From Glycomyces tritici (GTDB lineage: Bacteria > Actinomycetota > Actinomycetes > Mycobacteriales > Micromonosporaceae): DNA of 64,000 nt. Where the stretch lies: contig NZ_JAUEMJ010000011.1 of NCBI RefSeq assembly GCF_030403505.1, positions 149,694 through 213,693 on the forward strand. The letters run 5' to 3'. The first letter of the stretch is position 1, and each line of letters starts with the position of its first letter. The notes beneath the pieces are model-generated. The model was not told the DNA's origin. It saw only the letters and a program-made list of their open reading frames with translations, and did not search any database. This document shows, piece by piece, positions 1 through 64,000 of this stretch. Position numbers and translations under genes: made by a program.

Positions 1-1883
1 TGCGACTCCTGGAACGCGGTCCACTCGGCGGGGCCGGCGTTCGAGCCGTCCGCGTAGTGGGCCTCCATCTGCTCGATGTGGTCGCCATTCCACTGCGTCG
101 GGATGACGAGCGAGCCCGTCCCGGTCGCGTCCGAGAGGACGGCCTGGTCGAAGGTGATGATGTTGATGCGCCACGGGACGCCCGCGGAGAAGCGGGCCTC
201 GATGGTGGCGTTGGTGCCGTAGGCCCGGTCGCCCGCGAGCCGGGTGAGGGTCGCGGCCTTGAAGGTCAGCGTGTCACCCGAGAGCGTGTAGTCGGTGCCC
301 TCGACGAGCTGCGTGTCCCCGTCCCACACGCCCTCGAACTCGAGGCCGTTGAGGTCCAGCGTCTGCGACACGTCGCCGATGGTGCCGGCCTTCTCGAGGT
401 AGATCCGGTCGAACGAGGTCGCACCCGAGCGGGTCGTCCAGCTGGCGGAGATCCGGTCCTGGAGGTACGGGTCGTGCCACTCCAGGGTGTTGCGGTTGAG
501 GAACTGGATCGCGTCCCAGATCATCGTCGTGAAGTGGTACTCACGGGCCTGGAACTGCACGTCCTCGAAGAACTTCAGCATCTCCCCGTACTCGACCACC
601 TGGGGACCGGTCACGCCGTAGTTCAGGATCGCCCACTCGCCCACGATGACCGGGATGCCGTTCGCCGTGAAGGTGTCGTGCGTACGCTTGAACGCGCCCG
701 CGAGGTCCGCCTGGGACTGCTCCTCGTAGGTCGGGAACCCGGCGACGTTCACCGAGAACGGCCAGAACCCGTAGTAGTGGATCGTCGCGGCGACCATGTC
801 GTCGTCGAGGCTGTCGATCATGGCCTTGACCGGGTCGAGGCGCTCCTGCGCGGCGTTGGTGTGCAGCGTCGGCAGGACCAGGAGACGGTCGTCGTTGCCG
901 CCGCCGGAACCGCGGACGATGTCGTAGAAGACCTGGTTGAGCTCCTCGTTGTACAGGTCGCCCGCATCGTTCTCGGTGCCCGCGAACTGCGGTTCGTTAT
1001 TGCTCTCGAACGACAGCCCTTCCGGGTAGTCCTTGAAGCGGGTCGCGATCTGCGTCCACATCGACTCGAACTTCGCCATCACGTTGTCGTGGTCGTTCGG
1101 CAGCTCGTCGAGCCACATCCACGAGTCGTGGTGGAGGTTGATCATGACCTGGAGGTCGTTCTCCAAGGCCCAGTCCACGACCTGAGCGACGCGCTCCATG
1201 CGCTCGGGCGCGATCGCGTAGTCCGGACCCGGGCCGGTGAACTCGTCCCAGGTGACGGGCAGGCGGATCGAGTTGTACCCCTCAGCCTTGTAGGTCTGGA
1301 GCAGTTCCTCGGTGATCATCGGGTTGCCCCAGGCGGTCTCGCCGCCCAGCGCGTCGAGGGTGTTGCCGATGTTCGTGCTCGGCTCCATGTCCGCGACCTG
1401 GTCCACGGCGTTGTCCCACTCCTGCGGGCCGCCCGTGGGGGTCTCGGTGGGCTCGCCGGTGGTGCCGTCGCAGAGGCGGCCGTTGAGGCGGAACTCGGTC
1501 GGGTCGGTGTTCTCACCGGACCAGGAGCCGGTGAACCCGAACGAAGTCGAGTCGCCGGTGGCGACCTTGGCGTTGTAGCCCAGGTTCTCCGCCTTCACGG
1601 CGTCGCCCGAGGGGGTGTGCTTCGCGTTCCACATGTTCGTGACGCGCTGACCGTCGGGCCAGGACCACTCGAGGCTCCAGCCGTCCACCGCCTCACCGAG
1701 GTTGGTGACCTCGACATCGGCGATGAAACCACCGGGCCATTCGCCGGTGACCTCGTATTCGACCTCGCAGCCTTGGGCTGCTTGGGCGCTGACCGCGCCG
1801 ACCAGACCGGCCGTCATGGCGGTGACGGCGGCCGTGGCGATCACGCCGAGGCGCAGCCGTCTACGGACAGTGGTTGGACTCAT
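1..1883 (-). CDS. Secreted modular GH5 cellulase (endoglucanase), 3' end beyond window
   Basis: Hydrolyses internal beta-1,4-glucan bonds outside the cell. The ATG at 1883 follows a strong AAGGAG. Residues 1-36 are a signal peptide (twin Arg start, hydrophobic core, AQA end). Residues about 37-130 resemble a CBM2 cellulose-binding domain, followed by a Thr/Pro linker. A GH5 catalytic domain starts at NIGNTLDALGG, a GH5 subfamily 4-type opening. The acid/base Glu is in SNNEPQ (about residue 294) and the nucleophile Glu in VIVGEWA (about 413). After it comes a beta-rich stretch like the CBM_X2 module. The frame is still open at base 1, so the C-terminus is missing. Upstream lie a 13-bp palindrome (1966-1978) and CebR-like motifs, consistent with cello-oligosaccharide control. 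Substrate preference (cellulose, xyloglucan or mixed glucan) cannot be fixed from sequence. Confidence 0.93.
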   Translation of the reverse strand, partial: MSPTTVRRRLRLGVIATAAVTAMTAGLVGAVSAQAAQGCEVEYEVTGEWPGGFIADVEVTNLGEAVDGWSLEWSWPDGQRVTNMWNAKHTPSGDAVKAENLGYNAKVATGDSTSFGFTGSWSGENTDPTEFRLNGRLCDGTTGEPTETPTGGPQEWDNAVDQVADMEPSTNIGNTLDALGGETAWGNPMITEELLQTYKAEGYNSIRLPVTWDEFTGPGPDYAIAPERMERVAQVVDWALENDLQVMINLHHDSWMWLDELPNDHDNVMAKFESMWTQIATRFKDYPEGLSFESNNEPQFAGTENDAGDLYNEELNQVFYDIVRGSGGGNDDRLLVLPTLHTNAAQERLDPVKAMIDSLDDDMVAATIHYYGFWPFSVNVAGFPTYEEQSQADLAGAFKRTHDTFTANGIPVIVGEWAILNYGVTGPQVVEYGEMLKFFEDVQFQAREYHFTTMIWDAIQFLNRNTLEWHDPYLQDRISASWTTRSGATSFDRIYLEKAGTIGDVSQTLDLNGLEFEGVWDGDTQLVEGTDYTLSGDTLTFKAATLTRLAGDRAYGTNATIEARFSAGVPWRINIITFDQAVLSDATGTGSLVIPTQWNGDHIEQMEAHYADGSNAGPAEWTAFQES

Positions 1884-1965
1884 TCGGGACTCCTTGCAGG
1901 AGAAGGGATTCATAAAGAAAGGGGGGTTCGGAAGCATCGAGGCATGTAGATTCCTGCTCGATTTC

Positions 1966-1978
1966 GAGTACGGTACTC
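1966..1978. promoter_or_regulatory. 13-bp palindrome upstream of the cellulase
   Basis: GAGTACGGTACTC is a perfect inverted repeat around one central base, 83 bp upstream of the cellulase start codon. This is a suitable place for an operator. The binding protein is unknown; the sequence does not match the CebR consensus. Confidence 0.35.
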
Positions 1979-2295
1979 AACCGCCGATGAGTTTGTCAAC
2001 GAACAGAACCAAGTAAGCGCTCGCCGCATGACCCCGTGGGGACTCAAGTCGACATTGGGGACATAATTTGACGCCGTCGCCATAATTTTGGCGGCCAACC
2101 TCTTCAGGCTGCAGCATGTGACCGGTGGTTGGTTCTCTCTCTTCACAAAGGAGTGGGTGGGCGGCAGGTACACCGTTCCCCCGCTGCCCGTCCAGATCGG
2201 GCATGCCGCGGGCGCGGACGGTCGCCGCCGGTGCAGGCGTGTCGCCAAAGCGGTGAACGTCGATCGGTTCAGGTTTGGCCCGTGATATCGAGGAC

Positions 2296-2305
2296 GAGCG
2301 CTCCC
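2296..2305. promoter_or_regulatory. CebR-like operator core
   Basis: GAGCGCTCCC equals ten contiguous positions of the 14-bp CebR operator known from streptomycetes (TGGGAGCGCTCCCA), which represses cellulase and cello-oligosaccharide genes. It lies about 400 bp from both flanking sugar genes, so control of either one is only an inference. Confidence 0.3.
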
Positions 2306-2363
2306 CCAGGCGCGAGGAGCGGGAGCCGCCGACGTCGGCGAGCACCGAGCCGGACAGGCGTAG

Positions 2364-5705
<3,342 letters not shown>

Positions 5706-5732
5706 TCGCCGAGCGCCGGCGCCGATCGGCGC

Positions 5733-5855
5733 CGAGATCCCCTCGCTGACCCACTTGTAGACGCCGCCGTTCCAGCCTGAGTCCAGCTCGACCGACACGA
5801 GCGAGGTCGGCAGCTGGTACAGGAAGACCGCGGCGAGCCCGTAGACCGCCATCAA
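5733..5855 (-). pseudogene. Remnant of an APC-family amino acid permease
   Basis: About 40 residues starting MMAVYGLAAVFLYQLPTS and ending GGVYKWVSEGISAPIG match the N-terminal helices of glutamate/GABA-antiporter-like permeases (normally about 500 residues; typical LASGWxGGVYxWVxEG). After APIG the frame runs out in a low-complexity tail antisense to the end of lacZ. Everything downstream is gone, so it is a deletion scrap rather than a gene. Confidence 0.7.
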
Positions 5856-5919
5856 GGGGCGGCGCGCAGACTCGCGACCGAGCTCGTGATGGCTGCGTAT
5901 GTCTCGTCGTCCAGCGAGG

Positions 5920-6336
5920 TCAGCTCCCCGTCGTGAGACGCAGGCCCGTCACTGCTTGCGGTTCGATGGCGATGACCATGTCCAAGGGGTGCTTCATCCA
6001 GGACTGGACCTGCAACGCGAGCTGCTCTGCGTGGGGATCGCGTGAGATGTCGGTGGCGGTGCCCGTGACGAGCACGCTCCAGCCGAGCCGGGTGCGCGGC
6101 TCGATCTCATCGGCCTGATAGGTCACCCGCGAGTCCGCTTGATGCCTTATCGCCCGTCCGAGCGCGGAGGTGTGTCGCGTGTAGATGATGATGCGGCCGT
6201 CGAGCACGACGTGGTTGAGCGGCCGAATGGTGGGGACGCCATCGGAGAGGAAGGCGACGCGCCCGAACCCGGCACGGCCGAGCAGTTCGAGCGCGAGCTT
6301 CGGGTCGAGTTCGACGGGGACTCGCTGGCTCTCCAT
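5920..6336 (-). CDS. Pyridoxamine 5'-phosphate oxidase-fold protein (PPOx family)
   Basis: 138 residues of the split-barrel flavin/F420-binding fold. Visible marks are FGRVAFLSDGVPTIRPLNHVVLDG, an IIIYTRHTSALG strand and VTYQADEIEPRTRLGWSVLVTGTA. Such small proteins bind FMN or F420 and act as oxidoreductases or in stress responses; the substrate is unknown. The ATG at 6336 follows GAAGGAAAGC and matches the start of the 138-residue paralogue at 11400. An upstream in-frame ATG at 6498 would add Arg-rich residues antisense to the intergenic region. It diverges from the stress protein gene at 6686 across 349 bp and belongs to a dormancy-type cluster. Confidence 0.85.
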   Translation of the reverse strand: MESQRVPVELDPKLALELLGRAGFGRVAFLSDGVPTIRPLNHVVLDGRIIIYTRHTSALGRAIRHQADSRVTYQADEIEPRTRLGWSVLVTGTATDISRDPHAEQLALQVQSWMKHPLDMVIAIEPQAVTGLRLTTGS

Positions 6337-6685
6337 TGCTTTCCTTCGCGACGATCTGGAAACACCGCGACCGAGCGGATGCGGTCTCCGAAGTCGCGAC
6401 TGGCCGGGAACCGGCCAGGCACGCAAGGGCAGGCCGGCCCTTCGTGATTCGACCGTATCAAGGTTCCGGGTGGCAGGCCGTCGAACGTTCGATCGCATGC
6501 CCGGGCATCAATCAGGGCGCGATTGTTGGGCGTTCGCAGCCGTCCGCATATCCCAGTTGGGAACGCCTGCGTCATTGCGACGAGCCGCATCAGGAGCCGT
6601 ACTGGGCAAGGATGCCAATTCGCAGCTTCACCTCAGGATTGCGGACAGACTGGAGCCGAGGACGGAGATCGAGGGGGCACTGCCG
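6337..6685. other. Divergent promoter region, PPOx protein / stress protein
   Basis: 349 bp between two genes of the same stress cluster. No further gene is seen and I could not find a clear palindrome or DevR-type box, although both promoters must lie here. Confidence 0.4.
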
Positions 6686-7417
6686 ATGTCACGCGTTGTA
6701 GTGGGCATTGACGGCTCGCCGTCGTCGATCGCGGCCTTTCGCTGGGCGCTGAAGCAGGCGAAAGCGACCGGGGCTGAAGTCGAGGCGGTTCACGCTTGGC
6801 AGTTCCCGATCAGTTTCGGAGCGCCCGTGGCGCTACTGCCCGGGGAGGACATCGCCGCTGAAGCAGGGACTGCGCTGGCCGACGCCATCGAGCACGCCAC
6901 AGCCGCTGATTCCGGGGTGACGGTCCACCGTCTGGTCGTGCTTGGCGATCCTGCCAGCGTCCTGCTCGGCAGGGCAGAGGGCGCGGATCTGCTCGTGGTC
7001 GGCGACCGCGGCTACGGCGGGTTCGCCCGCTCGCTGCTCGGGTCGGTCAGCCAGCACTGCATCCATCACGCGGCCTGCCCCGTCGTCGTCATCCGCGACG
7101 GACAAGAGCAGGCCGGGTTACAGCGAGGAAGTGGAAGCCATGTCGGATCGTGTGCGACGCCAAGGAGGCATCGTGGTCGGGGTGGACGGTTCGCCTTCGT
7201 CGCGACGGGCCCTGGACTGGGCGTTGCGGCAGGCCGATGCCACCGGCTTGAAGGTCGTGGCCGTGCTGGCCTGGCGGGCGCCGACCGGCTACGGGACCGG
7301 GGCGCTCGTAGCGCAGGGTGTGGACTGGGCGGACGAGGCGAGGGTTTCGCTGGAGGCGATCGTCGCGCCCGCTTCAGCACCGTGGCCGCAGGTGCCCGTC
7401 GAGCAGCGGGTCCTTGA
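6686..7417 (+). CDS. Universal stress protein (UspA family), reading frame runs into next gene
   Basis: ATG at 6686 after GAGGGGG. Residues 1-142 form one Usp domain: the start VVVGIDGSPSSIAAFRWALKQA, then DLLVVGDRGYGGFARSLLGSVS, which holds the ATP-binding GxxG-x9-GS motif, then CPVVVIRD. No stop follows the domain. The frame continues about 100 residues in the wrong frame through the next Usp gene, giving an Arg/Gly-rich tail. Either a natural stop was lost by a small indel near 7105-7130, or a fused two-domain Usp protein was split by a frameshift. The neighbour at 7140 has its own ribosome site, so both products are probably made. Usp proteins bind ATP or cyclic nucleotides and support survival in hypoxia or stasis. 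Confidence 0.8.
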   Translation: MSRVVVGIDGSPSSIAAFRWALKQAKATGAEVEAVHAWQFPISFGAPVALLPGEDIAAEAGTALADAIEHATAADSGVTVHRLVVLGDPASVLLGRAEGADLLVVGDRGYGGFARSLLGSVSQHCIHHAACPVVVIRDGQEQAGLQRGSGSHVGSCATPRRHRGRGGRFAFVATGPGLGVAAGRCHRLEGRGRAGLAGADRLRDRGARSAGCGLGGRGEGFAGGDRRARFSTVAAGARRAAGP

Positions 7418-7583
7418 AGGGCACCCGGCCGAGATCCTGCTCGCCCAGGCCCGAAGCGCCGACCTCCTCGTCGTGGGCAGCCGAGGCCACGGCGGGTTCG
7501 CAGGGGCACTGCTCGGCTCGGTGAGCAATCACTGCGTCCACCACGCGACCTGTCCCGTCGTCGTCGTCCACGACAGGGCATGA
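7140..7583 (+). CDS. Universal stress protein (UspA family)
   Basis: 147 residues, ATG at 7140 with GAGGAAGTGG upstream. It opens GGIVVGVDGSPSSRRALDWALRQA and has the complete nucleotide motif GSRGHGGFAGALLGSVS and the closing CPVVVVHD. It overlaps the out-of-frame tail of the preceding Usp reading frame by 278 bases. The same frame stays open upstream into the end of the first domain, which suggests that the two once formed one tandem protein. It converges with the flavodoxin gene 14 bp downstream. Confidence 0.88.
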   Translation: MSDRVRRQGGIVVGVDGSPSSRRALDWALRQADATGLKVVAVLAWRAPTGYGTGALVAQGVDWADEARVSLEAIVAPASAPWPQVPVEQRVLEGHPAEILLAQARSADLLVVGSRGHGGFAGALLGSVSNHCVHHATCPVVVVHDRA

Positions 7584-7597
7584 GCACACGAGCGGCC

Positions 7598-8119
7598 TCA
7601 GCCCTCTGCGGGGCCACTCGTCGAGTGCGCCGCCGCTGCGATCGCAGTCGCCCAAGAGCGGACGCGGTCGAGCTGACCCGGTACCAGTGGTCCGAGGGTC
7701 TTCTCGACCATGAAGCTCGCAGGGCGCGCGATGATCGCGAAGCCGCTGCGGCGCAGCCTGCGGGTCGCGGCGCGAGCAGCGGACCCGGGCACGTGGCTGA
7801 TCCGTGTGTCGAAGGCGGCCGCCCGCGTGCCGGGGGCGGCTTTGGCCGCCTCAAGCCATTCCCGGACGCCGATCCCGGTGGAGACCAGTTCGTCCGGCGT
7901 CATGCCTGCGGCCTCTTGGCGTGAAGACGGGCGGCTCAACGTGAACCCGTGTGTAGGGGCGCCGAGCACCACCAGGCCGATGGAGGCGTCGATTGACGCC
8001 GGTGCCTCGCCGGCTTCGTAGAGCTCGACCTCCATGTGCTTCGCGAGTTCCTCCGAAAGGGCTTCGGCGACGGTCCTCGTGTTGCCGAACATCGATTCGT
8101 AGATCACTGCGGCTCGCAT
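7598..8119 (-). CDS. Flavodoxin family protein
   Basis: 173 residues. The FMN phosphate loop is plain at the N-terminus: MRAAVIYESMFGNTRTVAEAL, then VVLGAPTHGF for the second flavin loop. Such proteins carry electrons as FMN semiquinone/hydroquinone in the cytoplasm. The ATG at 8119 follows GAAAGGCGG. It lies 109 bp downstream of pyruvate phosphate dikinase on the same strand and could be co-transcribed. Short flavodoxins recur in actinomycete hypoxia/dormancy clusters, which fits the neighbours. Confidence 0.82.
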   Translation of the reverse strand: MRAAVIYESMFGNTRTVAEALSEELAKHMEVELYEAGEAPASIDASIGLVVLGAPTHGFTLSRPSSRQEAAGMTPDELVSTGIGVREWLEAAKAAPGTRAAAFDTRISHVPGSAARAATRRLRRSGFAIIARPASFMVEKTLGPLVPGQLDRVRSWATAIAAAAHSTSGPAEG

Positions 8120-8228
8120 GGCGACCGCCTTTCTGCAGTTGGGAATGGACTTGGGCCCGGCCCCGACTTTGGAGCCGGGCCTCGTGCGAATCCCGATCGG
8201 GCGTCCGCGTCGTGGAGCAGCGCTCGGC

Positions 8229-10931
<2,703 letters not shown>

Positions 10932-11021
10932 CGCAGTGCCTTTCTTCGTCAGGTGCTCATGGTTCATTTGATGCCCGAACCGGCCCGTCCAGCTTGGGCC
11001 CATCGGGACTGGCGGGGGGAG

Positions 11022-11264
11022 CTAACGGTCCGAAAGCATCGGCCGTCGGGCGCCGGGACGGTCGCGGAGGCTCCGGGCGAGCGGGTCGGGTTCATCGCCG
11101 ATGCGGGCAAGTCGGAGCTTGATGTCGACGGCTTGGACGCCGCAGGGGGCGGGTATGACCGGGTTGACGATGCCGCGGCGCGTTCGACGAAGGCGTCGAC
11201 CATCGGCTGGACGAGCACTGCGGCGTCTTCGTCGCCGGGGATGGGCGCGACCACGAGGTGGCAC
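11022..11264 (-). pseudogene. Possible frameshifted remnant of a small protein gene
   Basis: Two overlapping minus frames join into a plausible peptide if one base is added or lost near 11190: AAVLVQPMVDAFVERAA in one frame, then RGIVNPVIPAPCGVQAVDI in the other, ending at a stop at 11022. Composition is protein-like over the junction but I do not recognise the family. It fills most of the 468-bp gap between ppdK and the next gene, which also must hold the ppdK promoter. Confidence 0.3.
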
Positions 11265-11399
11265 CTACGCTCGCCGCCCCGCGTTCGCGCGATCCGGCCG
11301 CGTAACGCTGCTACGGTCGAATCGAGGGCGCGAGCCGCCTGTCATGGAACCGAGCCGCCACCGGCGAGACCGCCGGCGGCAGGCAGCGCGGAGGCTGAT

Positions 11400-11816
11400 G
11401 TGGAGCACGAGCGAGAGCCGGTCCGACTGGAGCCCAAAGTCGCGATGGGGTACCTGATCCACGCCGAGTACGGGCGCGTCGCGTTCGTCGTCGACGGGCT
11501 GCCGGTCATCAGGCCGCTGAACCACGCCGTGGTCGATGGCGAGATCGTCGTGTACACCCACCACGCCTCGGCGTTCGCCGAAGCCGTCAAAGCGCAGCCG
11601 GGACTGCCCGTCTCGTACCAGTCCGACGAGATCAAGGCCCACAGCCACTTCGGCTGGAGCGTGCTGGTCACCGGCACCGCGACCGACGTCTCCGACCACC
11701 CCCGCGCCGCGCAGCTGGGCAGGCAGGTCCAGTCGTGGATCGACCGGCCCCACGACATGGTCATCGCCATCCATCCCCGCGAAGTGACCGGCCTGCGCCT
11801 GAGCATCACCCACTGA
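11400..11816 (+). CDS. Pyridoxamine 5'-phosphate oxidase-fold protein, paralogue of the 5.9-kb gene
   Basis: 138 residues from a GTG at 11400 with GCGGAGG six bases upstream. It aligns end to end with the product at 5920-6336: EPVRLEPKVAMGYL against VPVELDPKLALELL, then AYGRVAF-type, PVIRPLNH, and FGWSVLVTGTATDVS against LGWSVLVTGTATDIS. The identity is high enough to call them paralogues. A small split-barrel flavin/F420 enzyme of unknown substrate, next to a third Usp gene. Confidence 0.85.
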   Translation: MEHEREPVRLEPKVAMGYLIHAEYGRVAFVVDGLPVIRPLNHAVVDGEIVVYTHHASAFAEAVKAQPGLPVSYQSDEIKAHSHFGWSVLVTGTATDVSDHPRAAQLGRQVQSWIDRPHDMVIAIHPREVTGLRLSITH

Positions 11817-11855
11817 GCCCGCTTCCGCTTCTCGTGACCACCGGCCCCAGGGCGA

Positions 11856-11869
11856 GGGACCTTCGGCAC
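11856..11869 (+). promoter_or_regulatory. Candidate DevR/DosR-type box
   Basis: GGGACCTTCGGCAC resembles the GGGACTTTNGGCCC-type half of the mycobacterial dormancy regulator box. It lies 55 bp before the short reading frame at 11924 and 117 bp before a Usp gene. It is a single site with imperfect match and no second box was found in the cluster, so this is weak. Confidence 0.3.
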
Positions 11870-11923
11870 TGATTCAGCGCCCCCGCCGCGGCGAGACTGG
11901 AGACCGAGAGGAAGGAGCGGGTC

Positions 11924-11974
11924 ATGTCGAACCGCAATCAAGAGCGGGGCATCGTCGTCGGTGTCGTCGCATAA
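11924..11974 (+). CDS. 16-residue leader reading frame, probably the stub of a lost Usp gene
   Basis: ATG at 11924 with a strong GAAGGAGCGG site encodes MSNRNQERGIVVGVVA and stops. The segment RGIVVGV is the start of a Usp domain (compare GGIVVGVDGS at 7140), so an older Usp gene seems to have been deleted after its 14th codon. The stop codon forms part of the TAAGGAG ribosome site of the intact Usp gene at 11986, so its translation would be coupled to that gene. Confidence 0.55.
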   Translation: MSNRNQERGIVVGVVA

Positions 11975-11985
11975 GGAGCAACGAA

Positions 11986-12417
11986 ATGGTGGATCAGGTA
12001 CCCGAACGCATCGTCGTAGCGATCGACGGCTCGCCGGCGTCGCTCGACGCCCTACGGTGGGCGATCGACCATGCCGATCGTCTCGGCGCCGTCGTCGAGG
12101 CACTGCACGTCTGGCAGATCCCCAACGAGTACGGCGTCCCGATCACGAGAGTGCCCGGCGAGAACTTCGAGGGCACGGCCAAACGCGCCCTGCAGGGCTC
12201 GATCGACGAAGTCCTCGCCGGCCGGACCGATGCACCGGTCGAGGCGGCGACCCTCCAGGGGTATCCGCCCAAGATCCTGGTCGAGCGCTCGAAGACCGCG
12301 GACCTGCTGGTCGTCGGCAGCCGCGGGCGAGGCGCGTTCGCCGGCACCCTGCTCGGTTCCGTCAGCCTCCACTGCGTCACCCACGCCGAATGCCCGGTCG
12401 TCGTCGTCCGGGGCTGA
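11986..12417 (+). CDS. Universal stress protein (UspA family)
   Basis: 143 residues, a complete single-domain Usp. ATG at 11986 after AAGGAGCAACGAA. It has IVVAIDGSPASLDALRWAID at the start, the nucleotide motif GSRGRGAFAGTLLGSVS, and CPVVVVRG at the end. The stop is followed within 8 bp by a strong terminator. Third Usp protein of the cluster, preceded by the short leader frame and a candidate DevR-type box. Confidence 0.92.
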   Translation: MVDQVPERIVVAIDGSPASLDALRWAIDHADRLGAVVEALHVWQIPNEYGVPITRVPGENFEGTAKRALQGSIDEVLAGRTDAPVEAATLQGYPPKILVERSKTADLLVVGSRGRGAFAGTLLGSVSLHCVTHAECPVVVVRG

Positions 12418-12424
12418 ACACGAT

Positions 12425-12469
12425 GGACACGCTTGGGCCGCGACCGATGGTCGCGGCCCGTGCGTGTCC
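12425..12469 (+). terminator. Strong two-part hairpin terminator after the Usp gene
   Basis: Outer arms GGACACGC / GCGTGTCC and inner arms GGGCCGCGACC / GGTCGCGGCCC with a 3-base loop, followed by GTTTA. It begins 7 bp after the stop of the Usp gene at 12417. Confidence 0.85.
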
Positions 12470-12657
12470 GTTTAGAAGGGACCGAAGTCCCTGCATCCGG
12501 AGCATTTGGTCGCTGTGACGGCACCGCTCGAACTGGTGACATGGAGTGACCGGCCGCGGCATCGACGGGCGGCCTCCATGCTCGACAGTGACGCGGCATT
12601 GGCGGCCGGTACCTGCGCAGGTTCCGGCCGCAGTCGAAGGAAGTGCCCCAGCAGGAG

Positions 12658-13932
12658 TCAGGCGGACTTGCCCCAGTCCTCGGCGAAGAGGCCGTAGAGC
12701 TTCTCGTGCGCGGAGTTCTTGTCAGGGAACGCCACCTGCACTTGGACGTGCAGCTCCTTCCCGGCGAAGATGATGTGCTTGCCCTGCTCGGGCGGCGGGG
12801 AACCGAGGAGGACGGTCCCGTCGGCGCCATCCTTGATGATCACGCCCCAGAACGTGTCGGTGAACATCTTGGCGAGGTGCGCCTTCGCGGGGAGCTGCTT
12901 GAATCCCAACCGCCACCGTTCAACGGACTTGGTGTCGGCGGTCAGGACGATGTTGTAGGAGTACACGTGCTCTTCGACGCCGCTGGTGGTGTCCGACCAG
13001 CTTCCGGAGAACTGGTAGGTGACGTTGAGGTTCTGCTTCTCGACGGTGAAGGTGGTCCGCGCCTCGGTGGACCGGATGCCGCCGGAGACGGCGGTGGCGT
13101 GGACGGTGTGCTCGCCGAGCGCCCATGCTTCGGCGTGGGCGTACGCCCACATGTCGCCGGTGACCGGCACGGTGCCGAGGGCGGTGTCGCCGTCTTTGAG
13201 TTCGACGGCGCCTGCGTGGAATGCGTGCCCCTCGATGTGCGCCGAGTCGTCGACGTGCGCGCCGTTCTTCGGGGTGGTGATCTGCACGGTCGCGGTGGGT
13301 TTCACCAGGTAGAAGTTGCGGTAGGCGCGGCCGGACTTCGCGCTGCCGTGCACGGCGAGGACAGCGAGTTCATGCTTGCCCTCGCTCCAGTCGGTGCTGG
13401 GCGTGAAGGTCCACTGGCCGTTGGAGACCGGAACGGTGCCGATGAGCTTGAGCTCGTCGTAGATCTCGACCTTGTCGACCGCCCCGGGGGCGGTGCCCGA
13501 GACGTGCTGCGTGGCGTTCTCGACCTTGGCATCGGCGAGCGGCTGGTCGATGACCGGCACCGGTACGACTTCTTTGTACGCGAGGGCGGACTGCGGCTGG
13601 TCGTTCCACGTGCCGGTGCGGCTTCCGGGCAGCTTGTACTTCGTGAGGTCGGCGATCTCGCTCTTCGCCGGCACGGGGAAGCGGTGGCCGCCCTGGTCGA
13701 TCTTGGTGAACAGGGCGTTTTCCTCGTTGGTGCCGTTGACGACGGAGGAGACGCCGTCGTCGGACTGGTTGAAGCCGTGTTCTGAGAAGTTGTTCGAGGT
13801 CGATCCGGCAGGGATGACGAGGATGGAGGTTCGGGGGCCGTCGACATTGAAGTTGATGTCGGCGAACAGGCAGAACGTGTTGGGCGGGCATTGGTCTTTG
13901 CCCCTGCCGTGGATGACGTACGGTTCGGTCAC
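12658..13932 (-). CDS. Large protein with I36-like and Ig-like domains, no signal peptide
   Basis: 424 residues from the GTG at 13932 (GAAGGGA six bases upstream; a further in-frame start at 13992 adds 20 residues). The first ~90 residues (CLFADINFNVDG, ILVIPAGSTSNNFSE, SSVVNGTNEEN) look like the crystallin-like peptidase inhibitor I36 fold. Residues about 130-300 look like two Ig-like bacterial adhesion repeats (VSGTAPGAVDKVEIYD, IEGHAFHAGAVELKDG). The last ~120 are a beta-rich domain (TYQFSGSWSDTTSGVEEHVYS). I see no signal peptide or membrane segment although the make-up is that of a surface or secreted protein, as with the cytolysin-like protein at 17.5 kb. Function unknown; domain names rest on residue patterns only. 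Confidence 0.75.
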   Translation of the reverse strand: MTEPYVIHGRGKDQCPPNTFCLFADINFNVDGPRTSILVIPAGSTSNNFSEHGFNQSDDGVSSVVNGTNEENALFTKIDQGGHRFPVPAKSEIADLTKYKLPGSRTGTWNDQPQSALAYKEVVPVPVIDQPLADAKVENATQHVSGTAPGAVDKVEIYDELKLIGTVPVSNGQWTFTPSTDWSEGKHELAVLAVHGSAKSGRAYRNFYLVKPTATVQITTPKNGAHVDDSAHIEGHAFHAGAVELKDGDTALGTVPVTGDMWAYAHAEAWALGEHTVHATAVSGGIRSTEARTTFTVEKQNLNVTYQFSGSWSDTTSGVEEHVYSYNIVLTADTKSVERWRLGFKQLPAKAHLAKMFTDTFWGVIIKDGADGTVLLGSPPPEQGKHIIFAGKELHVQVQVAFPDKNSAHEKLYGLFAEDWGKSA

Positions 13933-14114
13933 GTCGATTCCCTTCCTGTTGTCAGGATTGTGCGGTAGATGACGTTGTATGCCGGTATCCACCGCATAGG
14001 CAAGATTAAATCGGTAACCGCATGAGTGTCTATCGCAAATGCGACAGTAAGCGCAGGTAGCGCAGAGATCTTAAATCGGTAGGAATCGCTCCCGGTGAGC
14101 GTCTGATCCGAACG

Positions 14115-14159
14115 GGACCGCCCTCGACCTCCGGGCGACGAGGAGGTCGAGGGCGGTCC
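14115..14159. terminator. Hairpin with 18-bp perfect arms
   Basis: GGACCGCCCTCGACCTCC pairs perfectly with its complement across a 9-base loop. It lies 65 bp beyond the stop of the MFS gene on the minus strand and separates it from the I36/Ig protein gene. Confidence 0.85.
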
Positions 14160-14224
14160 TCGCTATACCTTGCAATGAGGGGCCCGCGGTGCAGAGCGGC
14201 TCGACGGCCGCGCGGGAACCGCCG

Positions 14225-15682
14225 CTAGTACGACGTCAAGACGGGCTCGTCGTGGTCCTCGTCCGAGTGCACTGCGGTGCGCGTCGCCTTCAGCAGCGGC
14301 GCGCAGGCGATCGCCGTGGCGATCAGGATGCCTGTCGCGACAGCCAGGGCGATGGTGTAGCCGTGGACCGGTGCCGCATCGAGTGTGGCGTCGGCGTTCT
14401 CCGCCAGGTAGGAGGCGGTCGCGCTCGTGGCGACGGTGTTCAGCAGTGCGATGCCCAGCGCCGCGCCGAGCTGCTGGGCCGCGTTGTAGGTCGCCGACGC
14501 GGCGCCGATCTCGTGGCCTCCCATCCCGGTGGTGGCCAGGATCGCGGTGGGCGTGATGACCAGGCCGAGCCCCAGCCCGGTGAGCACCATCGCGGGAACG
14601 AGGAAGAGCGGCAGGACGTTCGCGGTGTCCGCTTCCAGCCGGGTCAGCAGGAGCATCCCTGCCGCGGCCGCGAGCAGGCCGGGCAGGATCAGGGCCGCGT
14701 TCGGGACGCGGCCGTACAGGCGGCCCGCGATGAGCATCGAGCCGACCAGGGCCGCGACGGCGTTGATGATGAGCGTCAGGCCCGCCTGCAAAGGCGTGTA
14801 TCCGAGTACGGCCTGGGTGTAGTAGCTCATGAAGAGGTAGAAGCCGAACATCGAAAGGATCATGAGCGTGATCGCGATGAACGCGCCCGCGCGGGCCCGG
14901 TGCGCCAGGATGCGCATGGGCAGCAGCGGGTCCGATGTCCGGCGCTCGACCAGGACGAAGACCGCCAAGAGCAGGACGCCGCCCGCGAGGAGGCCCAGGA
15001 CCACGGGCGAGTCCCAGCCGCGGGGCTCGGCCTCGTTGAAGGCGTAGACGATGGCGACGAATCCCGCCGAGCTGAGGACCGCGCCGGCGACATCGAGTCG
15101 GCCGGTGCCCCGCACGGGGAGGTCCTTGGGCACCAGGGCCGTGCCGATGAGGGCGAGGACCGCGATGGGCACGTTGATGTAGAGGCACCACCGCCAGCTG
15201 GCGTACTCGGTGAGCAGGCCGCCCGCGATCAGGCCGACGGCTGAACCCGCGGCGCCGATAGCGGCGAACACGCCGAACGCGCGGCCCCGTTCGCGCGGAT
15301 CGGTGAAGGTCGTCGTCAGCAGCGCCAGCGCGGCCGGGGCGAGCAGGGCGGCGAAGACGCCCTGCAAGGCGCGGGCACCGAACAGCATCGCCGGGTCGAC
15401 GGCGAGACCGCCGAGTGCGGAGGCGGCCGCGAACCCGGCCAGGCCGACGCCGAACGCGCGCCGGTGGCCCAGGAGGCCGCTGATCCTGCCGCCGATCAGC
15501 AGGAGGCCGCCGAAGGCCAGCAGGTAGGCGGTGATCGCCCAATGCCGGCTCGCGTCGCTCATCCCCAGCTCGTCCTGTGCGGACGGAAGGGCGATGTTGA
15601 CGATGGTCCCGTCAAGGACCACCAGGAGTTGTGCCGCTGCCACCACGGGCAGGGTCCATCGTGCTGCGCGTGACTCAGTCAT
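14225..15682 (-). CDS. MFS drug exporter, DHA2 (14-helix) family
   Basis: 485 residues, about 14 hydrophobic helices, proton-driven efflux in the plasma membrane. Motif C-like DGTIVNIALPS in helix 1, the A-type GGRISGLLGHRRAFGVGL loop, and GSAVGLIAGGLLTEYASWRWCLYINVP are typical of EmrB/QacA-type pumps. The start at 15682 leads straight into helix 1. It is divergent from a TetR regulator with a 17-bp palindrome between the two, the classic layout of a repressor-controlled multidrug pump. Its substrates are unknown. Confidence 0.94.
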   Translation of the reverse strand: MTESRAARWTLPVVAAAQLLVVLDGTIVNIALPSAQDELGMSDASRHWAITAYLLAFGGLLLIGGRISGLLGHRRAFGVGLAGFAAASALGGLAVDPAMLFGARALQGVFAALLAPAALALLTTTFTDPRERGRAFGVFAAIGAAGSAVGLIAGGLLTEYASWRWCLYINVPIAVLALIGTALVPKDLPVRGTGRLDVAGAVLSSAGFVAIVYAFNEAEPRGWDSPVVLGLLAGGVLLLAVFVLVERRTSDPLLPMRILAHRARAGAFIAITLMILSMFGFYLFMSYYTQAVLGYTPLQAGLTLIINAVAALVGSMLIAGRLYGRVPNAALILPGLLAAAAGMLLLTRLEADTANVLPLFLVPAMVLTGLGLGLVITPTAILATTGMGGHEIGAASATYNAAQQLGAALGIALLNTVATSATASYLAENADATLDAAPVHGYTIALAVATGILIATAIACAPLLKATRTAVHSDEDHDEPVLTSY

Positions 15683-15727
15683 GTCGCCTCGTCCTCATCG
15701 CGAATCCTCTCGAACGTTGTTCCATGA

Positions 15728-15744
15728 AACTAACAGTGTTAGTT
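15728..15744. promoter_or_regulatory. TetR operator between pump and regulator
   Basis: AACTAACAGTGTTAGTT is a perfect palindrome of two 8-bp arms around one base. It sits 46 bp before the pump start and 53 bp before the regulator start. TACACT at 15761-15766 could be the regulator's -10 box, which would place the operator over its -35 region. Confidence 0.75.
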
Positions 15745-15796
15745 GCATCGAGCACCGTACTACACTGAGGCTCGATTCAGGCGAAGGAGGGTCGGC

Positions 15797-16498
15797 ATGA
15801 GCGGAAAGCACGATGCCGAGGAGGTGCGCAGCGTCTGGCTGCGGCCGGCCCGCACGGCGAAGGAGGATCCGCCGCTCTCATTGGCGCGCATTGTAGAAGC
15901 GGCCGTAGCGCTCTTGGACGAAGAGGGCATCGAGCAGCTCTCCATGCGCAGGCTCGCCCAACGCCTGGGCGTCGCCGCTCCCTCGCTGTACTGGCACGTG
16001 AAGACCAAGGACGACGTCGTCGACCTCGCAGTCGACGCGATCTTCGGCGAGGTGGCCCCGGCCCCCGAGCGGGCGGTCGGCTGGCGCGACGACCTCACCG
16101 CGGTGCTCGTCGCCTGGCGCACCGCGCTGCTGCGACACCCTTGGGCCGCAGCGGTCACCGCCCGGCGCCGTCCGAGCCTGGGGCCGAACTTCCTCGCGCA
16201 GATGGAGACGCTGCAGTCCACGCTCGTCCGCACCGGCTTCACCGACCACGCACTCCGCGCGGCGACCTGGGCGCTGTACAACCACGTCATGGGCTCGGCC
16301 TCCACCGAGACCGCACTCCACATCAGCGACGAAGAACGCCGCATCGGCCAACAACGGCTCCAGTCCGAGGCCGACCGCTACCCGACCCTCGCCGCCCAGC
16401 GCTACCTCTACGACGACGACTGGGAAGGCAGCTTCCACAACGGACTGCGCTTCCTGCTCGACGGACTCGCACTCCAACTGGACACGGACGCGCCCTAG
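15797..16498 (+). CDS. TetR-family repressor of the adjacent pump
   Basis: 233 residues from the ATG at 15797 (GAAGGAGGG site). The helix-turn-helix lies at about residues 40-75 (LSMRRLAQRLGVAAPSLYWH, then VKTKDDVVDL), and the C-terminal part has the TetR_C-type ligand domain. The divergent DHA2 pump and the palindrome between them make pump repression and autoregulation the likely role; the inducer is unknown. Confidence 0.9.
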   Translation: MSGKHDAEEVRSVWLRPARTAKEDPPLSLARIVEAAVALLDEEGIEQLSMRRLAQRLGVAAPSLYWHVKTKDDVVDLAVDAIFGEVAPAPERAVGWRDDLTAVLVAWRTALLRHPWAAAVTARRRPSLGPNFLAQMETLQSTLVRTGFTDHALRAATWALYNHVMGSASTETALHISDEERRIGQQRLQSEADRYPTLAAQRYLYDDDWEGSFHNGLRFLLDGLALQLDTDAP

Positions 16499-16960
16499 CG
16501 CCCTCGCGGGCACCTCGAGAGCATCGGGCCATCCGGCACGCCGGCCCTGGCTCGCCCGAGCATGAAGCCGGGGTCCACCTCAGCGCCTTACCAAGCCCCC
16601 ACTGCCGTGATCGGTCAGCCGAGCCGCACGGCATGCACGTTCTGCAGCTCCCCTGAGGCCGGTTGAAACTCCGTGGCGGTGGCGCCTTGCTCGGTGATGG
16701 TCATGAGCGCTGTGCCTCCCGGGCTTGGAATCGGAGTGCCGACAGTCGATCGACCACGCAATGAACGGTTTTCGCAATCCATGGTGATCGTGTCGGTGAT
16801 TCGGCCGAACCCCACCGTCGGATATCCGTCAGCGGCGATCACCGTGAATCGCGCTCCGGCGCCTGTGCCGATCCTAGGGTTTTCCGTGTCGTATTACGCG
16901 ACCGCAGCAAGTCGCCACCGAAGCGGCCATGCCGGACGCGAACCGAGGAGGGAGACGGCG
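16499..16960. other. Intergenic region before the I36 protein
   Basis: 462 bp. Apart from one very short minus frame at 16615-16704 nothing convincing is seen. The right part must carry the promoter of the secreted protein gene at 16961. Confidence 0.4.
16615..16704 (-). CDS. Very short reading frame, 29 residues, doubtful
   Basis: ATG at 16704 with a fair GGGAGGC site encodes MTITEQGATATEFQPASGEL and nine more residues. The ribosome site and low Arg content set it apart from the other short frames here. It may be the first part of a lost gene. No family recognised. Confidence 0.2.
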   Translation of the reverse strand: MTITEQGATATEFQPASGELQNVHAVRLG

Positions 16961-17386
16961 ATGTCCAGGAAGTTCAGGGCCGCCTTGACGGCTGCCGGTG
17001 CGGCCGTGCTCATGGCCACCGGCTTCACCGCCGGGACGGCGTCCGCGGCACCGGCCGATGCCCCGGAGGCATGGGACGACTGCGCCAAGGGCCACGTCTG
17101 CATGTGGTCGAAGCCGGACTTCAGCGGTGAGAAGCTCGTCGATTGGAATCCGCGCCATGCCGGCGGCGCGCTCTACAATCTGTCGGCCTCGACCGAGTAC
17201 CGGGCCAGTTCAATCCGCAACAACTCCAATTTCCCCGTTCGTCTGGCCAATCAGCGCGACGGCACCGGAATCGGCCTGTTTCTCGTCTGCGCGCATACGA
17301 GTCGTCGCGACCTCTACGGATTCGACAACGCCACCAAGAGCATCGTGACGTTGCACCAATGCAGGCCCCCGGTGGAGCCCGAATGA
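16961..17386 (+). CDS. Secreted peptidase inhibitor family I36 protein
   Basis: 141 residues from an ATG with GAGGAGGGAG upstream. Residues 1-30 are a signal peptide (Arg/Lys, Ala-rich core, TASAAPA). The mature part has the beta/gamma-crystallin-like I36 pattern: CAKGHVCMWSKPDFSGEKLVDW, then YNLSASTEYRASSIRNNSN, with paired cysteines late in the protein (VCAH, HQC). The type member is the Streptomyces metalloproteinase inhibitor SMPI; an inhibitory role is inferred from the fold only. It converges on the cytolysin-like gene. Confidence 0.85.
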   Translation: MSRKFRAALTAAGAAVLMATGFTAGTASAAPADAPEAWDDCAKGHVCMWSKPDFSGEKLVDWNPRHAGGALYNLSASTEYRASSIRNNSNFPVRLANQRDGTGIGLFLVCAHTSRRDLYGFDNATKSIVTLHQCRPPVEPE

Positions 17387-17527
17387 GCGCAGACCGAGCG
17401 GTGCCGCTGATGCGGCAGGGGCTTTGCGGCAGGCTCAACACCGGGCCGCACGGCCCCTGACCGCCGCGTGCTCTGCCCACGCACGGCGACGCCCGTTTCG
17501 TGGAATCCGCCGGCTGGAGTCCGCGCT

Positions 17528-18916
17528 TCAGGAGAACGACGTGGTTTCGTACTCGTAGTGCTCGCTCATCGTTGCGAGTTCATCGTCGAGCGTCTTGAGG
17601 ACGAAGCCGATGGGCTCGAAGTCCTCGAGGTTCTTCTCCTCGCCGAAGTAGTCGGCCAGCGCGCCGTCTTTCATAGCGGCTTTGATCGCCTCCGTGTCGC
17701 CGCCTTGCGCGAAGACCTTGATGTCGGATTTTGCGAGTGTCTCTTTGTGCGCGTCTTTGACGTCGGTGCCGACTTCGGCGCCGAACCCGTTGTAGGAGGC
17801 TTGCGCAGCGGCCGTGAGGTCGCTTTCGGACGCTTTCGAGGTGATGGTGATGGCCACGATCCGCCCGTAGATGACATCGGAGACGAGCAGCGGAGGGTTG
17901 TCCCGGTCCATCGTCCCCAACGTCTTCAAGCGGGCGAGCCGCTCTTCGGTGAACTTGTCGCTGAACAGATCTTCGGGGCTCACGATCTGCACGCTGGCGG
18001 TGAAAGCCCGCTGCTGCAGGAAGGCCAGCACGGTGTTCTGGTTTTCCTTGCGGTTGCTCTCGACGTTAAGGCTGGCGGCGAAGCCGCCGTATTTTCCGGA
18101 GACGTTCAGTGAGAGCGCCGTCTGCTCGCTGGTCTGGGCCTCGGCGATGGAGAACCGGATGTCGGACGAGGTGCATTTTCGACCCGCCACCGCCTCCTTG
18201 ATCGCGCCGTAGACCGCGTCGTAGATGGGCGGCACTGGGCTGATCTTGCCGCTGTTGAGCGCGGTGATCACCGGGGTGAGCGGCACGCGCTCCTCCGTTT
18301 CGACCTTGGCAGAGGTGAGCGCCCCATTCGCGATGGCGGTCTTGGACTGCACGATCGCCCCGGGGAACAGGTCGCCGAAGGCCGAACGGAACGTCATCAG
18401 GGTCTGAGGGGTTCGGACCACTCGCCACCGCTGCGTGGTGATCGTCGTCCAGCCGCCCAACCAGACTGGCTCTGTCGTGGTGTGCAGGAGCGTCTTTCCA
18501 TCCGGATGGGGAGGAGCCAACTCCTTCCAGGACTTCCACTCCCGCAAGTGCTCACTGACGTCCGCCTTGGCGTCGCGAGCTCCGGTGCCGACCTTCGACA
18601 CCGCGTAGGCGTCATCGCCCATTCGAGCGATGACGCGTAGCCGATGCGCTTTGGCGATATTGGGAAGCTGCAACGAACCGAGGTCCGGCCCTTTGGCGAC
18701 GACCCGAGGCGCCTCACCCTCGGCGCCTTCAAGGACGACCTGATAGTGGTCGGCTCCATTGACGTTCCAGTCCAGCTCCCACGATCCGTCCGGGTGGGCG
18801 ATTGCCCACGCGGGGGCCACGTCCTTGATATGGGGCATCGGCGGTCGCTTGGGCTGTTGTTCGGGCCCGCCGTGATCCTTGGTTGGCACGGCGGTAGTGG
18901 TCTGCTGTTGCACCAT
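17528..18916 (-). CDS. Thiol-activated cytolysin (CDC) family protein lacking domain 4
   Basis: 462 residues from the ATG at 18916 (GAGGAGATCGC site). Residues about 33-110 form a small FnIII/Ig-like domain (DGSWELDWNVNGADHYQVVL). From about 170 the protein follows the cholesterol-dependent cytolysin pattern: LFPGAIVQSKTAIANG, ALSLNVSGKYGGF in the sheet region, QRAFTASVQIVSPEDLF, NPPLLVSDVIYGRIVAITI, SDIKVFAQGGDTEA, and finally FEPIGFVLKTLDDELATMSEH. It stops where domain 4 would begin, so the membrane-binding beta-sandwich and the Trp-rich undecapeptide are absent. There is also no signal peptide. If it forms pores it needs another way out of the cell and another receptor domain, perhaps the N-terminal one or a partner protein. 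Confidence 0.82.
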   Translation of the reverse strand: MVQQQTTTAVPTKDHGGPEQQPKRPPMPHIKDVAPAWAIAHPDGSWELDWNVNGADHYQVVLEGAEGEAPRVVAKGPDLGSLQLPNIAKAHRLRVIARMGDDAYAVSKVGTGARDAKADVSEHLREWKSWKELAPPHPDGKTLLHTTTEPVWLGGWTTITTQRWRVVRTPQTLMTFRSAFGDLFPGAIVQSKTAIANGALTSAKVETEERVPLTPVITALNSGKISPVPPIYDAVYGAIKEAVAGRKCTSSDIRFSIAEAQTSEQTALSLNVSGKYGGFAASLNVESNRKENQNTVLAFLQQRAFTASVQIVSPEDLFSDKFTEERLARLKTLGTMDRDNPPLLVSDVIYGRIVAITITSKASESDLTAAAQASYNGFGAEVGTDVKDAHKETLAKSDIKVFAQGGDTEAIKAAMKDGALADYFGEEKNLEDFEPIGFVLKTLDDELATMSEHYEYETTSFS

Positions 18917-19139
18917 TGCGATCTCCTCGATCTAGGCGTCGGCGTGCACTGCGCATCGCCAGTCACTGAACGTGAGAATATCGACACATTCCGCGCTACC
19001 GGCTGGTTCAATCCGGACACCGCGCTCGATGCCGTCTCGACCCCGCCCGAAGACATGCTGAACCCGCAGGTCAATGTCTCTATTCGCTGCTGGGACGCCG
19101 CCTCGTGTCAACTTCCCGACATCGCGGATCCGACCGTGC
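18917..19139. other. Non-coding stretch upstream of the cytolysin-like gene
   Basis: No gene seen. It must hold the promoter of the cytolysin-like gene, and it leads into transposase debris that fills the DNA up to about 19.5 kb. Confidence 0.3.
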
Positions 19140-19520
19140 CTGGTACCGCTGACGGCGCTCAGCTCACCTTGACGACCATGGGGCGGTCACCGTCGGCGCC
19201 GCGGCCCCTACGACACCGGGCTTCCGTTCGCACTGGCCTGGGCCGCTTCCACGAAGCTGCGCACCGACCCGCTCACCGAACCGGCGCGGGGCCGATGCCC
19301 TCACCGAGGCGATCCCATCCCGAAACTGGTCCGTCCACCCGATCGGCAAGGGCAGCAGAAACCTGCACGAATACGCCTGCGGCTGGCTCGACCTCGCTGT
19401 CGCCGAAGAGGTCACCGGCCGCCCACATCCTGGCCTGGATCCGATGGCGACGCCGGAAGAACAAGGCCGCCAAGCGAAGCCACTACCGCCGCCGCGACCA
19501 GCCCGAACAACTCACGGATG
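19140..19520 (+). pseudogene. Remnant of an IS701-type transposase
   Basis: The clearest part is 19421-19505: LAWIRWRRRKNKAAKRSHYRRR, which matches the C-terminus LAWSRWRRRKQHQARESHYRRR of the IS701-like transposase at 60.4-61.7 kb. Upstream, fragments in different frames (for example GKGSRNLHEYACGWLDLA) could be the broken central part. Several frameshifts and no terminal repeats are found, so only a decayed end of an element remains. Confidence 0.6.
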
Positions 19521-19769
19521 GAGCACTAGTTCCTGAAACGACAGCGGCCTTCTCGCGCCGCCTGAAGCCAACCGTTACGAGGTCCGCGGCCAACACCCTG
19601 ATCCACGTCACGCCTTGCCCGCTGAGGCCCGGGGCCAATGTCCCCTCCCGCGCGGGGGACAGCAGTCCTGCGGATGCGGGGGCTGGCATGACTGCGCCGC
19701 ACTTTCGTCCACAGCAGAATCATCACTGTCAACACCCCGCGGCCCTGCCGCTGACAGTGAAGGAAACCC

Positions 19770-21047
19770 ATGTCCCACTTCAAGCACACCGCTCTCACCC
19801 GGCGGGCCGTCTTCGGCGCGGCGACCGCCGCCGCCGTGGTCGCCGGCGACCCGGCCCACGCCGCAACCGCCGACGCCACCGGCTTGGCTCAACACCTGAT
19901 CGACTCGACCGCCGCCCGCTTCGAAGCGGATCTCATCGCGCTGCGCCGCGACCTCCACGCCCATCCCGAAGGCCCGGGCGAAGAGACCCGCACCAGCGCG
20001 CTCGTGGCCGAGCTCCTGACCGCCGCCGGGCTCGCCGTCACCACCGGTGTCGGCGGCAACGGCGTCGTCGGCATCCTCAAGGGACACCATCCGGGCCGAA
20101 CGGTGGCCTACCGTGCCGACATGGACGCCGTGCCGCCGCACGATCAGATCGGCGGCGGAGCCGACACGGCGCACCTGTGCGGGCACGACCTGCACACGGC
20201 CGTCGGCGTCGGCGTCGCACAGACCCTCGCGCGGTTGCGCCGCAGGCTGAGCGGCACCGTCGTATTCGTCTTCCAACCCGCCGAAGAGGATCTGACCGGC
20301 GCCCGCGCCATGATCGCCGACGGTATCCTGAACACCGGCCCCGAGGAGATCCACGCCCTCCACTGCGCGGCGATGCCCGTGGGCACCTTCGGGATCAACC
20401 CCGGCGTCGGGCTGCCCGGTCAAGACCGCGGCACCGTCGTCCTCACCGGCCCGGACGCGGGCGACCGAGCGGCCCGGCTGGCCGCCGACATCAACGGGCT
20501 CAGCACGGTTCCACTGCCGACGAGCTCCGAAGACCTTGAAGCGCTGGCCGAAGCGCTCCAGATCGAGGACGGCCCCCTCACGCAGTTCGTCACCGCTCAG
20601 GCCTGGGTCGAGAGCGAATCCGAGGACGGCGCCGAAGTCGGCCTCGCCTACCGCTGCTGGCCCCAGGAGCGCTACACCGAGGTCCGCGACGGCATCGCCG
20701 CACTCGCCGCCGCCTATGGCGTTGCGGCCGTGCACTTCCCGGCCGATCCCTTCCCCGCCATGGTCTGCCCGGAGACGGAGGCCCACGACCTCAAGCGCCA
20801 CCTGCGCCGCGCGATGGGCCGGGACTCGGCGATCGTGATGCGCGCTTCGTTGCCCTTCAGCGGCGAGGACTTCGCACTGTTCCTCGAACAGGTCCCCGGC
20901 ACCTACACGTACCTCGGCGTCCGCTCCCCCGGAGCCGACATCGCCACGTCCTTCCCCCACTTCGGCACGTTCGAACCCGACGAGTCCGCCATCGGCATCG
21001 GCGTCCGCGCCATGTCCGGCTGGCTCGCCGAACGCACGCGCTGCTGA
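19770..21047 (+). CDS. Exported M20-family amidohydrolase/peptidase
   Basis: 425 residues, ATG at 19770 after GTGAAGGAAACC. The N-terminus is a Tat-type signal (TRRAVFGAATAAAVVAG ... AHA). Metal and catalytic residues of the M20D group are visible: LRRDLHAHPE, YRADMDAVP, CGHDLHTAVGVG (about 136-147), FQPAEED (about 168) and FSGEDFALFLEQVPGTY near the end. Such enzymes cleave N-acyl amino acids, small peptides or indole-type conjugates. The dimerisation domain (about 210-320) is less typical. Upstream 250 bp hold the IS701 debris and a GTCCCC/GGGGAC hairpin near 19640. Confidence 0.9.
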   Translation: MSHFKHTALTRRAVFGAATAAAVVAGDPAHAATADATGLAQHLIDSTAARFEADLIALRRDLHAHPEGPGEETRTSALVAELLTAAGLAVTTGVGGNGVVGILKGHHPGRTVAYRADMDAVPPHDQIGGGADTAHLCGHDLHTAVGVGVAQTLARLRRRLSGTVVFVFQPAEEDLTGARAMIADGILNTGPEEIHALHCAAMPVGTFGINPGVGLPGQDRGTVVLTGPDAGDRAARLAADINGLSTVPLPTSSEDLEALAEALQIEDGPLTQFVTAQAWVESESEDGAEVGLAYRCWPQERYTEVRDGIAALAAAYGVAAVHFPADPFPAMVCPETEAHDLKRHLRRAMGRDSAIVMRASLPFSGEDFALFLEQVPGTYTYLGVRSPGADIATSFPHFGTFEPDESAIGIGVRAMSGWLAERTRC

Positions 21048-21246
21048 CGACTCCCCCGGCGGTGCTCCCGGCGATGCGAGCCGAGAGCCCCCGCTCCGCA
21101 TCCGGGGCATAGCCGACGCACGAAGGCACGATCGGCGCCAAGGCGAGTGCGCTGACGCGATGCTCGACGGGCGGGGTGACCTCCGCGAGCTTGGAGTACA
21201 TCGATGAAACGCGGATATGGCGGAAACTGCCGGAGTCGACTGCGCG

Positions 21247-21284
21247 CATGCTGAGGAGCCGGGCGGACCTGACTCCTCAGCATG
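21247..21284. terminator. Bidirectional terminator after the glycosyltransferase
   Basis: CATGCTGAGGAG and its perfect complement CTCCTCAGCATG flank a 14-base loop. It starts 11 bp beyond the stop of the glycosyltransferase on the minus strand and could also stop transcripts from the M20 gene on the plus strand. Confidence 0.75.
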
Positions 21285-21294
21285 TCCTCGGCGG

Positions 21295-22512
21295 TCAGCC
21301 GGCCATGTCGAGGACGAGGTCCGCTGCGATGTCGGCGCCGTCGGTGCGGACCAACGGGCCGACCTCGGCGGCGCGCGCCCGCGCCTCGGGCGCGAGCGCG
21401 ATCCCCAGCGCGGCAGTGAGGGTCTCGGTAGTGGGCACAGGGCCGTCGTGGTGGGCGCCGATGCCGAGTTCGGCGACACGACCGGCCCAGTAAGGCTGGT
21501 CGACGATCTGGGGCACGACCACCTGCGGTGTGCCCGAGCGGGTCGCGGTGTGGGTGGTGCCGGCCCCGCCGTGGTGGACGATCGCGGCCGCTCGTGGGAA
21601 CAGCGCCTGCTGATTGACCTCGTCGATGACGAAGCAGTCGTCGGCGTCGTCGATCGGGGCCAGCCCGGCCCAGCCTCGCGAAAGGACGGCGCGGCGGCCG
21701 TGCGCGCGGACCGACTCGACCACCGCGCGGGCCGCGTCCTCGGCATCGCGGACCGGGATGCTCCCGAACCCGATGTACACCGGGGCATCTCCAGCATCGA
21801 GGAAGACCTCCAGGTCGGCAGGGAGCGGGCGCTCGTCAGGCAGCATCCAGGCGCCGGTCTGGACCACTTCGATGAGGTCCGTCGGCTCCCAGGGGCTGAG
21901 GACCGGGTCGGTGGCGAGCCAGCGGTGATCGGTCAAGGTGCGGGTCCGGATGTCGTCGGTCGGCGGCAGCCCGATGGACTCGCGGTAGGCGTTGACCGGT
22001 TCACCGAACGTCGCCTGCATCTTCCGCTTGTCCCACTCCCACAGCTCACGGTTGTCGAGCCCCTCGGGCAGCGGCCATCCGGGCATCGGGAACGGCCGCT
22101 GGGTGTGCGAGGGCAAAGTGGTGGGTTGGAGGGCGGCGCTGGCGAACGGAATGTCGTAGCGCTCGGCGATGGCTTGAGCGGTGGCGACGACGGGGAACAA
22201 CCCGGTTGCGATGATCGCGTCGCAGCCCTCCTCTGCCACGGCAGTGAACGCGGGGCCGTGGGAGGCGAGGATCTCGCGGATGTGCTGGTGCATGCTGGGG
22301 CCGGTGCCTTTGGCGATGGCCTGGACCATCTGGCGGATCGGCGCATCGACCGGCATGTGCCGTGCGCCGGCACGGTTGGCCAGATCGGTGAACTCCCGGT
22401 CCGGCGGCGCGGCGATCGTCACGTCGGCGCCCTTGGCGGTGAGACGAGCGGCGAGTCCGGCGAGCGGTTCGATGTCCCCGCGGGACCCGCGGGAGGCGAG
22501 CAGTACGCGCAT
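21295..22512 (-). CDS. UGT/MGT-type glycosyltransferase (GT1 family)
   Basis: 405 residues from the ATG at 22512 (GAGGAGACATGG site); longer in-frame starts upstream lack a site. It begins MRVLLASRGSRGDIEPLAGLAARL, the acceptor-side Rossmann start of macrolide/sterol-type glycosyltransferases. It has YIGFGSIPV before the C-terminal domain and the donor motif PRAAAIVHHGGAGTTHTATRSGTPQVVVPQIVDQ in its usual place. It should transfer a sugar from an NDP donor to a small lipophilic acceptor. No biosynthetic partner genes are adjacent, so detoxification or decoration of an unknown metabolite is possible. Confidence 0.92.
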   Translation of the reverse strand: MRVLLASRGSRGDIEPLAGLAARLTAKGADVTIAAPPDREFTDLANRAGARHMPVDAPIRQMVQAIAKGTGPSMHQHIREILASHGPAFTAVAEEGCDAIIATGLFPVVATAQAIAERYDIPFASAALQPTTLPSHTQRPFPMPGWPLPEGLDNRELWEWDKRKMQATFGEPVNAYRESIGLPPTDDIRTRTLTDHRWLATDPVLSPWEPTDLIEVVQTGAWMLPDERPLPADLEVFLDAGDAPVYIGFGSIPVRDAEDAARAVVESVRAHGRRAVLSRGWAGLAPIDDADDCFVIDEVNQQALFPRAAAIVHHGGAGTTHTATRSGTPQVVVPQIVDQPYWAGRVAELGIGAHHDGPVPTTETLTAALGIALAPEARARAAEVGPLVRTDGADIAADLVLDMAG

Positions 22513-22965
22513 TCCATGTCTCCTCGGTTGGAGCGATTTCGGTGTCGACCGCCGATTCTGCCCCAGGTCAGAACCCATATCAGGCCCCCGGTGAACCTGG
22601 TTTCGCACTCGGGGTGATAGACAATGAAAGGGGCAGGGAACAGCGCGTCATGCGGCCTTGAGCCGGCCCGATTCGGTTTCGTGCCAGAGCGGCACCGGTT
22701 GGCCGGGCCTGTAGATTCGCCGCCTTCCTTCTCTCAGCAGAGATTTGGCGCGACACGGGCGCTTGACATGCCCGCTCCGCTCTCTTTCAGCCGCTGGCGA
22801 ACCCGTCCCGATCTACACAAGCCCACGGCGACGGCAGCCCCGACCTCTGAACTGGCGCGAAGAATGGCGTCGCGATCCCTCTCCCGGTTTGCGCCTGGGC
22901 GTCGAAGACGCCCCATGGGATAGCCGGATAATGCCCGAGAGAGCGACCCGATCGAGGGTCGGCGG
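22513..22965. other. Gap between glycosyltransferase and integrase remnant
   Basis: About 450 bp without a recognisable gene. It should contain the glycosyltransferase promoter on its left side. The right side may be further integrase debris, since the frame of the remnant at 22966 is open only from there. Confidence 0.3.
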
Positions 22966-23208
22966 ATGACGAGCAGGTCCGTATCACGGACACCCCCACT
23001 CGCCCAGGCACGCAACCACGCCGGCCACAACGTCGCCGCGCTCGTCGACGCCCTCAAAGGAAAACCTGGCAGACCAAGCAAAGCACTCACCCTTGACCAG
23101 GCCTTGCTCCTCTACGCCCGCCGGGACCGCCCGTTCCGCGGCTACATCGCGCTCTCAGTGCTCAGGGGCATCCGCACCGAGGAAGCGCGCCGCTCGAATG
23201 GCGGCATT
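22966..23208 (+). pseudogene. Remnant of a tyrosine-type integrase
   Basis: The stretch HNVAALVDALKGKPGRPSKALTLDQALLL, RDRPFRGYIALSVLRGIRTEEARR matches the junction of the SAM-like and catalytic domains of actinomycete phage/plasmid integrases (typical RNVAALVDTPKG.. and LLTGLRTEEARAL, the latter holding the first catalytic Arg). It is cut off after about 80 residues; the catalytic C-terminal half is absent. It shows that a mobile element was once resident here. Confidence 0.75.
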
Positions 23209-23416
23209 TGCATCTCCACCCAGTCGCCTGCAGGCAGGTGCATCCGAGCCCCCTCGCTCCTGGAATGGCATTCAGTCCGCGAGGACGGCGATGGTGGAGT
23301 ACCGGTCGATTGGCTGGCACTTTCACCAACCGTCGGTAATCGCGGCGGTTCTCTACGACAATCGATCTCGGCGTCAACGGGCCCGTCGACGCCCGCCTCG
23401 AAGAACCGGAGACACC

Positions 23417-24016
23417 ATGACCTACCAGATCGGCTACCTCGTCGGCAGCCTCGCCACGGGCTCGATCAACCGCACGCTGTCGAAGGCGCTCATCGCTTTG
23501 GCACCCGACGACCTCGAGTTCACCGAGATCCCCATCGGCGATCTTCCGCTCTACAGCTGGGACTACGACGCCGACTTCCCGCCAGAGGGCAGGCGGTTCA
23601 AGGAGGGCATCGAGTCCTCGGACGGACTGCTGTTCGTCTCCCCGGAGTACAACCGGTCGATCCCCGGGGCGCTGAAGAACGCCATCGACTGGGGCTCGCG
23701 TCCGTGGGGGCAGAACTCCTTCGCCCGCAAACCCACCGGCATCATCGGCGCCTCACCAGGCGGCGTCGGGACGGCGGTGATGCAGTCGTCGATGCGCAGC
23801 GTGCTGAGCTTCCTCGACGCGCCACAGCTCAACGCCCCCGAGGCGTACATCACCTACACGCCAGATGACTTCGGCGAGAACGGGTCGGTGACGAACGAGA
23901 GCACCGCCAAATTCCTGCGCCACTATATGGAGGAGTACTGCGCTTTCGTACAGCGAGTCCTGGCCGCCAACGCCCCCGGGCACATCGGCGACAGCGACCC
24001 CGCCTCGACCAAATAG
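23417..24016 (+). CDS. NADPH-dependent FMN reductase family protein
   Basis: 199 residues, ATG at 23417 with CCGGAGACACC upstream. Flavodoxin-like fold: the phosphate loop IGYLVGSLATGSINRTLSKAL, and the family motif FVSPEYNRSIPGALKNAIDWGSRPWG at about residues 73-98, then GVGTAVMQSSMRSVL. Reduces FMN or quinones/azo compounds with NAD(P)H in the cytoplasm. It sits between an integrase remnant and a broken oxidoreductase, so its own context is unclear. Confidence 0.92.
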   Translation: MTYQIGYLVGSLATGSINRTLSKALIALAPDDLEFTEIPIGDLPLYSWDYDADFPPEGRRFKEGIESSDGLLFVSPEYNRSIPGALKNAIDWGSRPWGQNSFARKPTGIIGASPGGVGTAVMQSSMRSVLSFLDAPQLNAPEAYITYTPDDFGENGSVTNESTAKFLRHYMEEYCAFVQRVLAANAPGHIGDSDPASTK

Positions 24017-24083
24017 GCCTGTCGGGTCCCTACAGTGCGGTTTCAGCGGCGCACGCCGCGGCGTACGCGGCCTCGAACTGCGC

Positions 24084-24311
24084 CTACCCGCCGGGGTCGA
24101 AATCGAGGATCGTCTCGCGTCCCCGCAGCAGCTCCCAGCCCTCGTCCATGAGCTGGCCAATGTGCGGGTAGACCGAGAGGTACAGGTTCTCGACCAGGGC
24201 GGTGCACGGTACCGGTTCCGGCAGCGGGACGTCAGTGAAGACGACGCCGTCGGTCGAAGGGAATTCGTTCGGCCGGTTGACGAGGTGCATGGAGGCCATG
24301 CGATCGGTCAT
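24084..24311 (-). pseudogene. Truncated MDR-superfamily NADP oxidoreductase
   Basis: ATG at 24311 opens NRPNEFPSTDGVVFTDVPLP, then ALVENLYLSVYPHIGQLMDE, the N-terminal part of zinc-independent MDR oxidoreductases (typical ALVRNLYLSVDPYMR). The frame ends after 75 of about 330 residues; a possible further scrap of the minus strand (QFEAAYAAACAAETAL then stop) lies at about 24035-24080. The nucleotide-binding domain is gone. Confidence 0.7.
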
Positions 24312-24451
24312 GGCGCATGTCTACCTGCGGTTCGGGTCGGCATACAGCGGTCTGCGCGGAAGAATCTGCCGCTTGCATGAACGGCGCTCATGGAAGTGGC
24401 GGCGGAGCGCCGCGGATGCCCGGACGGCGAATGCGTGGCTAGATTCGCTCG

Positions 24452-24532
24452 GTGAGCGACCTTTCCCCGAGCGAGTTGCGCGTCCTCGTGGCCGTGACCG
24501 AAGAGCAGAGCTTCACCCGGGAGGACGCACCA
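24452..24532 (+). pseudogene. Stub of a LysR-family regulator
   Basis: GTG at 24452 gives MSDLSPSELRVLVAVTEEQS followed by FTREDA, the start of a LysR helix-turn-helix domain (typical LRVLVAVAEEGSFTRAA). Homology stops after about 25 codons. It faces the truncated MDR oxidoreductase across 140 bp, the usual LysR/target arrangement, so both halves of a divergent pair are broken. Confidence 0.55.
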
Positions 24533-24591
24533 GTGTGCCGGGCGGTCTGTTCGAGTACCAGGGTGTTGCGGCCCCACAAGCAACGCTCGGT

Positions 24592-24606
24592 GCGCACGGT
24601 GTGCGC
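24592..24606. promoter_or_regulatory. Palindromic operator before the TetR gene
   Basis: GCGCACGGTGTGCGC: perfect 6-bp arms around three bases, 30 bp before the TetR start codon. The same architecture, GCGCAC-N3-GTGCGC, recurs exactly before the esterase gene at 25468-25482, which supports autoregulation. Confidence 0.75.
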
Positions 24607-24636
24607 TATCCTCGCCGGGAGCTGGAGGAGGTTGCC

Positions 24637-25341
24637 ATGACCGAACCGTCGATTCCGTCCGTGTGGGCGCGTGAGCTCGCCGCGAAGCCCGCCGGGCTCA
24701 GCCGCGATCGGATTGTGGCCGCCGCGCTGGAGCTGCTGGATGCGGAGGGCTTGGCGGCGTTGAGCATGCGCTCGCTCGGGAAGCGGCTCGACGCGGGCGC
24801 GACCTCGATGTACCGGCACGTCGCCAACAAGGACGAGCTCATCGAACTGGTCGTGGACGAGGTGTACGGCGAGGTGGCGGTGCCCGAGCCGGCCGGACGG
24901 GACGGCTGGCGCGGCGGGGTCGCCGCTGCGGCGCGGAGCCTGCGTGCGATGGCGCTGCGCCACCAGTGGGTGACCGGCGTCCTCGGGCAGGTGGGACTGG
25001 CCTACTTGGGGCCCAATCTCTCTCGGGTCTCGCAGCGGATGCTCGACGTGCTCGGCGCAGGCGGGTTCGACCCGCTGGAGGCCGATCAGGCGATGAGCGC
25101 GGTCACCTCCTTTGTGGTCGGCACTGTGACCAGTGAGGCCGCGTGGCTGAGCCTGGTCCACCGCAGCGGCAAGTCCGAGGCGGAACTCGTCGCAGGCCTG
25201 CAGGAGGTGCAGGACCACCTGAACGAGACGGCTGCCGCCGAGGCGTACGACGACCCGGCCGTGTACCGCGAGGACGCCTTCGCGTTCGGGCTCGATCTCA
25301 TCTTGGACGGGCTTCAAGCCCGGCTCGACCGCAAGCCCTGA
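24637..25341 (+). CDS. TetR-family regulator
   Basis: 234 residues from the ATG at 24637 (GGAGGAGG site). HTH at about residues 35-70 (LSMRSLGKRLDAGATSMYRH, then VANKDELIEL) and a TetR_C-type ligand domain. The 15-bp palindrome just upstream matches the operators before the esterase gene downstream, so it most likely represses itself and that gene. A perfect terminator follows its stop, which means the esterase has its own promoter. It is a distant relative of the TetR at 15.8 kb, with a different operator. Confidence 0.92.
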   Translation: MTEPSIPSVWARELAAKPAGLSRDRIVAAALELLDAEGLAALSMRSLGKRLDAGATSMYRHVANKDELIELVVDEVYGEVAVPEPAGRDGWRGGVAAAARSLRAMALRHQWVTGVLGQVGLAYLGPNLSRVSQRMLDVLGAGGFDPLEADQAMSAVTSFVVGTVTSEAAWLSLVHRSGKSEAELVAGLQEVQDHLNETAAAEAYDDPAVYREDAFAFGLDLILDGLQARLDRKP

Positions 25342-25356
25342 CCTCGACCACCAGGA

Positions 25357-25384
25357 CGGGCGGCGCTTTCGCGCCGCCCGTTTT
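25357..25384 (+). terminator. Rho-independent terminator after the TetR gene
   Basis: CGGGCGGCGC, loop TTTC, GCGCCGCCCG, then TTTT. It starts 15 bp after the regulator's stop codon. Confidence 0.92.
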
Positions 25385-25447
25385 CGGTGCGCCCCAAGCA
25401 GTTCGATGCGAAAACGCGGGCCCCTCTTGCGCGGCGCCCGCTAGGAT

Positions 25448-25482
25448 GCGTACAGTGTGCTCATCAAGCGCACACTGTGCGC
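25448..25482. promoter_or_regulatory. Pair of TetR operators before the esterase gene
   Basis: Site 1 (25448-25462) GCGTACAGTGTGCTC is a degenerate copy and site 2 (25468-25482) GCGCACACTGTGCGC a perfect copy of GCGCAC-N3-GTGCGC. The starts are 20 bp apart, close to two helical turns. TAGGAT at 25442-25447 is a likely -10 box, so a bound repressor would cover the transcription start. Confidence 0.75.
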
Positions 25483-25497
25483 AGAACCGAGGGAGAC

Positions 25498-26688
25498 ATG
25501 ATGAACGACGTTGCAACCGAACCGCGCCGATCGCTCGGCCGCCGCCTGATCGGCGGCCTCGGGCGTGGACTCGCTTGGGCCATCGCAGTCTTGACCGTAC
25601 TGATCGGACTCGCGTTCTTCAGCGGCCCGATCCCGCTCGGCCCCGCCGAGGACACGGTCAGCGTGGTCGCGATGCTCGTGCCTTGGCTGACCGGCACGCT
25701 GGTCGTGTTCGGCCTCATCGGCATCGCCACGCTCGTCTACGCGTGGCGGGCTCGGCGCCGGGCTCTCGCGACCGCCGGAATTCTCGCGGGTCTCGCCGCC
25801 TCGCTCATGTGCGCCGTCCCATGGGCCGCCGCAAGCCGCGACGCCGACGTGTCCTGGGGCGAGTACTTCGCCGCCGCACCGGAAGCCACGCCGGACGCGA
25901 CCGAGACCTACGCGACAGTGGACGGCCAGGACCTCCGAGTCGACGTCTACGAGCCCGCCGACGCCTCCGGCCCGGTGCCCGCGATCGTCTACGTCCACGG
26001 CGGCGGCTGGTCCGGCGGCTCGCGATCCGAAAGCGCCCCATGGCAGCAGTGGCTGGCCGATCAAGGCTATGCGGTCTTCTCGATCGACTACCGGCTCGCT
26101 CCTCCGCCGCGCTGGCAGGACGCGGTGGGCGACGTCAAGTGCGCACTCGGATGGGTGCGCGCCAACGCGACGGCGTACGGCGCCGATCCCGCCGCGGTCT
26201 CGCTCGTCGGCGACTCCGCGGGCGGGCACCTCTCGATGATGGCCGCCTACACCGTCGGCGACCCGGAGTTCACGCCCTCATGCGCCGTCGAGGAAGCGCC
26301 GGTGACCTCGGTGTCCGCCTGGTTCGCCCCCACCGACCTCACCACGCTCGCCGCCGAGTCGGACATGCCCGCCAGCGCCGAGGGCTACCTCACCCCGTTC
26401 CTCGGCGCGAGCCTGGACGAGGAAACCGGCCGTTACGAGACGACCTCGCCGCTGACCCATGTGGACGCCGAGGCGCCCCCGACGATGATCGTGCAGGGCG
26501 AGGCGGATCGGCTCGTGTCCCTCGGCCAGGGCGCGGCGCTCGCGGAAGCGCTCAGGGCGGTGGGTGTCCCGGTCACGGAGCTGGACCTGGCATGGTCGCA
26601 TCACGGCTTCACGGGACAGTGGGGCTCATGGGGTTCGCAGGCGTTGCGACCAGCCGCGCTGGAATTCCTCGGTGAGTACTCGGCGTAG
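25498..26688 (+). CDS. Membrane-anchored alpha/beta-hydrolase (carboxylesterase type)
   Basis: 396 residues; adjacent ATGs at 25498 and 25501 share the GAGGGAGA site. Three hydrophobic segments occupy about residues 23-110, then a lipase-like catalytic domain: oxyanion loop VHGGGWSGGS (about 165), IDYRLAPPPRWQDAVGDVKCAL, the nucleophile elbow GDSAGG (about 238), an Asp in GEADRLV and the His in SHHGF (about 367). It should hydrolyse short-chain esters at the outer face of the membrane. Two operators of the preceding TetR lie in its promoter, so the ligand of the regulator may be its substrate or product. Confidence 0.9.
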   Translation: MMNDVATEPRRSLGRRLIGGLGRGLAWAIAVLTVLIGLAFFSGPIPLGPAEDTVSVVAMLVPWLTGTLVVFGLIGIATLVYAWRARRRALATAGILAGLAASLMCAVPWAAASRDADVSWGEYFAAAPEATPDATETYATVDGQDLRVDVYEPADASGPVPAIVYVHGGGWSGGSRSESAPWQQWLADQGYAVFSIDYRLAPPPRWQDAVGDVKCALGWVRANATAYGADPAAVSLVGDSAGGHLSMMAAYTVGDPEFTPSCAVEEAPVTSVSAWFAPTDLTTLAAESDMPASAEGYLTPFLGASLDEETGRYETTSPLTHVDAEAPPTMIVQGEADRLVSLGQGAALAEALRAVGVPVTELDLAWSHHGFTGQWGSWGSQALRPAALEFLGEYSA

Positions 26689-27571
26689 CGTTCGGAGGCG
26701 CCACCGCAAAGCCACGACTGCTCTTCGCGAGTCCCGACATGCGAGGTCGAAGGCAGGGTCGCGACTGGCGTCATTGCGGCGAGGGGCCGGACCGAAGCGG
26801 TGGTCCAGCGGTCCCGCAGATGTTCACCCTCCTCGCCGCCATCACCACCGTGGCAACCCCTCATTGTTCTGGCGACCGCGACCGCGGCCGAGTTCGAGAG
26901 AGCGGACCACTCATCAGCTGGGTACGGATCCAGCTCACCGGTTGCCGTCTTCGCAGATGAGCGATGGCGATCAGCGCGCGGCACCTCGAGGCCGACCCCC
27001 ACGTTCTCGGCGGGGATCTTCAGGTCCACCTCGCGCGCGAGGAGTTCGTCCACCGTTCCCGACGCCGGGACGGCGAACACCTCCTTCTGCGCTTCGGCCC
27101 GGTCCCATTTAACGCTGGGTATGCCAACAAACTTCCGTCGAGCCGTTGACTACACGGCGTTCGGTCGAGGCTTCCACGATCCATCGCTCTTCTTCGACGC
27201 CGCGATCGTGTGCGTAGCTCGACTTCGAGAGTCCTTGCCACAGTGAGGAACTGGCCATGCGCCGGTGTCCCCAGAACCCGAGGAGGCCAAGCTCTGCAGA
27301 CACCACTCCCCTTGGGAGGTTCGATACCGTGGCCAGCACTCCAGATACGACTGTGCGAGCGCCGGGAGGGTGCAACCGGAGCACACGAAACCCAAGGGTC
27401 ACAGTAGACCGGAGCTCCCCCGCGCAGGGGACATCGCTTCCTCGCGCGAGGGAGCCCGCGGGAATGTCCCGAGCTAGAGTTGGTGCACCACCTTTTAAGA
27501 GGACGGACCTCATTGGATCTGCCAAGCGGTGGAAGCCTACGAGGATTCGTGCTCACCCCAGGAGGACATCA
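26689..27571. other. Long intergenic region, no confident gene
   Basis: 883 bp. A minus frame (about 26830-27140, containing VKWDRAEAQKEVFAVPASGT and VDLKIPAENVGVGLEV) has protein-like composition and an AAGGAG next to a GTG at 27080, but no family is recognised and the start is too close to the site. Near 27411-27465 there is a GC-rich segment with nested inverted repeats (GGGACAT / ATGTCCC around CTCGCGCGAG), probably a hairpin in the region upstream of the next gene. Confidence 0.3.
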
Positions 27572-27967
27572 GTGAAACGCTTCACCAGCAGACTCGCAGG
27601 AGTCACAGGGACCGCGATGATGGTCATTGCCATGCTCGGCTTCTCCGCCGTGCAAGCCAACGCGCAAGATGCCGGGGCAGCTGGCGATATCAGCATCCAG
27701 AGCAGCTGCGAGCACTTTTGGCACTTCGCCGACGGCCGCACCGGCTCCACCACTGCCACCGACGTGAACATCCGCTCCGGCCCTCACAACACCAGCCCTT
27801 CCTGCACGATCCTCGGCCAGGCCCAACCGTCTCACTCGCTTCGATTCGACTGCTATACCGGCGGCACCGGCGGCACCTGGACGCACGTCTTCAACTACAC
27901 CACAGGTGTCAGCGGCTGGATCAAGGACGAGTTCCTCACGGGCTACGGCGCTTTGAAATCCTGCTAG
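27572..27967 (+). CDS. Secreted SH3-domain protein
   Basis: 131 residues from a GTG at 27572 with CAGGAGGAC upstream. Signal peptide about 1-33 (KRFTSRLAGV start, hydrophobic core, QANA end). The mature part is one bacterial SH3 domain: TATDVNIRSGPHNTSPSCTI, then VSGWIKDEFL at the end. Such domains bind peptidoglycan or peptides; here no enzymatic domain is attached. A hairpin terminator follows 23 bp after the stop. Confidence 0.82.
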   Translation: MKRFTSRLAGVTGTAMMVIAMLGFSAVQANAQDAGAAGDISIQSSCEHFWHFADGRTGSTTATDVNIRSGPHNTSPSCTILGQAQPSHSLRFDCYTGGTGGTWTHVFNYTTGVSGWIKDEFLTGYGALKSC

Positions 27968-27990
27968 GCGGCAGCGTCATCCGCCTATTC

Positions 27991-28014
27991 GCCCGGGCTT
28001 CTCCAAGCCCGGGC
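27991..28014 (+). terminator. Hairpin terminator after the SH3 protein gene
   Basis: GCCCGGGCTT, loop CTCC, AAGCCCGGGC, a perfect 10-bp stem without T-run. Confidence 0.75.
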
Positions 28015-28254
28015 ACCGCTCGTCCAGAGGCGGAAAGTGCGGGCCTTACTTACCGGCCGCCCCTCGGTCGGGCCGAATTCGATGCTCCCCAAGAGGCTCA
28101 GGGCACGGACCCTGCGCTCGCTGCGAGTCCTATCGGCAGATTCCTCGAAGACGAGCACTGGAGCGTTCGGGCCCGTCCGGGCCCTAGCTGGTGTCGTGAA
28201 TGCGTGACGTGCCGCTCAGCAACGACGATGCTCGCGAATAGTCACCAGTTCGTG

Positions 28255-28420
28255 AACCGTCGCGGCTGGACGCGCATGAGGTCACCGCGGTCGACGCGGA
28301 CTTTATCCGCGGGCTGGCCGGATCGGACATCGGCGACGACTTCATGCTGGAGCTGCTGTCAGGCAAGGTCCTGAACGGCGCTGAGCTGCGCCGCTGGTTC
28401 GGATCTTCAATCGGATGAGT
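28255..28420 (+). pseudogene. C-terminal scrap of an unknown gene
   Basis: One frame reads EVTAVDADFIRGLAGSDIGD, then DFMLELLSGKVLNGAELRRWFG and a stop at 28418. It has the low-bias look of real coding sequence but no start, being closed upstream by a TAG. I do not recognise it. The rest of 28015-28543 holds nothing convincing. Confidence 0.3.
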
Positions 28421-28543
28421 GAGGGCCCTGCCGTCGGAGTACCTCCACGTGCGTGGAGTTCGGTTCTGAGGCGGGTTCCGAGGAGTAGTTTCCGAGCCGA
28501 CAGCGGCCCCGGACTCCGCTGGTACCAAGGAAGGACAAAGGAC

Positions 28544-28771
28544 ATGGCAACTGCATGGAATGACCTGGACGCGATCAAGGAGACGTTCGCGCAGCTGGCG
28601 GCTCCGCGCCGCCTGGCGATGGCCGCTGAACTTCTTGAGTGGACCGTGGGGAACTTCTGAACTCCGTTCAGCGACCTGGCCGTCAGTGACATCGTTTCGC
28701 GTTCAGCTGCCGCGGTCCGTGACGCGGTCGGCCGCGGCGCGCTGTGCTTCGACGACCTCAACGCTTTGTAG
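28544..28771 (+). pseudogene. Small gene interrupted by an in-frame TGA
   Basis: ATG at 28544 with AAAGGA upstream encodes MATAWNDLDAIKETFAQLAA and on to WTVGNF, then TGA at codon 39, and the same frame continues TPFSDLAVSDIVSRSAAAVR to GALCFDDLNAL and a TAG at 28769. A single TGG to TGA change would explain it (NF-W-TPF). The 75-residue product is unknown; a shortened 38-residue product may still be made. Confidence 0.5.
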
Positions 28772-28794
28772 GCAGCGCCAGAGCATGAACATCG

Positions 28795-29109
28795 GCGTCG
28801 TTATAGAGGAGCACCTGCTGGTCCTGGTCGATCTGGGGTATGAGAAGTTCCGGGCGTTCCCCGCTGTGGTCATGGGGCACAAGAAGCGGCGGCAAGCTGA
28901 CCGAGGACCAGAAGTCATGGACCTGGCTCATCGGCGCCAAGAGGGCCCTGGCCGAGAAAGCCAACGCCGACCTGAAGACGCGTTTCCGCTGCCTGCAGAA
29001 AGTCTCGCTCAACCCCTGGAGGATCGGGACCATCGCCCGCGCGTGCCTGGCGTTCTTCCGCATCGAGCACCCCCGCCGCCTCATCCTCATCAGAGTGCCG
29101 CGTGAGTAG
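28795..29109 (+). pseudogene. C-terminal remnant of an IS5-type transposase (copy A)
   Basis: VLVDLGYEKFRAFPAV in one frame, then after a frameshift near 28885 GGKLTEDQKSWTWLIGAKRA, LAEKANADLKTRFRCLQKVSLNPWRIG. This is the end of an IS5/HARBI-like DDE transposase (typical PVERANAHLKTWRVL...). The N-terminal and first catalytic parts are missing. Its last ~150 bp recur at 29783-29930. Confidence 0.7.
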
Positions 29110-29126
29110 CCCGAAGAAGCTCAGTG
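28980..29126 (+). repeat. Direct repeat A (transposase 3' end)
   Basis: From CGTTTCCGCTGCCTGCAGAA to GCTCAGTG this segment matches 29783-29930 with scattered differences. The two copies flank the lamin-tail-like gene. The end GCCCGAAxAxGCTCAGTG may be the terminal sequence of the original IS. Confidence 0.7.
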
Positions 29127-29609
29127 GAAGGTTACGTAGCCGTTGCCGTCGGCGTCATTGCGCGCCGGGTTGTAGGAGTGGGAATCCGCCCCCGCGCCCG
29201 ACGGCTTGTACAGATAGATAGAGTCGCCGGTGTTGTTCCAGATGAAGTTGCAGTTGTCCCGGTAGACGACGTTGTTCCCGTCCGAATCGTTGCCGTTGCC
29301 GCCGCGAAGCCGAACGTAGTCACCGGGCTGGAGGTAGTGGTCGGCGGTGAACTTGAAGCTGTTGCCGACAGCGTCCTTGACCAGGTAGCCACGGAGATTG
29401 ATCGTCGCAGTCGTGGAGTAGTTCTTGATGGTCAGGTACTCCTCGGAGGTGTTCCCTCCCACGCAGCGGTTGTCATCGCGGCCGGGCGCGTTGTACTGGA
29501 TTCCGCGGATCTTGAGGGCCGACTGGTACTCGGCAGCGGAGGCCGGGGTCGCGGTGGCAGCGAGGGCGGCGACGACCAGGCCGACGGCTATAAGCGTCTT
29601 CTTAAGCAC
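29121..29609 (-). CDS. Secreted lamin-tail-domain protein
   Basis: 162 residues from a GTG at 29609 with AGGA upstream. Signal peptide about 1-26 (LKKTLIAVGLVVAALAATA ... ASA). The remainder is one lamin-tail Ig-like domain: IRGIQYNAPG, NTSEEYLTIKNYS, INLRGYLVKDAVGNSF, YLQPGDYVRLRGGNG, WNNTGDSIYLYKPSG. Such domains occur in bacterial cell-surface and secreted proteins, often with nucleases; here it stands alone. Its stop codon lies inside direct repeat A. Confidence 0.85.
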   Translation of the reverse strand: MLKKTLIAVGLVVAALAATATPASAAEYQSALKIRGIQYNAPGRDDNRCVGGNTSEEYLTIKNYSTTATINLRGYLVKDAVGNSFKFTADHYLQPGDYVRLRGGNGNDSDGNNVVYRDNCNFIWNNTGDSIYLYKPSGAGADSHSYNPARNDADGNGYVTFH

Positions 29610-29782
29610 TAGAATGTCCTGATTGTTGCGAAGTCAAGGGATGGCTCGAATCGCACGTCGTGGGGATGTTCGAGCGACTGAAAACAAATGATAGCACTCA
29701 TCGGAATTACAGTAGGGGAGCTCGCCTGCACCCCGTTTCCGCCTGTAGCGCCTCCATTCCCGCAGGTTGCCTATCGTAAGAT

Positions 29783-29930
29783 GCGTTTCCGCTGCCTGCA
29801 GAAGGTCTCACTCGATCCCTGGAAGATCGGGATCTTCGCCCGCGCCTGCCTGGCCATCCAACGCATCGAGCGACCCCGACGACTCATCCTCACTCAGCAC
29901 ACATGATGCGTTGCCCGAAAAGGCTCAGTG
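29783..29930 (+). repeat. Direct repeat B (second transposase 3' end)
   Basis: Encodes MRFRCLQKVSLDPWKIGIFA, RACLAIQRIERPRRLIL, against RFRCLQKVSLNPWRIGTIA in copy A. Only the terminal ~150 bp of the element are left. The C-terminus of the acetyltransferase gene on the minus strand runs into it. Confidence 0.7.
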
Positions 29931-30646
29931 CCACCATGGCCTCTGATCCGACCGGCCTCTCCCGCGCCCTCGGACCCGAGTCCGAACCAAGTCCGGCAGT
30001 CGCCGTCGAACCCGGTCACTGTGACCGGGGGACGCAACCGGGAACGCCAGTCGGCTGCTTCCATGCGGAACCTGCGGGAGGTCCGAGCGACACCGCCGTA
30101 GACCGCTTCGACGTCGATACCGTCGTCGCGGTAGCCGAGCCGTTCAGACACCCCGACCGACTTGCCGTTCGTTCTGAACGATCTGGAGCGGCAACTCCGG
30201 GCCTGCAGCCAGTCGAACGCGAACCCGAGAACGCCGGCGCGCGCTTCGGTGCCGTACCCGTTGCCCTGTTGTGCGAGGGTCAGCCACGAGATCGTGACGG
30301 CTTCGCGCGTCACCGGGAAGTGTTTGGAGTACAGGGTTTGGACACCAATGGGTTTCCCGTCGAGCCACACACCGAGTTCCAGGTGCCAGTTGTCGGCAGT
30401 CCACCGGGCGACTTCCCCAAGCTGGACCTGGACAACTCTTCTCGCGCGATCTTCAGGCGGTGCGCTCGACCATGACGACCGGGCCGACCCGATCGGGTTC
30501 TCGAACGGCTCCTCCCCCACTGCATGGATGGGTTCGCGCGCGCAGTCGGCGAGCAGCGGCAGCTCATCAGGGTGGGGAAGTCGCAGCGCGAGCCGAGCGG
30601 TGTTGATCCGGAGCCGGTAGAGCGGTATGACGTCACTGATGGGCAT
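29894..30646 (-). CDS. GNAT-family acetyltransferase, C-terminus altered by IS remnant
   Basis: 250 residues from the ATG at 30646 (an in-frame ATG at 30682 is also possible; neither has a good ribosome site). It starts IPLYRLRINTARLALRLP as in RimJ-like N-acetyltransferases, has WHLELGVWLDGKPIGVQTLY, the acetyl-CoA loop LAQQGNGYGTEARAGVLGFA and ERLGYRDDGIDV near the end. The segment QARSCRSRSFRTN is less regular than normal and might contain a compensated frameshift. The last ~30 residues are encoded across the border of repeat B, so the natural stop seems lost. Substrate unknown. Confidence 0.7.
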   Translation of the reverse strand: MPISDVIPLYRLRINTARLALRLPHPDELPLLADCAREPIHAVGEEPFENPIGSARSSWSSAPPEDRARRVVQVQLGEVARWTADNWHLELGVWLDGKPIGVQTLYSKHFPVTREAVTISWLTLAQQGNGYGTEARAGVLGFAFDWLQARSCRSRSFRTNGKSVGVSERLGYRDDGIDVEAVYGGVARTSRRFRMEAADWRSRLRPPVTVTGFDGDCRTWFGLGSEGAGEAGRIRGHGGTEPFRATHHVC

Positions 30647-30848
30647 TCGCCCAGTGTCGAATGTACGGCGAGCCGCCGGCAACTGGTTATCCAGCGGGAC
30701 AATCGAATCGGTGCCCCAAATGACTCCTGAAGGCGGCGTTCAACTCTTTGAGAGCTTCAAACTTGGTGGTTGCACCGGGCTGACACTATGTCTCGCACCC
30801 GATATATTCTCACAATATTGCAAGGAACTCCGCTCTCAGTGCTGCGGC

Positions 30849-30978
30849 TCTACAAAGGCGTCGCGCGGGGCCGCAGGCCTGCCCGAAGGACACGAAAAAG
30901 GCCCTGCTACCAGGGCCTCTAATCTGTGTGCGAGGGGGACTTGAACCCCACATCCAAATAGGAGACTAGCACCTCAAG
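30849..30978 (-). repeat. Island boundary repeat, copy 1: tRNA-Leu(GAG) 3' fragment plus terminator
   Basis: Read on the minus strand: CTTGAGGTGCTAG (anticodon loop and 3' anticodon stem), long variable arm, T-arm and acceptor 3' strand down to about 30927, then the hairpin GGCCCTG/CAGGGCC and about 50 bp of flank. Changes in the T-arm and acceptor make it a degenerate copy. The 5' half of the tRNA is absent. The same block is present at 46081-46214. The rest of the 30647-31032 gap shows no gene. Confidence 0.8.
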
Positions 30979-31032
30979 AAAGAAACCGTATGCGATGACT
31001 TTGAGAGCACGAGTTCCTGATCATGCCAATAG

Positions 31033-31785
31033 TCAGGTCACCTTCGACGCCACGACTACCATCCGATCGCTGTCCAGGTTGAAGGCGGCCCCGCTCAGGG
31101 AAGCGGACACCTGCACGAGCCGTAGGCCGGCAGAGATCAGCATCTGTTCGATTTCTGAGGCGTTATACAGCCGTATGCGAAACTCACGCCTCTGAGATGA
31201 TCCGTCTCGAAAGATGGTCATTGTGAGCCGCAACCAGCCCGAGGCCGGATCGAACTGCCGGACCTCACCGAGGTGTGAGCCGTCCGGGAGCAGCGTGAAC
31301 CGCGACTGCCAGAAGTCCTTCGCCACCGCATCTCGGTTCGGAACCTGCAACAGCAGTCGGCCATCAGTGGCGAGAGCTGCCCGGATTGCCTTCAGTACCT
31401 CAAGGTCATCGTTCCGATGCTCAAGGTAGCCGAACGATTGGTAGAGCGACAGCACCGCGTCCAACTCAAGCCCCGCAGGAATATCACGCATATCAGCATG
31501 TATCCAGGTGACGTCCACACCGGCAGCCAATTGGTGCGCACGAGCGGCATCAAGCATCCTCTTGCTGAGGTCGAGACCCCGGACCTCGTGTCCGAACTCC
31601 GCTATGGCGATTGAGTGACGGCCCTGGCCGCAGCAGAGGTCGAGCACGCTCGAGCGCTCCCTGATTCCCAGCAGCGCGATCGCGTCACTAGCCTCCTTGC
31701 GGCTGCCTTCCGGAGAGTGGGCGAACTTGTCCAGATCCAGATAGAACTCGTCGAATGACGTCTCGTACCATGGTTTCTCCTTCAT
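31033..31785 (-). CDS. Class I SAM-dependent methyltransferase
   Basis: 250 residues from the ATG at 31785 (AGAGGTGGACGCG upstream). Motif I is SVLDLCCGQGRHSIAIAEFG (about 46-65), followed by an acidic VRGLDLS, then MRDIPAG and LDAVLSLYQSFGYLE, as in small-molecule or peptide methyltransferases. It is the outermost gene of the lanthipeptide cluster and diverges from precursor 1 and the synthetase. It could methylate the peptide's N-terminus or the acyl group; the target is unknown. Confidence 0.9.
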   Translation of the reverse strand: MKEKPWYETSFDEFYLDLDKFAHSPEGSRKEASDAIALLGIRERSSVLDLCCGQGRHSIAIAEFGHEVRGLDLSKRMLDAARAHQLAAGVDVTWIHADMRDIPAGLELDAVLSLYQSFGYLEHRNDDLEVLKAIRAALATDGRLLLQVPNRDAVAKDFWQSRFTLLPDGSHLGEVRQFDPASGWLRLTMTIFRDGSSQRREFRIRLYNASEIEQMLISAGLRLVQVSASLSGAAFNLDSDRMVVVASKVT

Positions 31786-32098
31786 CGCGTCCACCTCTCG
31801 GTCCCGAATTCGACAGGCCTTGAAGGATGCCCGCGACGCGCACGGTCTTTGCATGGGAAACGAATTTCGAGATCCTCAGTCGGGCCATCGAACGAGTCCG
31901 TCAAGCAGTGTCCATGTGCGTCACCACCTTGGTTGAAAGCGGGTTGGTATGCGGCTCATGCATTGATCATGCGCTCCGGCGCTATCGTCTGTCTCGCGTA
32001 CAAGCACACCTCCACACGGCCGGTTGCGCAGCATGGGGACCAGAATCCCATGGGCTTCCATCGAGACGCACGCGGCCGTCGAATCGGAAAGGACTGCC
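31786..32098. promoter_or_regulatory. Divergent promoter region, methyltransferase / precursor 1
   Basis: 313 bp without a convincing gene. TTTCGAGAT at about 31866 also occurs in the promoter region at 42040, which may be a shared site for the cluster's SARP regulator. No clear -10/-35 pair could be fixed. Confidence 0.35.
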
Positions 32099-32200
32099 AT
32101 GGTACTCGCCTTGCAGGAACTGGATCCCATCGAACTCACCGGTCCCATCGAACTCAACACCAGTACGAGCTCCTGCATCAGCAACAGCTGCAACAAGTAG
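32099..32200 (+). CDS. Class III lanthipeptide precursor 1
   Basis: 33 residues, ATG at 32099 with GGAAAGGACTGCC upstream. The leader MVLALQELDPIEL holds the (I/V)LxLQxL recognition motif of class III precursors. The core region TGPIELNTSTSSCISNSCNK has Ser/Thr and two Cys. Aligned with precursor 2, M1, LALQEL, P10, TGPIELN, S22, S25, C26, S30 and C31 are identical. S22-x2-S25-x5-C31 has the spacing of labionin-forming motifs. The LanKC synthetase starts 110 bp downstream on the same strand. Cleavage site and ring pattern are inferred. Confidence 0.88.
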   Translation: MVLALQELDPIELTGPIELNTSTSSCISNSCNK

Positions 32201-32310
32201 CACGAAGCGTGGTGCCGTCGATCGGGTCGCGGTCCATCGTGTACCCGGATCGGCGGTGTCACCTCCGATCTCAAGTCCATCAACGGCGCGATCCCGTGGG
32301 AAGTGAATCG

Positions 32311-35010
32311 ATGACACTCTTTGACGCGAAGCTGCTGCAGCTCTACACAAGCTCCTCGAAGCTGTGGTTCACCGACCCATCCTTGCAGCCCGTCTCGCCG
32401 AAGTACTTGGAGATCGTTCGCTCCCATGTCGGCCCGAGCGCGCGATTCGACCAGTCCGGCAACTGGACCATGGTCGACCAGGGCACAGGCGAAGGCGTCG
32501 AACAAGGGTGGAAGATCCACGTCTCCGCCTTGAACTCCAACGCCGAAGCAGTACTCGATCGAACCGTCGCCGCACTCGCCGAACTCAAGGTGGACTTCAA
32601 GTTCCTGTCGGACGAGGCGAGACTCGCGGACAGCAACAGCCGGCTCATGCCACGCGGCAACGGCTGCAAGTTCATCACGGTCTACCCCGTTTCGGAGCTG
32701 CAGTGCGGGCACCTGCTCGGAATCCTCTACGAAGCGCTCCGAGATTTCAAGGGGCCCAGGATCCTCTCCGACCGCCGATACCGCGACTGCGCGGTGCTCT
32801 ACTATCGGTTCGGCGGTCATCGTCCACTTTGGCAAATGACCACGACCGGCGCGCCGATGGCCATGATCCGCAATCCGGAGAACGGCGAACTCGTTCCGGA
32901 CATGCGGCTCCCTCACTGGTCGCCCCCGGAGTGGATCCGGTATGACCCGTTCGCGGCCGAAGAGCCCGCGGCGGTGCAAGGCATCGTGCTCGCCGACCGC
33001 TACCGGGTCGAGAGCGCCCTGCGCTTCACTAACATCGGCGGCATCTATCTGGGCACCGACCTCGAGACCGGGCGGCAGATCGTCGCCAAAGAGGCCCGCC
33101 CCGGCACGGACACGCTTCCGGACAGGGACATGGACGCCGTCAGCATCAGGCGGAACGAGTACTCGATGCTGAGCCGCCTGAAAGGCTCGAACGGGATCGT
33201 CGAGCCCATCGACTACTTCGTCCAGGACGAGCACGCCTTTCTCATCATCGAGTTCCTTGACGAGTCGGTCCACCTGCTGAGCTTCATCACCGGTAGGCAC
33301 CCGCTCCTCACCCTGGACGGTGCCGACGCCTACGAGGACTACTTCCGAACCGCGGTCCACGTGTGGATCGAGGTGGCGACCACCATTGCACGCCTTCATG
33401 ACGCCCGGGTCGTCCACGGCGACTTGAGCCTGTTGAACATCATGCTGGACTGGCGGACGGGCGACGACCTCCCCCACGTGACGCTCATCGACTTCGAATC
33501 GGCCGTCTGCCTCGACGAGCACGAGACCTCGTACTTGATCTCGACCGGTTTCACCCCGATGAATCAGCGTCAGGACCGATTGCCGAAGTTCGCGAACGAC
33601 GTGTTCGCTCTGGGAACACTGATGCTCGCGTGCCTCTTCCCTTCGACCGAACCGGGCATCGCGGATCGAAGGCAGTTCCACAGGCTCATCGGCAACCTCA
33701 ACGCCGACCTGCCACTTCCCGAAGGCCTCGCGGAACTCGTCACCGCCATGACGGACGAGGACCCGCTGCGGCGACCGCCCATTGAAGCGGTAGTCGCCCG
33801 CCTGAAGCAACTCAAGCCGAAGGCTCCAGAAGCGGTCGGGCCCGCGGGCCGGCTCGAGGCCGAAGCGTCGAAACTCGACCTCATGCGCCTTGTATCCGGC
33901 ATCGGGTTCGCCTCGACGCTCGACAGGTCTGACCGCGCGTACGCCGGGGATCCGATGCTGTACAGCACCAACCCCCTGTCCGTCGCCTACGGTGTGGTCG
34001 GCGTGATGCGGGCTCTGGCCTACATGGGACAGACGGATCTCAGCGGTCCTCGATCGTGGCTGCTGCAGCGCCGCATTCACGCCGACGACCTGCCTCCGGG
34101 CCTGTACCTCGGAATGTCCGGGATCGCGTGGGCCTGCGACGAACTCGGTATGCGCGAGTACGCGCACGACGTGATGGCGCTCGCGAACGGCCACTCGCTC
34201 ATCGGCGAGAGCAGCACCGTGTTCGACGGAGACGCCGGAGTCGTCTTCGCCAATCTGCACTTCTGGCACCGGAGTGGCGACACCACGTACTTGGAGACCG
34301 CCGCGCGACTGGCCGAACGAGTCCGCCAAGCGCTCGAGAGCTCGCAGTTCGACCGACCGGGGTTCGCCTTCGGCGCCAGCGGGTCCGCGCTCGCGCTGCT
34401 GTACGCCGGGACGGCCACCGGAGACGACAAGCTCGAGCTCGCCGGACTCAACCTCATCCGCGAGGTCATGTCCCACGCCCGCGCGATGGACGCGGGCTAC
34501 CGCAGCATCCCTGAGACCCTGGATGTCAAGTACCGAGAGACCGTCAGCCCCTATTGGCTCTCCGGCTCCGCCGGCGTCGGCGGCGCGGCGCTCCGATTCT
34601 GGCTCCGTTTCCAGGAGGAGGACCTGCAGAGGTTCGTCGACGACCTGGTCGTCGACGCCTCCCGCAAATACACGATGATGCCCGGCTACCTGTCGGGCCT
34701 GTCAGGAATGGGGGACTTCCTGCTGGACGTCCACTCCTTCACCGGGAAGGACGAGGCGCTCCGGGGTGCTTGCCGCGTTGCCGAAGGCATCGCGATCTTC
34801 GCCCGGGAGGAGGACGGGCACCTCCTCTTCCCAGGGTCGCAGCTGCTGCGCCATTCAGCGGACTTCGCCACCGGCGCAGCGGGAATCGGCATGTTCCTCC
34901 ACCGCCTCGAGGGGGTTCGAGCCGGCGGCGACCCCGGCCCTGTCCAGCTGCTTCCGGACCATCTGCCGCAGCGTGCGAAGCCGCGTCCGACTCCAGGCGA
35001 ACGCCTGTGA
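32311..35010 (+). CDS. Class III lanthipeptide synthetase (LanKC)
   Basis: 899 residues from the ATG at 32311 (GGGAAGTGA upstream). Three parts: an N-terminal phosphoSer/Thr lyase region (about 1-200, MTLFDAKLLQLYTSSSKLWF), a kinase with RYRVESALRFTNIGGIYLGT, catalytic HGDLSLLN (about 369) and metal-binding DFE (about 393), and a LanC-like cyclase (about 520-899: LYLGMSGIAWACDE, FAFGASGSALALLYAG, GYLSGLSGMGDFLLD). The cyclase lacks the Cys/Cys/His zinc ligands of LanC, as in class III. It phosphorylates core Ser/Thr, eliminates to dehydro residues and adds Cys thiols. It is translationally coupled to the MFS gene. Confidence 0.95.
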   Translation: MTLFDAKLLQLYTSSSKLWFTDPSLQPVSPKYLEIVRSHVGPSARFDQSGNWTMVDQGTGEGVEQGWKIHVSALNSNAEAVLDRTVAALAELKVDFKFLSDEARLADSNSRLMPRGNGCKFITVYPVSELQCGHLLGILYEALRDFKGPRILSDRRYRDCAVLYYRFGGHRPLWQMTTTGAPMAMIRNPENGELVPDMRLPHWSPPEWIRYDPFAAEEPAAVQGIVLADRYRVESALRFTNIGGIYLGTDLETGRQIVAKEARPGTDTLPDRDMDAVSIRRNEYSMLSRLKGSNGIVEPIDYFVQDEHAFLIIEFLDESVHLLSFITGRHPLLTLDGADAYEDYFRTAVHVWIEVATTIARLHDARVVHGDLSLLNIMLDWRTGDDLPHVTLIDFESAVCLDEHETSYLISTGFTPMNQRQDRLPKFANDVFALGTLMLACLFPSTEPGIADRRQFHRLIGNLNADLPLPEGLAELVTAMTDEDPLRRPPIEAVVARLKQLKPKAPEAVGPAGRLEAEASKLDLMRLVSGIGFASTLDRSDRAYAGDPMLYSTNPLSVAYGVVGVMRALAYMGQTDLSGPRSWLLQRRIHADDLPPGLYLGMSGIAWACDELGMREYAHDVMALANGHSLIGESSTVFDGDAGVVFANLHFWHRSGDTTYLETAARLAERVRQALESSQFDRPGFAFGASGSALALLYAGTATGDDKLELAGLNLIREVMSHARAMDAGYRSIPETLDVKYRETVSPYWLSGSAGVGGAALRFWLRFQEEDLQRFVDDLVVDASRKYTMMPGYLSGLSGMGDFLLDVHSFTGKDEALRGACRVAEGIAIFAREEDGHLLFPGSQLLRHSADFATGAAGIGMFLHRLEGVRAGGDPGPVQLLPDHLPQRAKPRPTPGERL

Positions 35011-36308
35011 GCTCCGCCGGGCCCGACCGGCCGACCGCCCTGTCCGCCTGGCAGGTATTGAAGATCCCCGACTACCGGGCGATCTGGCTGGCGGACCTCG
35101 TGAGCGGGATCGGCTCCGGCGCGACCGGGCTCGCAATGCTGCTCATGCTGACGGACTGGTCCGACGACCCCGGCATCATCGCCGTCTTCACCATCGCCAG
35201 CACCGTTCCGATGATCCTGGTGGGCCCGTTCGCCGGGGTCCTGGTGGACCGCTGGAACCGGATGGCGATCGTGGTGGTCGGCCGTCTGATCCAGGCGGTG
35301 CTCGTGCTGTCGCTGATGTTCATGGAGCCCGATCTCCTCTGGCTCGCGGCACTGGTCATCGCCGCGCAGTTCACCGTGTCCACGTTCACCGCCCCCGCAG
35401 CCGGTGCGATCTTCGGGCTCGTGATCCCGAACCACGGCCGCGCAGGTGCGTCGGGCCTGGGCGGAGCGACGGGGTTCGTGGTCGGCACGATCGGGGCGGG
35501 AGTCGCCTCGACCATGTACGCCACCGACATGCTCGACGCCGTGTTCGTCCTGGACGCGGTCACCTTCATCGCCGCGGCACTGCTGTACCTGCGAATCCGC
35601 CGCAACCCCGCGGTGGGCAAGCCCCCAGTAGCGGCCACCAGGCCGGCGTTCAAGGAGGACCTGACCGAAGGGATGGTGTTCTTGTCGCGGAACTCGGCCA
35701 TGCGGTACCTGCTGTTCGGTTTTGCCAGCATCTCGATCGCGACGGCGGCGATCAACGTCCTCTACGTGCCACTGGCCGTGGACGAACTGCACGCCGACGG
35801 ATTCGGGATCTTCGCCGTGCAGGCCACCGCGGGTCTCGGCACCGTGGTCGTCGGTCTGCTCGCCGGCCATCTCTCACGGGTGCTCAGCGACCTGGCCTGG
35901 TTCAGGATCGGCATCCTCGCCTTCGCCCTCCTCGGAATCGGATACGGCCTCTCGCCCAGCCTCTGGCACCTGGTCGCCCTGCATTTCCTCTTCAACTGCG
36001 TCGGCGTCAGGCTCTCCGCCAGCATCGAGTCGCTATTCCTGGCGATCACTCCGAACCACCAGCTCGGACGGGTCGGCTCGGCGGTCAACGCCGTCGAACG
36101 CGGGTTGTACGTGGCGCTCAACGCCGGTGTTGCCGCCTTGACCGGACTGATCGAGGTCCGCACCGTCCTCATCGTCTACGGCGTCGTCGCGGCAGTGGTC
36201 GCGGTCGTCGCCGGGTCCCTCCTGACCTCAGCGCGATTGGCGAGCACGGCAGTGGTGGACGACGACGAGGAGCCGCAACCGCAACCCGCCGAGCGCGAAG
36301 CCGCTTGA
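35007..36308 (+). CDS. MFS exporter of the lanthipeptide cluster
   Basis: 433 residues from a GTG at 35007 that overlaps the LanKC stop by four bases (GTGA), a sign of coupled translation. About 12 hydrophobic helices; IPDYRAIWLADLVSGIGSG and VGPFAGVLVDRWNRMAIVVV are the entry and motif A of the EntS/DHA3-like exporters common in biosynthetic clusters. It probably exports the mature product and gives self-protection. Ends 18 bp from the convergent AMP-ligase. Confidence 0.92.
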   Translation: MSSAGPDRPTALSAWQVLKIPDYRAIWLADLVSGIGSGATGLAMLLMLTDWSDDPGIIAVFTIASTVPMILVGPFAGVLVDRWNRMAIVVVGRLIQAVLVLSLMFMEPDLLWLAALVIAAQFTVSTFTAPAAGAIFGLVIPNHGRAGASGLGGATGFVVGTIGAGVASTMYATDMLDAVFVLDAVTFIAAALLYLRIRRNPAVGKPPVAATRPAFKEDLTEGMVFLSRNSAMRYLLFGFASISIATAAINVLYVPLAVDELHADGFGIFAVQATAGLGTVVVGLLAGHLSRVLSDLAWFRIGILAFALLGIGYGLSPSLWHLVALHFLFNCVGVRLSASIESLFLAITPNHQLGRVGSAVNAVERGLYVALNAGVAALTGLIEVRTVLIVYGVVAAVVAVVAGSLLTSARLASTAVVDDDEEPQPQPAEREAA

Positions 36309-36326
36309 GCTCCGGGCGAACCTGAC

Positions 36327-37787
36327 TCAGGTCAGCTGGCGCTCGTCGAATCGCCGCCTTAGCAGCATCTTCGCCACCTCGCCCTCCGCGTTCCTCGGCA
36401 GCTCGCCGACGAATTGGAAGTGCCGCGGCACCTGGTTCGGCCGCAGCCTTGCGAGGAGGAAGTGCAGCAGGTCATCCTCGTCGACCGCCGAGTCGACCAC
36501 GACCGCAGCGACGACCTCCTCACCCACGCGGGGATCGGGGACGCCGTAGACAGCCGCCTCCGTCACCTGCGTGTGCTCGGACAGGACCGTTTCGACCTCG
36601 GCCACCGAAACCGAGGTGAAACCGCGGTAGATCACCGCCCGCCAGCGGTCAAGCAGATGCAGCCGTCCCTCGTCGTCGACGTAGCCCCGATCGCCGGTGC
36701 GAATCCAGCCGTTGGTGAACCCCTTGCGGTCGTCCGTCGTCCTACCGACGTATCTCCGTGCCGGACGCGCGGGGAACAGCCAGACCTCGCCGACCTGGTT
36801 CGGCAGTAGGGCCGAGCCGTCCGCCCCGGTCACCCGAATCTCGCTGCCCGTCGTCGGCGTGCCCACAGCGTCGGGACGACTGCCGTCGTAGACCATCATC
36901 GCGCCCTCTGGCCAGGTCTCGGTCTGCGTGTAGAGGTTCAGTATCTTCGCCTTCGGCACGACGGCCTGGAAGCGGGCGATCGCGTCCGCAGTCGGCGGGC
37001 TGCCGGAGACGAAGATCGTGCGCAGTCGATCGAGTCCGCCGGGCGGCCGGCATTCGTCGGCGTTCAGGCGGGTGATCCCTCTGGCGTACAAGGAGGCCAC
37101 GCGGACCTGGTGCCTCACGGCGAGATCGAGGAAGTCCGGGACGTTGAAGTGGGGCTGCCAGACGATCGTCCAGCCGCGGCACATCGCGTCGATGAGCATG
37201 CCGAGCGCGTCCCGCGGACTGACCGCGCAGAGGTAGTCGGTCTTCCGGCGAGCCTCCCAGATGCACTTGCCCCACAACAGGTTATCGCTGCTGCAGGAGA
37301 CCCATTTCGGTTCCCCGGTGGAGCCGGACGTGTGCAGCACGAGGGCCGCGTCGGCCGGCAGCACGTCGGACGATGCCGTGGGCGGGTGCTCCAGTGGTTC
37401 CATGCGGACTTCGAGCGGGCACTCGCCTGAGACCTCGTCCGTCGAACGTTCAAGGCGATGGATGACGGCGACAGGACGGACGGTCTCGATGCCCCGCCTG
37501 AGCGCGCTCGGCTCAAGACCCGTGGCCAGCATCGGCACGGCACCGCTCAGGGCGACGCCGATCCACGCCACGGCGATCTCACCGAGTCGTTCCTCGCTCA
37601 AGGCGATGGCCACGGCGCGCCCCGGTGGAACCCCGCGGCCCCGCAGGTCGGCCGCGAGTCTCGTCGCCTCGCTCCACCATCTCCCGTAGGTCATTGCGCT
37701 GCCGTCGAACTCGCTCACGGCTCGGAGCTCCGGATCCCTTGCCGCCCGCTCCTCGAGCAGGCCGGGAATCGTCAGCGGTGTTTTCAT
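36327..37787 (-). CDS. AMP-dependent ligase/adenylation enzyme with A10 Lys replaced
   Basis: 486 residues; ATG at 37787 with AAGGAG, overlapping the stop of the methyltransferase gene by four bases (ATGA). P-loop-like HTSGSTGEPK (152-161), LYTQTETWPEG for A5, GWIRTGDRGYVDDEGRLHLLDR for A7/A8. In the A10 region the usual xGKxxR/K reads EGEVAKMLL: Glu470 stands where the catalytic Lys is expected, with Lys473 three residues on. Either Lys473 takes over, or the enzyme only transfers, or it is impaired. Substrate (amino acid, aryl or acyl acid) cannot be read. Its place next to the precursor 2 and PCMT genes argues for a tailoring role. Confidence 0.88.
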   Translation of the reverse strand: MKTPLTIPGLLEERAARDPELRAVSEFDGSAMTYGRWWSEATRLAADLRGRGVPPGRAVAIALSEERLGEIAVAWIGVALSGAVPMLATGLEPSALRRGIETVRPVAVIHRLERSTDEVSGECPLEVRMEPLEHPPTASSDVLPADAALVLHTSGSTGEPKWVSCSSDNLLWGKCIWEARRKTDYLCAVSPRDALGMLIDAMCRGWTIVWQPHFNVPDFLDLAVRHQVRVASLYARGITRLNADECRPPGGLDRLRTIFVSGSPPTADAIARFQAVVPKAKILNLYTQTETWPEGAMMVYDGSRPDAVGTPTTGSEIRVTGADGSALLPNQVGEVWLFPARPARRYVGRTTDDRKGFTNGWIRTGDRGYVDDEGRLHLLDRWRAVIYRGFTSVSVAEVETVLSEHTQVTEAAVYGVPDPRVGEEVVAAVVVDSAVDEDDLLHFLLARLRPNQVPRHFQFVGELPRNAEGEVAKMLLRRRFDERQLT

Positions 37788-38809
37788 GCCGGCTCCTTCA
37801 AACGCGGTTCGACGCCTTCCCAGGCCGGGACCAGGCAGTCTCCGACGGGCGAGGACGCTTCGCCCCATCGGATCGGAAGGTCGGCGGCCCGTGGAGATCC
37901 TCGGTCGAGCCAGTCGGCGTACTCCTGCTCCATGGTTCCGATGCCGTCGCCGCTTCCGGCGACCTCGCGCCGCGCCAGGCGATATCGGGCCCAATGGTCA
38001 CCCCCGCCGTTCTCGAGCCACATGACCTCTGGTCCGGCCTTGGGCCACAGGAAGGCGGCGTGCCCGCGCCAGAGTAGCCATGCCCAGAAGTCGACGACAC
38101 GACCGGCGGGACCCTCCGTCCATGATCGTGTGGACGTCGCAGCGCCCTGACGCGCCACTCGGTCCACGACGGCTGTCAGACTTCCTGCCACGGGCGTCTC
38201 ATGCTGGACGAGGATCTTGACGAGTCCGACACTGAAGGAGTCCGATCCACGCCTGACCTCCGCGCCCACTTGCAGGTCCGGTCTGTCGAATATGCACAGC
38301 GCGCGACCTTCCGGAGCGAGGGACTCGCAGAGTCGCATCGGCAGCATCGCGATGGAGGGCCAGACGACGATTCGGTCGAAGTCGCGGCGACCAGGTTCGA
38401 GCGCCAGGCCGTCGCCGCAGCGGCGGTCGATTTCGGTGACGCTCGCGGTCGAGAGAGCCGTTGCCGCTCTCTCGACCCGAGTCGCGTCGAGCTCGATGGT
38501 CGTCAGCCGGCCGCTGGCACCGATGCAGTGCGCGATCAAGGCGCTGGCATAACCCGACCCTGTGCCGATTTCCAGCACCCTCATGCCGGACCGGAGGTCC
38601 AACAGGTCGATCATCCCGATTCGGGTCGCCCGCGGCGTCGGGATCAGACCTGACGAGCCGTCGATGCCGTCGGACCCGAAACGGCACGGGTGCACCGACT
38701 CGACGGCCGCTCGGGTGCTTCTCCTCACCGCCGCCCCGGCTCCGTGCAGCGCAGCGAGATAGCGGTCGCGGTAGCAGTCTTCGTGGGCCATGGTCGGTGT
38801 CGACTCCAT
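37784..38809 (-). CDS. Protein-L-isoaspartate O-methyltransferase-like enzyme
   Basis: 341 residues (ATG at 38809 with GGTGA; ATG at 38791 is possible). Residues about 50-200 have the PCMT pattern: GSSGLIPTPRATRIGMIDLL, motif I MRVLEIGTGSGYASALIAHC (76-95), FDRIVVWPSIAMLPMRLCESL. A ~140-residue C-terminal extension carries Trp-rich segments (VDFWAWLLWRGHAAFLW) as in PCMT homologues linked to RiPP clusters, some of which methylate core Asp to drive aspartimide formation. Neither precursor core contains Asp, so the target here is open. Coupled to the AMP-ligase. Confidence 0.88.
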   Translation of the reverse strand: MESTPTMAHEDCYRDRYLAALHGAGAAVRRSTRAAVESVHPCRFGSDGIDGSSGLIPTPRATRIGMIDLLDLRSGMRVLEIGTGSGYASALIAHCIGASGRLTTIELDATRVERAATALSTASVTEIDRRCGDGLALEPGRRDFDRIVVWPSIAMLPMRLCESLAPEGRALCIFDRPDLQVGAEVRRGSDSFSVGLVKILVQHETPVAGSLTAVVDRVARQGAATSTRSWTEGPAGRVVDFWAWLLWRGHAAFLWPKAGPEVMWLENGGGDHWARYRLARREVAGSGDGIGTMEQEYADWLDRGSPRAADLPIRWGEASSPVGDCLVPAWEGVEPRLKEPA

Positions 38810-38973
38810 TCAGTTCACCGATGTGAGCGAAATCTGGAGGTCCTCGGGTCGGTGGAAGATCCGTGCCGCGACTCGCTCCTCAGGCACGACGTGCAATCGG
38901 GGCACCGCCGATCGCCCGTCACGGCTTGATCGGGGTGATCGGCGATGCCCCTCAGATCTCCCTGAATCCACTT

Positions 38974-39078
38974 CTACTTGGAAGTGCAGCTGCCGAGGGC
39001 GCAGGAGGTCGAACTGAAGTTGAGCTCGATCGGGCCGGTAACGTCCACCGGTTCCAGCTCTTGCAAAGCGAGAATCAT
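38974..39078 (-). CDS. Class III lanthipeptide precursor 2
   Basis: 34 residues, ATG at 39078 with AGGAAAGGAAAAGCC upstream, similar to precursor 1. Leader MILALQELEPVDV, core region TGPIELNFSSTSCALGSCTS plus Lys. Conserved with precursor 1: LALQEL, TGPIELN, S22, S25, C26, S30, C31 and a C-terminal Lys. It lies between the SARP and PCMT genes on the same strand, so it may be in one transcript with the minus-strand tailoring genes. Two precursors of like length could yield a two-component product or two congeners. Confidence 0.88.
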   Translation of the reverse strand: MILALQELEPVDVTGPIELNFSSTSCALGSCTSK

Positions 39079-39227
39079 GGCTTTTCCTTTCCTGTCGTGA
39101 TGCGAAGCGACGCCTTCGAGCGGCAGTCGGTCATTCGCCCTTGCAGCAGACAACGCTTTTGCATGCCACCGTCATCGACCGTAATCAGCTCGCGTACAGG
39201 CAACGCATCACTCGCATACCGTGCAGT

Positions 39228-40043
39228 TCAGCACCGGCAGACCTCGTTGTGGATCAATGCGCGGACGCGACTCGCATCCCGATTGAGCGCGGCATACTGC
39301 AGCGAAGCGATTGATTCGGGCATGCCCACCCCGAGTTCGTCGAAGTACATCATGCAGCGCTTGATCGATGCGAGCGCTCCCTCGAGATCACCGACGAGGA
39401 ATTGAGCGGCGGCGTGGAGCAGCCGAAGTCGTTCCCGGTGGGGCGCTTGGGACACGGCGATGCTGAGCTCGGGAAGCCGAGCGGTGATCTCCGCTCCTTC
39501 CAGCAATGACGCCGAAAACAGCGTTTCCAAAAGGGATTCGTGCTGCAGGACCAGGGCGGTCTCGTGCGTCGAGACCGTGGGAGTCGAGGGCAGATCCGTG
39601 CTGAAACCGCCGGACCACAGCGCCTCGGCCTGCAGGCAGTACCGGGTTGCCATGGGCCAATCGGCGGACTTGAAGCGCCGGTGCGCCTGGCTGCACAGGT
39701 GCTCGAACTCGATCACGTCGACCTGGCCGGGGTCGATTGCCAGCCGGTATCCTCCGCCGCTTCCTCCTCGTGCCCCGCGCTGCGTGGTGAGCAGGCCGGA
39801 CGTGCCGGGTATGACCTTCTCGAGGTCGGTGCGGAGCCCTGAGACGGCCGATCGAAGGTTGGGAAGAGCGGACGCCGGCGCGTCCACCCAGCACCAGTGC
39901 TTCATGGCTTCGAACGTGACCAGCTTGCCGGCGTTCAAGGACAGGGCGGCGAGGACGCCTCTCCTGATGTGGTGGGAAGGGGTGTGCGTGATGCGTCCGT
40001 CACTGATCGCGACGCTGTCGAGCAAACGGATGCGAATGTTCAA
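39228..40043 (-). CDS. SARP/BTAD-type transcriptional activator
   Basis: 271 residues starting at a TTG (40043) with a perfect AAGGAG seven bases upstream. N-terminal winged helix of the OmpR type (RRGVLAALSLNAGKLVTFEA, ALPNLRSAVSGLRTDLEKVI) followed by a BTAD-like helical domain (GQVDVIEFEHLCSQAHRRFK, LQHESLLETLFSASL, HRERLRLLHAAAQFLVGDLE). Streptomyces antibiotic regulatory proteins of this kind bind heptameric direct repeats and recruit RNA polymerase. It is the only regulator in the cluster and is likely its pathway activator. Confidence 0.9.
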   Translation of the reverse strand: MNIRIRLLDSVAISDGRITHTPSHHIRRGVLAALSLNAGKLVTFEAMKHWCWVDAPASALPNLRSAVSGLRTDLEKVIPGTSGLLTTQRGARGGSGGGYRLAIDPGQVDVIEFEHLCSQAHRRFKSADWPMATRYCLQAEALWSGGFSTDLPSTPTVSTHETALVLQHESLLETLFSASLLEGAEITARLPELSIAVSQAPHRERLRLLHAAAQFLVGDLEGALASIKRCMMYFDELGVGMPESIASLQYAALNRDASRVRALIHNEVCRC

Positions 40044-40132
40044 AGGGGTCTCCTTGCCGACTTGAGGCGCAAGTGCTCCTGGGAAGGGGGATCGGTCGGG
40101 ACGAGTCTGGTCTCTCGCAGGTTGCATCGGTC

Positions 40133-41998
40133 TCAAAGCGACGCCTCTCGCCGCATGCGCTTCGCGAGTGAGGCCATGGAGCCGAGACCGAGGAAATCTC
40201 CTGGGTCGAGGCCGGTGTATCCGCTGTTGCGCAGCAGTTCCATCATCCCCGCGATCATCAGGTAGCTGCCCCCGAGTGCACTGTACGACCTCGTCGGATC
40301 CACATTCGACGATTTATTGCACTCGGTGAAGACCTGCTTCAGGACCTCGAAGCGCTCGTCGACGAAGACTCGTGCCGGGTAGTCGTCGATGGGACTGAAC
40401 TGGTCGATCACGGGGCTCGCCTGCCAGGAGGCTGCACGATGCGCGGACTCCGGCTGTTCGGAAGTAAGGACGTAGAGCGCGGGGATCTTGACGAGCGGAT
40501 CGTGGGAGGACTCGACCAGCAGCCGTTCGTGGATCTCAGTGAGATCCACTTCGACGCCCGCGACATAGGCGACGAGGCCATCGGTTCCGCTCACGATGAC
40601 CATCGCCGCAACGACACCCTCGCAGCGTTCGATGAGCGCTTCGATGCGGTTCGCGGAGAACCGCGAGGCGCCGAACTCGAGCCACCTGGTCTCCGGCGAT
40701 CCAGCCCACGCATCCGAACAGTCCCCAGAGCGCTGGACCGGACGATCCAACCCGTTCGCCGCCCGTTGAATGAAGTCGACGAGTTGCCGCAGTATCTCGA
40801 TGGTGTCCGTCTCGGAGAACACTGCCGCATCCGAGTTCACGTTCAGACTGGTCGCGTTTCGGTAAGGCGAGATGTTGAACCAGAGATGATCGGTGCGGGC
40901 CTCTCCTACCCCGGGATAGATGTCCTGCCCCTCATGGGGCCACACGATCGCGACGTTGCTCAAGTAGTCGAGGTACTCGATGAGCACAGGACTGGCCAGG
41001 GTCGACCCTGCGGTCTCACTGGCCCTTGCGTTGTCCATCATGCAGGCGCCGATGTCGCGATTCGCGAAGAAGTACGCATTGATCAGCGAGCTGTGGGTCC
41101 GCTTGAGGACTGAGCGGTAGGTGTCGTCGGGAGCGAGTTCGAACCGGCAGTCCACGGTCGAAGCGAGTCGGCCGACGTAATCGCGGACCTTCTTGTTCCA
41201 CCGGTTCGCGACCGCGGTCGTGAACAGGAACCGAGGGGTTCGCGTCCAGTCGCTCACCACCTTGCAGACCGCTGCGTGGAATACCGAGGGAGTCGAGACG
41301 GCGCAGCGATCCGCGACCGAGGTGGCCGCTTCCATGATCGTCTTGTCCAGCAAGGTGACGGACCTGGTGTTGCCTGAGCCGTACTTCCAGCTCAGCGAGG
41401 GCAGAAAGTTCCGAGGAGCGTCTTCCCTGAGCTCCCGGAAGTACTGGACCGCGCGCTCTCCTCGAACTGCGGCCCTGAAGTCCGAAGCGAGTTCCGAGGT
41501 GGCGACGTCGATGGGCTGGAGCCTGTCGGCCGCGATGACCGGACGCGATCTCCCGCCGGAGAACAGGAAGACCTCCACCTCCCGGCCGATCATCGCCATG
41601 GAGGTCCCGTCGAGGTCTACCTGGTTGGCGACCAGCATGGCCGCCAGCACCGTGGCCCCGTCGACAGTCGCCTGGCACCGGAAGCCGGGCCGATCGAACA
41701 TGCTCACCGGCTGCACCGCGTCAGGCGGGCCGATCGTGACCTCGGGCCGGTAGGCGGCGAGCACCGACTGCCTCGGAGCCTCGCTTCCAGGACGCTCGTA
41801 GAAGGTTCGCAAGGCCTCATGTCGCTCGGCGCTTGCCGAAAGCGCCGCTTCGAGGTTCGCGATCGAGGTTCCGTCCGGCAGCCGGATCCTCTGCGAGATC
41901 CGCGGCTCCGCGCCCCAATCCTCCATGAAGTAAGGATCGTTGTAGAACCAGAACATGTGCTGCGCCCAGGTGAGAGGTCCCGTGCGAGTTACCTGCAT
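40133..41998 (-). CDS. Condensation-domain-like acyltransferase with degenerate catalytic motif and carrier-like C-terminus
   Basis: 621 residues, ATG at 41998 after GAGGAAAGG. It starts GPLTWAQHMFWFY like NRPS condensation domains (LSxAQxxLWF). The HHxxxDG motif reads NQVDLDG (125-131), so both His, including the general base, are replaced while DG is kept. SWKYGSGNTRSVTL and a later CAMPF-like stretch keep the two-lobed fold. Residues about 550-621 resemble a carrier domain, but GGDSL reads GGSYL (576-580), so the phosphopantetheine Ser is shifted or lost. I infer a transferase or docking partner that works with the free carrier and FAAL to acylate the peptide. It could also be a non-catalytic scaffold. 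Confidence 0.78.
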   Translation of the reverse strand: MQVTRTGPLTWAQHMFWFYNDPYFMEDWGAEPRISQRIRLPDGTSIANLEAALSASAERHEALRTFYERPGSEAPRQSVLAAYRPEVTIGPPDAVQPVSMFDRPGFRCQATVDGATVLAAMLVANQVDLDGTSMAMIGREVEVFLFSGGRSRPVIAADRLQPIDVATSELASDFRAAVRGERAVQYFRELREDAPRNFLPSLSWKYGSGNTRSVTLLDKTIMEAATSVADRCAVSTPSVFHAAVCKVVSDWTRTPRFLFTTAVANRWNKKVRDYVGRLASTVDCRFELAPDDTYRSVLKRTHSSLINAYFFANRDIGACMMDNARASETAGSTLASPVLIEYLDYLSNVAIVWPHEGQDIYPGVGEARTDHLWFNISPYRNATSLNVNSDAAVFSETDTIEILRQLVDFIQRAANGLDRPVQRSGDCSDAWAGSPETRWLEFGASRFSANRIEALIERCEGVVAAMVIVSGTDGLVAYVAGVEVDLTEIHERLLVESSHDPLVKIPALYVLTSEQPESAHRAASWQASPVIDQFSPIDDYPARVFVDERFEVLKQVFTECNKSSNVDPTRSYSALGGSYLMIAGMMELLRNSGYTGLDPGDFLGLGSMASLAKRMRREASL

Positions 41999-42315
41999 CT
42001 TTACCTTTCCTCGCTGCCCCGGGGTCCGGGGCCCGAAAGTTTCGAGATTTTCCCGGTAATTTTCGAGCCTAGCAGCTTGAGTAGTGAAGTCAAGATTCCT
42101 TTAGTGACCTAAGTGGTAATTGCACCGCCCACTTGGCCACTCTCGCCACTCTGGAATCATTGGTTCATCCATTTCGCTGCATCGTGCGTTGAAAATGCGA
42201 GGTTCATACTCTCCGTCTTTACCTTCGGGTTCCACGTGAGCACGACGACCCTAGGTGGGGAAGGCGCAGTTTCCGGAGGCCTCCCCATCCTGGCGACCGT
42301 GAAGGGAACCTGTGA
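41999..42315. promoter_or_regulatory. Divergent promoter region with SARP-like repeats
   Basis: 317 bp between the condensation-like gene and the carrier protein gene. TTTCGAG occurs at 42040-42046 and 42061-42067 (21 bp apart), and TAGTGA at 42082-42087 and 42102-42107 (20 bp apart). SARP targets are heptamer direct repeats at about 11 or 22 bp, so these are candidates. A 68-codon GTG frame here has no ribosome site. Confidence 0.4.
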
Positions 42316-42585
42316 ATGACTGAAGCATCCGCCGCACCCGCCTTGGAACTCGTATTGCCCCGGTTGATCCAGCAGTGCGTGGAGATCCTGGAGATCGATG
42401 GCCTTGAGGCCGACGCGAACTTCTTCGACTTCGGAGGGGACTCCCTGGCGGTCGTCGAGTTGCTGGGCGCGATCCATGACGAATGGGGCGTGGAACTGGC
42501 CGTCGACCAACTCCTGTCGGCTTCGGACCTGACCGCGGTCGCGATCATTGTGACGAACGCATTGGCCCATGCTCGACCTGCTTGA
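42316..42585 (+). CDS. Free-standing acyl/peptidyl carrier protein
   Basis: 89 residues, ATG at 42316 with GAAGGGA upstream. A complete carrier domain: ADANFFDFGGDSLAVVELLG holds the phosphopantetheine-accepting Ser, followed by helices III/IV ending VAIIVTNALAH. It is functional as far as can be seen, unlike the degenerate one at the end of the condensation-like protein. Its 3' end overlaps the FAAL start by 17 bases, so the two are coupled partners. Confidence 0.93.
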   Translation: MTEASAAPALELVLPRLIQQCVEILEIDGLEADANFFDFGGDSLAVVELLGAIHDEWGVELAVDQLLSASDLTAVAIIVTNALAHARPA

Positions 42586-44239
42586 CGGGAGCGGCCAACC
42601 TACGTCGCTCATGGACCGGGTGGCCCTTCATGCCGACGTTGATCCCTCAAAGACCGCGATGCGGTGGGTCTCTGGGAAAGACGGGCATGCCGAGACGCTG
42701 GATTACGGAGGGATGCACCGGGCCGCGCTGATCCTGGCGGCGCAGATCGAGGGCAGCGTCGTCGATGTGCCGGTCGGTATCGCCTGCGCCTCACCGCTGA
42801 ATGCGGCGGTCGGAGTCCTGGCTTGCCTTGCTTCCGGCCTGGCCTGCGAAGTGCTGCCGTCCCCAGCGGAGGTGCGCGGGACCGATACTTTCTCATCCGA
42901 TCCGCAGCGCGCCTGCAGCACCGACCAGGTCCTGAGCGACCGCGTGATCGGCGGCGCCGGCTGGCGTCAGGTCGCTTTCGGCAAGAGCGAGTTCAACCTC
43001 TTCGCCCGGCCCAAGAAGACCCCGTCGTTCGCGCGATCGCTGACCGACATCGCGTTCATCCAATCGACGTCGGGCACGACCGGGAATCCCAAGACCGTCT
43101 TGGTCTCACACCGAAACATCGAGGCGGCCTGCGAACAGGCGGCCGAGGCGTACGGGCTGACTGCGGAGGACCGGTTCGTCTCGTGGACCCCGATGCACTA
43201 CAGCATGGGCATAGTGAACGCTCTGCTCCTGCCGCTCACGCTGGGGGCCACCTCCACGCTCGTAGCCTCCCGAGGTTTCGCAGAGGACCCGATGGCCTGG
43301 CTCCGCGCCGTCCAGCGGTACCGCGGCACCTATTCCTCCGCGCCGGAATTCGGCTACTCGCGCTGCGTCGACCGGATCGGGCCGGAGCTCGCGGCCGGAC
43401 TGGACTTGAGCTCCTGGCGGGTGGCGAGGGTCGCTGCGGGGCCCTTGTGGAGTGAGGTGCTCGACGGCTTCGTCGAACGCTTCGGTCCGTCGGGCTTTCG
43501 CGCGGAGGCGTTCTGCCCCTCCTACGGATTGACCGAGGCCACCCTCTTCGTCTCCGGCACGAGGCCGGGCGAGCCTTATCCCCCGCGGGCGGCTCTCAGT
43601 TCCTGGTCGCAGAACGAGGTGGTCGCCGCAGGTCGGCCGATGCCGGGAACCTCGATCACCATCGTCGATCCAGAGACCGGCAGTACGTGCGCACCGGGCG
43701 CGGTCGGCGAGATACGGGTGTCGGGGCCGCAAGTGGCGATGGTCGTCGGTGAGGACGAGAGCAACCGGTCCGCTCAGGAGCGTTCGGCTGCGGCTGCCGT
43801 TTCTCTCGTCACCGGAGACCTCGGCGTGTTCGAGGACGGCATGCTGTGGGTCGTCGGCCGGCGGCGGGACATCGTCAAGATCCGAGGCGTGACCCACTCG
43901 CTGTCGTCGATCGACCATGAGATCGCAAAGGCGGCGGCAGAACTCGGTGTCCGGCGGTGGTGCGCACTCGCCGGTGGCGGGCTGAGGTCCGAGCAGCTCT
44001 GGGTCGCCGCGGAGCCCGGGGACGACTTGGCTCCTGACGAGGTCGTCCGGAGAATCGCCAGGTTCATTCCGGCTGTGACCGGCGTTCGCGCCCACCGGAT
44101 CGTGCTGGTCGGGCCCGGCGAGCTCCCTGTGACCGACAGCGGTAAGCCTCGGCGGTCCGAGTGCGTGCGTCAGCTGCTCGCCGATTCCATGACCACCCTG
44201 TGTTCGTGGCCGGAAAGCCGCGCACGGGTCGAGCGCTAA
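42569..44239 (+). CDS. Fatty-acyl-AMP ligase (FAAL-type)
   Basis: 556 residues; ATG at 42569 inside the carrier gene. P-loop FIQSTSGTTGNPKTVLVSH (about 162-180), then SWTPMHYSMGIVNALLLPLT and SSAPEFGYSRCVDRI, DLSSWRVARVAAGPL, FRAEAFCPSYGLTEATLFVS, all typical of FAALs rather than acyl-CoA ligases. A8 GRRRDIVKIRG and A10 PVTDSGKPRR with intact Lys are present. FAALs activate fatty acids as AMP esters and load them on a carrier protein. The coupled carrier gene directly upstream is the expected partner, which points to a lipid group on the lanthipeptide. Chain length is unknown. Confidence 0.9.
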   Translation: MLDLLDGSGQPTSLMDRVALHADVDPSKTAMRWVSGKDGHAETLDYGGMHRAALILAAQIEGSVVDVPVGIACASPLNAAVGVLACLASGLACEVLPSPAEVRGTDTFSSDPQRACSTDQVLSDRVIGGAGWRQVAFGKSEFNLFARPKKTPSFARSLTDIAFIQSTSGTTGNPKTVLVSHRNIEAACEQAAEAYGLTAEDRFVSWTPMHYSMGIVNALLLPLTLGATSTLVASRGFAEDPMAWLRAVQRYRGTYSSAPEFGYSRCVDRIGPELAAGLDLSSWRVARVAAGPLWSEVLDGFVERFGPSGFRAEAFCPSYGLTEATLFVSGTRPGEPYPPRAALSSWSQNEVVAAGRPMPGTSITIVDPETGSTCAPGAVGEIRVSGPQVAMVVGEDESNRSAQERSAAAAVSLVTGDLGVFEDGMLWVVGRRRDIVKIRGVTHSLSSIDHEIAKAAAELGVRRWCALAGGGLRSEQLWVAAEPGDDLAPDEVVRRIARFIPAVTGVRAHRIVLVGPGELPVTDSGKPRRSECVRQLLADSMTTLCSWPESRARVER

Positions 44240-44267
44240 TCGGCTGCGGCGAAGCCGGCCTGCGCAC

Positions 44268-45590
44268 CTACTGCGGCTCGGCTCCCCGATACCGGGCGAG
44301 GGACTCGGCGACCTGGTCGACGTCCGCGAGGATCACCACGACCGCGTTGTCGGGACCCATGCGTTCAGCGGCGACCCGTCGCACATCGCCGGGCGTGACA
44401 CCCCGCAGCTGCTCGGCGTGGTCGGCGAGCCAGGAGAGCGGCAGGCCGCAAGCGGCGAGGGCCTCTATGCAGTTGGCGAGTCCGGCCTGCGTGGCGATGC
44501 CCATCTTCATCGCGCCGAGTGCGAACCCTCGCGCAGAGCGGAGTTCCTCCTCGTCCACCGGGCGCTCGGTCATTCCGCGGAGTTCACCGAGAATCTCCGC
44601 CAGTGCCGCGGCGGTCACGTCCGTGGCGACGTCCACCCCGATCAATTGCACCGACCCGACCGGGAGTTGGTCGACGTACGCCCAGAGTGAGTATCCGAAG
44701 CCTTTGGTCTCGCGCAGGTTCGATACGAGCCGGGAGATCGAATAGCCGCCCAGCGCCATGACGGCGAGGTGCTGGGCGGCGTTGTCGGGATGGGTGCGGC
44801 CGACGGCGCCGCACGCTACGCGGATCGACGACTGCACCGAGCCGGGGCGGTCGGCCAGGACCAGCGGCCCGGGCTCCAGTTCGGGCAGCGGCTCCGGGAG
44901 GCCGGGGCCCGCGGAACCGCTCCAGGATTCGAACGCCTTCTCGACGTCGGTGGCGGTCTGCTCGGGGTCGATGTCGCCGACGATGACCAGCCGGGCGCCC
45001 TTGGGCTGGAGCATGGACCGGTGGGCGGCTATGACAGCCTCGCGTTCGACCGCGGCGATTTCATCGGCGGAGGGTGTGCGGCGACCGTAGGGGTGTTTTC
45101 CCCAGAGGCGTGCGTTGAAGGCCCGGTCAACCTGGAAGTCGGCTCGCTGCTCAGCCACCGAGAGCCAGCTGATCACCCGGGCGCGTTTGGTCTCGAAGGG
45201 CCGTTCAGGGTAATCGGCGGTGGCGAGCAGGTCCCCGAGGACGGCTAGGAGGTCAGGGAGTCCTGAGGCGAGGCAGTTGCCGGAGATCGTGAGCTCGCCC
45301 GGGCCGGTGTCGGCGCGGAGCGTGCCTCCTGCGCCTTGGATGCGCTGCGCGAGCTGGGTCGAGGTCGCGTTCGCCGTGCCGGTGAGCAGTGCGGCGGCTG
45401 CCATGTCCTTGACCGCCTGGTTGATGCGAGCGGTCGGGATGGAGAGCCGAAGTTCAGCCAGTGGCACGCCTGGACGCCGGGCCATGATGAGTCGAAGCCC
45501 ACTCGAGAACCGAGATTCGATCACGTTAGGCAGTCGAAGGGGCGCTTCCTCAGCAAGCGGTGGGATCTTCTTGAAATCGTGCTCGCTCAC
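44268..45590 (-). CDS. M16-family peptidase-like protein without HxxEH zinc motif
   Basis: 440 residues from a GTG at 45590 (AAGGGAG upstream). The two-domain M16B fold is clear: ESRFSSGLRLIMARRPGVPL, the linker NARLWGKHPYGRRTPSADEI, ARLVIVGDIDPEQT, and LRETKGFGYSLWAYVD with the Arg/Tyr pair near the C-terminus. Where active subunits have HxxEH this protein reads MAAAALLTGTANATS, so it should not bind zinc itself. M16 proteases are known to remove class III leader peptides. This is probably the non-catalytic half of a heterodimer whose catalytic partner lies outside the cluster. Converges with the FAAL gene 28 bp away. Confidence 0.85.
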   Translation of the reverse strand: MSEHDFKKIPPLAEEAPLRLPNVIESRFSSGLRLIMARRPGVPLAELRLSIPTARINQAVKDMAAAALLTGTANATSTQLAQRIQGAGGTLRADTGPGELTISGNCLASGLPDLLAVLGDLLATADYPERPFETKRARVISWLSVAEQRADFQVDRAFNARLWGKHPYGRRTPSADEIAAVEREAVIAAHRSMLQPKGARLVIVGDIDPEQTATDVEKAFESWSGSAGPGLPEPLPELEPGPLVLADRPGSVQSSIRVACGAVGRTHPDNAAQHLAVMALGGYSISRLVSNLRETKGFGYSLWAYVDQLPVGSVQLIGVDVATDVTAAALAEILGELRGMTERPVDEEELRSARGFALGAMKMGIATQAGLANCIEALAACGLPLSWLADHAEQLRGVTPGDVRRVAAERMGPDNAVVVILADVDQVAESLARYRGAEPQ

Positions 45591-46080
45591 TCGCGTCGGC
45601 TCCCTTGGACGATTCTTGCTGCCCGACAGAACTTTTCATCGCTGGCCGGTGCCGAGAATCCTATCCGTAAAGATGCCTCGTCTTTACCAGCTCATGCGTT
45701 GCCTGTAGATCATCGTCGTCGTCCGACGGACTGTGCGGTCGTCCTACCAGTGGTGCATCACCGTCAGCACGCTGGACAGGCGCAAGACGCCTTGACCGAG
45801 TCCTAACCCCATCGAATGGCGCTTTAACGGCCACCGATGGAACCACCGCTGGGGGCCGCACTCTCCCCCGACCCACGAAATGACACGATCACCCGGACCC
45901 GATCGGCTCACCGACCAGCAACCACGGAACGAGCGAACGCCCCGATCAAGACCCCGAAGCCAACAACCACCCGCCACCACTGGCTAACGCCCAGCATTGA
46001 CCAGCAAAGGCCGATCCGCAACGGCGCCTTCGCGAACGGCAAAAGGCTCCAATGGCTCCCCTATTGGCTCCCCGAGGCCC
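45591..46080. other. Right flank of the cluster, no gene
   Basis: 490 bp. No reading frame with a ribosome site and protein-like composition. A direct TTGGCTCCC/TATTGGCTCC motif near 46052-46072 precedes the boundary repeat. An integrase gene might be expected here but is absent. Confidence 0.4.
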
Positions 46081-46214
46081 TCTACAAAGGTGTCACGCGG
46101 GGCCGCAGGGCTGCCCGAAAGACACGAAAAAAGGCCCTGTCACCAGGGCCTTTCGTCTGTGCGCGAGGGGGGACTTGAACCCCCACGTCCATAATAGGAC
46201 ACTAGCACCTCAAG
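46081..46214 (-). repeat. Island boundary repeat, copy 2: tRNA-Leu(GAG) 3' fragment plus terminator
   Basis: On the minus strand from 46214: CTTGAGGTGCTAG (anticodon GAG in its loop), variable arm GTCC..GGAC, T-arm GGGGGTTCAAGTCCCCC, acceptor end CTCGCGCA at 46160, then terminator AAAGGCCCTG/CAGGGCCTTT with T6 and about 50 bp of flank. The 5' half of the tRNA is missing. The tRNA part is undamaged, in contrast to copy 1. Tyrosine recombinases typically use exactly this part (anticodon loop to 3' end) as attachment core. An intact tRNA-Leu is predicted further right, outside the window. Confidence 0.88.
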
Positions 46215-46725
46215 TCTATTTTATGGCCTTCAGAGTCCAATTTGCTGATCATCCTCGCAGGTAGATCATACCTCGCGTTAGTCATCAATAGTCATTGTCC
46301 GGCAACATTGAGCATCGTTTTCCGCAGCGAATGGCTCGTAAATTGGCTCCGCAAACCCGTCCATAATCGACTAACGTCTACGGCCGTGGGGGCATGGGAC
46401 CCGCCCGGGTCATGTCACAGACCCGTATGCCTCTGAACTGGCCGAACACGACTCCTCCCCGAGTTTCCTCGTCCGGTCGACGTATGACAGGGACGGCAAC
46501 GAGCTCACCGCCGCGGTGACCTCAGCGTGAACGCCCCGCCCCTCCCCCGGCCACGGTCGCCACCAGGCTTCCCGGACGACCGTGGGCTGCAGGTAGCATC
46601 GCTCCCGGCCTGACCACCGGTACCGGCCCTACTACTCCAACTGGCAGAGAGAGCGCGGACTCAAGACCTGCAATCCCAGGTAGGGCACACACTTGCGAGA
46701 GTGCATTCCATATCTGTGGATCGGG
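46215..46725. other. Gap beyond the island boundary
   Basis: 511 bp. One plus frame near 46415-46530 ends YASELAEHDSSPSFLVRSTY, DRDGNELTAAVTSA and a stop; it looks like the C-terminal scrap of a lost gene. Nothing else is seen. Confidence 0.3.
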
Positions 46726-48603
46726 TCAAAATGCGACTGTCGCGTGAGGTTGTGTAAGCGCAGAACGAACCGTGTCGGCGTCGTGTCGGGCAGGTGCGCT
46801 CGGAGTGATGAGGACCAGCAGTGCACAGGCGCGCAATGCCAGCGCCGCGTAGACGGGGTCGACTTCATCCACGAAGCCATGCGCGATCAGGTTGCGGAAA
46901 TTCGAGCCTTCGGAAAGCAGGAAGGTGCGAAAGTATCGTTCCCAGTTCGGGTCGAAGTCGTTTTCACATAGCAGCGGGAGCAACGCGCCCAATCCGAGGA
47001 AATGTCCATCGGTGTCGCCGACTTGCGTCCGGTAGATCGGTTCGTTCAGATGGAGTAGCAGCGCCCGAGCGGCGGCTTCGATCTTGGGGACGGCCAAGTG
47101 AACGGCGGCTTCGAACTCGCCGAACAAAAATAGCCGCAGCGCCTTCGCAAGCGCGCGGGCGTAGGGAGGATGAACATCCTTCGCTCGGCTGCGGATGAAT
47201 GTTTCCAGTTCCACTTCGGTCGGGATCGCGAAGCGGTTCTTGATCAATTCCAGTGCTTGGGCGAGCAGGACGCCTCGCACTGTCATAGAGAGCGTTTCGG
47301 CGCGGGCGAGTTCCTGGTTGAACACCGCGTCGGATCCGGTCAGTTTCCGGGATGGCATGTCGCCGTCGCGGTACGTCACGTTGGTCATGAGGCTACGGAT
47401 TGGCGATGCCTCGGTGGCCGCGCGGGCCGTTTCGCGGTTGGATGCGACGTCACCACTCGGGGCATCGGTTGAGATCCAAAGGGCAAGAACGTCCTGCCAG
47501 GTTTGGGCGAGTTCGAAGCTGCGCATGAACCGTCCGGTGACGGCGTCAGGGACTTTGAATTCGAACTCCTCGACCACCCACTCGATGGGTGGTGCCTGTT
47601 GAAGGCCGACCTCCGCTTGCTCGGCGAGGTCGATGATGCCCAAGCGCCGCGCCTCGGTGGCGGCAATTTCTAGGTGGTGGCGAACTCCCATGCCGTCTTT
47701 GGCAGCCTCGGCTTCGGCAAGAACCGCCTGCACTTGGACCCGGCTGGCGTGCTCGATACGGGCCTGGTCATCGCCGGCGCGCCGGCGGACCAGCTCCGCG
47801 AAGTTCTTGACTACGTGCGAGGGGTGGTAAGCGAGCAGGGCTCTCTCGAGCAAGGCATTCGCGGCGGGGAGCCAAGGGGTTCCTCCCTTGGCTCGCGGCA
47901 TGGTCATCGCCTGGAGTACTGGCAGCACCGCATACGGCTCCTCCTTGGCGTCCACGCGAGCTTCGGTGAACACCAGCATTGCGTCAATGGTCTCGGCTTC
48001 CAGCTCGCTCAGGGCGACCTCACGGGTGATGCTCCAGGCCCGAACCAGATTCATACCCTGGTCGAGGCGGCTCAGCTCACCTCCGACAGTCTCGAGGTAT
48101 GCGCGGATCGCGCGGGATCCGGCCTCTCGGGAGTTGTCGGCGAGCCGAAGCGAGAAGACTATGTCCGCAAAGCGTGCCCTGGCAATTGGGTGCGTAACAA
48201 CCTGTTCCAACCCGACCCAAAGCTGGCGGATGTCCTCGCTCGCCTGACGTAGCGGTTGCGGGAACTCGGAGTCTCCCTCCATAGGCTGCAAGGTCGCGGC
48301 GAAGCGTTTTGGCCGTTCCTGTTCGCAGGTCAGCCGGTAGTCGAAAGTGGCCGACAGCCCCCGCAAGGCGTTTGGGTCGAACTCCGGCGGCATGCCAGCG
48401 CTGGTACGCCGAATCCGGTCTGGCACCAGGTACATGTCCTCAGCACCCTCGCAGGCACCATCTACCAGGGCGGCCAACTCGGCGGTCTGGCCGGGATCGA
48501 ATCCATATGCCGCCGCCGTGCCGCTCGCTTCGATGTTGGCATGGTCCCGCTGTGCAGGCACATCCCGGTAGCCGCTAGGCGATGCGGAGCTGGACTCTTC
48601 CAT
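46726..48603 (-). CDS. Unknown 625-residue protein with HEPN-like C-terminus
   Basis: ATG at 48603 with CGGAGGC upstream (the frame is open to 48795 but without site). Mostly helical and soluble. The C-terminal ~180 residues (FEAAVHLAVPKIEAAARALL, GHFLGLGALLPLLCEN, WERYFRTFLLSEGSNFRNLIAHG) resemble the DUF4209/abortive-infection HEPN group. RNLIAHG holds the R-x4-H motif (Arg570, His575) of HEPN ribonucleases. The N-terminal part is unrecognised. HEPN proteins act in antiviral defence and toxin-antitoxin systems; this is an inference from motif and from the neighbouring nuclease-like giant protein. Confidence 0.75.
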   Translation of the reverse strand: MEESSSASPSGYRDVPAQRDHANIEASGTAAAYGFDPGQTAELAALVDGACEGAEDMYLVPDRIRRTSAGMPPEFDPNALRGLSATFDYRLTCEQERPKRFAATLQPMEGDSEFPQPLRQASEDIRQLWVGLEQVVTHPIARARFADIVFSLRLADNSREAGSRAIRAYLETVGGELSRLDQGMNLVRAWSITREVALSELEAETIDAMLVFTEARVDAKEEPYAVLPVLQAMTMPRAKGGTPWLPAANALLERALLAYHPSHVVKNFAELVRRRAGDDQARIEHASRVQVQAVLAEAEAAKDGMGVRHHLEIAATEARRLGIIDLAEQAEVGLQQAPPIEWVVEEFEFKVPDAVTGRFMRSFELAQTWQDVLALWISTDAPSGDVASNRETARAATEASPIRSLMTNVTYRDGDMPSRKLTGSDAVFNQELARAETLSMTVRGVLLAQALELIKNRFAIPTEVELETFIRSRAKDVHPPYARALAKALRLFLFGEFEAAVHLAVPKIEAAARALLLHLNEPIYRTQVGDTDGHFLGLGALLPLLCENDFDPNWERYFRTFLLSEGSNFRNLIAHGFVDEVDPVYAALALRACALLVLITPSAPARHDADTVRSALTQPHATVAF

Positions 48604-48884
48604 CTTTGCCTCCGAGGTTTCAAGTAGACGGAGCCTACGCCGTCGGTCCGACACGGACAGTTCCCGATATCCGCCTGCACTATCCACGACCGCGAACTCA
48701 ACAAGCCCACGCGGCGGCGTGCTCAGTGGGTGATGTCCGGGCGAAGGATCCCTGAACGTCACCGTCTTACTACACCCGCAACCCGTGGACCTCATCCGCG
48801 GACGGAAGGATGGCGTGACCGGGATCTAGCCGGTCAGGACTGGATACAGCCCTTCGGGCTTTAGCTGGTTCAAGATCGACCTTG

Positions 48885-49481
48885 ATGCCACCGCGCCGAG
48901 CGCCCCGCAGACGAATCCGCGCCCGTTCGGTGGATTGGCAGCGTTGGGCCAAGGTTCTAGATTATGGGGGTGGTCTTGGAGATACTATCGCTATCGTAGG
49001 TGCGGTTATTTCGCTTGGGGCAGTGTACTTCTCCTGGAAGTCATCGCGCGCCTCCGAGGCTTCCGCCGAAGCGGCTGTTCAATCTGCCGGCGCCGCGAAC
49101 ATCTCCGCAGGCGCAGCGGTCCGCTCGGCGGATGCGGCTGAGAAATCCGCGCATGTGGATCAGGAGCTGCTGCAGATAGAACTTCGTGACCGCGCGGCTG
49201 CGGAAGAAGAACTTCGCCGACGGCCGTGGAGCTTCGAAGGGATCACGCGCCGGATATTCGAGGCCACGTTCAATGGGGAGGTCGCGGTCGATGTTCACTT
49301 CAAGGTCATAAACGCGCGGTTGGTGCAACAGCGCCGTGACTCGAATGATGGTCCTATCCAGAATGGCGAGGTTTTCCAACTGACAGTCATTCCGGCTATG
49401 GGCTTCGACAATCGGATATGGGTGTTCTGGCGCGAGACTGGTGGAGATGGATCCGGACGGAGCCAGGCGTTCTCGATCTAG
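48885..49481 (+). CDS. Small membrane-anchored protein of unknown function
   Basis: 198 residues from the ATG at 48885 (TTG at 48882 also possible; weak site). One membrane helix near residues 33-52 (TIAIVGAVISLGAVYFSW), then an Ala/Ser-rich helical segment with heptad-like repeats (SRASEASAEAAVQSAGAANI ... SADAAEKSAHVDQELLQIEL) likely to form a coiled coil, then a compact beta domain (GEVAVDVHFKVINARLVQQ, VIPAMGFDNRIWVFW). It resembles in layout the protein at 55602-56135. It lies between two putative defence genes, on the other strand. Confidence 0.6.
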   Translation: MPPRRAPRRRIRARSVDWQRWAKVLDYGGGLGDTIAIVGAVISLGAVYFSWKSSRASEASAEAAVQSAGAANISAGAAVRSADAAEKSAHVDQELLQIELRDRAAAEEELRRRPWSFEGITRRIFEATFNGEVAVDVHFKVINARLVQQRRDSNDGPIQNGEVFQLTVIPAMGFDNRIWVFWRETGGDGSGRSQAFSI

Positions 49482-49550
49482 CACCTACCTACACCGCGGG
49501 AACAGCTTCCGTCACCCGACCTACGGAATCTCCCTTGCTGCATATTTGCC

Positions 49551-52500
49551 TCATGAAAGCCCTCGTCGAAATTGCTCATCTCGAATGTCATGATCCCGAG
49601 CGAAGCTCTCGTAGCTGCCCGCGAGCCTTTGAAGTACTCTCCGAGTTCGCGGCCAAGGGCCGGCACCAGCGGCAGCAGCTTGGAAGGCTGCGGCCAACTC
49701 TCGTTCGCTGTCGCCTCCGGAGCCGATAGACCGGCTGACCACGCCACGTTTATTGAACAGCCCCACGCTCAGACCAGAGTCGAGATCGTCGTCATTGATG
49801 TCCTCGAGTAGGTCTCGGACCGCACGAGGTGGCGCCATGCCATCTGGATCGGACGGTGCGTGCGCGAGAATGCCACCGAGTCGCTCGATGCCGAGTTCGA
49901 GCACACCGGCGTCGCGCAGCCCGGCGACGGCTTCCTCGACCCACCCTCGCAGGAGGTCCCGGTCCATCGTGCCGTCCTCCAGGACACCGGGGCAGAGCCT
50001 CCAGGACCTCAGGACTTGGAACGCCTGGTTTCGCTGCTTGGATGAGGCAGAGTGATCACCGAGCAAGGTCACCAGTTGCACGAACAGCCCGGCCTCGGCG
50101 GCCATGGTCCGGTGCAGTGAGGGTGCCTGTGCATCGAACCTGAGAACTGGATACAACTGCCATTCCAGGTCGAGGGCGCGGCTCCCTCCGAGTTCGGCTC
50201 GATGCCGGTACATCAGTTCGAAGAGATGCTCGAAGTCATAGGACGACAGGCGCTGCAACTCAGGATCCGCAACATCAGCGGCGATCATCCGCTCGCACGC
50301 GACTGCGGCGAACTCAGCGGCTTCGGCTGTTTCAAACGTCCCGCGGTGAACACTGAGAAGATCCAACACAGCGGCGTACCGGCCCACTCCAAGGAACCCG
50401 GCCGCGATGGCGCGGATCTCGCCTGGGGTGCTGCCGAGACCTTGGAATCTCTGCCAGTAGGCCCGGTTCACATCAAGCGGGTGGGCGTTGACCCGATGCC
50501 ACGTCTCGGCGTTCGCCCCTGCCGCGAGGAGCACGACGACTTGTTGGTCGGCGCTGTGGGTGGCCTCCAGGAGGTTGTCGAGGAGCGTCGCGCCCTCCTG
50601 GGAGAGTCGTCGCGCGAAGTAGGCCGAAGCGGCGACACGTTCCGGACTAGGGGAAGCAGTCCATCCGAGTATCGCCCGGTCGTGGTCGTCCTGGCTTGTG
50701 CTGCTGGCGAGTGCGACTCCGACGATGTAAGGAAACTCCGTGGTTCTCGCCAGTTCGGCAATCGATGCGATTCCCCCTTCGTTGAGGATCTCGGTGATCG
50801 CTTCGGTCCGTCGATGGGCGACCTCGACACGGTGGACGGCGAAGTCGGTCGCTGCAGGCCCGTCTCCGAGGTACACCACCTCGGAAGCGAACAGCCATGC
50901 GTTCCGGGCGACGACGCTCTCTGGCTTGAGTGCGTTCAGTGCCGATTTCAACGGTTCGAGTTCTTCGGCGGACATCGCCCATGGGGCTTCGGCATGATCG
51001 CGATGGTTGGCGTAGACGTCGTGCAGCGCCTGCCACTCCTGTGCCCGCTCGAGGTCGTTCTGCGCCGGCGCTTGTTCGATGAGCCGCTCGAGGAACTTCT
51101 GCCGTTGTGAGGGCGGCAGGAAGCCGATCTTCCGGGTGGTCGCGTCGTAGCGGCTGAAGTCGGTGCCGAGCATTTCCAGGAGGAGATCGCTGAGCTGCAG
51201 CACGTTGTTATCGAATTCCGTACGAGTCAACCGAGCCGGCGCCTCCCACGACCGGAACCGTGGACCCCTGTGCACGACCTGGTTCTGGGTGCCGTCGGGG
51301 ATGAGGTTGAGCACGAGCTCGAATGCTCGTGCAGGGCGCTGGCCGGCGAATCTGCGGAGCGCCCTCATGCGCTGCTCGATGTCAGCGGTCGTTTCTGGGG
51401 CCCAGGTGCTGAAGATGTCGGCAAGGCTGCGGTCGGGTCGGTTGGCCCAGTTGCCCCGTCCAGGGTCGAGTGCGTCAAGGCGGAAGAGCACGTCCACTGT
51501 CTCGTCGAAGTGCTCAGCAGGTCTCGCGAGAAGTTCGAGGGTGTGCATGAAGGTGGGATAGATCGGGGTGGATCCGAACATGGCGTTCGGCCCGGCTTCT
51601 TCGAACATTCGGCTGTGGAGCGGATTGTCGCCATCGAGGCCGCGGCGGACCGCTTCGAGGAACTCTTCGGGAGCGGCTTCTGCTAGAAGGTCGAGGACGT
51701 CGGCGAGGGCTCCCCACCGCTGGTAGGTGCGGTCATCGTTGGCGTTGGTCAAGAGCATCCATACGAGTCGACGACTGAAGGTGGCGCCGTTGTGGTTCGG
51801 TGGCGGGGCGATCGCCAGGAGCGCCAGCGATTGGGCGAGACTACGCCGCAGCGTGTCGGAGTAGCGTCGGCGCGATCCTGTGAGTTGCTCGGTGATGCGA
51901 TCCTGCGCTTCCATGCCGAGGAAGGGGTCGGGTTCTTGAAGGACCTGCTCGATCATAGCCGCGAGGATGTTCAGATCCTCAGGAGTGATTGTGGGTCGGA
52001 TGAGCTTCCAGGTGTCTTCTGCCGAAAGCGAGTACCAGCGGCCGTCAAATCTGCCGAGGGCGGGAATCGTGGCCTCGGCGAGCACGGCTGCCCGGTCCTC
52101 GGCATCGCTGTAGTTGCAACCGAGGTGCTCGGCAAGCAGGGCTCGATCGTCTTGGTCGCTGCCGTTCCAGGCGCCCAGCAGGAGCAGTCGTCGGCTCATG
52201 GCGTCGGGTTGGGTCGCCCATTCTGGGTGCATGTTCGCGGGACGCTTGGCGATCGCTCGCCGCACCGCCGGCAGGCTCTCCCTGGCCAAGACACCGAGGC
52301 GCTGCGCTGCGTCCCTCGGTAGGCCGGCCGCAGTGAACGCCGAAGCCGCGGCATCAGAATCAACCCGCCCGATCGAGACATCAGCATCGTTCCCCAGAGG
52401 TGCAAGCACGATCAGTTGATGCGGCAGACCGTAGGGGATCTCCGCGGCCATCGCGGCGTCAGGCACGACGAGCAGCAGTGGCGATGTCTGCTGCCAGACC

Positions 52501-53318
52501 TGCGGCAGGCTCTCGCGTGCGCTCACAACCAGCGCTCGTGAGAACCATGCTTCCCGATGCGCGGCATCGGATGTTGCGATAGTGCTTGCTACGAATGCGG
52601 TGAACTCGTCAGGGCTCAGAGCACCGACGCTCGCGTGCTGTGATGTCACATCCCCGGCGACCGAAATGTACGGGGTCGATGACCGCAACGTCGTCCGGAG
52701 CTTATTTGCGCTCGCTTCGCGACCGGCAAGGACGAGCGCCGGGCTCAGTGCCGGTTCGGTTGAGGGCAGCCAGTTGCGCTCGAACCAATCCGCAACCGAT
52801 CGGACACCATGAAGCGGCTTGCCCAATTGGTTCGCCAGCCACACCGTGGTGCCCGGAGCGCTCTCGAGCCATTGGTGGATGCTATCGAGATTGATCGCCC
52901 TGACCGACTTCCACCGGCCCTCAGCAGCACGATCAGTGGCCCAATCGGGCCCTTTCGCCCAAACCCTCAAACTGACCTGTACATACGTGAAATCACTCGG
53001 ATCGGCGTCATGCGGCCCGGACTTGCGCTTCCCGTAGTCATCGTCCGCCTTCACGCCCGGACTCTGCTGGACAGACAGCTCCCACACCGAACGCCCTGAG
53101 GGCACCCTCGAAGTCGCACCACTGGTGGCGACGACGCCGTCGAAGCCACCGACCGCGGTACCTCCTTCGCCCGGCATCTCCAACTCTTCAAGACCGACCG
53201 CTGTCTCCGCAATCAGCCGACGAATCAGAATCGGGAACAAGGCCGCGAACCCATCTCGGTCCGCCGCGAGAGCTAGGTCCGTGCGAGAGATGGGCGGCCA
53301 CACTGCCTCAACCATCAC
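49551..53318 (-). CDS. 1255-residue protein: nuclease-like N-terminus plus helical-repeat body
   Basis: Starts at GTG 53318 or ATG 53315 (GTGGAG close upstream). Residues 57-95 read GGFDGVVATSG ... SVWELSVQQSPGVKADDDYG: Asp60, Glu80 and Lys90 fit a PD-(D/E)xK-like nuclease core of the Mrr/Cap4 type. Residues about 180-420 look like a degenerate AAA/STAND-like domain (LAGREASANKLRTTLRSS, then LLLVVPDAAMAAEIPYG) without a Walker A. The remaining ~800 residues are helical repeats. This plan, effector first, then a switch domain and a long sensor, is common in bacterial antiviral proteins. No close family is recognised; the defence role is inferred. Confidence 0.75.
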   Translation of the reverse strand: MMVEAVWPPISRTDLALAADRDGFAALFPILIRRLIAETAVGLEELEMPGEGGTAVGGFDGVVATSGATSRVPSGRSVWELSVQQSPGVKADDDYGKRKSGPHDADPSDFTYVQVSLRVWAKGPDWATDRAAEGRWKSVRAINLDSIHQWLESAPGTTVWLANQLGKPLHGVRSVADWFERNWLPSTEPALSPALVLAGREASANKLRTTLRSSTPYISVAGDVTSQHASVGALSPDEFTAFVASTIATSDAAHREAWFSRALVVSARESLPQVWQQTSPLLLVVPDAAMAAEIPYGLPHQLIVLAPLGNDADVSIGRVDSDAAASAFTAAGLPRDAAQRLGVLARESLPAVRRAIAKRPANMHPEWATQPDAMSRRLLLLGAWNGSDQDDRALLAEHLGCNYSDAEDRAAVLAEATIPALGRFDGRWYSLSAEDTWKLIRPTITPEDLNILAAMIEQVLQEPDPFLGMEAQDRITEQLTGSRRRYSDTLRRSLAQSLALLAIAPPPNHNGATFSRRLVWMLLTNANDDRTYQRWGALADVLDLLAEAAPEEFLEAVRRGLDGDNPLHSRMFEEAGPNAMFGSTPIYPTFMHTLELLARPAEHFDETVDVLFRLDALDPGRGNWANRPDRSLADIFSTWAPETTADIEQRMRALRRFAGQRPARAFELVLNLIPDGTQNQVVHRGPRFRSWEAPARLTRTEFDNNVLQLSDLLLEMLGTDFSRYDATTRKIGFLPPSQRQKFLERLIEQAPAQNDLERAQEWQALHDVYANHRDHAEAPWAMSAEELEPLKSALNALKPESVVARNAWLFASEVVYLGDGPAATDFAVHRVEVAHRRTEAITEILNEGGIASIAELARTTEFPYIVGVALASSTSQDDHDRAILGWTASPSPERVAASAYFARRLSQEGATLLDNLLEATHSADQQVVVLLAAGANAETWHRVNAHPLDVNRAYWQRFQGLGSTPGEIRAIAAGFLGVGRYAAVLDLLSVHRGTFETAEAAEFAAVACERMIAADVADPELQRLSSYDFEHLFELMYRHRAELGGSRALDLEWQLYPVLRFDAQAPSLHRTMAAEAGLFVQLVTLLGDHSASSKQRNQAFQVLRSWRLCPGVLEDGTMDRDLLRGWVEEAVAGLRDAGVLELGIERLGGILAHAPSDPDGMAPPRAVRDLLEDINDDDLDSGLSVGLFNKRGVVSRSIGSGGDSERELAAAFQAAAAGAGPWPRTRRVLQRLAGSYESFARDHDIRDEQFRRGLS

Positions 53319-53752
53319 TCCACTTTACGCGTAACGAACGACAGCGAAGCTCCTGCGAGCCTCCTCATCGAGCCGCTCAGCGGTATTCCAACGCCGCCAC
53401 CTGACCGTAAGTCCGCTGAATCTCTGGGAACCGGTCGGAGAGGCTGTGGCTTGGGGCCGCGGAGCTGGCTTCGTAACGGGATTTGAGGATGCATAAACGG
53501 CATCCGGTTGAGTGTGCCGCGAAGCCGCGCAAGCCCCTGCTCACGCTCATTGAACCTGATGGCATGCTTGCGCACTATCAGACGTGAAGGCAGCGACGTT
53601 GCATCCGAGTGCCGGGAGTGTTCAGTCTCGAGAACCGGGAACCGACGCATAGACATGAGTGTCGTCGCCCGGCTCGGGTCGGGACCCCTCCCGCCGCTGC
53701 CGTGCGAGCATCGTGTCGAGGCGGGACGCTGATCGGTAGAGGAGAGGTCCAC

Positions 53753-55078
53753 ATGGCGGCAGACTTGGAAGGGCTCATCAACGACCTGGAGCGCCCGCAG
53801 TCCGGGTACAGCGAGGTGAGCCCGCGGGATCGCGCGATCGTCGCGCTCCAGGAGCGCGGCTCAGAAGCCGCGCCCGTGCTGATCTCGAGGCTGGACGGGC
53901 TACTGACCGAGTGGGCCGAGTACTTCGCTCGAGTCGACTCGGTGCTCAAGGTGTGGCGGCAGTGGTACGACGAGAGCGAGCAACTCTCGGCCGTGCATGG
54001 CGTCGGCGCCGACGTCGAACGGTATCGCTCTATCCCGACATCGTCGCTTCCCGACCGACCGGCGCGCCCCGTTGACAACAGCCTGCTGGTTGACGGCCTA
54101 ATCACGGCCTTGCACCGCATCGGGGATGTGAGAGCGGGAGCCGTCCTCTGCAAGGCGTTGGCCGACCCGGTCGGCATCGATTCAGCAACATTGGCATTGC
54201 GTGACATCCGGGTCGAAGGCGCGAAGCGGCACCTGCTCGATGCGGCGGCCCGGGTTAAACTCGACGACAGGCAGTTTCGAGCACTCGTCGAGACCGTCCG
54301 CGACTATGGTGTCTCCGTGTCCCATGCCAGGACGCGCCTCGCTGCGGAGACAAGCCCTGAGGGCCGGGTGCGCCTGTGGCGCTTGGTGAACGAGCTCGCG
54401 ACCAGCAACGCTGACCGCCTCGCGCTCGCGGATATCCGAGATCCGCTGGTGTACATGGCGATGGACTCGCCGCCGGACCGGTGGGAGGCGATGCGCCAGT
54501 TGAGCGAGTCCGGACTCCTCGGCGACGCTAGGGACCAGGAACCCTGGAACCGCGAGTATGAGGCGCCGCCGTCGCCGGGGATCGTGAGCGCGGCGATCGT
54601 GTTGGCCGGACGGGACAAACCTAAAGGGTTCGGGTACGAACTGCGGCGCCGGATCCGGCAGGTGGTCCAGAGCGACAACAGCGAGTCGGCCGCGCCGGGC
54701 GTCCTCGCGGCGTTGCACGAGCAAATACCCGGGGCATCAGCCGCGGAACTCGTCTTCACGTTGGAACTCGCGAAGTTTCTCGCGGCCAGGAACGACTTGA
54801 TGGATGATCCCATGGACCTGGTCAGGCCGCTCTATCGGCTGAGTCTCCACTCCGAACCGGAGATCAAGGACCGCGCACTTGGCGCCCTGTACCACGGCTG
54901 GATGCTTTTCGAGCAGATGGCGCAGCGAGACCAGGCCCGCAGCGAGGAGGCGACCATGATCTTCGAGGAGACGGCCCGGCCCGAAGACCGGGATCGCTAC
55001 CAGGACTTCCTGTCCGTCAACCGTCCCTGGTGGAAGAAGCTCCTTCGTCTCACAGGCGCGGCGCCTCGTCATCGGTGA
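53753..55078 (+). CDS. Helical-repeat (HEAT-like) protein of unknown function
   Basis: 441 residues from the ATG at 53753 (AGAGGAGAGG site). Soluble, strongly helical. DRAIVALQERGSEAAPVLIS, LITALHRIGDVRAGAVLCKA and KDRALGALYHGW look like HEAT-type repeats. The end WWKKLLRLTGAAPRHR is basic. It diverges from the 1255-residue protein across 434 bp and might be part of the same system, but nothing direct shows this. The 434-bp gap contains no gene. Confidence 0.7.
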   Translation: MAADLEGLINDLERPQSGYSEVSPRDRAIVALQERGSEAAPVLISRLDGLLTEWAEYFARVDSVLKVWRQWYDESEQLSAVHGVGADVERYRSIPTSSLPDRPARPVDNSLLVDGLITALHRIGDVRAGAVLCKALADPVGIDSATLALRDIRVEGAKRHLLDAAARVKLDDRQFRALVETVRDYGVSVSHARTRLAAETSPEGRVRLWRLVNELATSNADRLALADIRDPLVYMAMDSPPDRWEAMRQLSESGLLGDARDQEPWNREYEAPPSPGIVSAAIVLAGRDKPKGFGYELRRRIRQVVQSDNSESAAPGVLAALHEQIPGASAAELVFTLELAKFLAARNDLMDDPMDLVRPLYRLSLHSEPEIKDRALGALYHGWMLFEQMAQRDQARSEEATMIFEETARPEDRDRYQDFLSVNRPWWKKLLRLTGAAPRHR

Positions 55079-55244
55079 GCGCGTCGACCGGGACCCGCCA
55101 GGCGACGCTATTGAGATTGTTGCGTCCTGATCGGAGGCCGTTGGGGCGCAGCGGATTTGGTGGACCCAGGTCTTCGGTGCCTGCAGGAAGCTCCTGGTAG
55201 AACGGCGAATACCACTTCAACGGATCGAACCCAGGAGCTTCCCC

Positions 55245-55624
55245 TTGCTGTTCTACCCTGCCGCCCTCCCGCTGTCCACCTCGACCCTCCAGCAAGTCGC
55301 CGTCCTTATCCGCGGCCACCGCCGAGCCATCGGCTCCAGATGGCGGGCCCTCGACCCAGGTGCCCAGGCCCTGCTCACCCTGGCCTACCTGTGCAAAGGC
55401 GAGCGACTCCGCGACCTCGCCGCTGGCTCCGGGATCTCGCCGGCCACCGCCTGGCGGCGCACCCGCGAGACCATCGCCCTCCTCGCCGCCCACGCCCCGG
55501 GCCTGCGCGACGCCCTGCGCCACGCGAAGCGGACTACTCCGGAAAGCACAAGAGGCACGGCATGAACCTGCAGGCGCACGCCGACGCGCACGGGAACCTG
55601 CTCAAAAGGTCTCTGAAATACTAA
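55245..55624 (+). pseudogene. Internally deleted IS5-type transposase
   Basis: The first ~90 residues (STLQQVAVLIRGHRRAIGSR, LLTLAYLCKGERLRDLAAGS, ISPATAWRRTRETIALLAA) are the helix-turn-helix part of an IS5/DDE_4 transposase. The frame then shifts and reads SGKHKRHGMNLQAHADAHGN, the motif that normally follows some 60 residues later, next to catalytic Asp. The rest of the catalytic domain is gone. Confidence 0.75.
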
Positions 55625-56135
55625 GAGCTTGGATTCTTTCACGAAGTTCGCCGTCGGGCCCGATCCACTTGAAAGTGACCCTAGCTGGCAGACTCGTGCC
55701 GAAGCCGAGGTTTGCCGGGATCGTGCAGTGCTCTCCAGGCAGCAACTCGGATCCAATGAGGATCTCAATCTGATCTCGCCGCAATATATAAGGTTGGTCT
55801 GCCGCAATACCTTCGACTCGGACAGTTTGCGGACCAATGTTGGCGACCACCAACATCCCGATGCCACTACGTTCAACCAAGCGCCCCGTGAGCAATCCAG
55901 TCATGGGAACAGGTGAGCCACTCGACCGTTCTGGAATCCGCAATGATCCTGCAATTGCTTCCAAGTGCTCGCTCATTTTCCATTGGGCATCAGAGGCTTT
56001 GTCACGAGCGGTTTTGGAGTCTTTGGAAGCTGATCTACTTTGCATCAGTCCAATAAGGCTAATAACGAGTGCGAGAAGTGCGATCAGGGCAGATAGGAGG
56101 GCGGCATTATCGCTAAGCTGCTGGAGAAAGCCCAT
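55602..56135 (-). CDS. Membrane-anchored protein of unknown function
   Basis: 177 residues, ATG at 56135 without a clear site. One membrane helix at about 10-30 (NAALLSALIALLALVISLIG), a short charged helical region (RSASKDSKTARDKASDAQWK), then a beta domain (MTGLLTGRLVERSGIGMLVV, LLPGEHCTIPANLGFGTSL). The stop lies inside the transposase remnant's 3' end. Layout is similar to the protein at 48885-49481. Confidence 0.6.
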   Translation of the reverse strand: MGFLQQLSDNAALLSALIALLALVISLIGLMQSRSASKDSKTARDKASDAQWKMSEHLEAIAGSLRIPERSSGSPVPMTGLLTGRLVERSGIGMLVVANIGPQTVRVEGIAADQPYILRRDQIEILIGSELLPGEHCTIPANLGFGTSLPARVTFKWIGPDGELRERIQALSISETF

Positions 56136-56449
56136 CGCAGAACCATAGCAGACTTGACGGGGCTGGCAGGGCGGTGCAGGCGGCTATCCGGGTGAGCGCC
56201 TCCACTTCAGCCACCGTGTCTGAACCTCGGGGCCCCCAAACCCGTTCAGGCGGCTCAACAGCTCGCAAGGTCGTCATCCACCCCTGCTGGGTGTGTACTC
56301 ATGTGACTGTGCTGCAAGAATGTTCGTATGAGACCTCGCAAAGCCCTATGGTGGTCTTTCCGAGCCAACCTCATCTGTGGTCCAGCACCGTGGTCGCCGC
56401 CAGCACCTGGTGGGAGCGACGCCCGTGTCGCGGATGGAAGGACGGTGTA
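56136..56449. other. Intergenic stretch, nothing seen
   Basis: 314 bp without repeats, hairpins or protein-like frames that I can support. Confidence 0.3.
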
Positions 56450-56773
56450 ATGGCGAAGTCGAAGTCCCGCAAACCAAAGCGCTCGGACCGGCTCGTCCCT
56501 CACATCCGCGCGCATGAGCTTCAGCGCTCAATGAAGGGATCGTGCCGAGCGTACCTTCCATCGGACCCTGTCGCGCTTCTCGCACCGCGGCTTCCCTTGG
56601 CGTCGTGGGCGTGGAGGGCACCCGCTCGCAGCGATGGAGCTGCGCCTTCGCGGCTGGGGCCTGGGCCTTCAGCTGGCGCCGCCGACTCGATCGGGAAGGC
56701 GGCCCACCCCGATTGGAGGCTCCTGTGGAGCTCACCCAGTTCAATCTCCATCCCCACGACAGGATCAAACTAG
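56450..56773 (+). CDS. Doubtful small basic protein
   Basis: ATG at 56450 with GGAAGGACGG upstream gives MAKSKSRKPKRSDRLVPHIR followed by AHELQRSMKGSCRAYLPSDP and a Pro/Ala/Ser-rich tail, 107 residues. The first part looks real, the tail does not; the frame may be broken near 56560. No family recognised. Confidence 0.3.
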   Translation: MAKSKSRKPKRSDRLVPHIRAHELQRSMKGSCRAYLPSDPVALLAPRLPLASWAWRAPARSDGAAPSRLGPGPSAGAADSIGKAAHPDWRLLWSSPSSISIPTTGSN

Positions 56774-56779
56774 AGCCTC

Positions 56780-57250
56780 TCAGCTCGCGCGGGGACTGAC
56801 CGACGACCTCCCCTACGCGGCGATCGCCCGCCAGATCAACCGTCCTACATCGACGGTGACGCGCGAGGTGATGCGAAACGGCGGGCCGGGAGGCTACCGC
56901 CCGGATCTGGCCCACCTCGCCGCCGAACGCCGAACCCGCCAAGGCAAACGCACAGGGGCTCATCAGCAGGGAACGCGGCGAGGGTCGCCGCGAGCGCTAC
57001 TTCGTCGACAGCGACGTCTGGTACCAGTCCACGATCGACAGCGCCCGCGGCACGGCCGAACTCGCAGACGTCGCCCGGCAGGGCGTCACCGTCCTCGGCC
57101 GCGACACGTCGGCCGGCGTCCGCCTGGAGAACATGGCCCGCTTCGGCGACCACATCAGCGAAGCCATCCAGCGCGCCGCAGAACAAGTCCGCGAACTCCT
57201 CCAAACCCGGCCCGCAACCGACCTGACGGACAACGCCACCACCGACTGAG
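56780..57250 (+). pseudogene. Decayed GbsR/MarR-type regulator with HTH_38 front
   Basis: First frame: GLTDDLPYAAIARQINRPTS, TVTREVMRNGGPGGYRPDLA, an IS30-like HTH used at the front of some MarR-like regulators. Second frame: RERGEGRRERYFVDSDVWYQ, STIDSARGTAELADVARQGV, RLENMARFGDHISEAIQRAA up to a TGA at 57250, the C-terminal part of the same family. The DNA-binding winged helix between them is deleted and the two parts are out of frame. Confidence 0.7.
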
Positions 57251-57454
57251 AGGGGCCCGGCGGGAGATTGTCGCGCCGGGCCTATCTCATCGAGGAGCCC
57301 CCTGGTGCCGCTCCGGCCTTTACCGAACTTTCATGGTGCGGCGAGGTACAGGGCGGGTAGAAGAAAGCCAATCTCCGCTGCTGAGCTTGAGAACCCAAAG
57401 GTGGACAGCGCTCATCTACTCTGGTGCTGCAGCCAGAAGAAATGGGGCAAGCTG

Positions 57455-58261
57455 ATGCCGGAAGTGCTGAGAGATCAGGAAACTCCTGGGGCTCCACGGT
57501 CAACGCCAAACGGAAGGGGCTTGCGTTCATGGTGGCGCAGGCGCTCTGAAGCGATGCGAACCACTATGGTCTCTGGTGTCATCGCCGTTGTCGTGGCCCT
57601 GGGAACCCTCACTGTTCCACCTCTCATCAAAGCACTCTCGGATGACCCGCCTGCGCCTGAAGTGCGGCTCGCGAGCGTGATTGTCCATGAACCCGACGGC
57701 GATGTGGCGTCTATGGAGTTCACGATCCATAACACCGGTAGCAGCCGTGGGATCGTGGAGGAAGCGGTCTTCACCGTAGAGGAGGTCATCACCGTGGTCC
57801 CCTGTGTCGGCGGCGGCATCGTTGAACTCTCGGCGGAGTATGACCTGCTACTTCCTTCGAGAGCCGAAAAAGGCGACCAGTTCACCGTACCCGTTAGTCA
57901 GCAGGTCGGTCCTGACGAAGCTGACCGTTTCGCTATCAACGCCCGCTTGGACCAAGCTGCCATGGGCTTTGAGACGTTGTTTCGGTTGGATGTTCAGCTG
58001 GCCGTTGACGGGCCGGCAGAAGATCTAGCCGTCGGGACCGTCATAGTCTCTCTGCCCCACTCACCAGCGAACAGTTCGTTGACCTACTGGGGTGGCGAGC
58101 ATACCGAGATCAACTTGCAGTGGATGGAGAGTCAAGGGGAAGCCGCACAGGGCGTAAAGGAATGCATCGACGAAAACACACAGATCTTGCATGATTTCTT
58201 GAAGGCTCCTGGAGAGCGTCCGCCCTCGCTTGTACGCCTTTTCGACGAGCTCGACTTTTGA
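57455..58261 (+). CDS. Membrane-anchored protein of unknown function
   Basis: 268 residues from the ATG at 57455 (GGGGCAAG upstream). One hydrophobic helix at about 35-58 (MVSGVIAVVVALGTLTVPPL) and a beta-rich outer domain (SMEFTIHNTGSSRGIVEEAV, VVPCVGGGIVELSAEY, FTVPVSQQVGPDEADRFAIN) that looks like an Ig-type fold. No family recognised. The upstream gap (57251-57454) shows nothing. Confidence 0.65.
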   Translation: MPEVLRDQETPGAPRSTPNGRGLRSWWRRRSEAMRTTMVSGVIAVVVALGTLTVPPLIKALSDDPPAPEVRLASVIVHEPDGDVASMEFTIHNTGSSRGIVEEAVFTVEEVITVVPCVGGGIVELSAEYDLLLPSRAEKGDQFTVPVSQQVGPDEADRFAINARLDQAAMGFETLFRLDVQLAVDGPAEDLAVGTVIVSLPHSPANSSLTYWGGEHTEINLQWMESQGEAAQGVKECIDENTQILHDFLKAPGERPPSLVRLFDELDF

Positions 58262-58421
58262 TGTCACGGCCATCGAACAATGCGTCACGGCCTCAGCGCC
58301 GCCGGCGGCCGTGAGGCGGCAGTCGTGATCACTGTCGGCAAGCCCTCGAAGGAACTCGAGGAACCCCTCGATGGCGGCATCGTTGTCCCGGAAGTAAACC
58401 GAAATAGGTGCGGCGTGAACG

Positions 58422-58820
58422 TCACCGCGGATCGCTGTCGTCGGCGCTTTCGGCCTCGTCGTCTTCGACGCGTGACCGGGACGCTGCTAGAAAGTGACGA
58501 GCAGCGAGGCAAAGGAAGAGAACTATGGCGACACCAGCCGTGACCGTCCCGACGAGCTTCATTGGAGAAGCAGGCAACGTCACAAACACCGCCAGCAAGC
58601 CGACCACGAAGCCCATCATCGCTACCGATAGCGCGATCGTGGAAAGACTGGCGCCGTTTCGGACTGCATGCTCCGACAATCGGCGCTGACGCTCCCACGC
58701 AAGCTGGTGTTGTTCGATGAGTTCGGTCAGCAATTCGTTCGTTCGCTGCTGCTCGCGAGCCAGCGCGTGGACCTCATCATGCAAGGACCGCACCTGATTG
58801 CGAGTAACGAAAGGATTCAC
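58422..58820 (-). CDS. Small membrane protein with coiled-coil front
   Basis: 132 residues, ATG at 58820 with GAGGTGC upstream. About 55 polar helical residues with heptad pattern (LHDEVHALAREQQRTNELLT, ELIEQHQLAWERQRRLSEHA), then two membrane helices (IALSVAMMGFVVGLLAVFV and VGTVTAGVAIVLFLCLAARH) and a short acidic tail. Function unknown. Confidence 0.6.
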   Translation of the reverse strand: MNPFVTRNQVRSLHDEVHALAREQQRTNELLTELIEQHQLAWERQRRLSEHAVRNGASLSTIALSVAMMGFVVGLLAVFVTLPASPMKLVGTVTAGVAIVLFLCLAARHFLAASRSRVEDDEAESADDSDPR

Positions 58821-58870
58821 ACAAGCACCTCGCGCTCTTGGGATTCACCGTATCCAGTTCGGAGGGCTGA

Positions 58871-59773
58871 TCAACTGAATTCACACTCAAACACGTTGAC
58901 CATTTCCACGTAGCCTGGGTCTTCTTCTTCCCCCCAGCCGGATTCCGGATTTCCAAAGAACCGGTCTTGGGCGCACGACATCGAGGTCATTCGAAACGGT
59001 GTGCCCCCGTTGTCGATCGTCACCGATCCCAATTCGCCGTCGACCTCGTAGTCGACTACCAGCCGATACTCGTACGCGCCACCGGGCAATTCGTGATCCA
59101 GCGTCACCTTGACCATGACCGCCTGCTTATCGCCAGGCGCCACGTTGATGACCTGCTCCTCGAAGAATGCACGATCGGTGGGGTATCCGGATTCCTCATC
59201 GATCGTGTAGGGGCCCTGATCCGGTGCGTTCAGCAGCAGATGCATCTGGTCAATCGGATCCCCACCGCACGGAGGAGGTTCAACAAACGTGCCACCTTCG
59301 ATCGTTTCACGTTCGGAGATGATCTCGGCCCGGATGTCCTTGACGGTCACCTGCTGCGCCAGGTCGGTTTGGAGGGTGAAGAAGACACTCATGGTGCCTT
59401 CGAGGTACGCGCCCGCAGTCAGCATGGTTCCAACGAGTTCAGCGTTGTTCCGGTAGTACGGGAGGCTTTCGAGCATCACGTCAGCTTCGGCGCTCAAACT
59501 CTCGTCGAACACGAAGTTCCGGCAGTCATCGCCACCGCCGAGCTGCGTGACCGTTGCCAGCAGGACCTCCGTGTCCGCTGGCGAACTCTCACTTGAAGGT
59601 GCGGCTTCGATGGGGGTTGTCCCCGACGCCTCCGGTCGCACTTCGCCCTGCCTAAGCGCTCCGACGACGGCGGCGACCACGACAACGAGGACAAGCGCGG
59701 CCGCACTGACTACGAACACGGTAGTTCGACTCGGCATGCGCGGCTTCAACGCAGAGGCTTCGAAGGTACGCAA
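58871..59773 (-). CDS. Membrane-anchored protein with large outer domain
   Basis: 300 residues (ATG at 59773; ATG at 59737 is possible). Membrane helix at about 18-40 (TVFVVSAAALVLVVVVAAVV), a Ser/Pro-rich linker, then a soluble domain with several Cys (GGDDCRNFVF, PPPCGGDPID, SMSCAQDRFF, VFECEFS) that are probably paired outside the cell. No family recognised. With the genes at 57455 and 58422 it forms a group of unrelated envelope proteins. Confidence 0.65.
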   Translation of the reverse strand: MRTFEASALKPRMPSRTTVFVVSAAALVLVVVVAAVVGALRQGEVRPEASGTTPIEAAPSSESSPADTEVLLATVTQLGGGDDCRNFVFDESLSAEADVMLESLPYYRNNAELVGTMLTAGAYLEGTMSVFFTLQTDLAQQVTVKDIRAEIISERETIEGGTFVEPPPCGGDPIDQMHLLLNAPDQGPYTIDEESGYPTDRAFFEEQVINVAPGDKQAVMVKVTLDHELPGGAYEYRLVVDYEVDGELGSVTIDNGGTPFRMTSMSCAQDRFFGNPESGWGEEEDPGYVEMVNVFECEFS

Positions 59774-60012
59774 GACCGCTCACTTTCGTCGAAGGGACCC
59801 CTATCGTATTACGAGCCATAAACATCCGAAGTTCCTCGCTTCCGCGATCACAATCAATAATGGAACAGGCTCTGAAGCTGGTCTGGTCGACGCTCCGTGG
59901 GTCCTCGACTCACCGACTACGACAGATTCGCCCTCGATGGCGAGCGCCTTGGGCGAGCAAGGTCCCCTTTGGACCGATGGCATGCGCGTCAGAGGAACTG
60001 GAGTGGGTCGTC

Positions 60013-60306
60013 CTAGAGGGTGATGAGCACGGCCAGGGCCATGACGACCAGTGCGCCGAGCCCGCTGAAGAACCCGCCGGCCGCAGTGCTGCGGTTGGTG
60101 GCGAGGCCGGTGCGGGCCCGGTTGAGGCCGATGGCGCCGAATACGACCGCCAGTAGGCCGACTGGCCAGGTGAAGAGGTAGAGCATGGGCACCCACAGGA
60201 GCGCAAACGCGATCAACCCGAGGACGAGCGCGGTGATGCCGATGCCGTTCTCGGGGGGTCGATCGCCCTGGGGCGGAATGGGTGCGTCGGTGAAGGGGTC
60301 GAGCAT
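60013..60306 (-). CDS. DUF4190-type small membrane protein
   Basis: 97 residues: a Pro-rich cytoplasmic start (PIPPQGDRPPENGIGITALV) and two to three membrane helices with the typical VGLLAVVFGAIGLNRART signature. Function unknown; this family is common in actinomycetes. The IS701-like element begins 22 bp upstream of its start codon and must have cut it off from its own promoter. Confidence 0.8.
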   Translation of the reverse strand: MLDPFTDAPIPPQGDRPPENGIGITALVLGLIAFALLWVPMLYLFTWPVGLLAVVFGAIGLNRARTGLATNRSTAAGGFFSGLGALVVMALAVLITL

Positions 60307-60381
60307 GGCGGCGCGTCCGGATCTCTAGTACTGCTGCGACACTTGGCGTTACCGGTTGCGAGGCTTGCTCGTTCTCCAGTC

Positions 60382-61691
60382 ATGGAGAGTGTGAATCTTG
60401 CTCGCTGGAGTGCGGAGTTTGAGGACTTGATGGGCCGGATCGGGCCACGGTACGTCCGCTCGGAGCCGCGGGGCCGGGTTCGTGACTACATCGCGGGGCT
60501 ACTTTCGGGCATCGCTCGTAAGAACTCGTGGTGGCTGGCCGAGCACGCCGGGGAGGCCGGACCGGAGGGCATGCAGCGCCTGCTGCGCAAGGCCCGCTGC
60601 GACATCGACGGCATCCGCGATGACCTGGCAGGCTATGTCGCTGACCGGCTCGGCGAGTCCGACGGTGTTCTGATCCTGGACGAGACCGGGTTCGTCAAGA
60701 AGGGCCGAGCCTCGGTCGGAGTGGCCCGACAGTACTCAGGAACGGCGGGCAGAATCGAGAACTCGCAGATCGCTCTGTTCGCCGCCTACGCCTCCTCGCG
60801 TGGGCATGCCCTGGTCGACCGCGAGCTCTATCTGCCCAAAGAGTGGATCGACGACCCTGCTCGATGTGAGAGCGCGGGGGTCCGCTGAACGCGTCGCGGC
60901 GGGCACGCTCACGAAACCCCGGCCCAGACCGTGATCGAACGCGCCGAGTCGTCGGGGATGCCGTTCCGATGGGTGACCGCCGACGCGGCCTACGGATCGG
61001 CGAAGTACCTCAGAGTCTGGCTTGAGGAACGCGACCGGTTCAATGTGCTCGCGTTGCGTGGCAAGGACGACGTGGTCATCGGCTTCTCCCAGCAGCGCGC
61101 CCAGGCCGTCATCGCCGCTCTTCCCGCGAGAGCCTGGCAGCGACTCAGCGTCGGGGCCGGCTCGCATGGTCCACGCCGCTACGACTGGGCCCGGGTCCCG
61201 GTCCGTTTCCTGTGGCGGCCTGGCCGGGGCCACTGGCTCCTGGCCAGGCGCTCGATCTCGGACCCGACCCAGATCGCCTACTACATCTGCTACGGGCCCC
61301 GCCGCTCCAGCCTGACCGATCTGGCGTGGATCGCCGGGACTCGCTGGAAGGTCGAGGAGTGCTTCCAGCAGGCCAAGGACGTCTGCGGCCTTGACCAGTA
61401 CCAGGCCAGGACTTGGCGGGCTTGGCATGCGCACATCACGTTCGCGATGATCGCCCACGCTCTGCTCGCGGCCAGCCGCGCTACGAGAGCACAAAAGGGG
61501 GTGTCTCGGATCCGGGAGAGGAGGGCATTCCGTTGACCGTCCCCGAACTCCGGCGACTGTTCTACGCGCTTGTCCTTGCGCCCCAACCGGATAACGAGCG
61601 AATGCTTGCCTGGTCACGGTGGAGGCGACGAAAACAGCACCAGGCCAGAGAAAGCCACTATCGAAGGCGTCGTCTCGCGGCACTAGCATGA
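60382..61691 (+). pseudogene. IS701-family transposase with two frameshifts
   Basis: N-terminal frame to 60888: ESVNLARWSAEFEDLMGRIG, YVRSEPRGRVRDYIAGLLSG, and the first catalytic Asp in GVLILDETGFVKKG. The second frame (about 60890-61500) has FRWVTADAAYGSAKYLRVWL with the second Asp and LAWIAGTRWKVEECFQQAKD with the Glu. The third frame (to 61691) has MLAWSRWRRRKQHQARESHY. The two shifts break all long products. Programmed shifting is less likely because two are needed. Confidence 0.88.
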
Positions 61692-61697
61692 CAGCCT

Positions 61698-62324
61698 ATG
61701 GACCAGCAGACGCGAATCGCGAGGATTCGCAGCGTCGTCGACTCGGTGCCCTGGAAGAACTTCCCTGACCCACTTGGCGCCGCCGTCGATCTGAGCGAGC
61801 CCTTGCTGCGGATCGCGTTGGACCGGCGGCTCCCTCAGGAAGAGCGGTACTACTGCTCTGGACTCGTCAACCACATCTGCCTGCAGGGCACCATGAGCGA
61901 GCTAACCCTGCCGACGGTCCGCACCGTCAACCGCCTCCTTGCGATGGACTTGGCGGTCAAGCCCGACCTGCTTTATGAACTACTCGAGGTGCTCACTTCA
62001 TCCCGGACTGAACTCGAGATGACCGATCCCGAGACCGGCGAACGGGTGACCATGTGGCAAGCGGTGTTCCGTGAGCTGTACGAACACAAGGATCTCTACC
62101 TCCGCGACCTCCAGCAAACAACCCCGTCGGCAAGCCCTGCGCTGCTTGACCTGCTCTGGTTTCTCGCACCGAAGTACCCGGACATCATCGACCAGTCCAC
62201 CGCCAGGGCCGGGGCGCTTGACGGCGCCGAGCGCAAGGCCCTCGAAGCCAAGATCGAAGCGATGCGCGAAGCGGTCGACGAAGACCAGACGGATCATGAC
62301 TCCCGATACGACCTCGAACCCTAA
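61698..62324 (+). CDS. Passenger gene inside the IS element, unknown function
   Basis: 208 residues, ATG at 61698, 7 bp beyond the transposase stop. Soluble, helical: RIRSVVDSVPWKNFPDPLGA, ALDRRLPQEERYYCSGLVNH, LLYELLEVLTSSRTELEMTD, LLDLLWFLAPKYPDIIDQS. The closing part is acidic. It is not a transposase helper that I recognise. It may be cargo such as an immunity or SMI1/KNR4-like helical protein, but no family can be assigned. Enclosed by the terminal repeats, so it moves with the element. Confidence 0.7.
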   Translation: MDQQTRIARIRSVVDSVPWKNFPDPLGAAVDLSEPLLRIALDRRLPQEERYYCSGLVNHICLQGTMSELTLPTVRTVNRLLAMDLAVKPDLLYELLEVLTSSRTELEMTDPETGERVTMWQAVFRELYEHKDLYLRDLQQTTPSASPALLDLLWFLAPKYPDIIDQSTARAGALDGAERKALEAKIEAMREAVDEDQTDHDSRYDLEP

Positions 62325-62632
62325 GCCCGCAGCCGCAACTGCTGAGTCCTCAAGTCAAGTGTCGCAGCAGTACTAGAAGCCGAGGCGGCCGCGGACCGGG
62401 GCCGGGGTCGAGTTCGACGTGGCTGACGGCGTGCATCTGTGCGAGGGCGGCGCAGCCTCGATTTCGCGGAGCAAGACGGGGCTCGATTGGATCTCATCCA
62501 AGGTGAGCGAGCTCCGGTATGACTCCGAAATCTGCCGCGGCAGGCCAGGCTTTGAGGAGCCGGTAGCGATCGGGTTCATCGAGAATGAACGCGACGCTGT
62601 ACCTAAGCGATGTCCCGGAAGCTTGGGGTCGG

Positions 62633-63109
62633 TCAGTCCGCATCCGTGTCGGTGCCTCTGGCGCCGGCGGAGCGAAGGGACTGACCTAGAGATCCGGTGA
62701 GGATACGGGGGTGGCGACGCCACCACCACATGTCGTGGTCGGGCAGTTTGTGGAACTGGTCGAGTGCCAGACCATCGTCATCGATCGTCGCCGCGCGGAA
62801 GCGGTCATCGAGGGTCTTGATCTGCGGAGTCCAGCGTCGGACGACATCATCGTGCAACAGGATCCATGCCTCGTGGAGCCAGTTTCGGCAGTAGAGGTCG
62901 TTGGCGTACTCGTAGATGTCGTCGCCGTAGCCGCGTTCGACGTCGGCCACCAGGTGCGCCCACCGATTGACCCGCTCGGCAACGGTGAATGCTGTCCGCC
63001 AGCCACGCCGATGGAGCAGCTCGCCGACCTCGGCTTCGTCGAAAGTACTCACCGAGGAAGGGTCGCACGTTGATGACGCTGCGATCGAGGTGCCCGTAGG
63101 AGCCCGCAC
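62633..63109 (-). CDS. Hypothetical protein, N-terminus uncertain
   Basis: 158 residues in the open frame; the likely true part starts near FDEAEVGELLHRRGWRTAFT and has VNRWAHLVADVERGYGDDIY and NDLYCRNWLHEAWILLHDDV, rich in Trp and acidic residues. An overlapping frame upstream reads KRAGSYGHLDRSVINVRPFL, which could be its real N-terminus joined by a frameshift near 63055. No family recognised. The stretch 62377-62632 shows only a short scrap (AFILDEPDRYRLLKAWPAAA) on the minus strand. Confidence 0.5.
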   Translation of the reverse strand: MRAPTGTSIAASSTCDPSSVSTFDEAEVGELLHRRGWRTAFTVAERVNRWAHLVADVERGYGDDIYEYANDLYCRNWLHEAWILLHDDVVRRWTPQIKTLDDRFRAATIDDDGLALDQFHKLPDHDMWWWRRHPRILTGSLGQSLRSAGARGTDTDAD

Positions 63110-63182
63110 GCTTCACGATCGGGTTCAACTGGACCGGCTCGGATGCTGTTGGAACACAAGGGATCATAGGCGAGTGGCAAGT

Positions 63183-63944
63183 GTGATCAGTGCGGCGGAC
63201 GAGACGATGATCGAGCTGTTCAGCGGCCTGCCGGCCCGGCAGTTCGCCAAGCTCTTGCGGCAGTTGCGATCCGAGGGCGCCGAGCCCGCCCTCAAGGGCC
63301 GTCCCTGGGGACTTGCCTTCGAAGACCGGGTCCTGCTGGTCGCCGCGTACTGGCGCACCAACCTGACCATGCGCCAGCTCGCGGCGCTGTTCGGGACTTC
63401 AAAGTCCGCCGCGGATCGGATCATCGACGACCTGGCACCGAAACTCGCGCTTCGGCCCCGACAGCGCTTCGCGCCCGAGACCGTCCTCATCGTTGACGGC
63501 ACCCTGGTCCCCACCAGGGACCACGCCGTAGCGGCTAAGTCGAAGAACTACCGATACTCCACGAACCATCAGGTCGTGATTCACGCCGACACCCAGCTCG
63601 TGGTCACCGTCGGGACGCCGCTACCGGGTAACCGGAACGACTCGATCGCCTTCGCCGCTTCCGGTATCGACCACGCCACGCGCACCGCGACCGTGATCGC
63701 TGATGGCGGCTACCCGGGAACCAGGGCGGTCATTCCGCACCGGCGCAAATCCAAGGACGAACCACTGGTCGGGTGGAAGGAAGAGCACAACGCGTCGCAC
63801 CGGCATGTCCGCGCCCGGATCGAGCACACGTTCGCGAAGTTGAAAGTCTGGAAAGTCCTGCGCGACTGCCGCCTCCGTGGCGAGGGCTCCGCCGAGGCAA
63901 TGGCCGGCATCGCCCGCCTCCACAACCTCACCCTTACAGGCTGA
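63183..63944 (+). CDS. IS5-type (DDE_4) transposase, intact
   Basis: 253 residues from a GTG at 63183 (GTG at 63174 possible). Helix-turn-helix front (PARQFAKLLRQLRSEGAEPA, LLVAAYWRTNLTMRQLAALF, GTSKSAADRIIDDLAPKLAL), then the DDE domain: Asp in LIVDGTLVPTRD, Asp in TVIADGGYPGTRAV, and ARIEHTFAKLKVWKVLRDCR with the Glu. It cuts and pastes its element. I could not find clear inverted repeats at both ends inside the window. Different subgroup from the remnants at 28.8 and 55.2 kb. Confidence 0.9.
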   Translation: MISAADETMIELFSGLPARQFAKLLRQLRSEGAEPALKGRPWGLAFEDRVLLVAAYWRTNLTMRQLAALFGTSKSAADRIIDDLAPKLALRPRQRFAPETVLIVDGTLVPTRDHAVAAKSKNYRYSTNHQVVIHADTQLVVTVGTPLPGNRNDSIAFAASGIDHATRTATVIADGGYPGTRAVIPHRRKSKDEPLVGWKEEHNASHRHVRARIEHTFAKLKVWKVLRDCRLRGEGSAEAMAGIARLHNLTLTG

Positions 63945-64000
63945 CACCCGCGAAACCGCCGCGCCTGGGCGCACCCACGAGCAACTAACGGGACATCGCT

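Follow-up and report, generated by a model that had tools for sequence, protein, structure and literature searches.

A class III lanthipeptide gene cluster of Glycomyces with a FAAL-like ligase, a free carrier protein and an altered condensation-like protein

The window analysed is a 64,000-nt stretch of the Glycomyces tritici genome (contig NZ_JAUEMJ010000011.1, positions 149,694 to 213,693), and the genes and features found between its positions 31033 and 45590 are listed in Table 1. Family profiles and a check of the open reading frames located all of the parts that the original prediction had named for this region, and neither a GNAT nor a LanD-type Cys decarboxylase was detected among its genes using Pfam. 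On the LanKC score and the precursor motif, the region is a class III lanthipeptide cluster with predicted rings.

Table 1. Genes and other features of the region at positions 31033-45590 of the window.
Feature	Coordinates	Strand	Remarks
MT1, class I SAM methyltransferase	31033..31785	-	Best NCBIfam match daptide_MTase, 66.9 bits, below cut-off of 175
Precursor A, 33 aa	32099..32200	+	S22-x2-S25-x5-C31; sole Lys is last residue
LanKC, class III lanthionine synthetase, 899 aa	32311..35010	+	NF038151, RamC_N, Pkinase, LANC_like
MFS exporter	35007..36308	+	MFS_1 75.1 bits; GTG start overlaps LanKC stop
ACL, second AMP-ligase, 486 aa	36327..37787	-	PF00501 and PF13193
PCMT-type methyltransferase	37784..38809	-	RiPP-PIMT motif WXXXGXP; 4-nt overlap with ACL
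Precursor B, 34 aa	38974..39078	-	S22-x2-S25-x5-C31; sole Lys is last residue
SARP-type regulator	39228..40043	-	BTAD; TTG start
Condensation-like protein	40133..41998	-	C domain, remnant of A-domain C-terminal subdomain, degenerate carrier-like domain
Repeated CTCGAAANTTTCG-like box, possible regulator site (weak)	42032..42068	.	Upstream of condensation-like gene
Free carrier protein, 89 aa	42316..42585	+	PP-binding 49.7 bits; GGDSL
FAAL-like acyl-AMP ligase, 556 aa	42569..44239	+	Gene start inside carrier gene; A10 Lys kept
M16-like protein, non-catalytic type	44268..45590	-	M16_C 91.9 bits; no HXXEH

The LanKC is intact and scored 643.9 bits against the NCBIfam model NF038151, passing the cut-off of 575, and 458.2 of the 650 bits set for the class IV model; it also matched LanKC chains in the PDB. 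Each of the two precursor genes begins with an ATG codon that follows a purine-rich stretch. A motif S-(X)2-S-(X)2-5-C is described for class III precursors in the accessible text of PMC8960859, and the spacing S22-x2-S25-x5-C31 is found in all three complete precursors, i.e. A, B and one from the Glycomyces paridis cluster described below. Each of these three has its sole Lys at the C-terminus, and a fourth precursor (G. paridis), part of which is masked, likewise shows Lys at its visible end. Precursor B lies between the SARP and PCMT genes, in a same-strand gene string that also includes the condensation-like gene and the ACL gene.

The PCMT-type methyltransferase carries the WXXXGXP motif as WLDRGSP, and the motif was also seen in the PCMT of G. 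paridis, the translation of which was read by eye. As in the RiPP-associated PIMTs of the LanSA/imiditide type (PMC13001092, in the part available), a PCMT domain is combined with a C-terminal extension bearing this motif, but a conserved core Asp is missing: none occurs beyond residue 12 in the three complete precursors. In M16B lanthipeptide protease pairs, an active subunit with HXXEH is joined by a partner; this motif is absent from the one M16 gene found in the region, and the encoded protein is therefore not the active subunit. The SARP regulator was recognised by BTAD (51.7 bits), with Trans_reg_C reaching only 15.5 bits, under its cut-off.

For the FAAL-like ligase, a FAAL-type NRPS/PKS model and a FAAL model were the two highest-ranking NCBIfam matches, but neither reached its curated cut-off (218.7 of 600 bits for PRK09192); FAAL models or the FAAL-type start of an NRPS/PKS model likewise rank as the top two, below curated cut-offs, for the G. 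paridis protein. The P-loop TSGTTG[NE]PK and the A10 lysine K526 are kept in both sequences. In the FAAL-specific insertion region, the aligned stretch is ~14 residues shorter than in 7r7f. The FAAL-like ligase and the carrier are likely to load a fatty-acid-like acyl group and, as judged by their motifs, are the only members of the acyl branch that look intact.

The condensation-like protein has the fold of an NRPS condensation domain, with SgcC5 (4znm) among its Foldseek matches, and scored 50 bits against PF00668 (Condensation), the match covering the second half of the profile. However, NQVDLDG stands in place of HHxxxDG in the window protein, and N-[QLHICK]-x-D-x-D-G occupies this site in all ten aligned members of the clade. 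The second His, present in 73 of the 78 loci compared, is kept in one of the ten and lost in nine. As N125, D128, D130 and G131 are invariant across the ten despite this loss, the alignment suggests that the active site of the clade is altered rather than decayed. In the C-terminal carrier-like domain (LGGSY), the phosphopantetheine Ser is replaced by Tyr (9/10) or Phe (1/10), and the Ser of DhbF aligns opposite the Tyr. The second ligase, ACL, keeps its P-loop, but the A10 Lys is replaced by Glu in the window protein. When this protein was compared with nine relatives (P0021-P0027 and P0029, from the best 120 of 267 matches, and that of G. paridis), the A10 Lys was lost in all four close ACLs (Glu in two, Thr in two) and present in all six outgroup sequences. 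The description of a complete acyl-activation branch in the original prediction was therefore overstated, since two of the four proteins of this branch are without the usual catalytic residues, namely HHxxxDG and the carrier Ser in the condensation-like protein and the A10 Lys in the second ligase.

A second cluster was found in G. paridis CPCC 204357, where the same eight core genes occur at 47-74% identity in another order. These encode a precursor (the complete one has 59% identity across 32 aa), LanKC (51%), the FAAL-like ligase (48%), the carrier (52%), the second ligase (50%), PCMT (47%), SARP (74%) and the condensation-like protein (62%). Recurrence of this set in a second species indicates that the association of the genes exceeds chance. 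The search of the G. paridis cluster yielded no counterpart of MT1 or of the M16-like protein, and the exporters differ, being of the ABC type there and of the MFS type in the window. The G. paridis precursors adjoin LanKC and none was seen between SARP and PCMT; hence, the two clusters do not share the placement of precursor B inside the gene string. Neither a KS nor a GNAT is included in the gene set common to the two clusters. A GNAT gene at 29894-30682 in the window was considered as the transferase and rejected, as it lies outside 31033-45590 and nothing in the G. paridis stretch matched it (best E 2.9).

The wider distribution of the two gene sets was assessed in 101 genomes, in scans that scored only a few candidates per genome, and only one of the 41 LanKC places, that of G. 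paridis, had a FAAL-like place no more than 20 kb away. Acyl genes were present in none of 20 other LanKC neighbourhoods taken from these places (~8 kb each side; 3/20 bounded by contig ends). An intermediate LanKC group (L106-L110) was considered as a source of additional members and rejected, since matches to FAAL, carrier, condensation-like, ACL, PCMT and SARP were all missing. Distant condensation-like relatives (33-34% identity) are encoded near a free carrier protein in locus L003 and near an A-carrier protein and a BtrH_N protein in locus L002, with no LanKC in the stretches examined, and these neighbours suggest that the condensation-like family goes with carrier-bound acyl groups. Among closer relatives (P0002-P0007, sources lgn and jgi), P0007 (56% identical) is on a 26,296-nt contig, and no LanKC or ACL among the matches listed is on a contig of this length. 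The condensation-like protein P0002 and the ACL P0022 probably lie together, as they come from the same source and both are on a 7797-nt contig. By eye, the stretches of P0005 that were compared look the same as those of the condensation-like protein of G. paridis. A scan of viral contigs with the condensation-like alignment gave nine stretches, none of which was confirmed, and a tblastn search of plasmids with it gave no match.

Independent occurrence of the acyl and LanKC genes, which the original prediction had named as an outcome that would count against it, was thus seen at a distance, where each branch occurs alone because the 20 LanKC neighbourhoods lack acyl genes and L002 and L003 lack LanKC, but not in the close clade, which goes with LanKC in the one readable genome. 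Given the eight-gene set of G. paridis and the absence of acyl genes from the other 20 LanKC neighbourhoods, the acyl branch and LanKC look linked, with a context readable for one close relative only.

A CTCGAAANTTTCG-like box is located upstream of the condensation-like gene in G. paridis as well, and none was seen before LanKC. CTCGAAANTTTCG has seven matches in the window against a mean of 3.77, and 12 of 100 shuffles reach seven. It was therefore not accepted as proof of co-regulation, since it was not seen before LanKC and is no more frequent in the window than expected by chance.

The reading tentatively favoured is that a class III lanthipeptide pathway is interleaved with FAAL-carrier loading and that the condensation-like protein acylates the peptide, probably at the N-terminal amine. 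We infer attachment of the acyl group to the peptide, which is predicted because both gene sets also lie together in a second species. The FAAL-like ligase would use ATP to form an acyl-AMP and load the holo-carrier, as expected from its family and intact motifs, and LanKC would dehydrate and cyclise each core at S-x2-S-x5-C. The condensation-like protein would work in trans with the free carrier in its acyl-loaded form, acylating the peptide by means of an altered site that has neither the catalytic His nor a carrier site of its own but keeps N125, D128, D130 and G131. The PCMT-type enzyme may methylate a carboxylate, perhaps that of the C-terminus given that there is no core Asp. A protease, perhaps with the M16-like protein as one of its two halves, would cut off the leader, and the product would leave via the MFS exporter, or the ABC exporter in G. 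paridis.

The same loading branch could instead serve the side chain of the C-terminal Lys, a selidamide-like outcome achieved by a non-GNAT enzyme. The position of the sole Lys in the three complete precursors, the Lys end of the partly masked fourth and the known acylation of Lys by GNATs in lanthipeptides (PMC13060382, accessible part) are consistent with this. However, in the class III lanthipeptides which that part of the source names as lipidated, the lipid is at the N-terminus, a C-terminal Lys is able to add to a Dha residue instead (PMC10373908, accessible part), and the precursors are few and mutually related, so that this placement is considered unlikely. A separate small product of the acyl branch, e.g. 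an acylated signal or a self-protection molecule that has nothing but its locus in common with the lanthipeptide genes, would fit the carrier-protein clusters of L002 and L003 and a CTCGAAANTTTCG box that was seen ahead of the condensation-like gene and was not seen ahead of LanKC; yet the same eight genes stay together in a diverged, reordered cluster, and in the window precursor B lies inside the string of acyl genes, making this improbable too.

The altered motifs could also reflect a docking or scaffold role, without catalysis, of both the condensation-like protein and the second ligase, with another enzyme performing the transfer. Loss of HHxxxDG, with the second His in a single clade member, replacement of the carrier Ser in all ten and the absence of the A10 Lys from the four close ACLs as opposed to its retention in the outgroup point in this direction, and the condensation-like protein may indeed be a pseudo-enzyme. 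Nevertheless, invariant polar residues persist at the condensation motif, and no other transferase is encoded among the genes common to G. paridis, where the GNAT at 29894-30682 is unmatched; such a role is regarded as rather unlikely. The preferred assignment, transfer of the acyl group from the FAAL-loaded carrier to the lanthipeptide by a stand-alone condensation-fold enzyme that lacks the His and has a new active site, is put forward as possible, at somewhat less than even chances.

The avionin ring needs a C-terminal Cys. In the accessible parts of the literature, microvionin is lipidated by a GNAT, goadvionins and lipoavitides are further N-terminally lipidated class III peptides (PMC13060382), and lipolanthines combine polyketide- or fatty acid-derived chains with an avionin macrocycle (PMC10435860). 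The Glycomyces clusters share with these a LanKC-type synthetase, small precursors and a lipid expected on the peptide, but have a FAAL-like ligase, carrier and condensation-like set in place of a KS or GNAT in the common genes. Membership of the lipolanthines was rejected, as the complete precursors end in Lys, not Cys, and the common set has no GNAT or KS. The selidamides and nostolysamides, made with GNAT maturases (PMC13060382, PMC10373908, accessible parts), are likewise acylated lanthipeptides, and here too acylation could fall on the Lys side chain; nostolysamides differ in having a class II synthetase, and no GNAT is in the common set here. Daptomycin-type lipopeptides use a FAAL, a stand-alone ACP and a starter C domain (PMC9113097, PMC10134820, accessible parts). 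As in that system, the FAAL gene is beside its carrier gene and a condensation-fold partner is present; however, the acceptor there is an NRPS-bound amino acid, whereas here it is likely a ribosomal peptide, and the HHxxxDG motif has been lost. A condensation fold outside an assembly-line module is also known from SgcC5, a free-standing condensation enzyme, but the clade described here also has the remnant of an A domain and a Ser-less carrier-like domain and is without the catalytic His.

Lipidated lanthipeptides in the accessible parts of the cited literature obtain the acyl group from GNATs. The original prediction of a different route is partly supported, at the level of gene content, with FAAL-like, carrier and condensation-like genes beside LanKC (compare PMC13060382, accessible part), and the predicted route is unlike those found described in the accessible literature. 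If the proposal is true, amide formation by a condensation fold without HHxxxDG becomes a question for enzymology, the FAAL-carrier-condensation route would draw a free carboxylic acid onto a ribosomal peptide, and the starter logic of NRPS systems (lipo-initiation) could be rewired to RiPPs.

The region from 31033 to 45590 is a compact biosynthetic cluster (GC content of the window, 66%), and the features identified in it by Pfam and NCBIfam domain calls are listed in the table. The best NCBIfam matches of the FAAL-like ligase are FAAL models, with scores under their curated cut-offs. Genes for an LTD-domain protein with a secreted-like start (29121-29609, minus strand) and a DUF7380 protein (46726-48795, minus strand) flank the cluster.

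Features of the cluster in the Glycomyces tritici window
Feature	Position	Strand	Remarks
Methyltransferase MT1	31033-31785		at edge of set
Precursor A	32099-32200	+	
LanKC (class III lanthionine synthetase)	32311-35010	+	643.9 bits, passing curated cut-off of 575
MFS exporter		+	GTG start overlaps LanKC stop
Condensation-like protein	41998-40133	-	in single minus-strand string
SARP		-	same string, between condensation-like gene and precursor B
Precursor B	39078-38974	-	same string
PCMT-type methyltransferase		-	same string, after precursor B
ACL (second AMP-ligase)		-	same string; ATG overlaps PCMT stop
Free carrier protein			divergent from condensation-like gene
FAAL-like ligase			divergent from condensation-like gene; start within carrier gene
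M16-like protein	44268-45590		at edge of set

The original prediction of a hybrid lanthipeptide/acyl cluster was strengthened by a second species. A scan of genome contigs, using ten condensation-like relatives as query, retained 78 loci, including one close relative in Glycomyces paridis CPCC 204357 (62%) and two distant ones in Jidongwangia harbinensis (34%) and Glycomyces luteolus (33%). The G. paridis contig carries precursors adjoining a LanKC (51%), together with counterparts of the FAAL (48%), carrier (52%), ACL (50%), PCMT (47%), SARP (74%) and condensation-like protein. Therefore, two diverged clusters share a set of eight genes and differ in their exporter. The gene order differs from that in the window, two ABC transporters are recognised by Pfam, and the 37 kb of G. 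paridis sequence includes no convincing counterpart of the MFS exporter, MT1, the M16-like protein or the nearby GNAT (best E value 0.10 or worse). The GNAT gene (Acetyltransf_3; 29894-30682, minus strand) lies ~350 nt from the MT1 stop and, being unmatched in this G. paridis stretch, probably does not belong to the system.

Precursors A and B and the one complete G. paridis precursor all have a leader of the form M[VI]LALQ[EA]L[DE]P and a core of the form S22-x2-S25-C26-x3-S30-C31, and in all three the sole Lys is the last residue. Part of the sequence of a second G. paridis precursor is masked in the database; the end that can be read is also Lys. No precursor was seen in the G. paridis SARP-PCMT gap, the site of precursor B in the window. 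The S22-x2-S25-x5-C31 spacing agrees with the class III core form S-(X)2-S-(X)2-5-C described in PMC8960859. The condensation-like gene is preceded (42032-42068) by a pair of CTCGAAANTTTCG-like copies at a spacing of 21 nt, one of them exact, and an exact copy also precedes its G. paridis counterpart; this box is a possible SARP site, its number of matches in the window being not above chance.

Linkage was assessed in 101 genomes sampled within the family-level group to which G. paridis belongs; 38 of them contain a total of 41 LanKC places, and 52 contain FAAL-like places (E <= 1e-50). By coordinates, only one LanKC of the 41, that of G. paridis, has a FAAL-like place no more than 20 kb away, the next-closest pair (G220 in the survey) being ~27 kb apart. 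Twenty of the 41 LanKC neighbourhoods were fetched (~8 kb each side, three shorter); at E <= 1e-4, none gave a match to the FAAL, carrier, condensation-like, ACL, PCMT or SARP proteins. The condensation-like profile was found in 2 of 22 genomes of the genus (G. paridis and G. luteolus), 1 of 200 of the order at 1e-30, and 3 of 396 of the phylum at 1e-20, two of the last being partial matches of <100 bits inside longer frames. The set is thus rare among the genomes searched. The closest LanKCs in the protein database are P0141 (89%), P0142 (55%) and that of G. paridis (51%), the rest reaching <=34%; among the matches listed, the closest ACLs are P0021 (88%) and P0022 (55%), with the rest at <=36%. 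The same 101 genomes hold a LanKC group (L106-L110) between that of the window and more distant LanKCs; each member has an MFS-like neighbour, assigned by reading or from a weak match, and no acyl genes beside it.

The acyl-activation branch can no longer be called complete, as it originally was, given that the condensation-like protein and ACL are non-canonical. In a ten-row alignment of condensation-like proteins, the stretch corresponding to the catalytic HHxxxDG of condensation domains reads N-x-x-D-x-D-G, with N125, D128, D130 and G131 invariant and the second His retained in one row. By tblastn, His occupies this position in 73 of the 78 scan loci, and L, C and Q in the relatives at L001, L002 (J. 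harbinensis) and L003 (G. luteolus), respectively. The C-terminus aligns with the C-terminal part of the DhbF A-domain plus carrier domain, the phosphopantetheine Ser being replaced by Tyr (9/10) or Phe (1/10). An AlphaFold2 model (pLDDT 69.6) matches condensation domains. In a wider condensation-like group (P0011-P0018), the motif is of the SHxxxD or CHxxxD type and the carrier-like end is absent. ACL retains the P-loop; its catalytic A10 Lys is Glu or Thr in all four close members, and is present in the six outgroup rows and in the FAAL-like ligase. Hence, the FAAL-like ligase and the free carrier are the only two of the four proteins that look fully equipped to load an acyl group, and the condensation-like protein and ACL would be either altered enzymes or partners.

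On the best reading, the FAAL-like ligase would pass an acyl group to the carrier, from which the condensation-like protein would transfer it to a peptide amine; LanKC would form the rings, the PCMT-type enzyme would methylate a carboxylate, and the product would be exported. By analogy, known N-lipidated class III lanthipeptides would favour acylation at the N-terminus. The side chain of the conserved last Lys is an alternative candidate site; a C-terminal Lys could instead add to a Dha residue (PMC10373908). The PCMTs of the window and G. paridis contain WXXXGXP, reported as a motif of RiPP-associated PIMTs (PMC13001092). Because the precursors have no core Asp, methylation may instead take place on the carboxylate of the C-terminus, a modification exemplified in lanthipeptides by LahSB (PMC11285071), which, however, belongs to a separate family. 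Class III leaders are described as removed by M16B pairs (PMC8960859), and the M16-like protein, since it is missing HXXEH, could only be a partner subunit.

The G. luteolus relative lies near genes for a free carrier protein, acyl-CoA dehydrogenase, flavin reductase and a DAHP-synthase-like protein, and that genome has no LanKC above the cut-off. The Jidongwangia relative lies near KASIII-type, ATP-grasp, P450, BtrH_N and A-carrier protein genes, and the stretch fetched around it gave no LanKC match; two LanKCs above the cut-off occur elsewhere in the genome, one on the same contig ~400 kb away if contig coordinates run alike. Both relatives are His-less and in carrier-protein clusters. Thus, the condensation-like family seems to be associated more broadly with carrier-bound acyl groups, and the link to LanKC seems to be a feature of the close clade, with its context read in G. 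paridis. Condensation-like P0002 and ACL P0022 have the same source, each on a 7797-nt contig; for condensation-like P0007 (26,296-nt contig), no LanKC or ACL on such a contig is among the matches listed.

Microvionin and the selidamides are described as acylated by GNATs, and other class III lanthipeptides given as N-lipidated are the goadvionins and lipoavitides (PMC13060382). A word search of a FAAL review (PMC11837247) returned neither 'lanthi' nor 'ribosomally', the lone 'ripp' being an author's name. In papers containing both 'fatty acyl-AMP ligase' and 'lanthipeptide', the terms stand apart where checked, in a search that covered little of the subscription literature. The cluster is real and rare, is present in two diverged species, and would be a new form of lipidated class III lanthipeptide system, in which acyl transfer to the peptide is a putative step.
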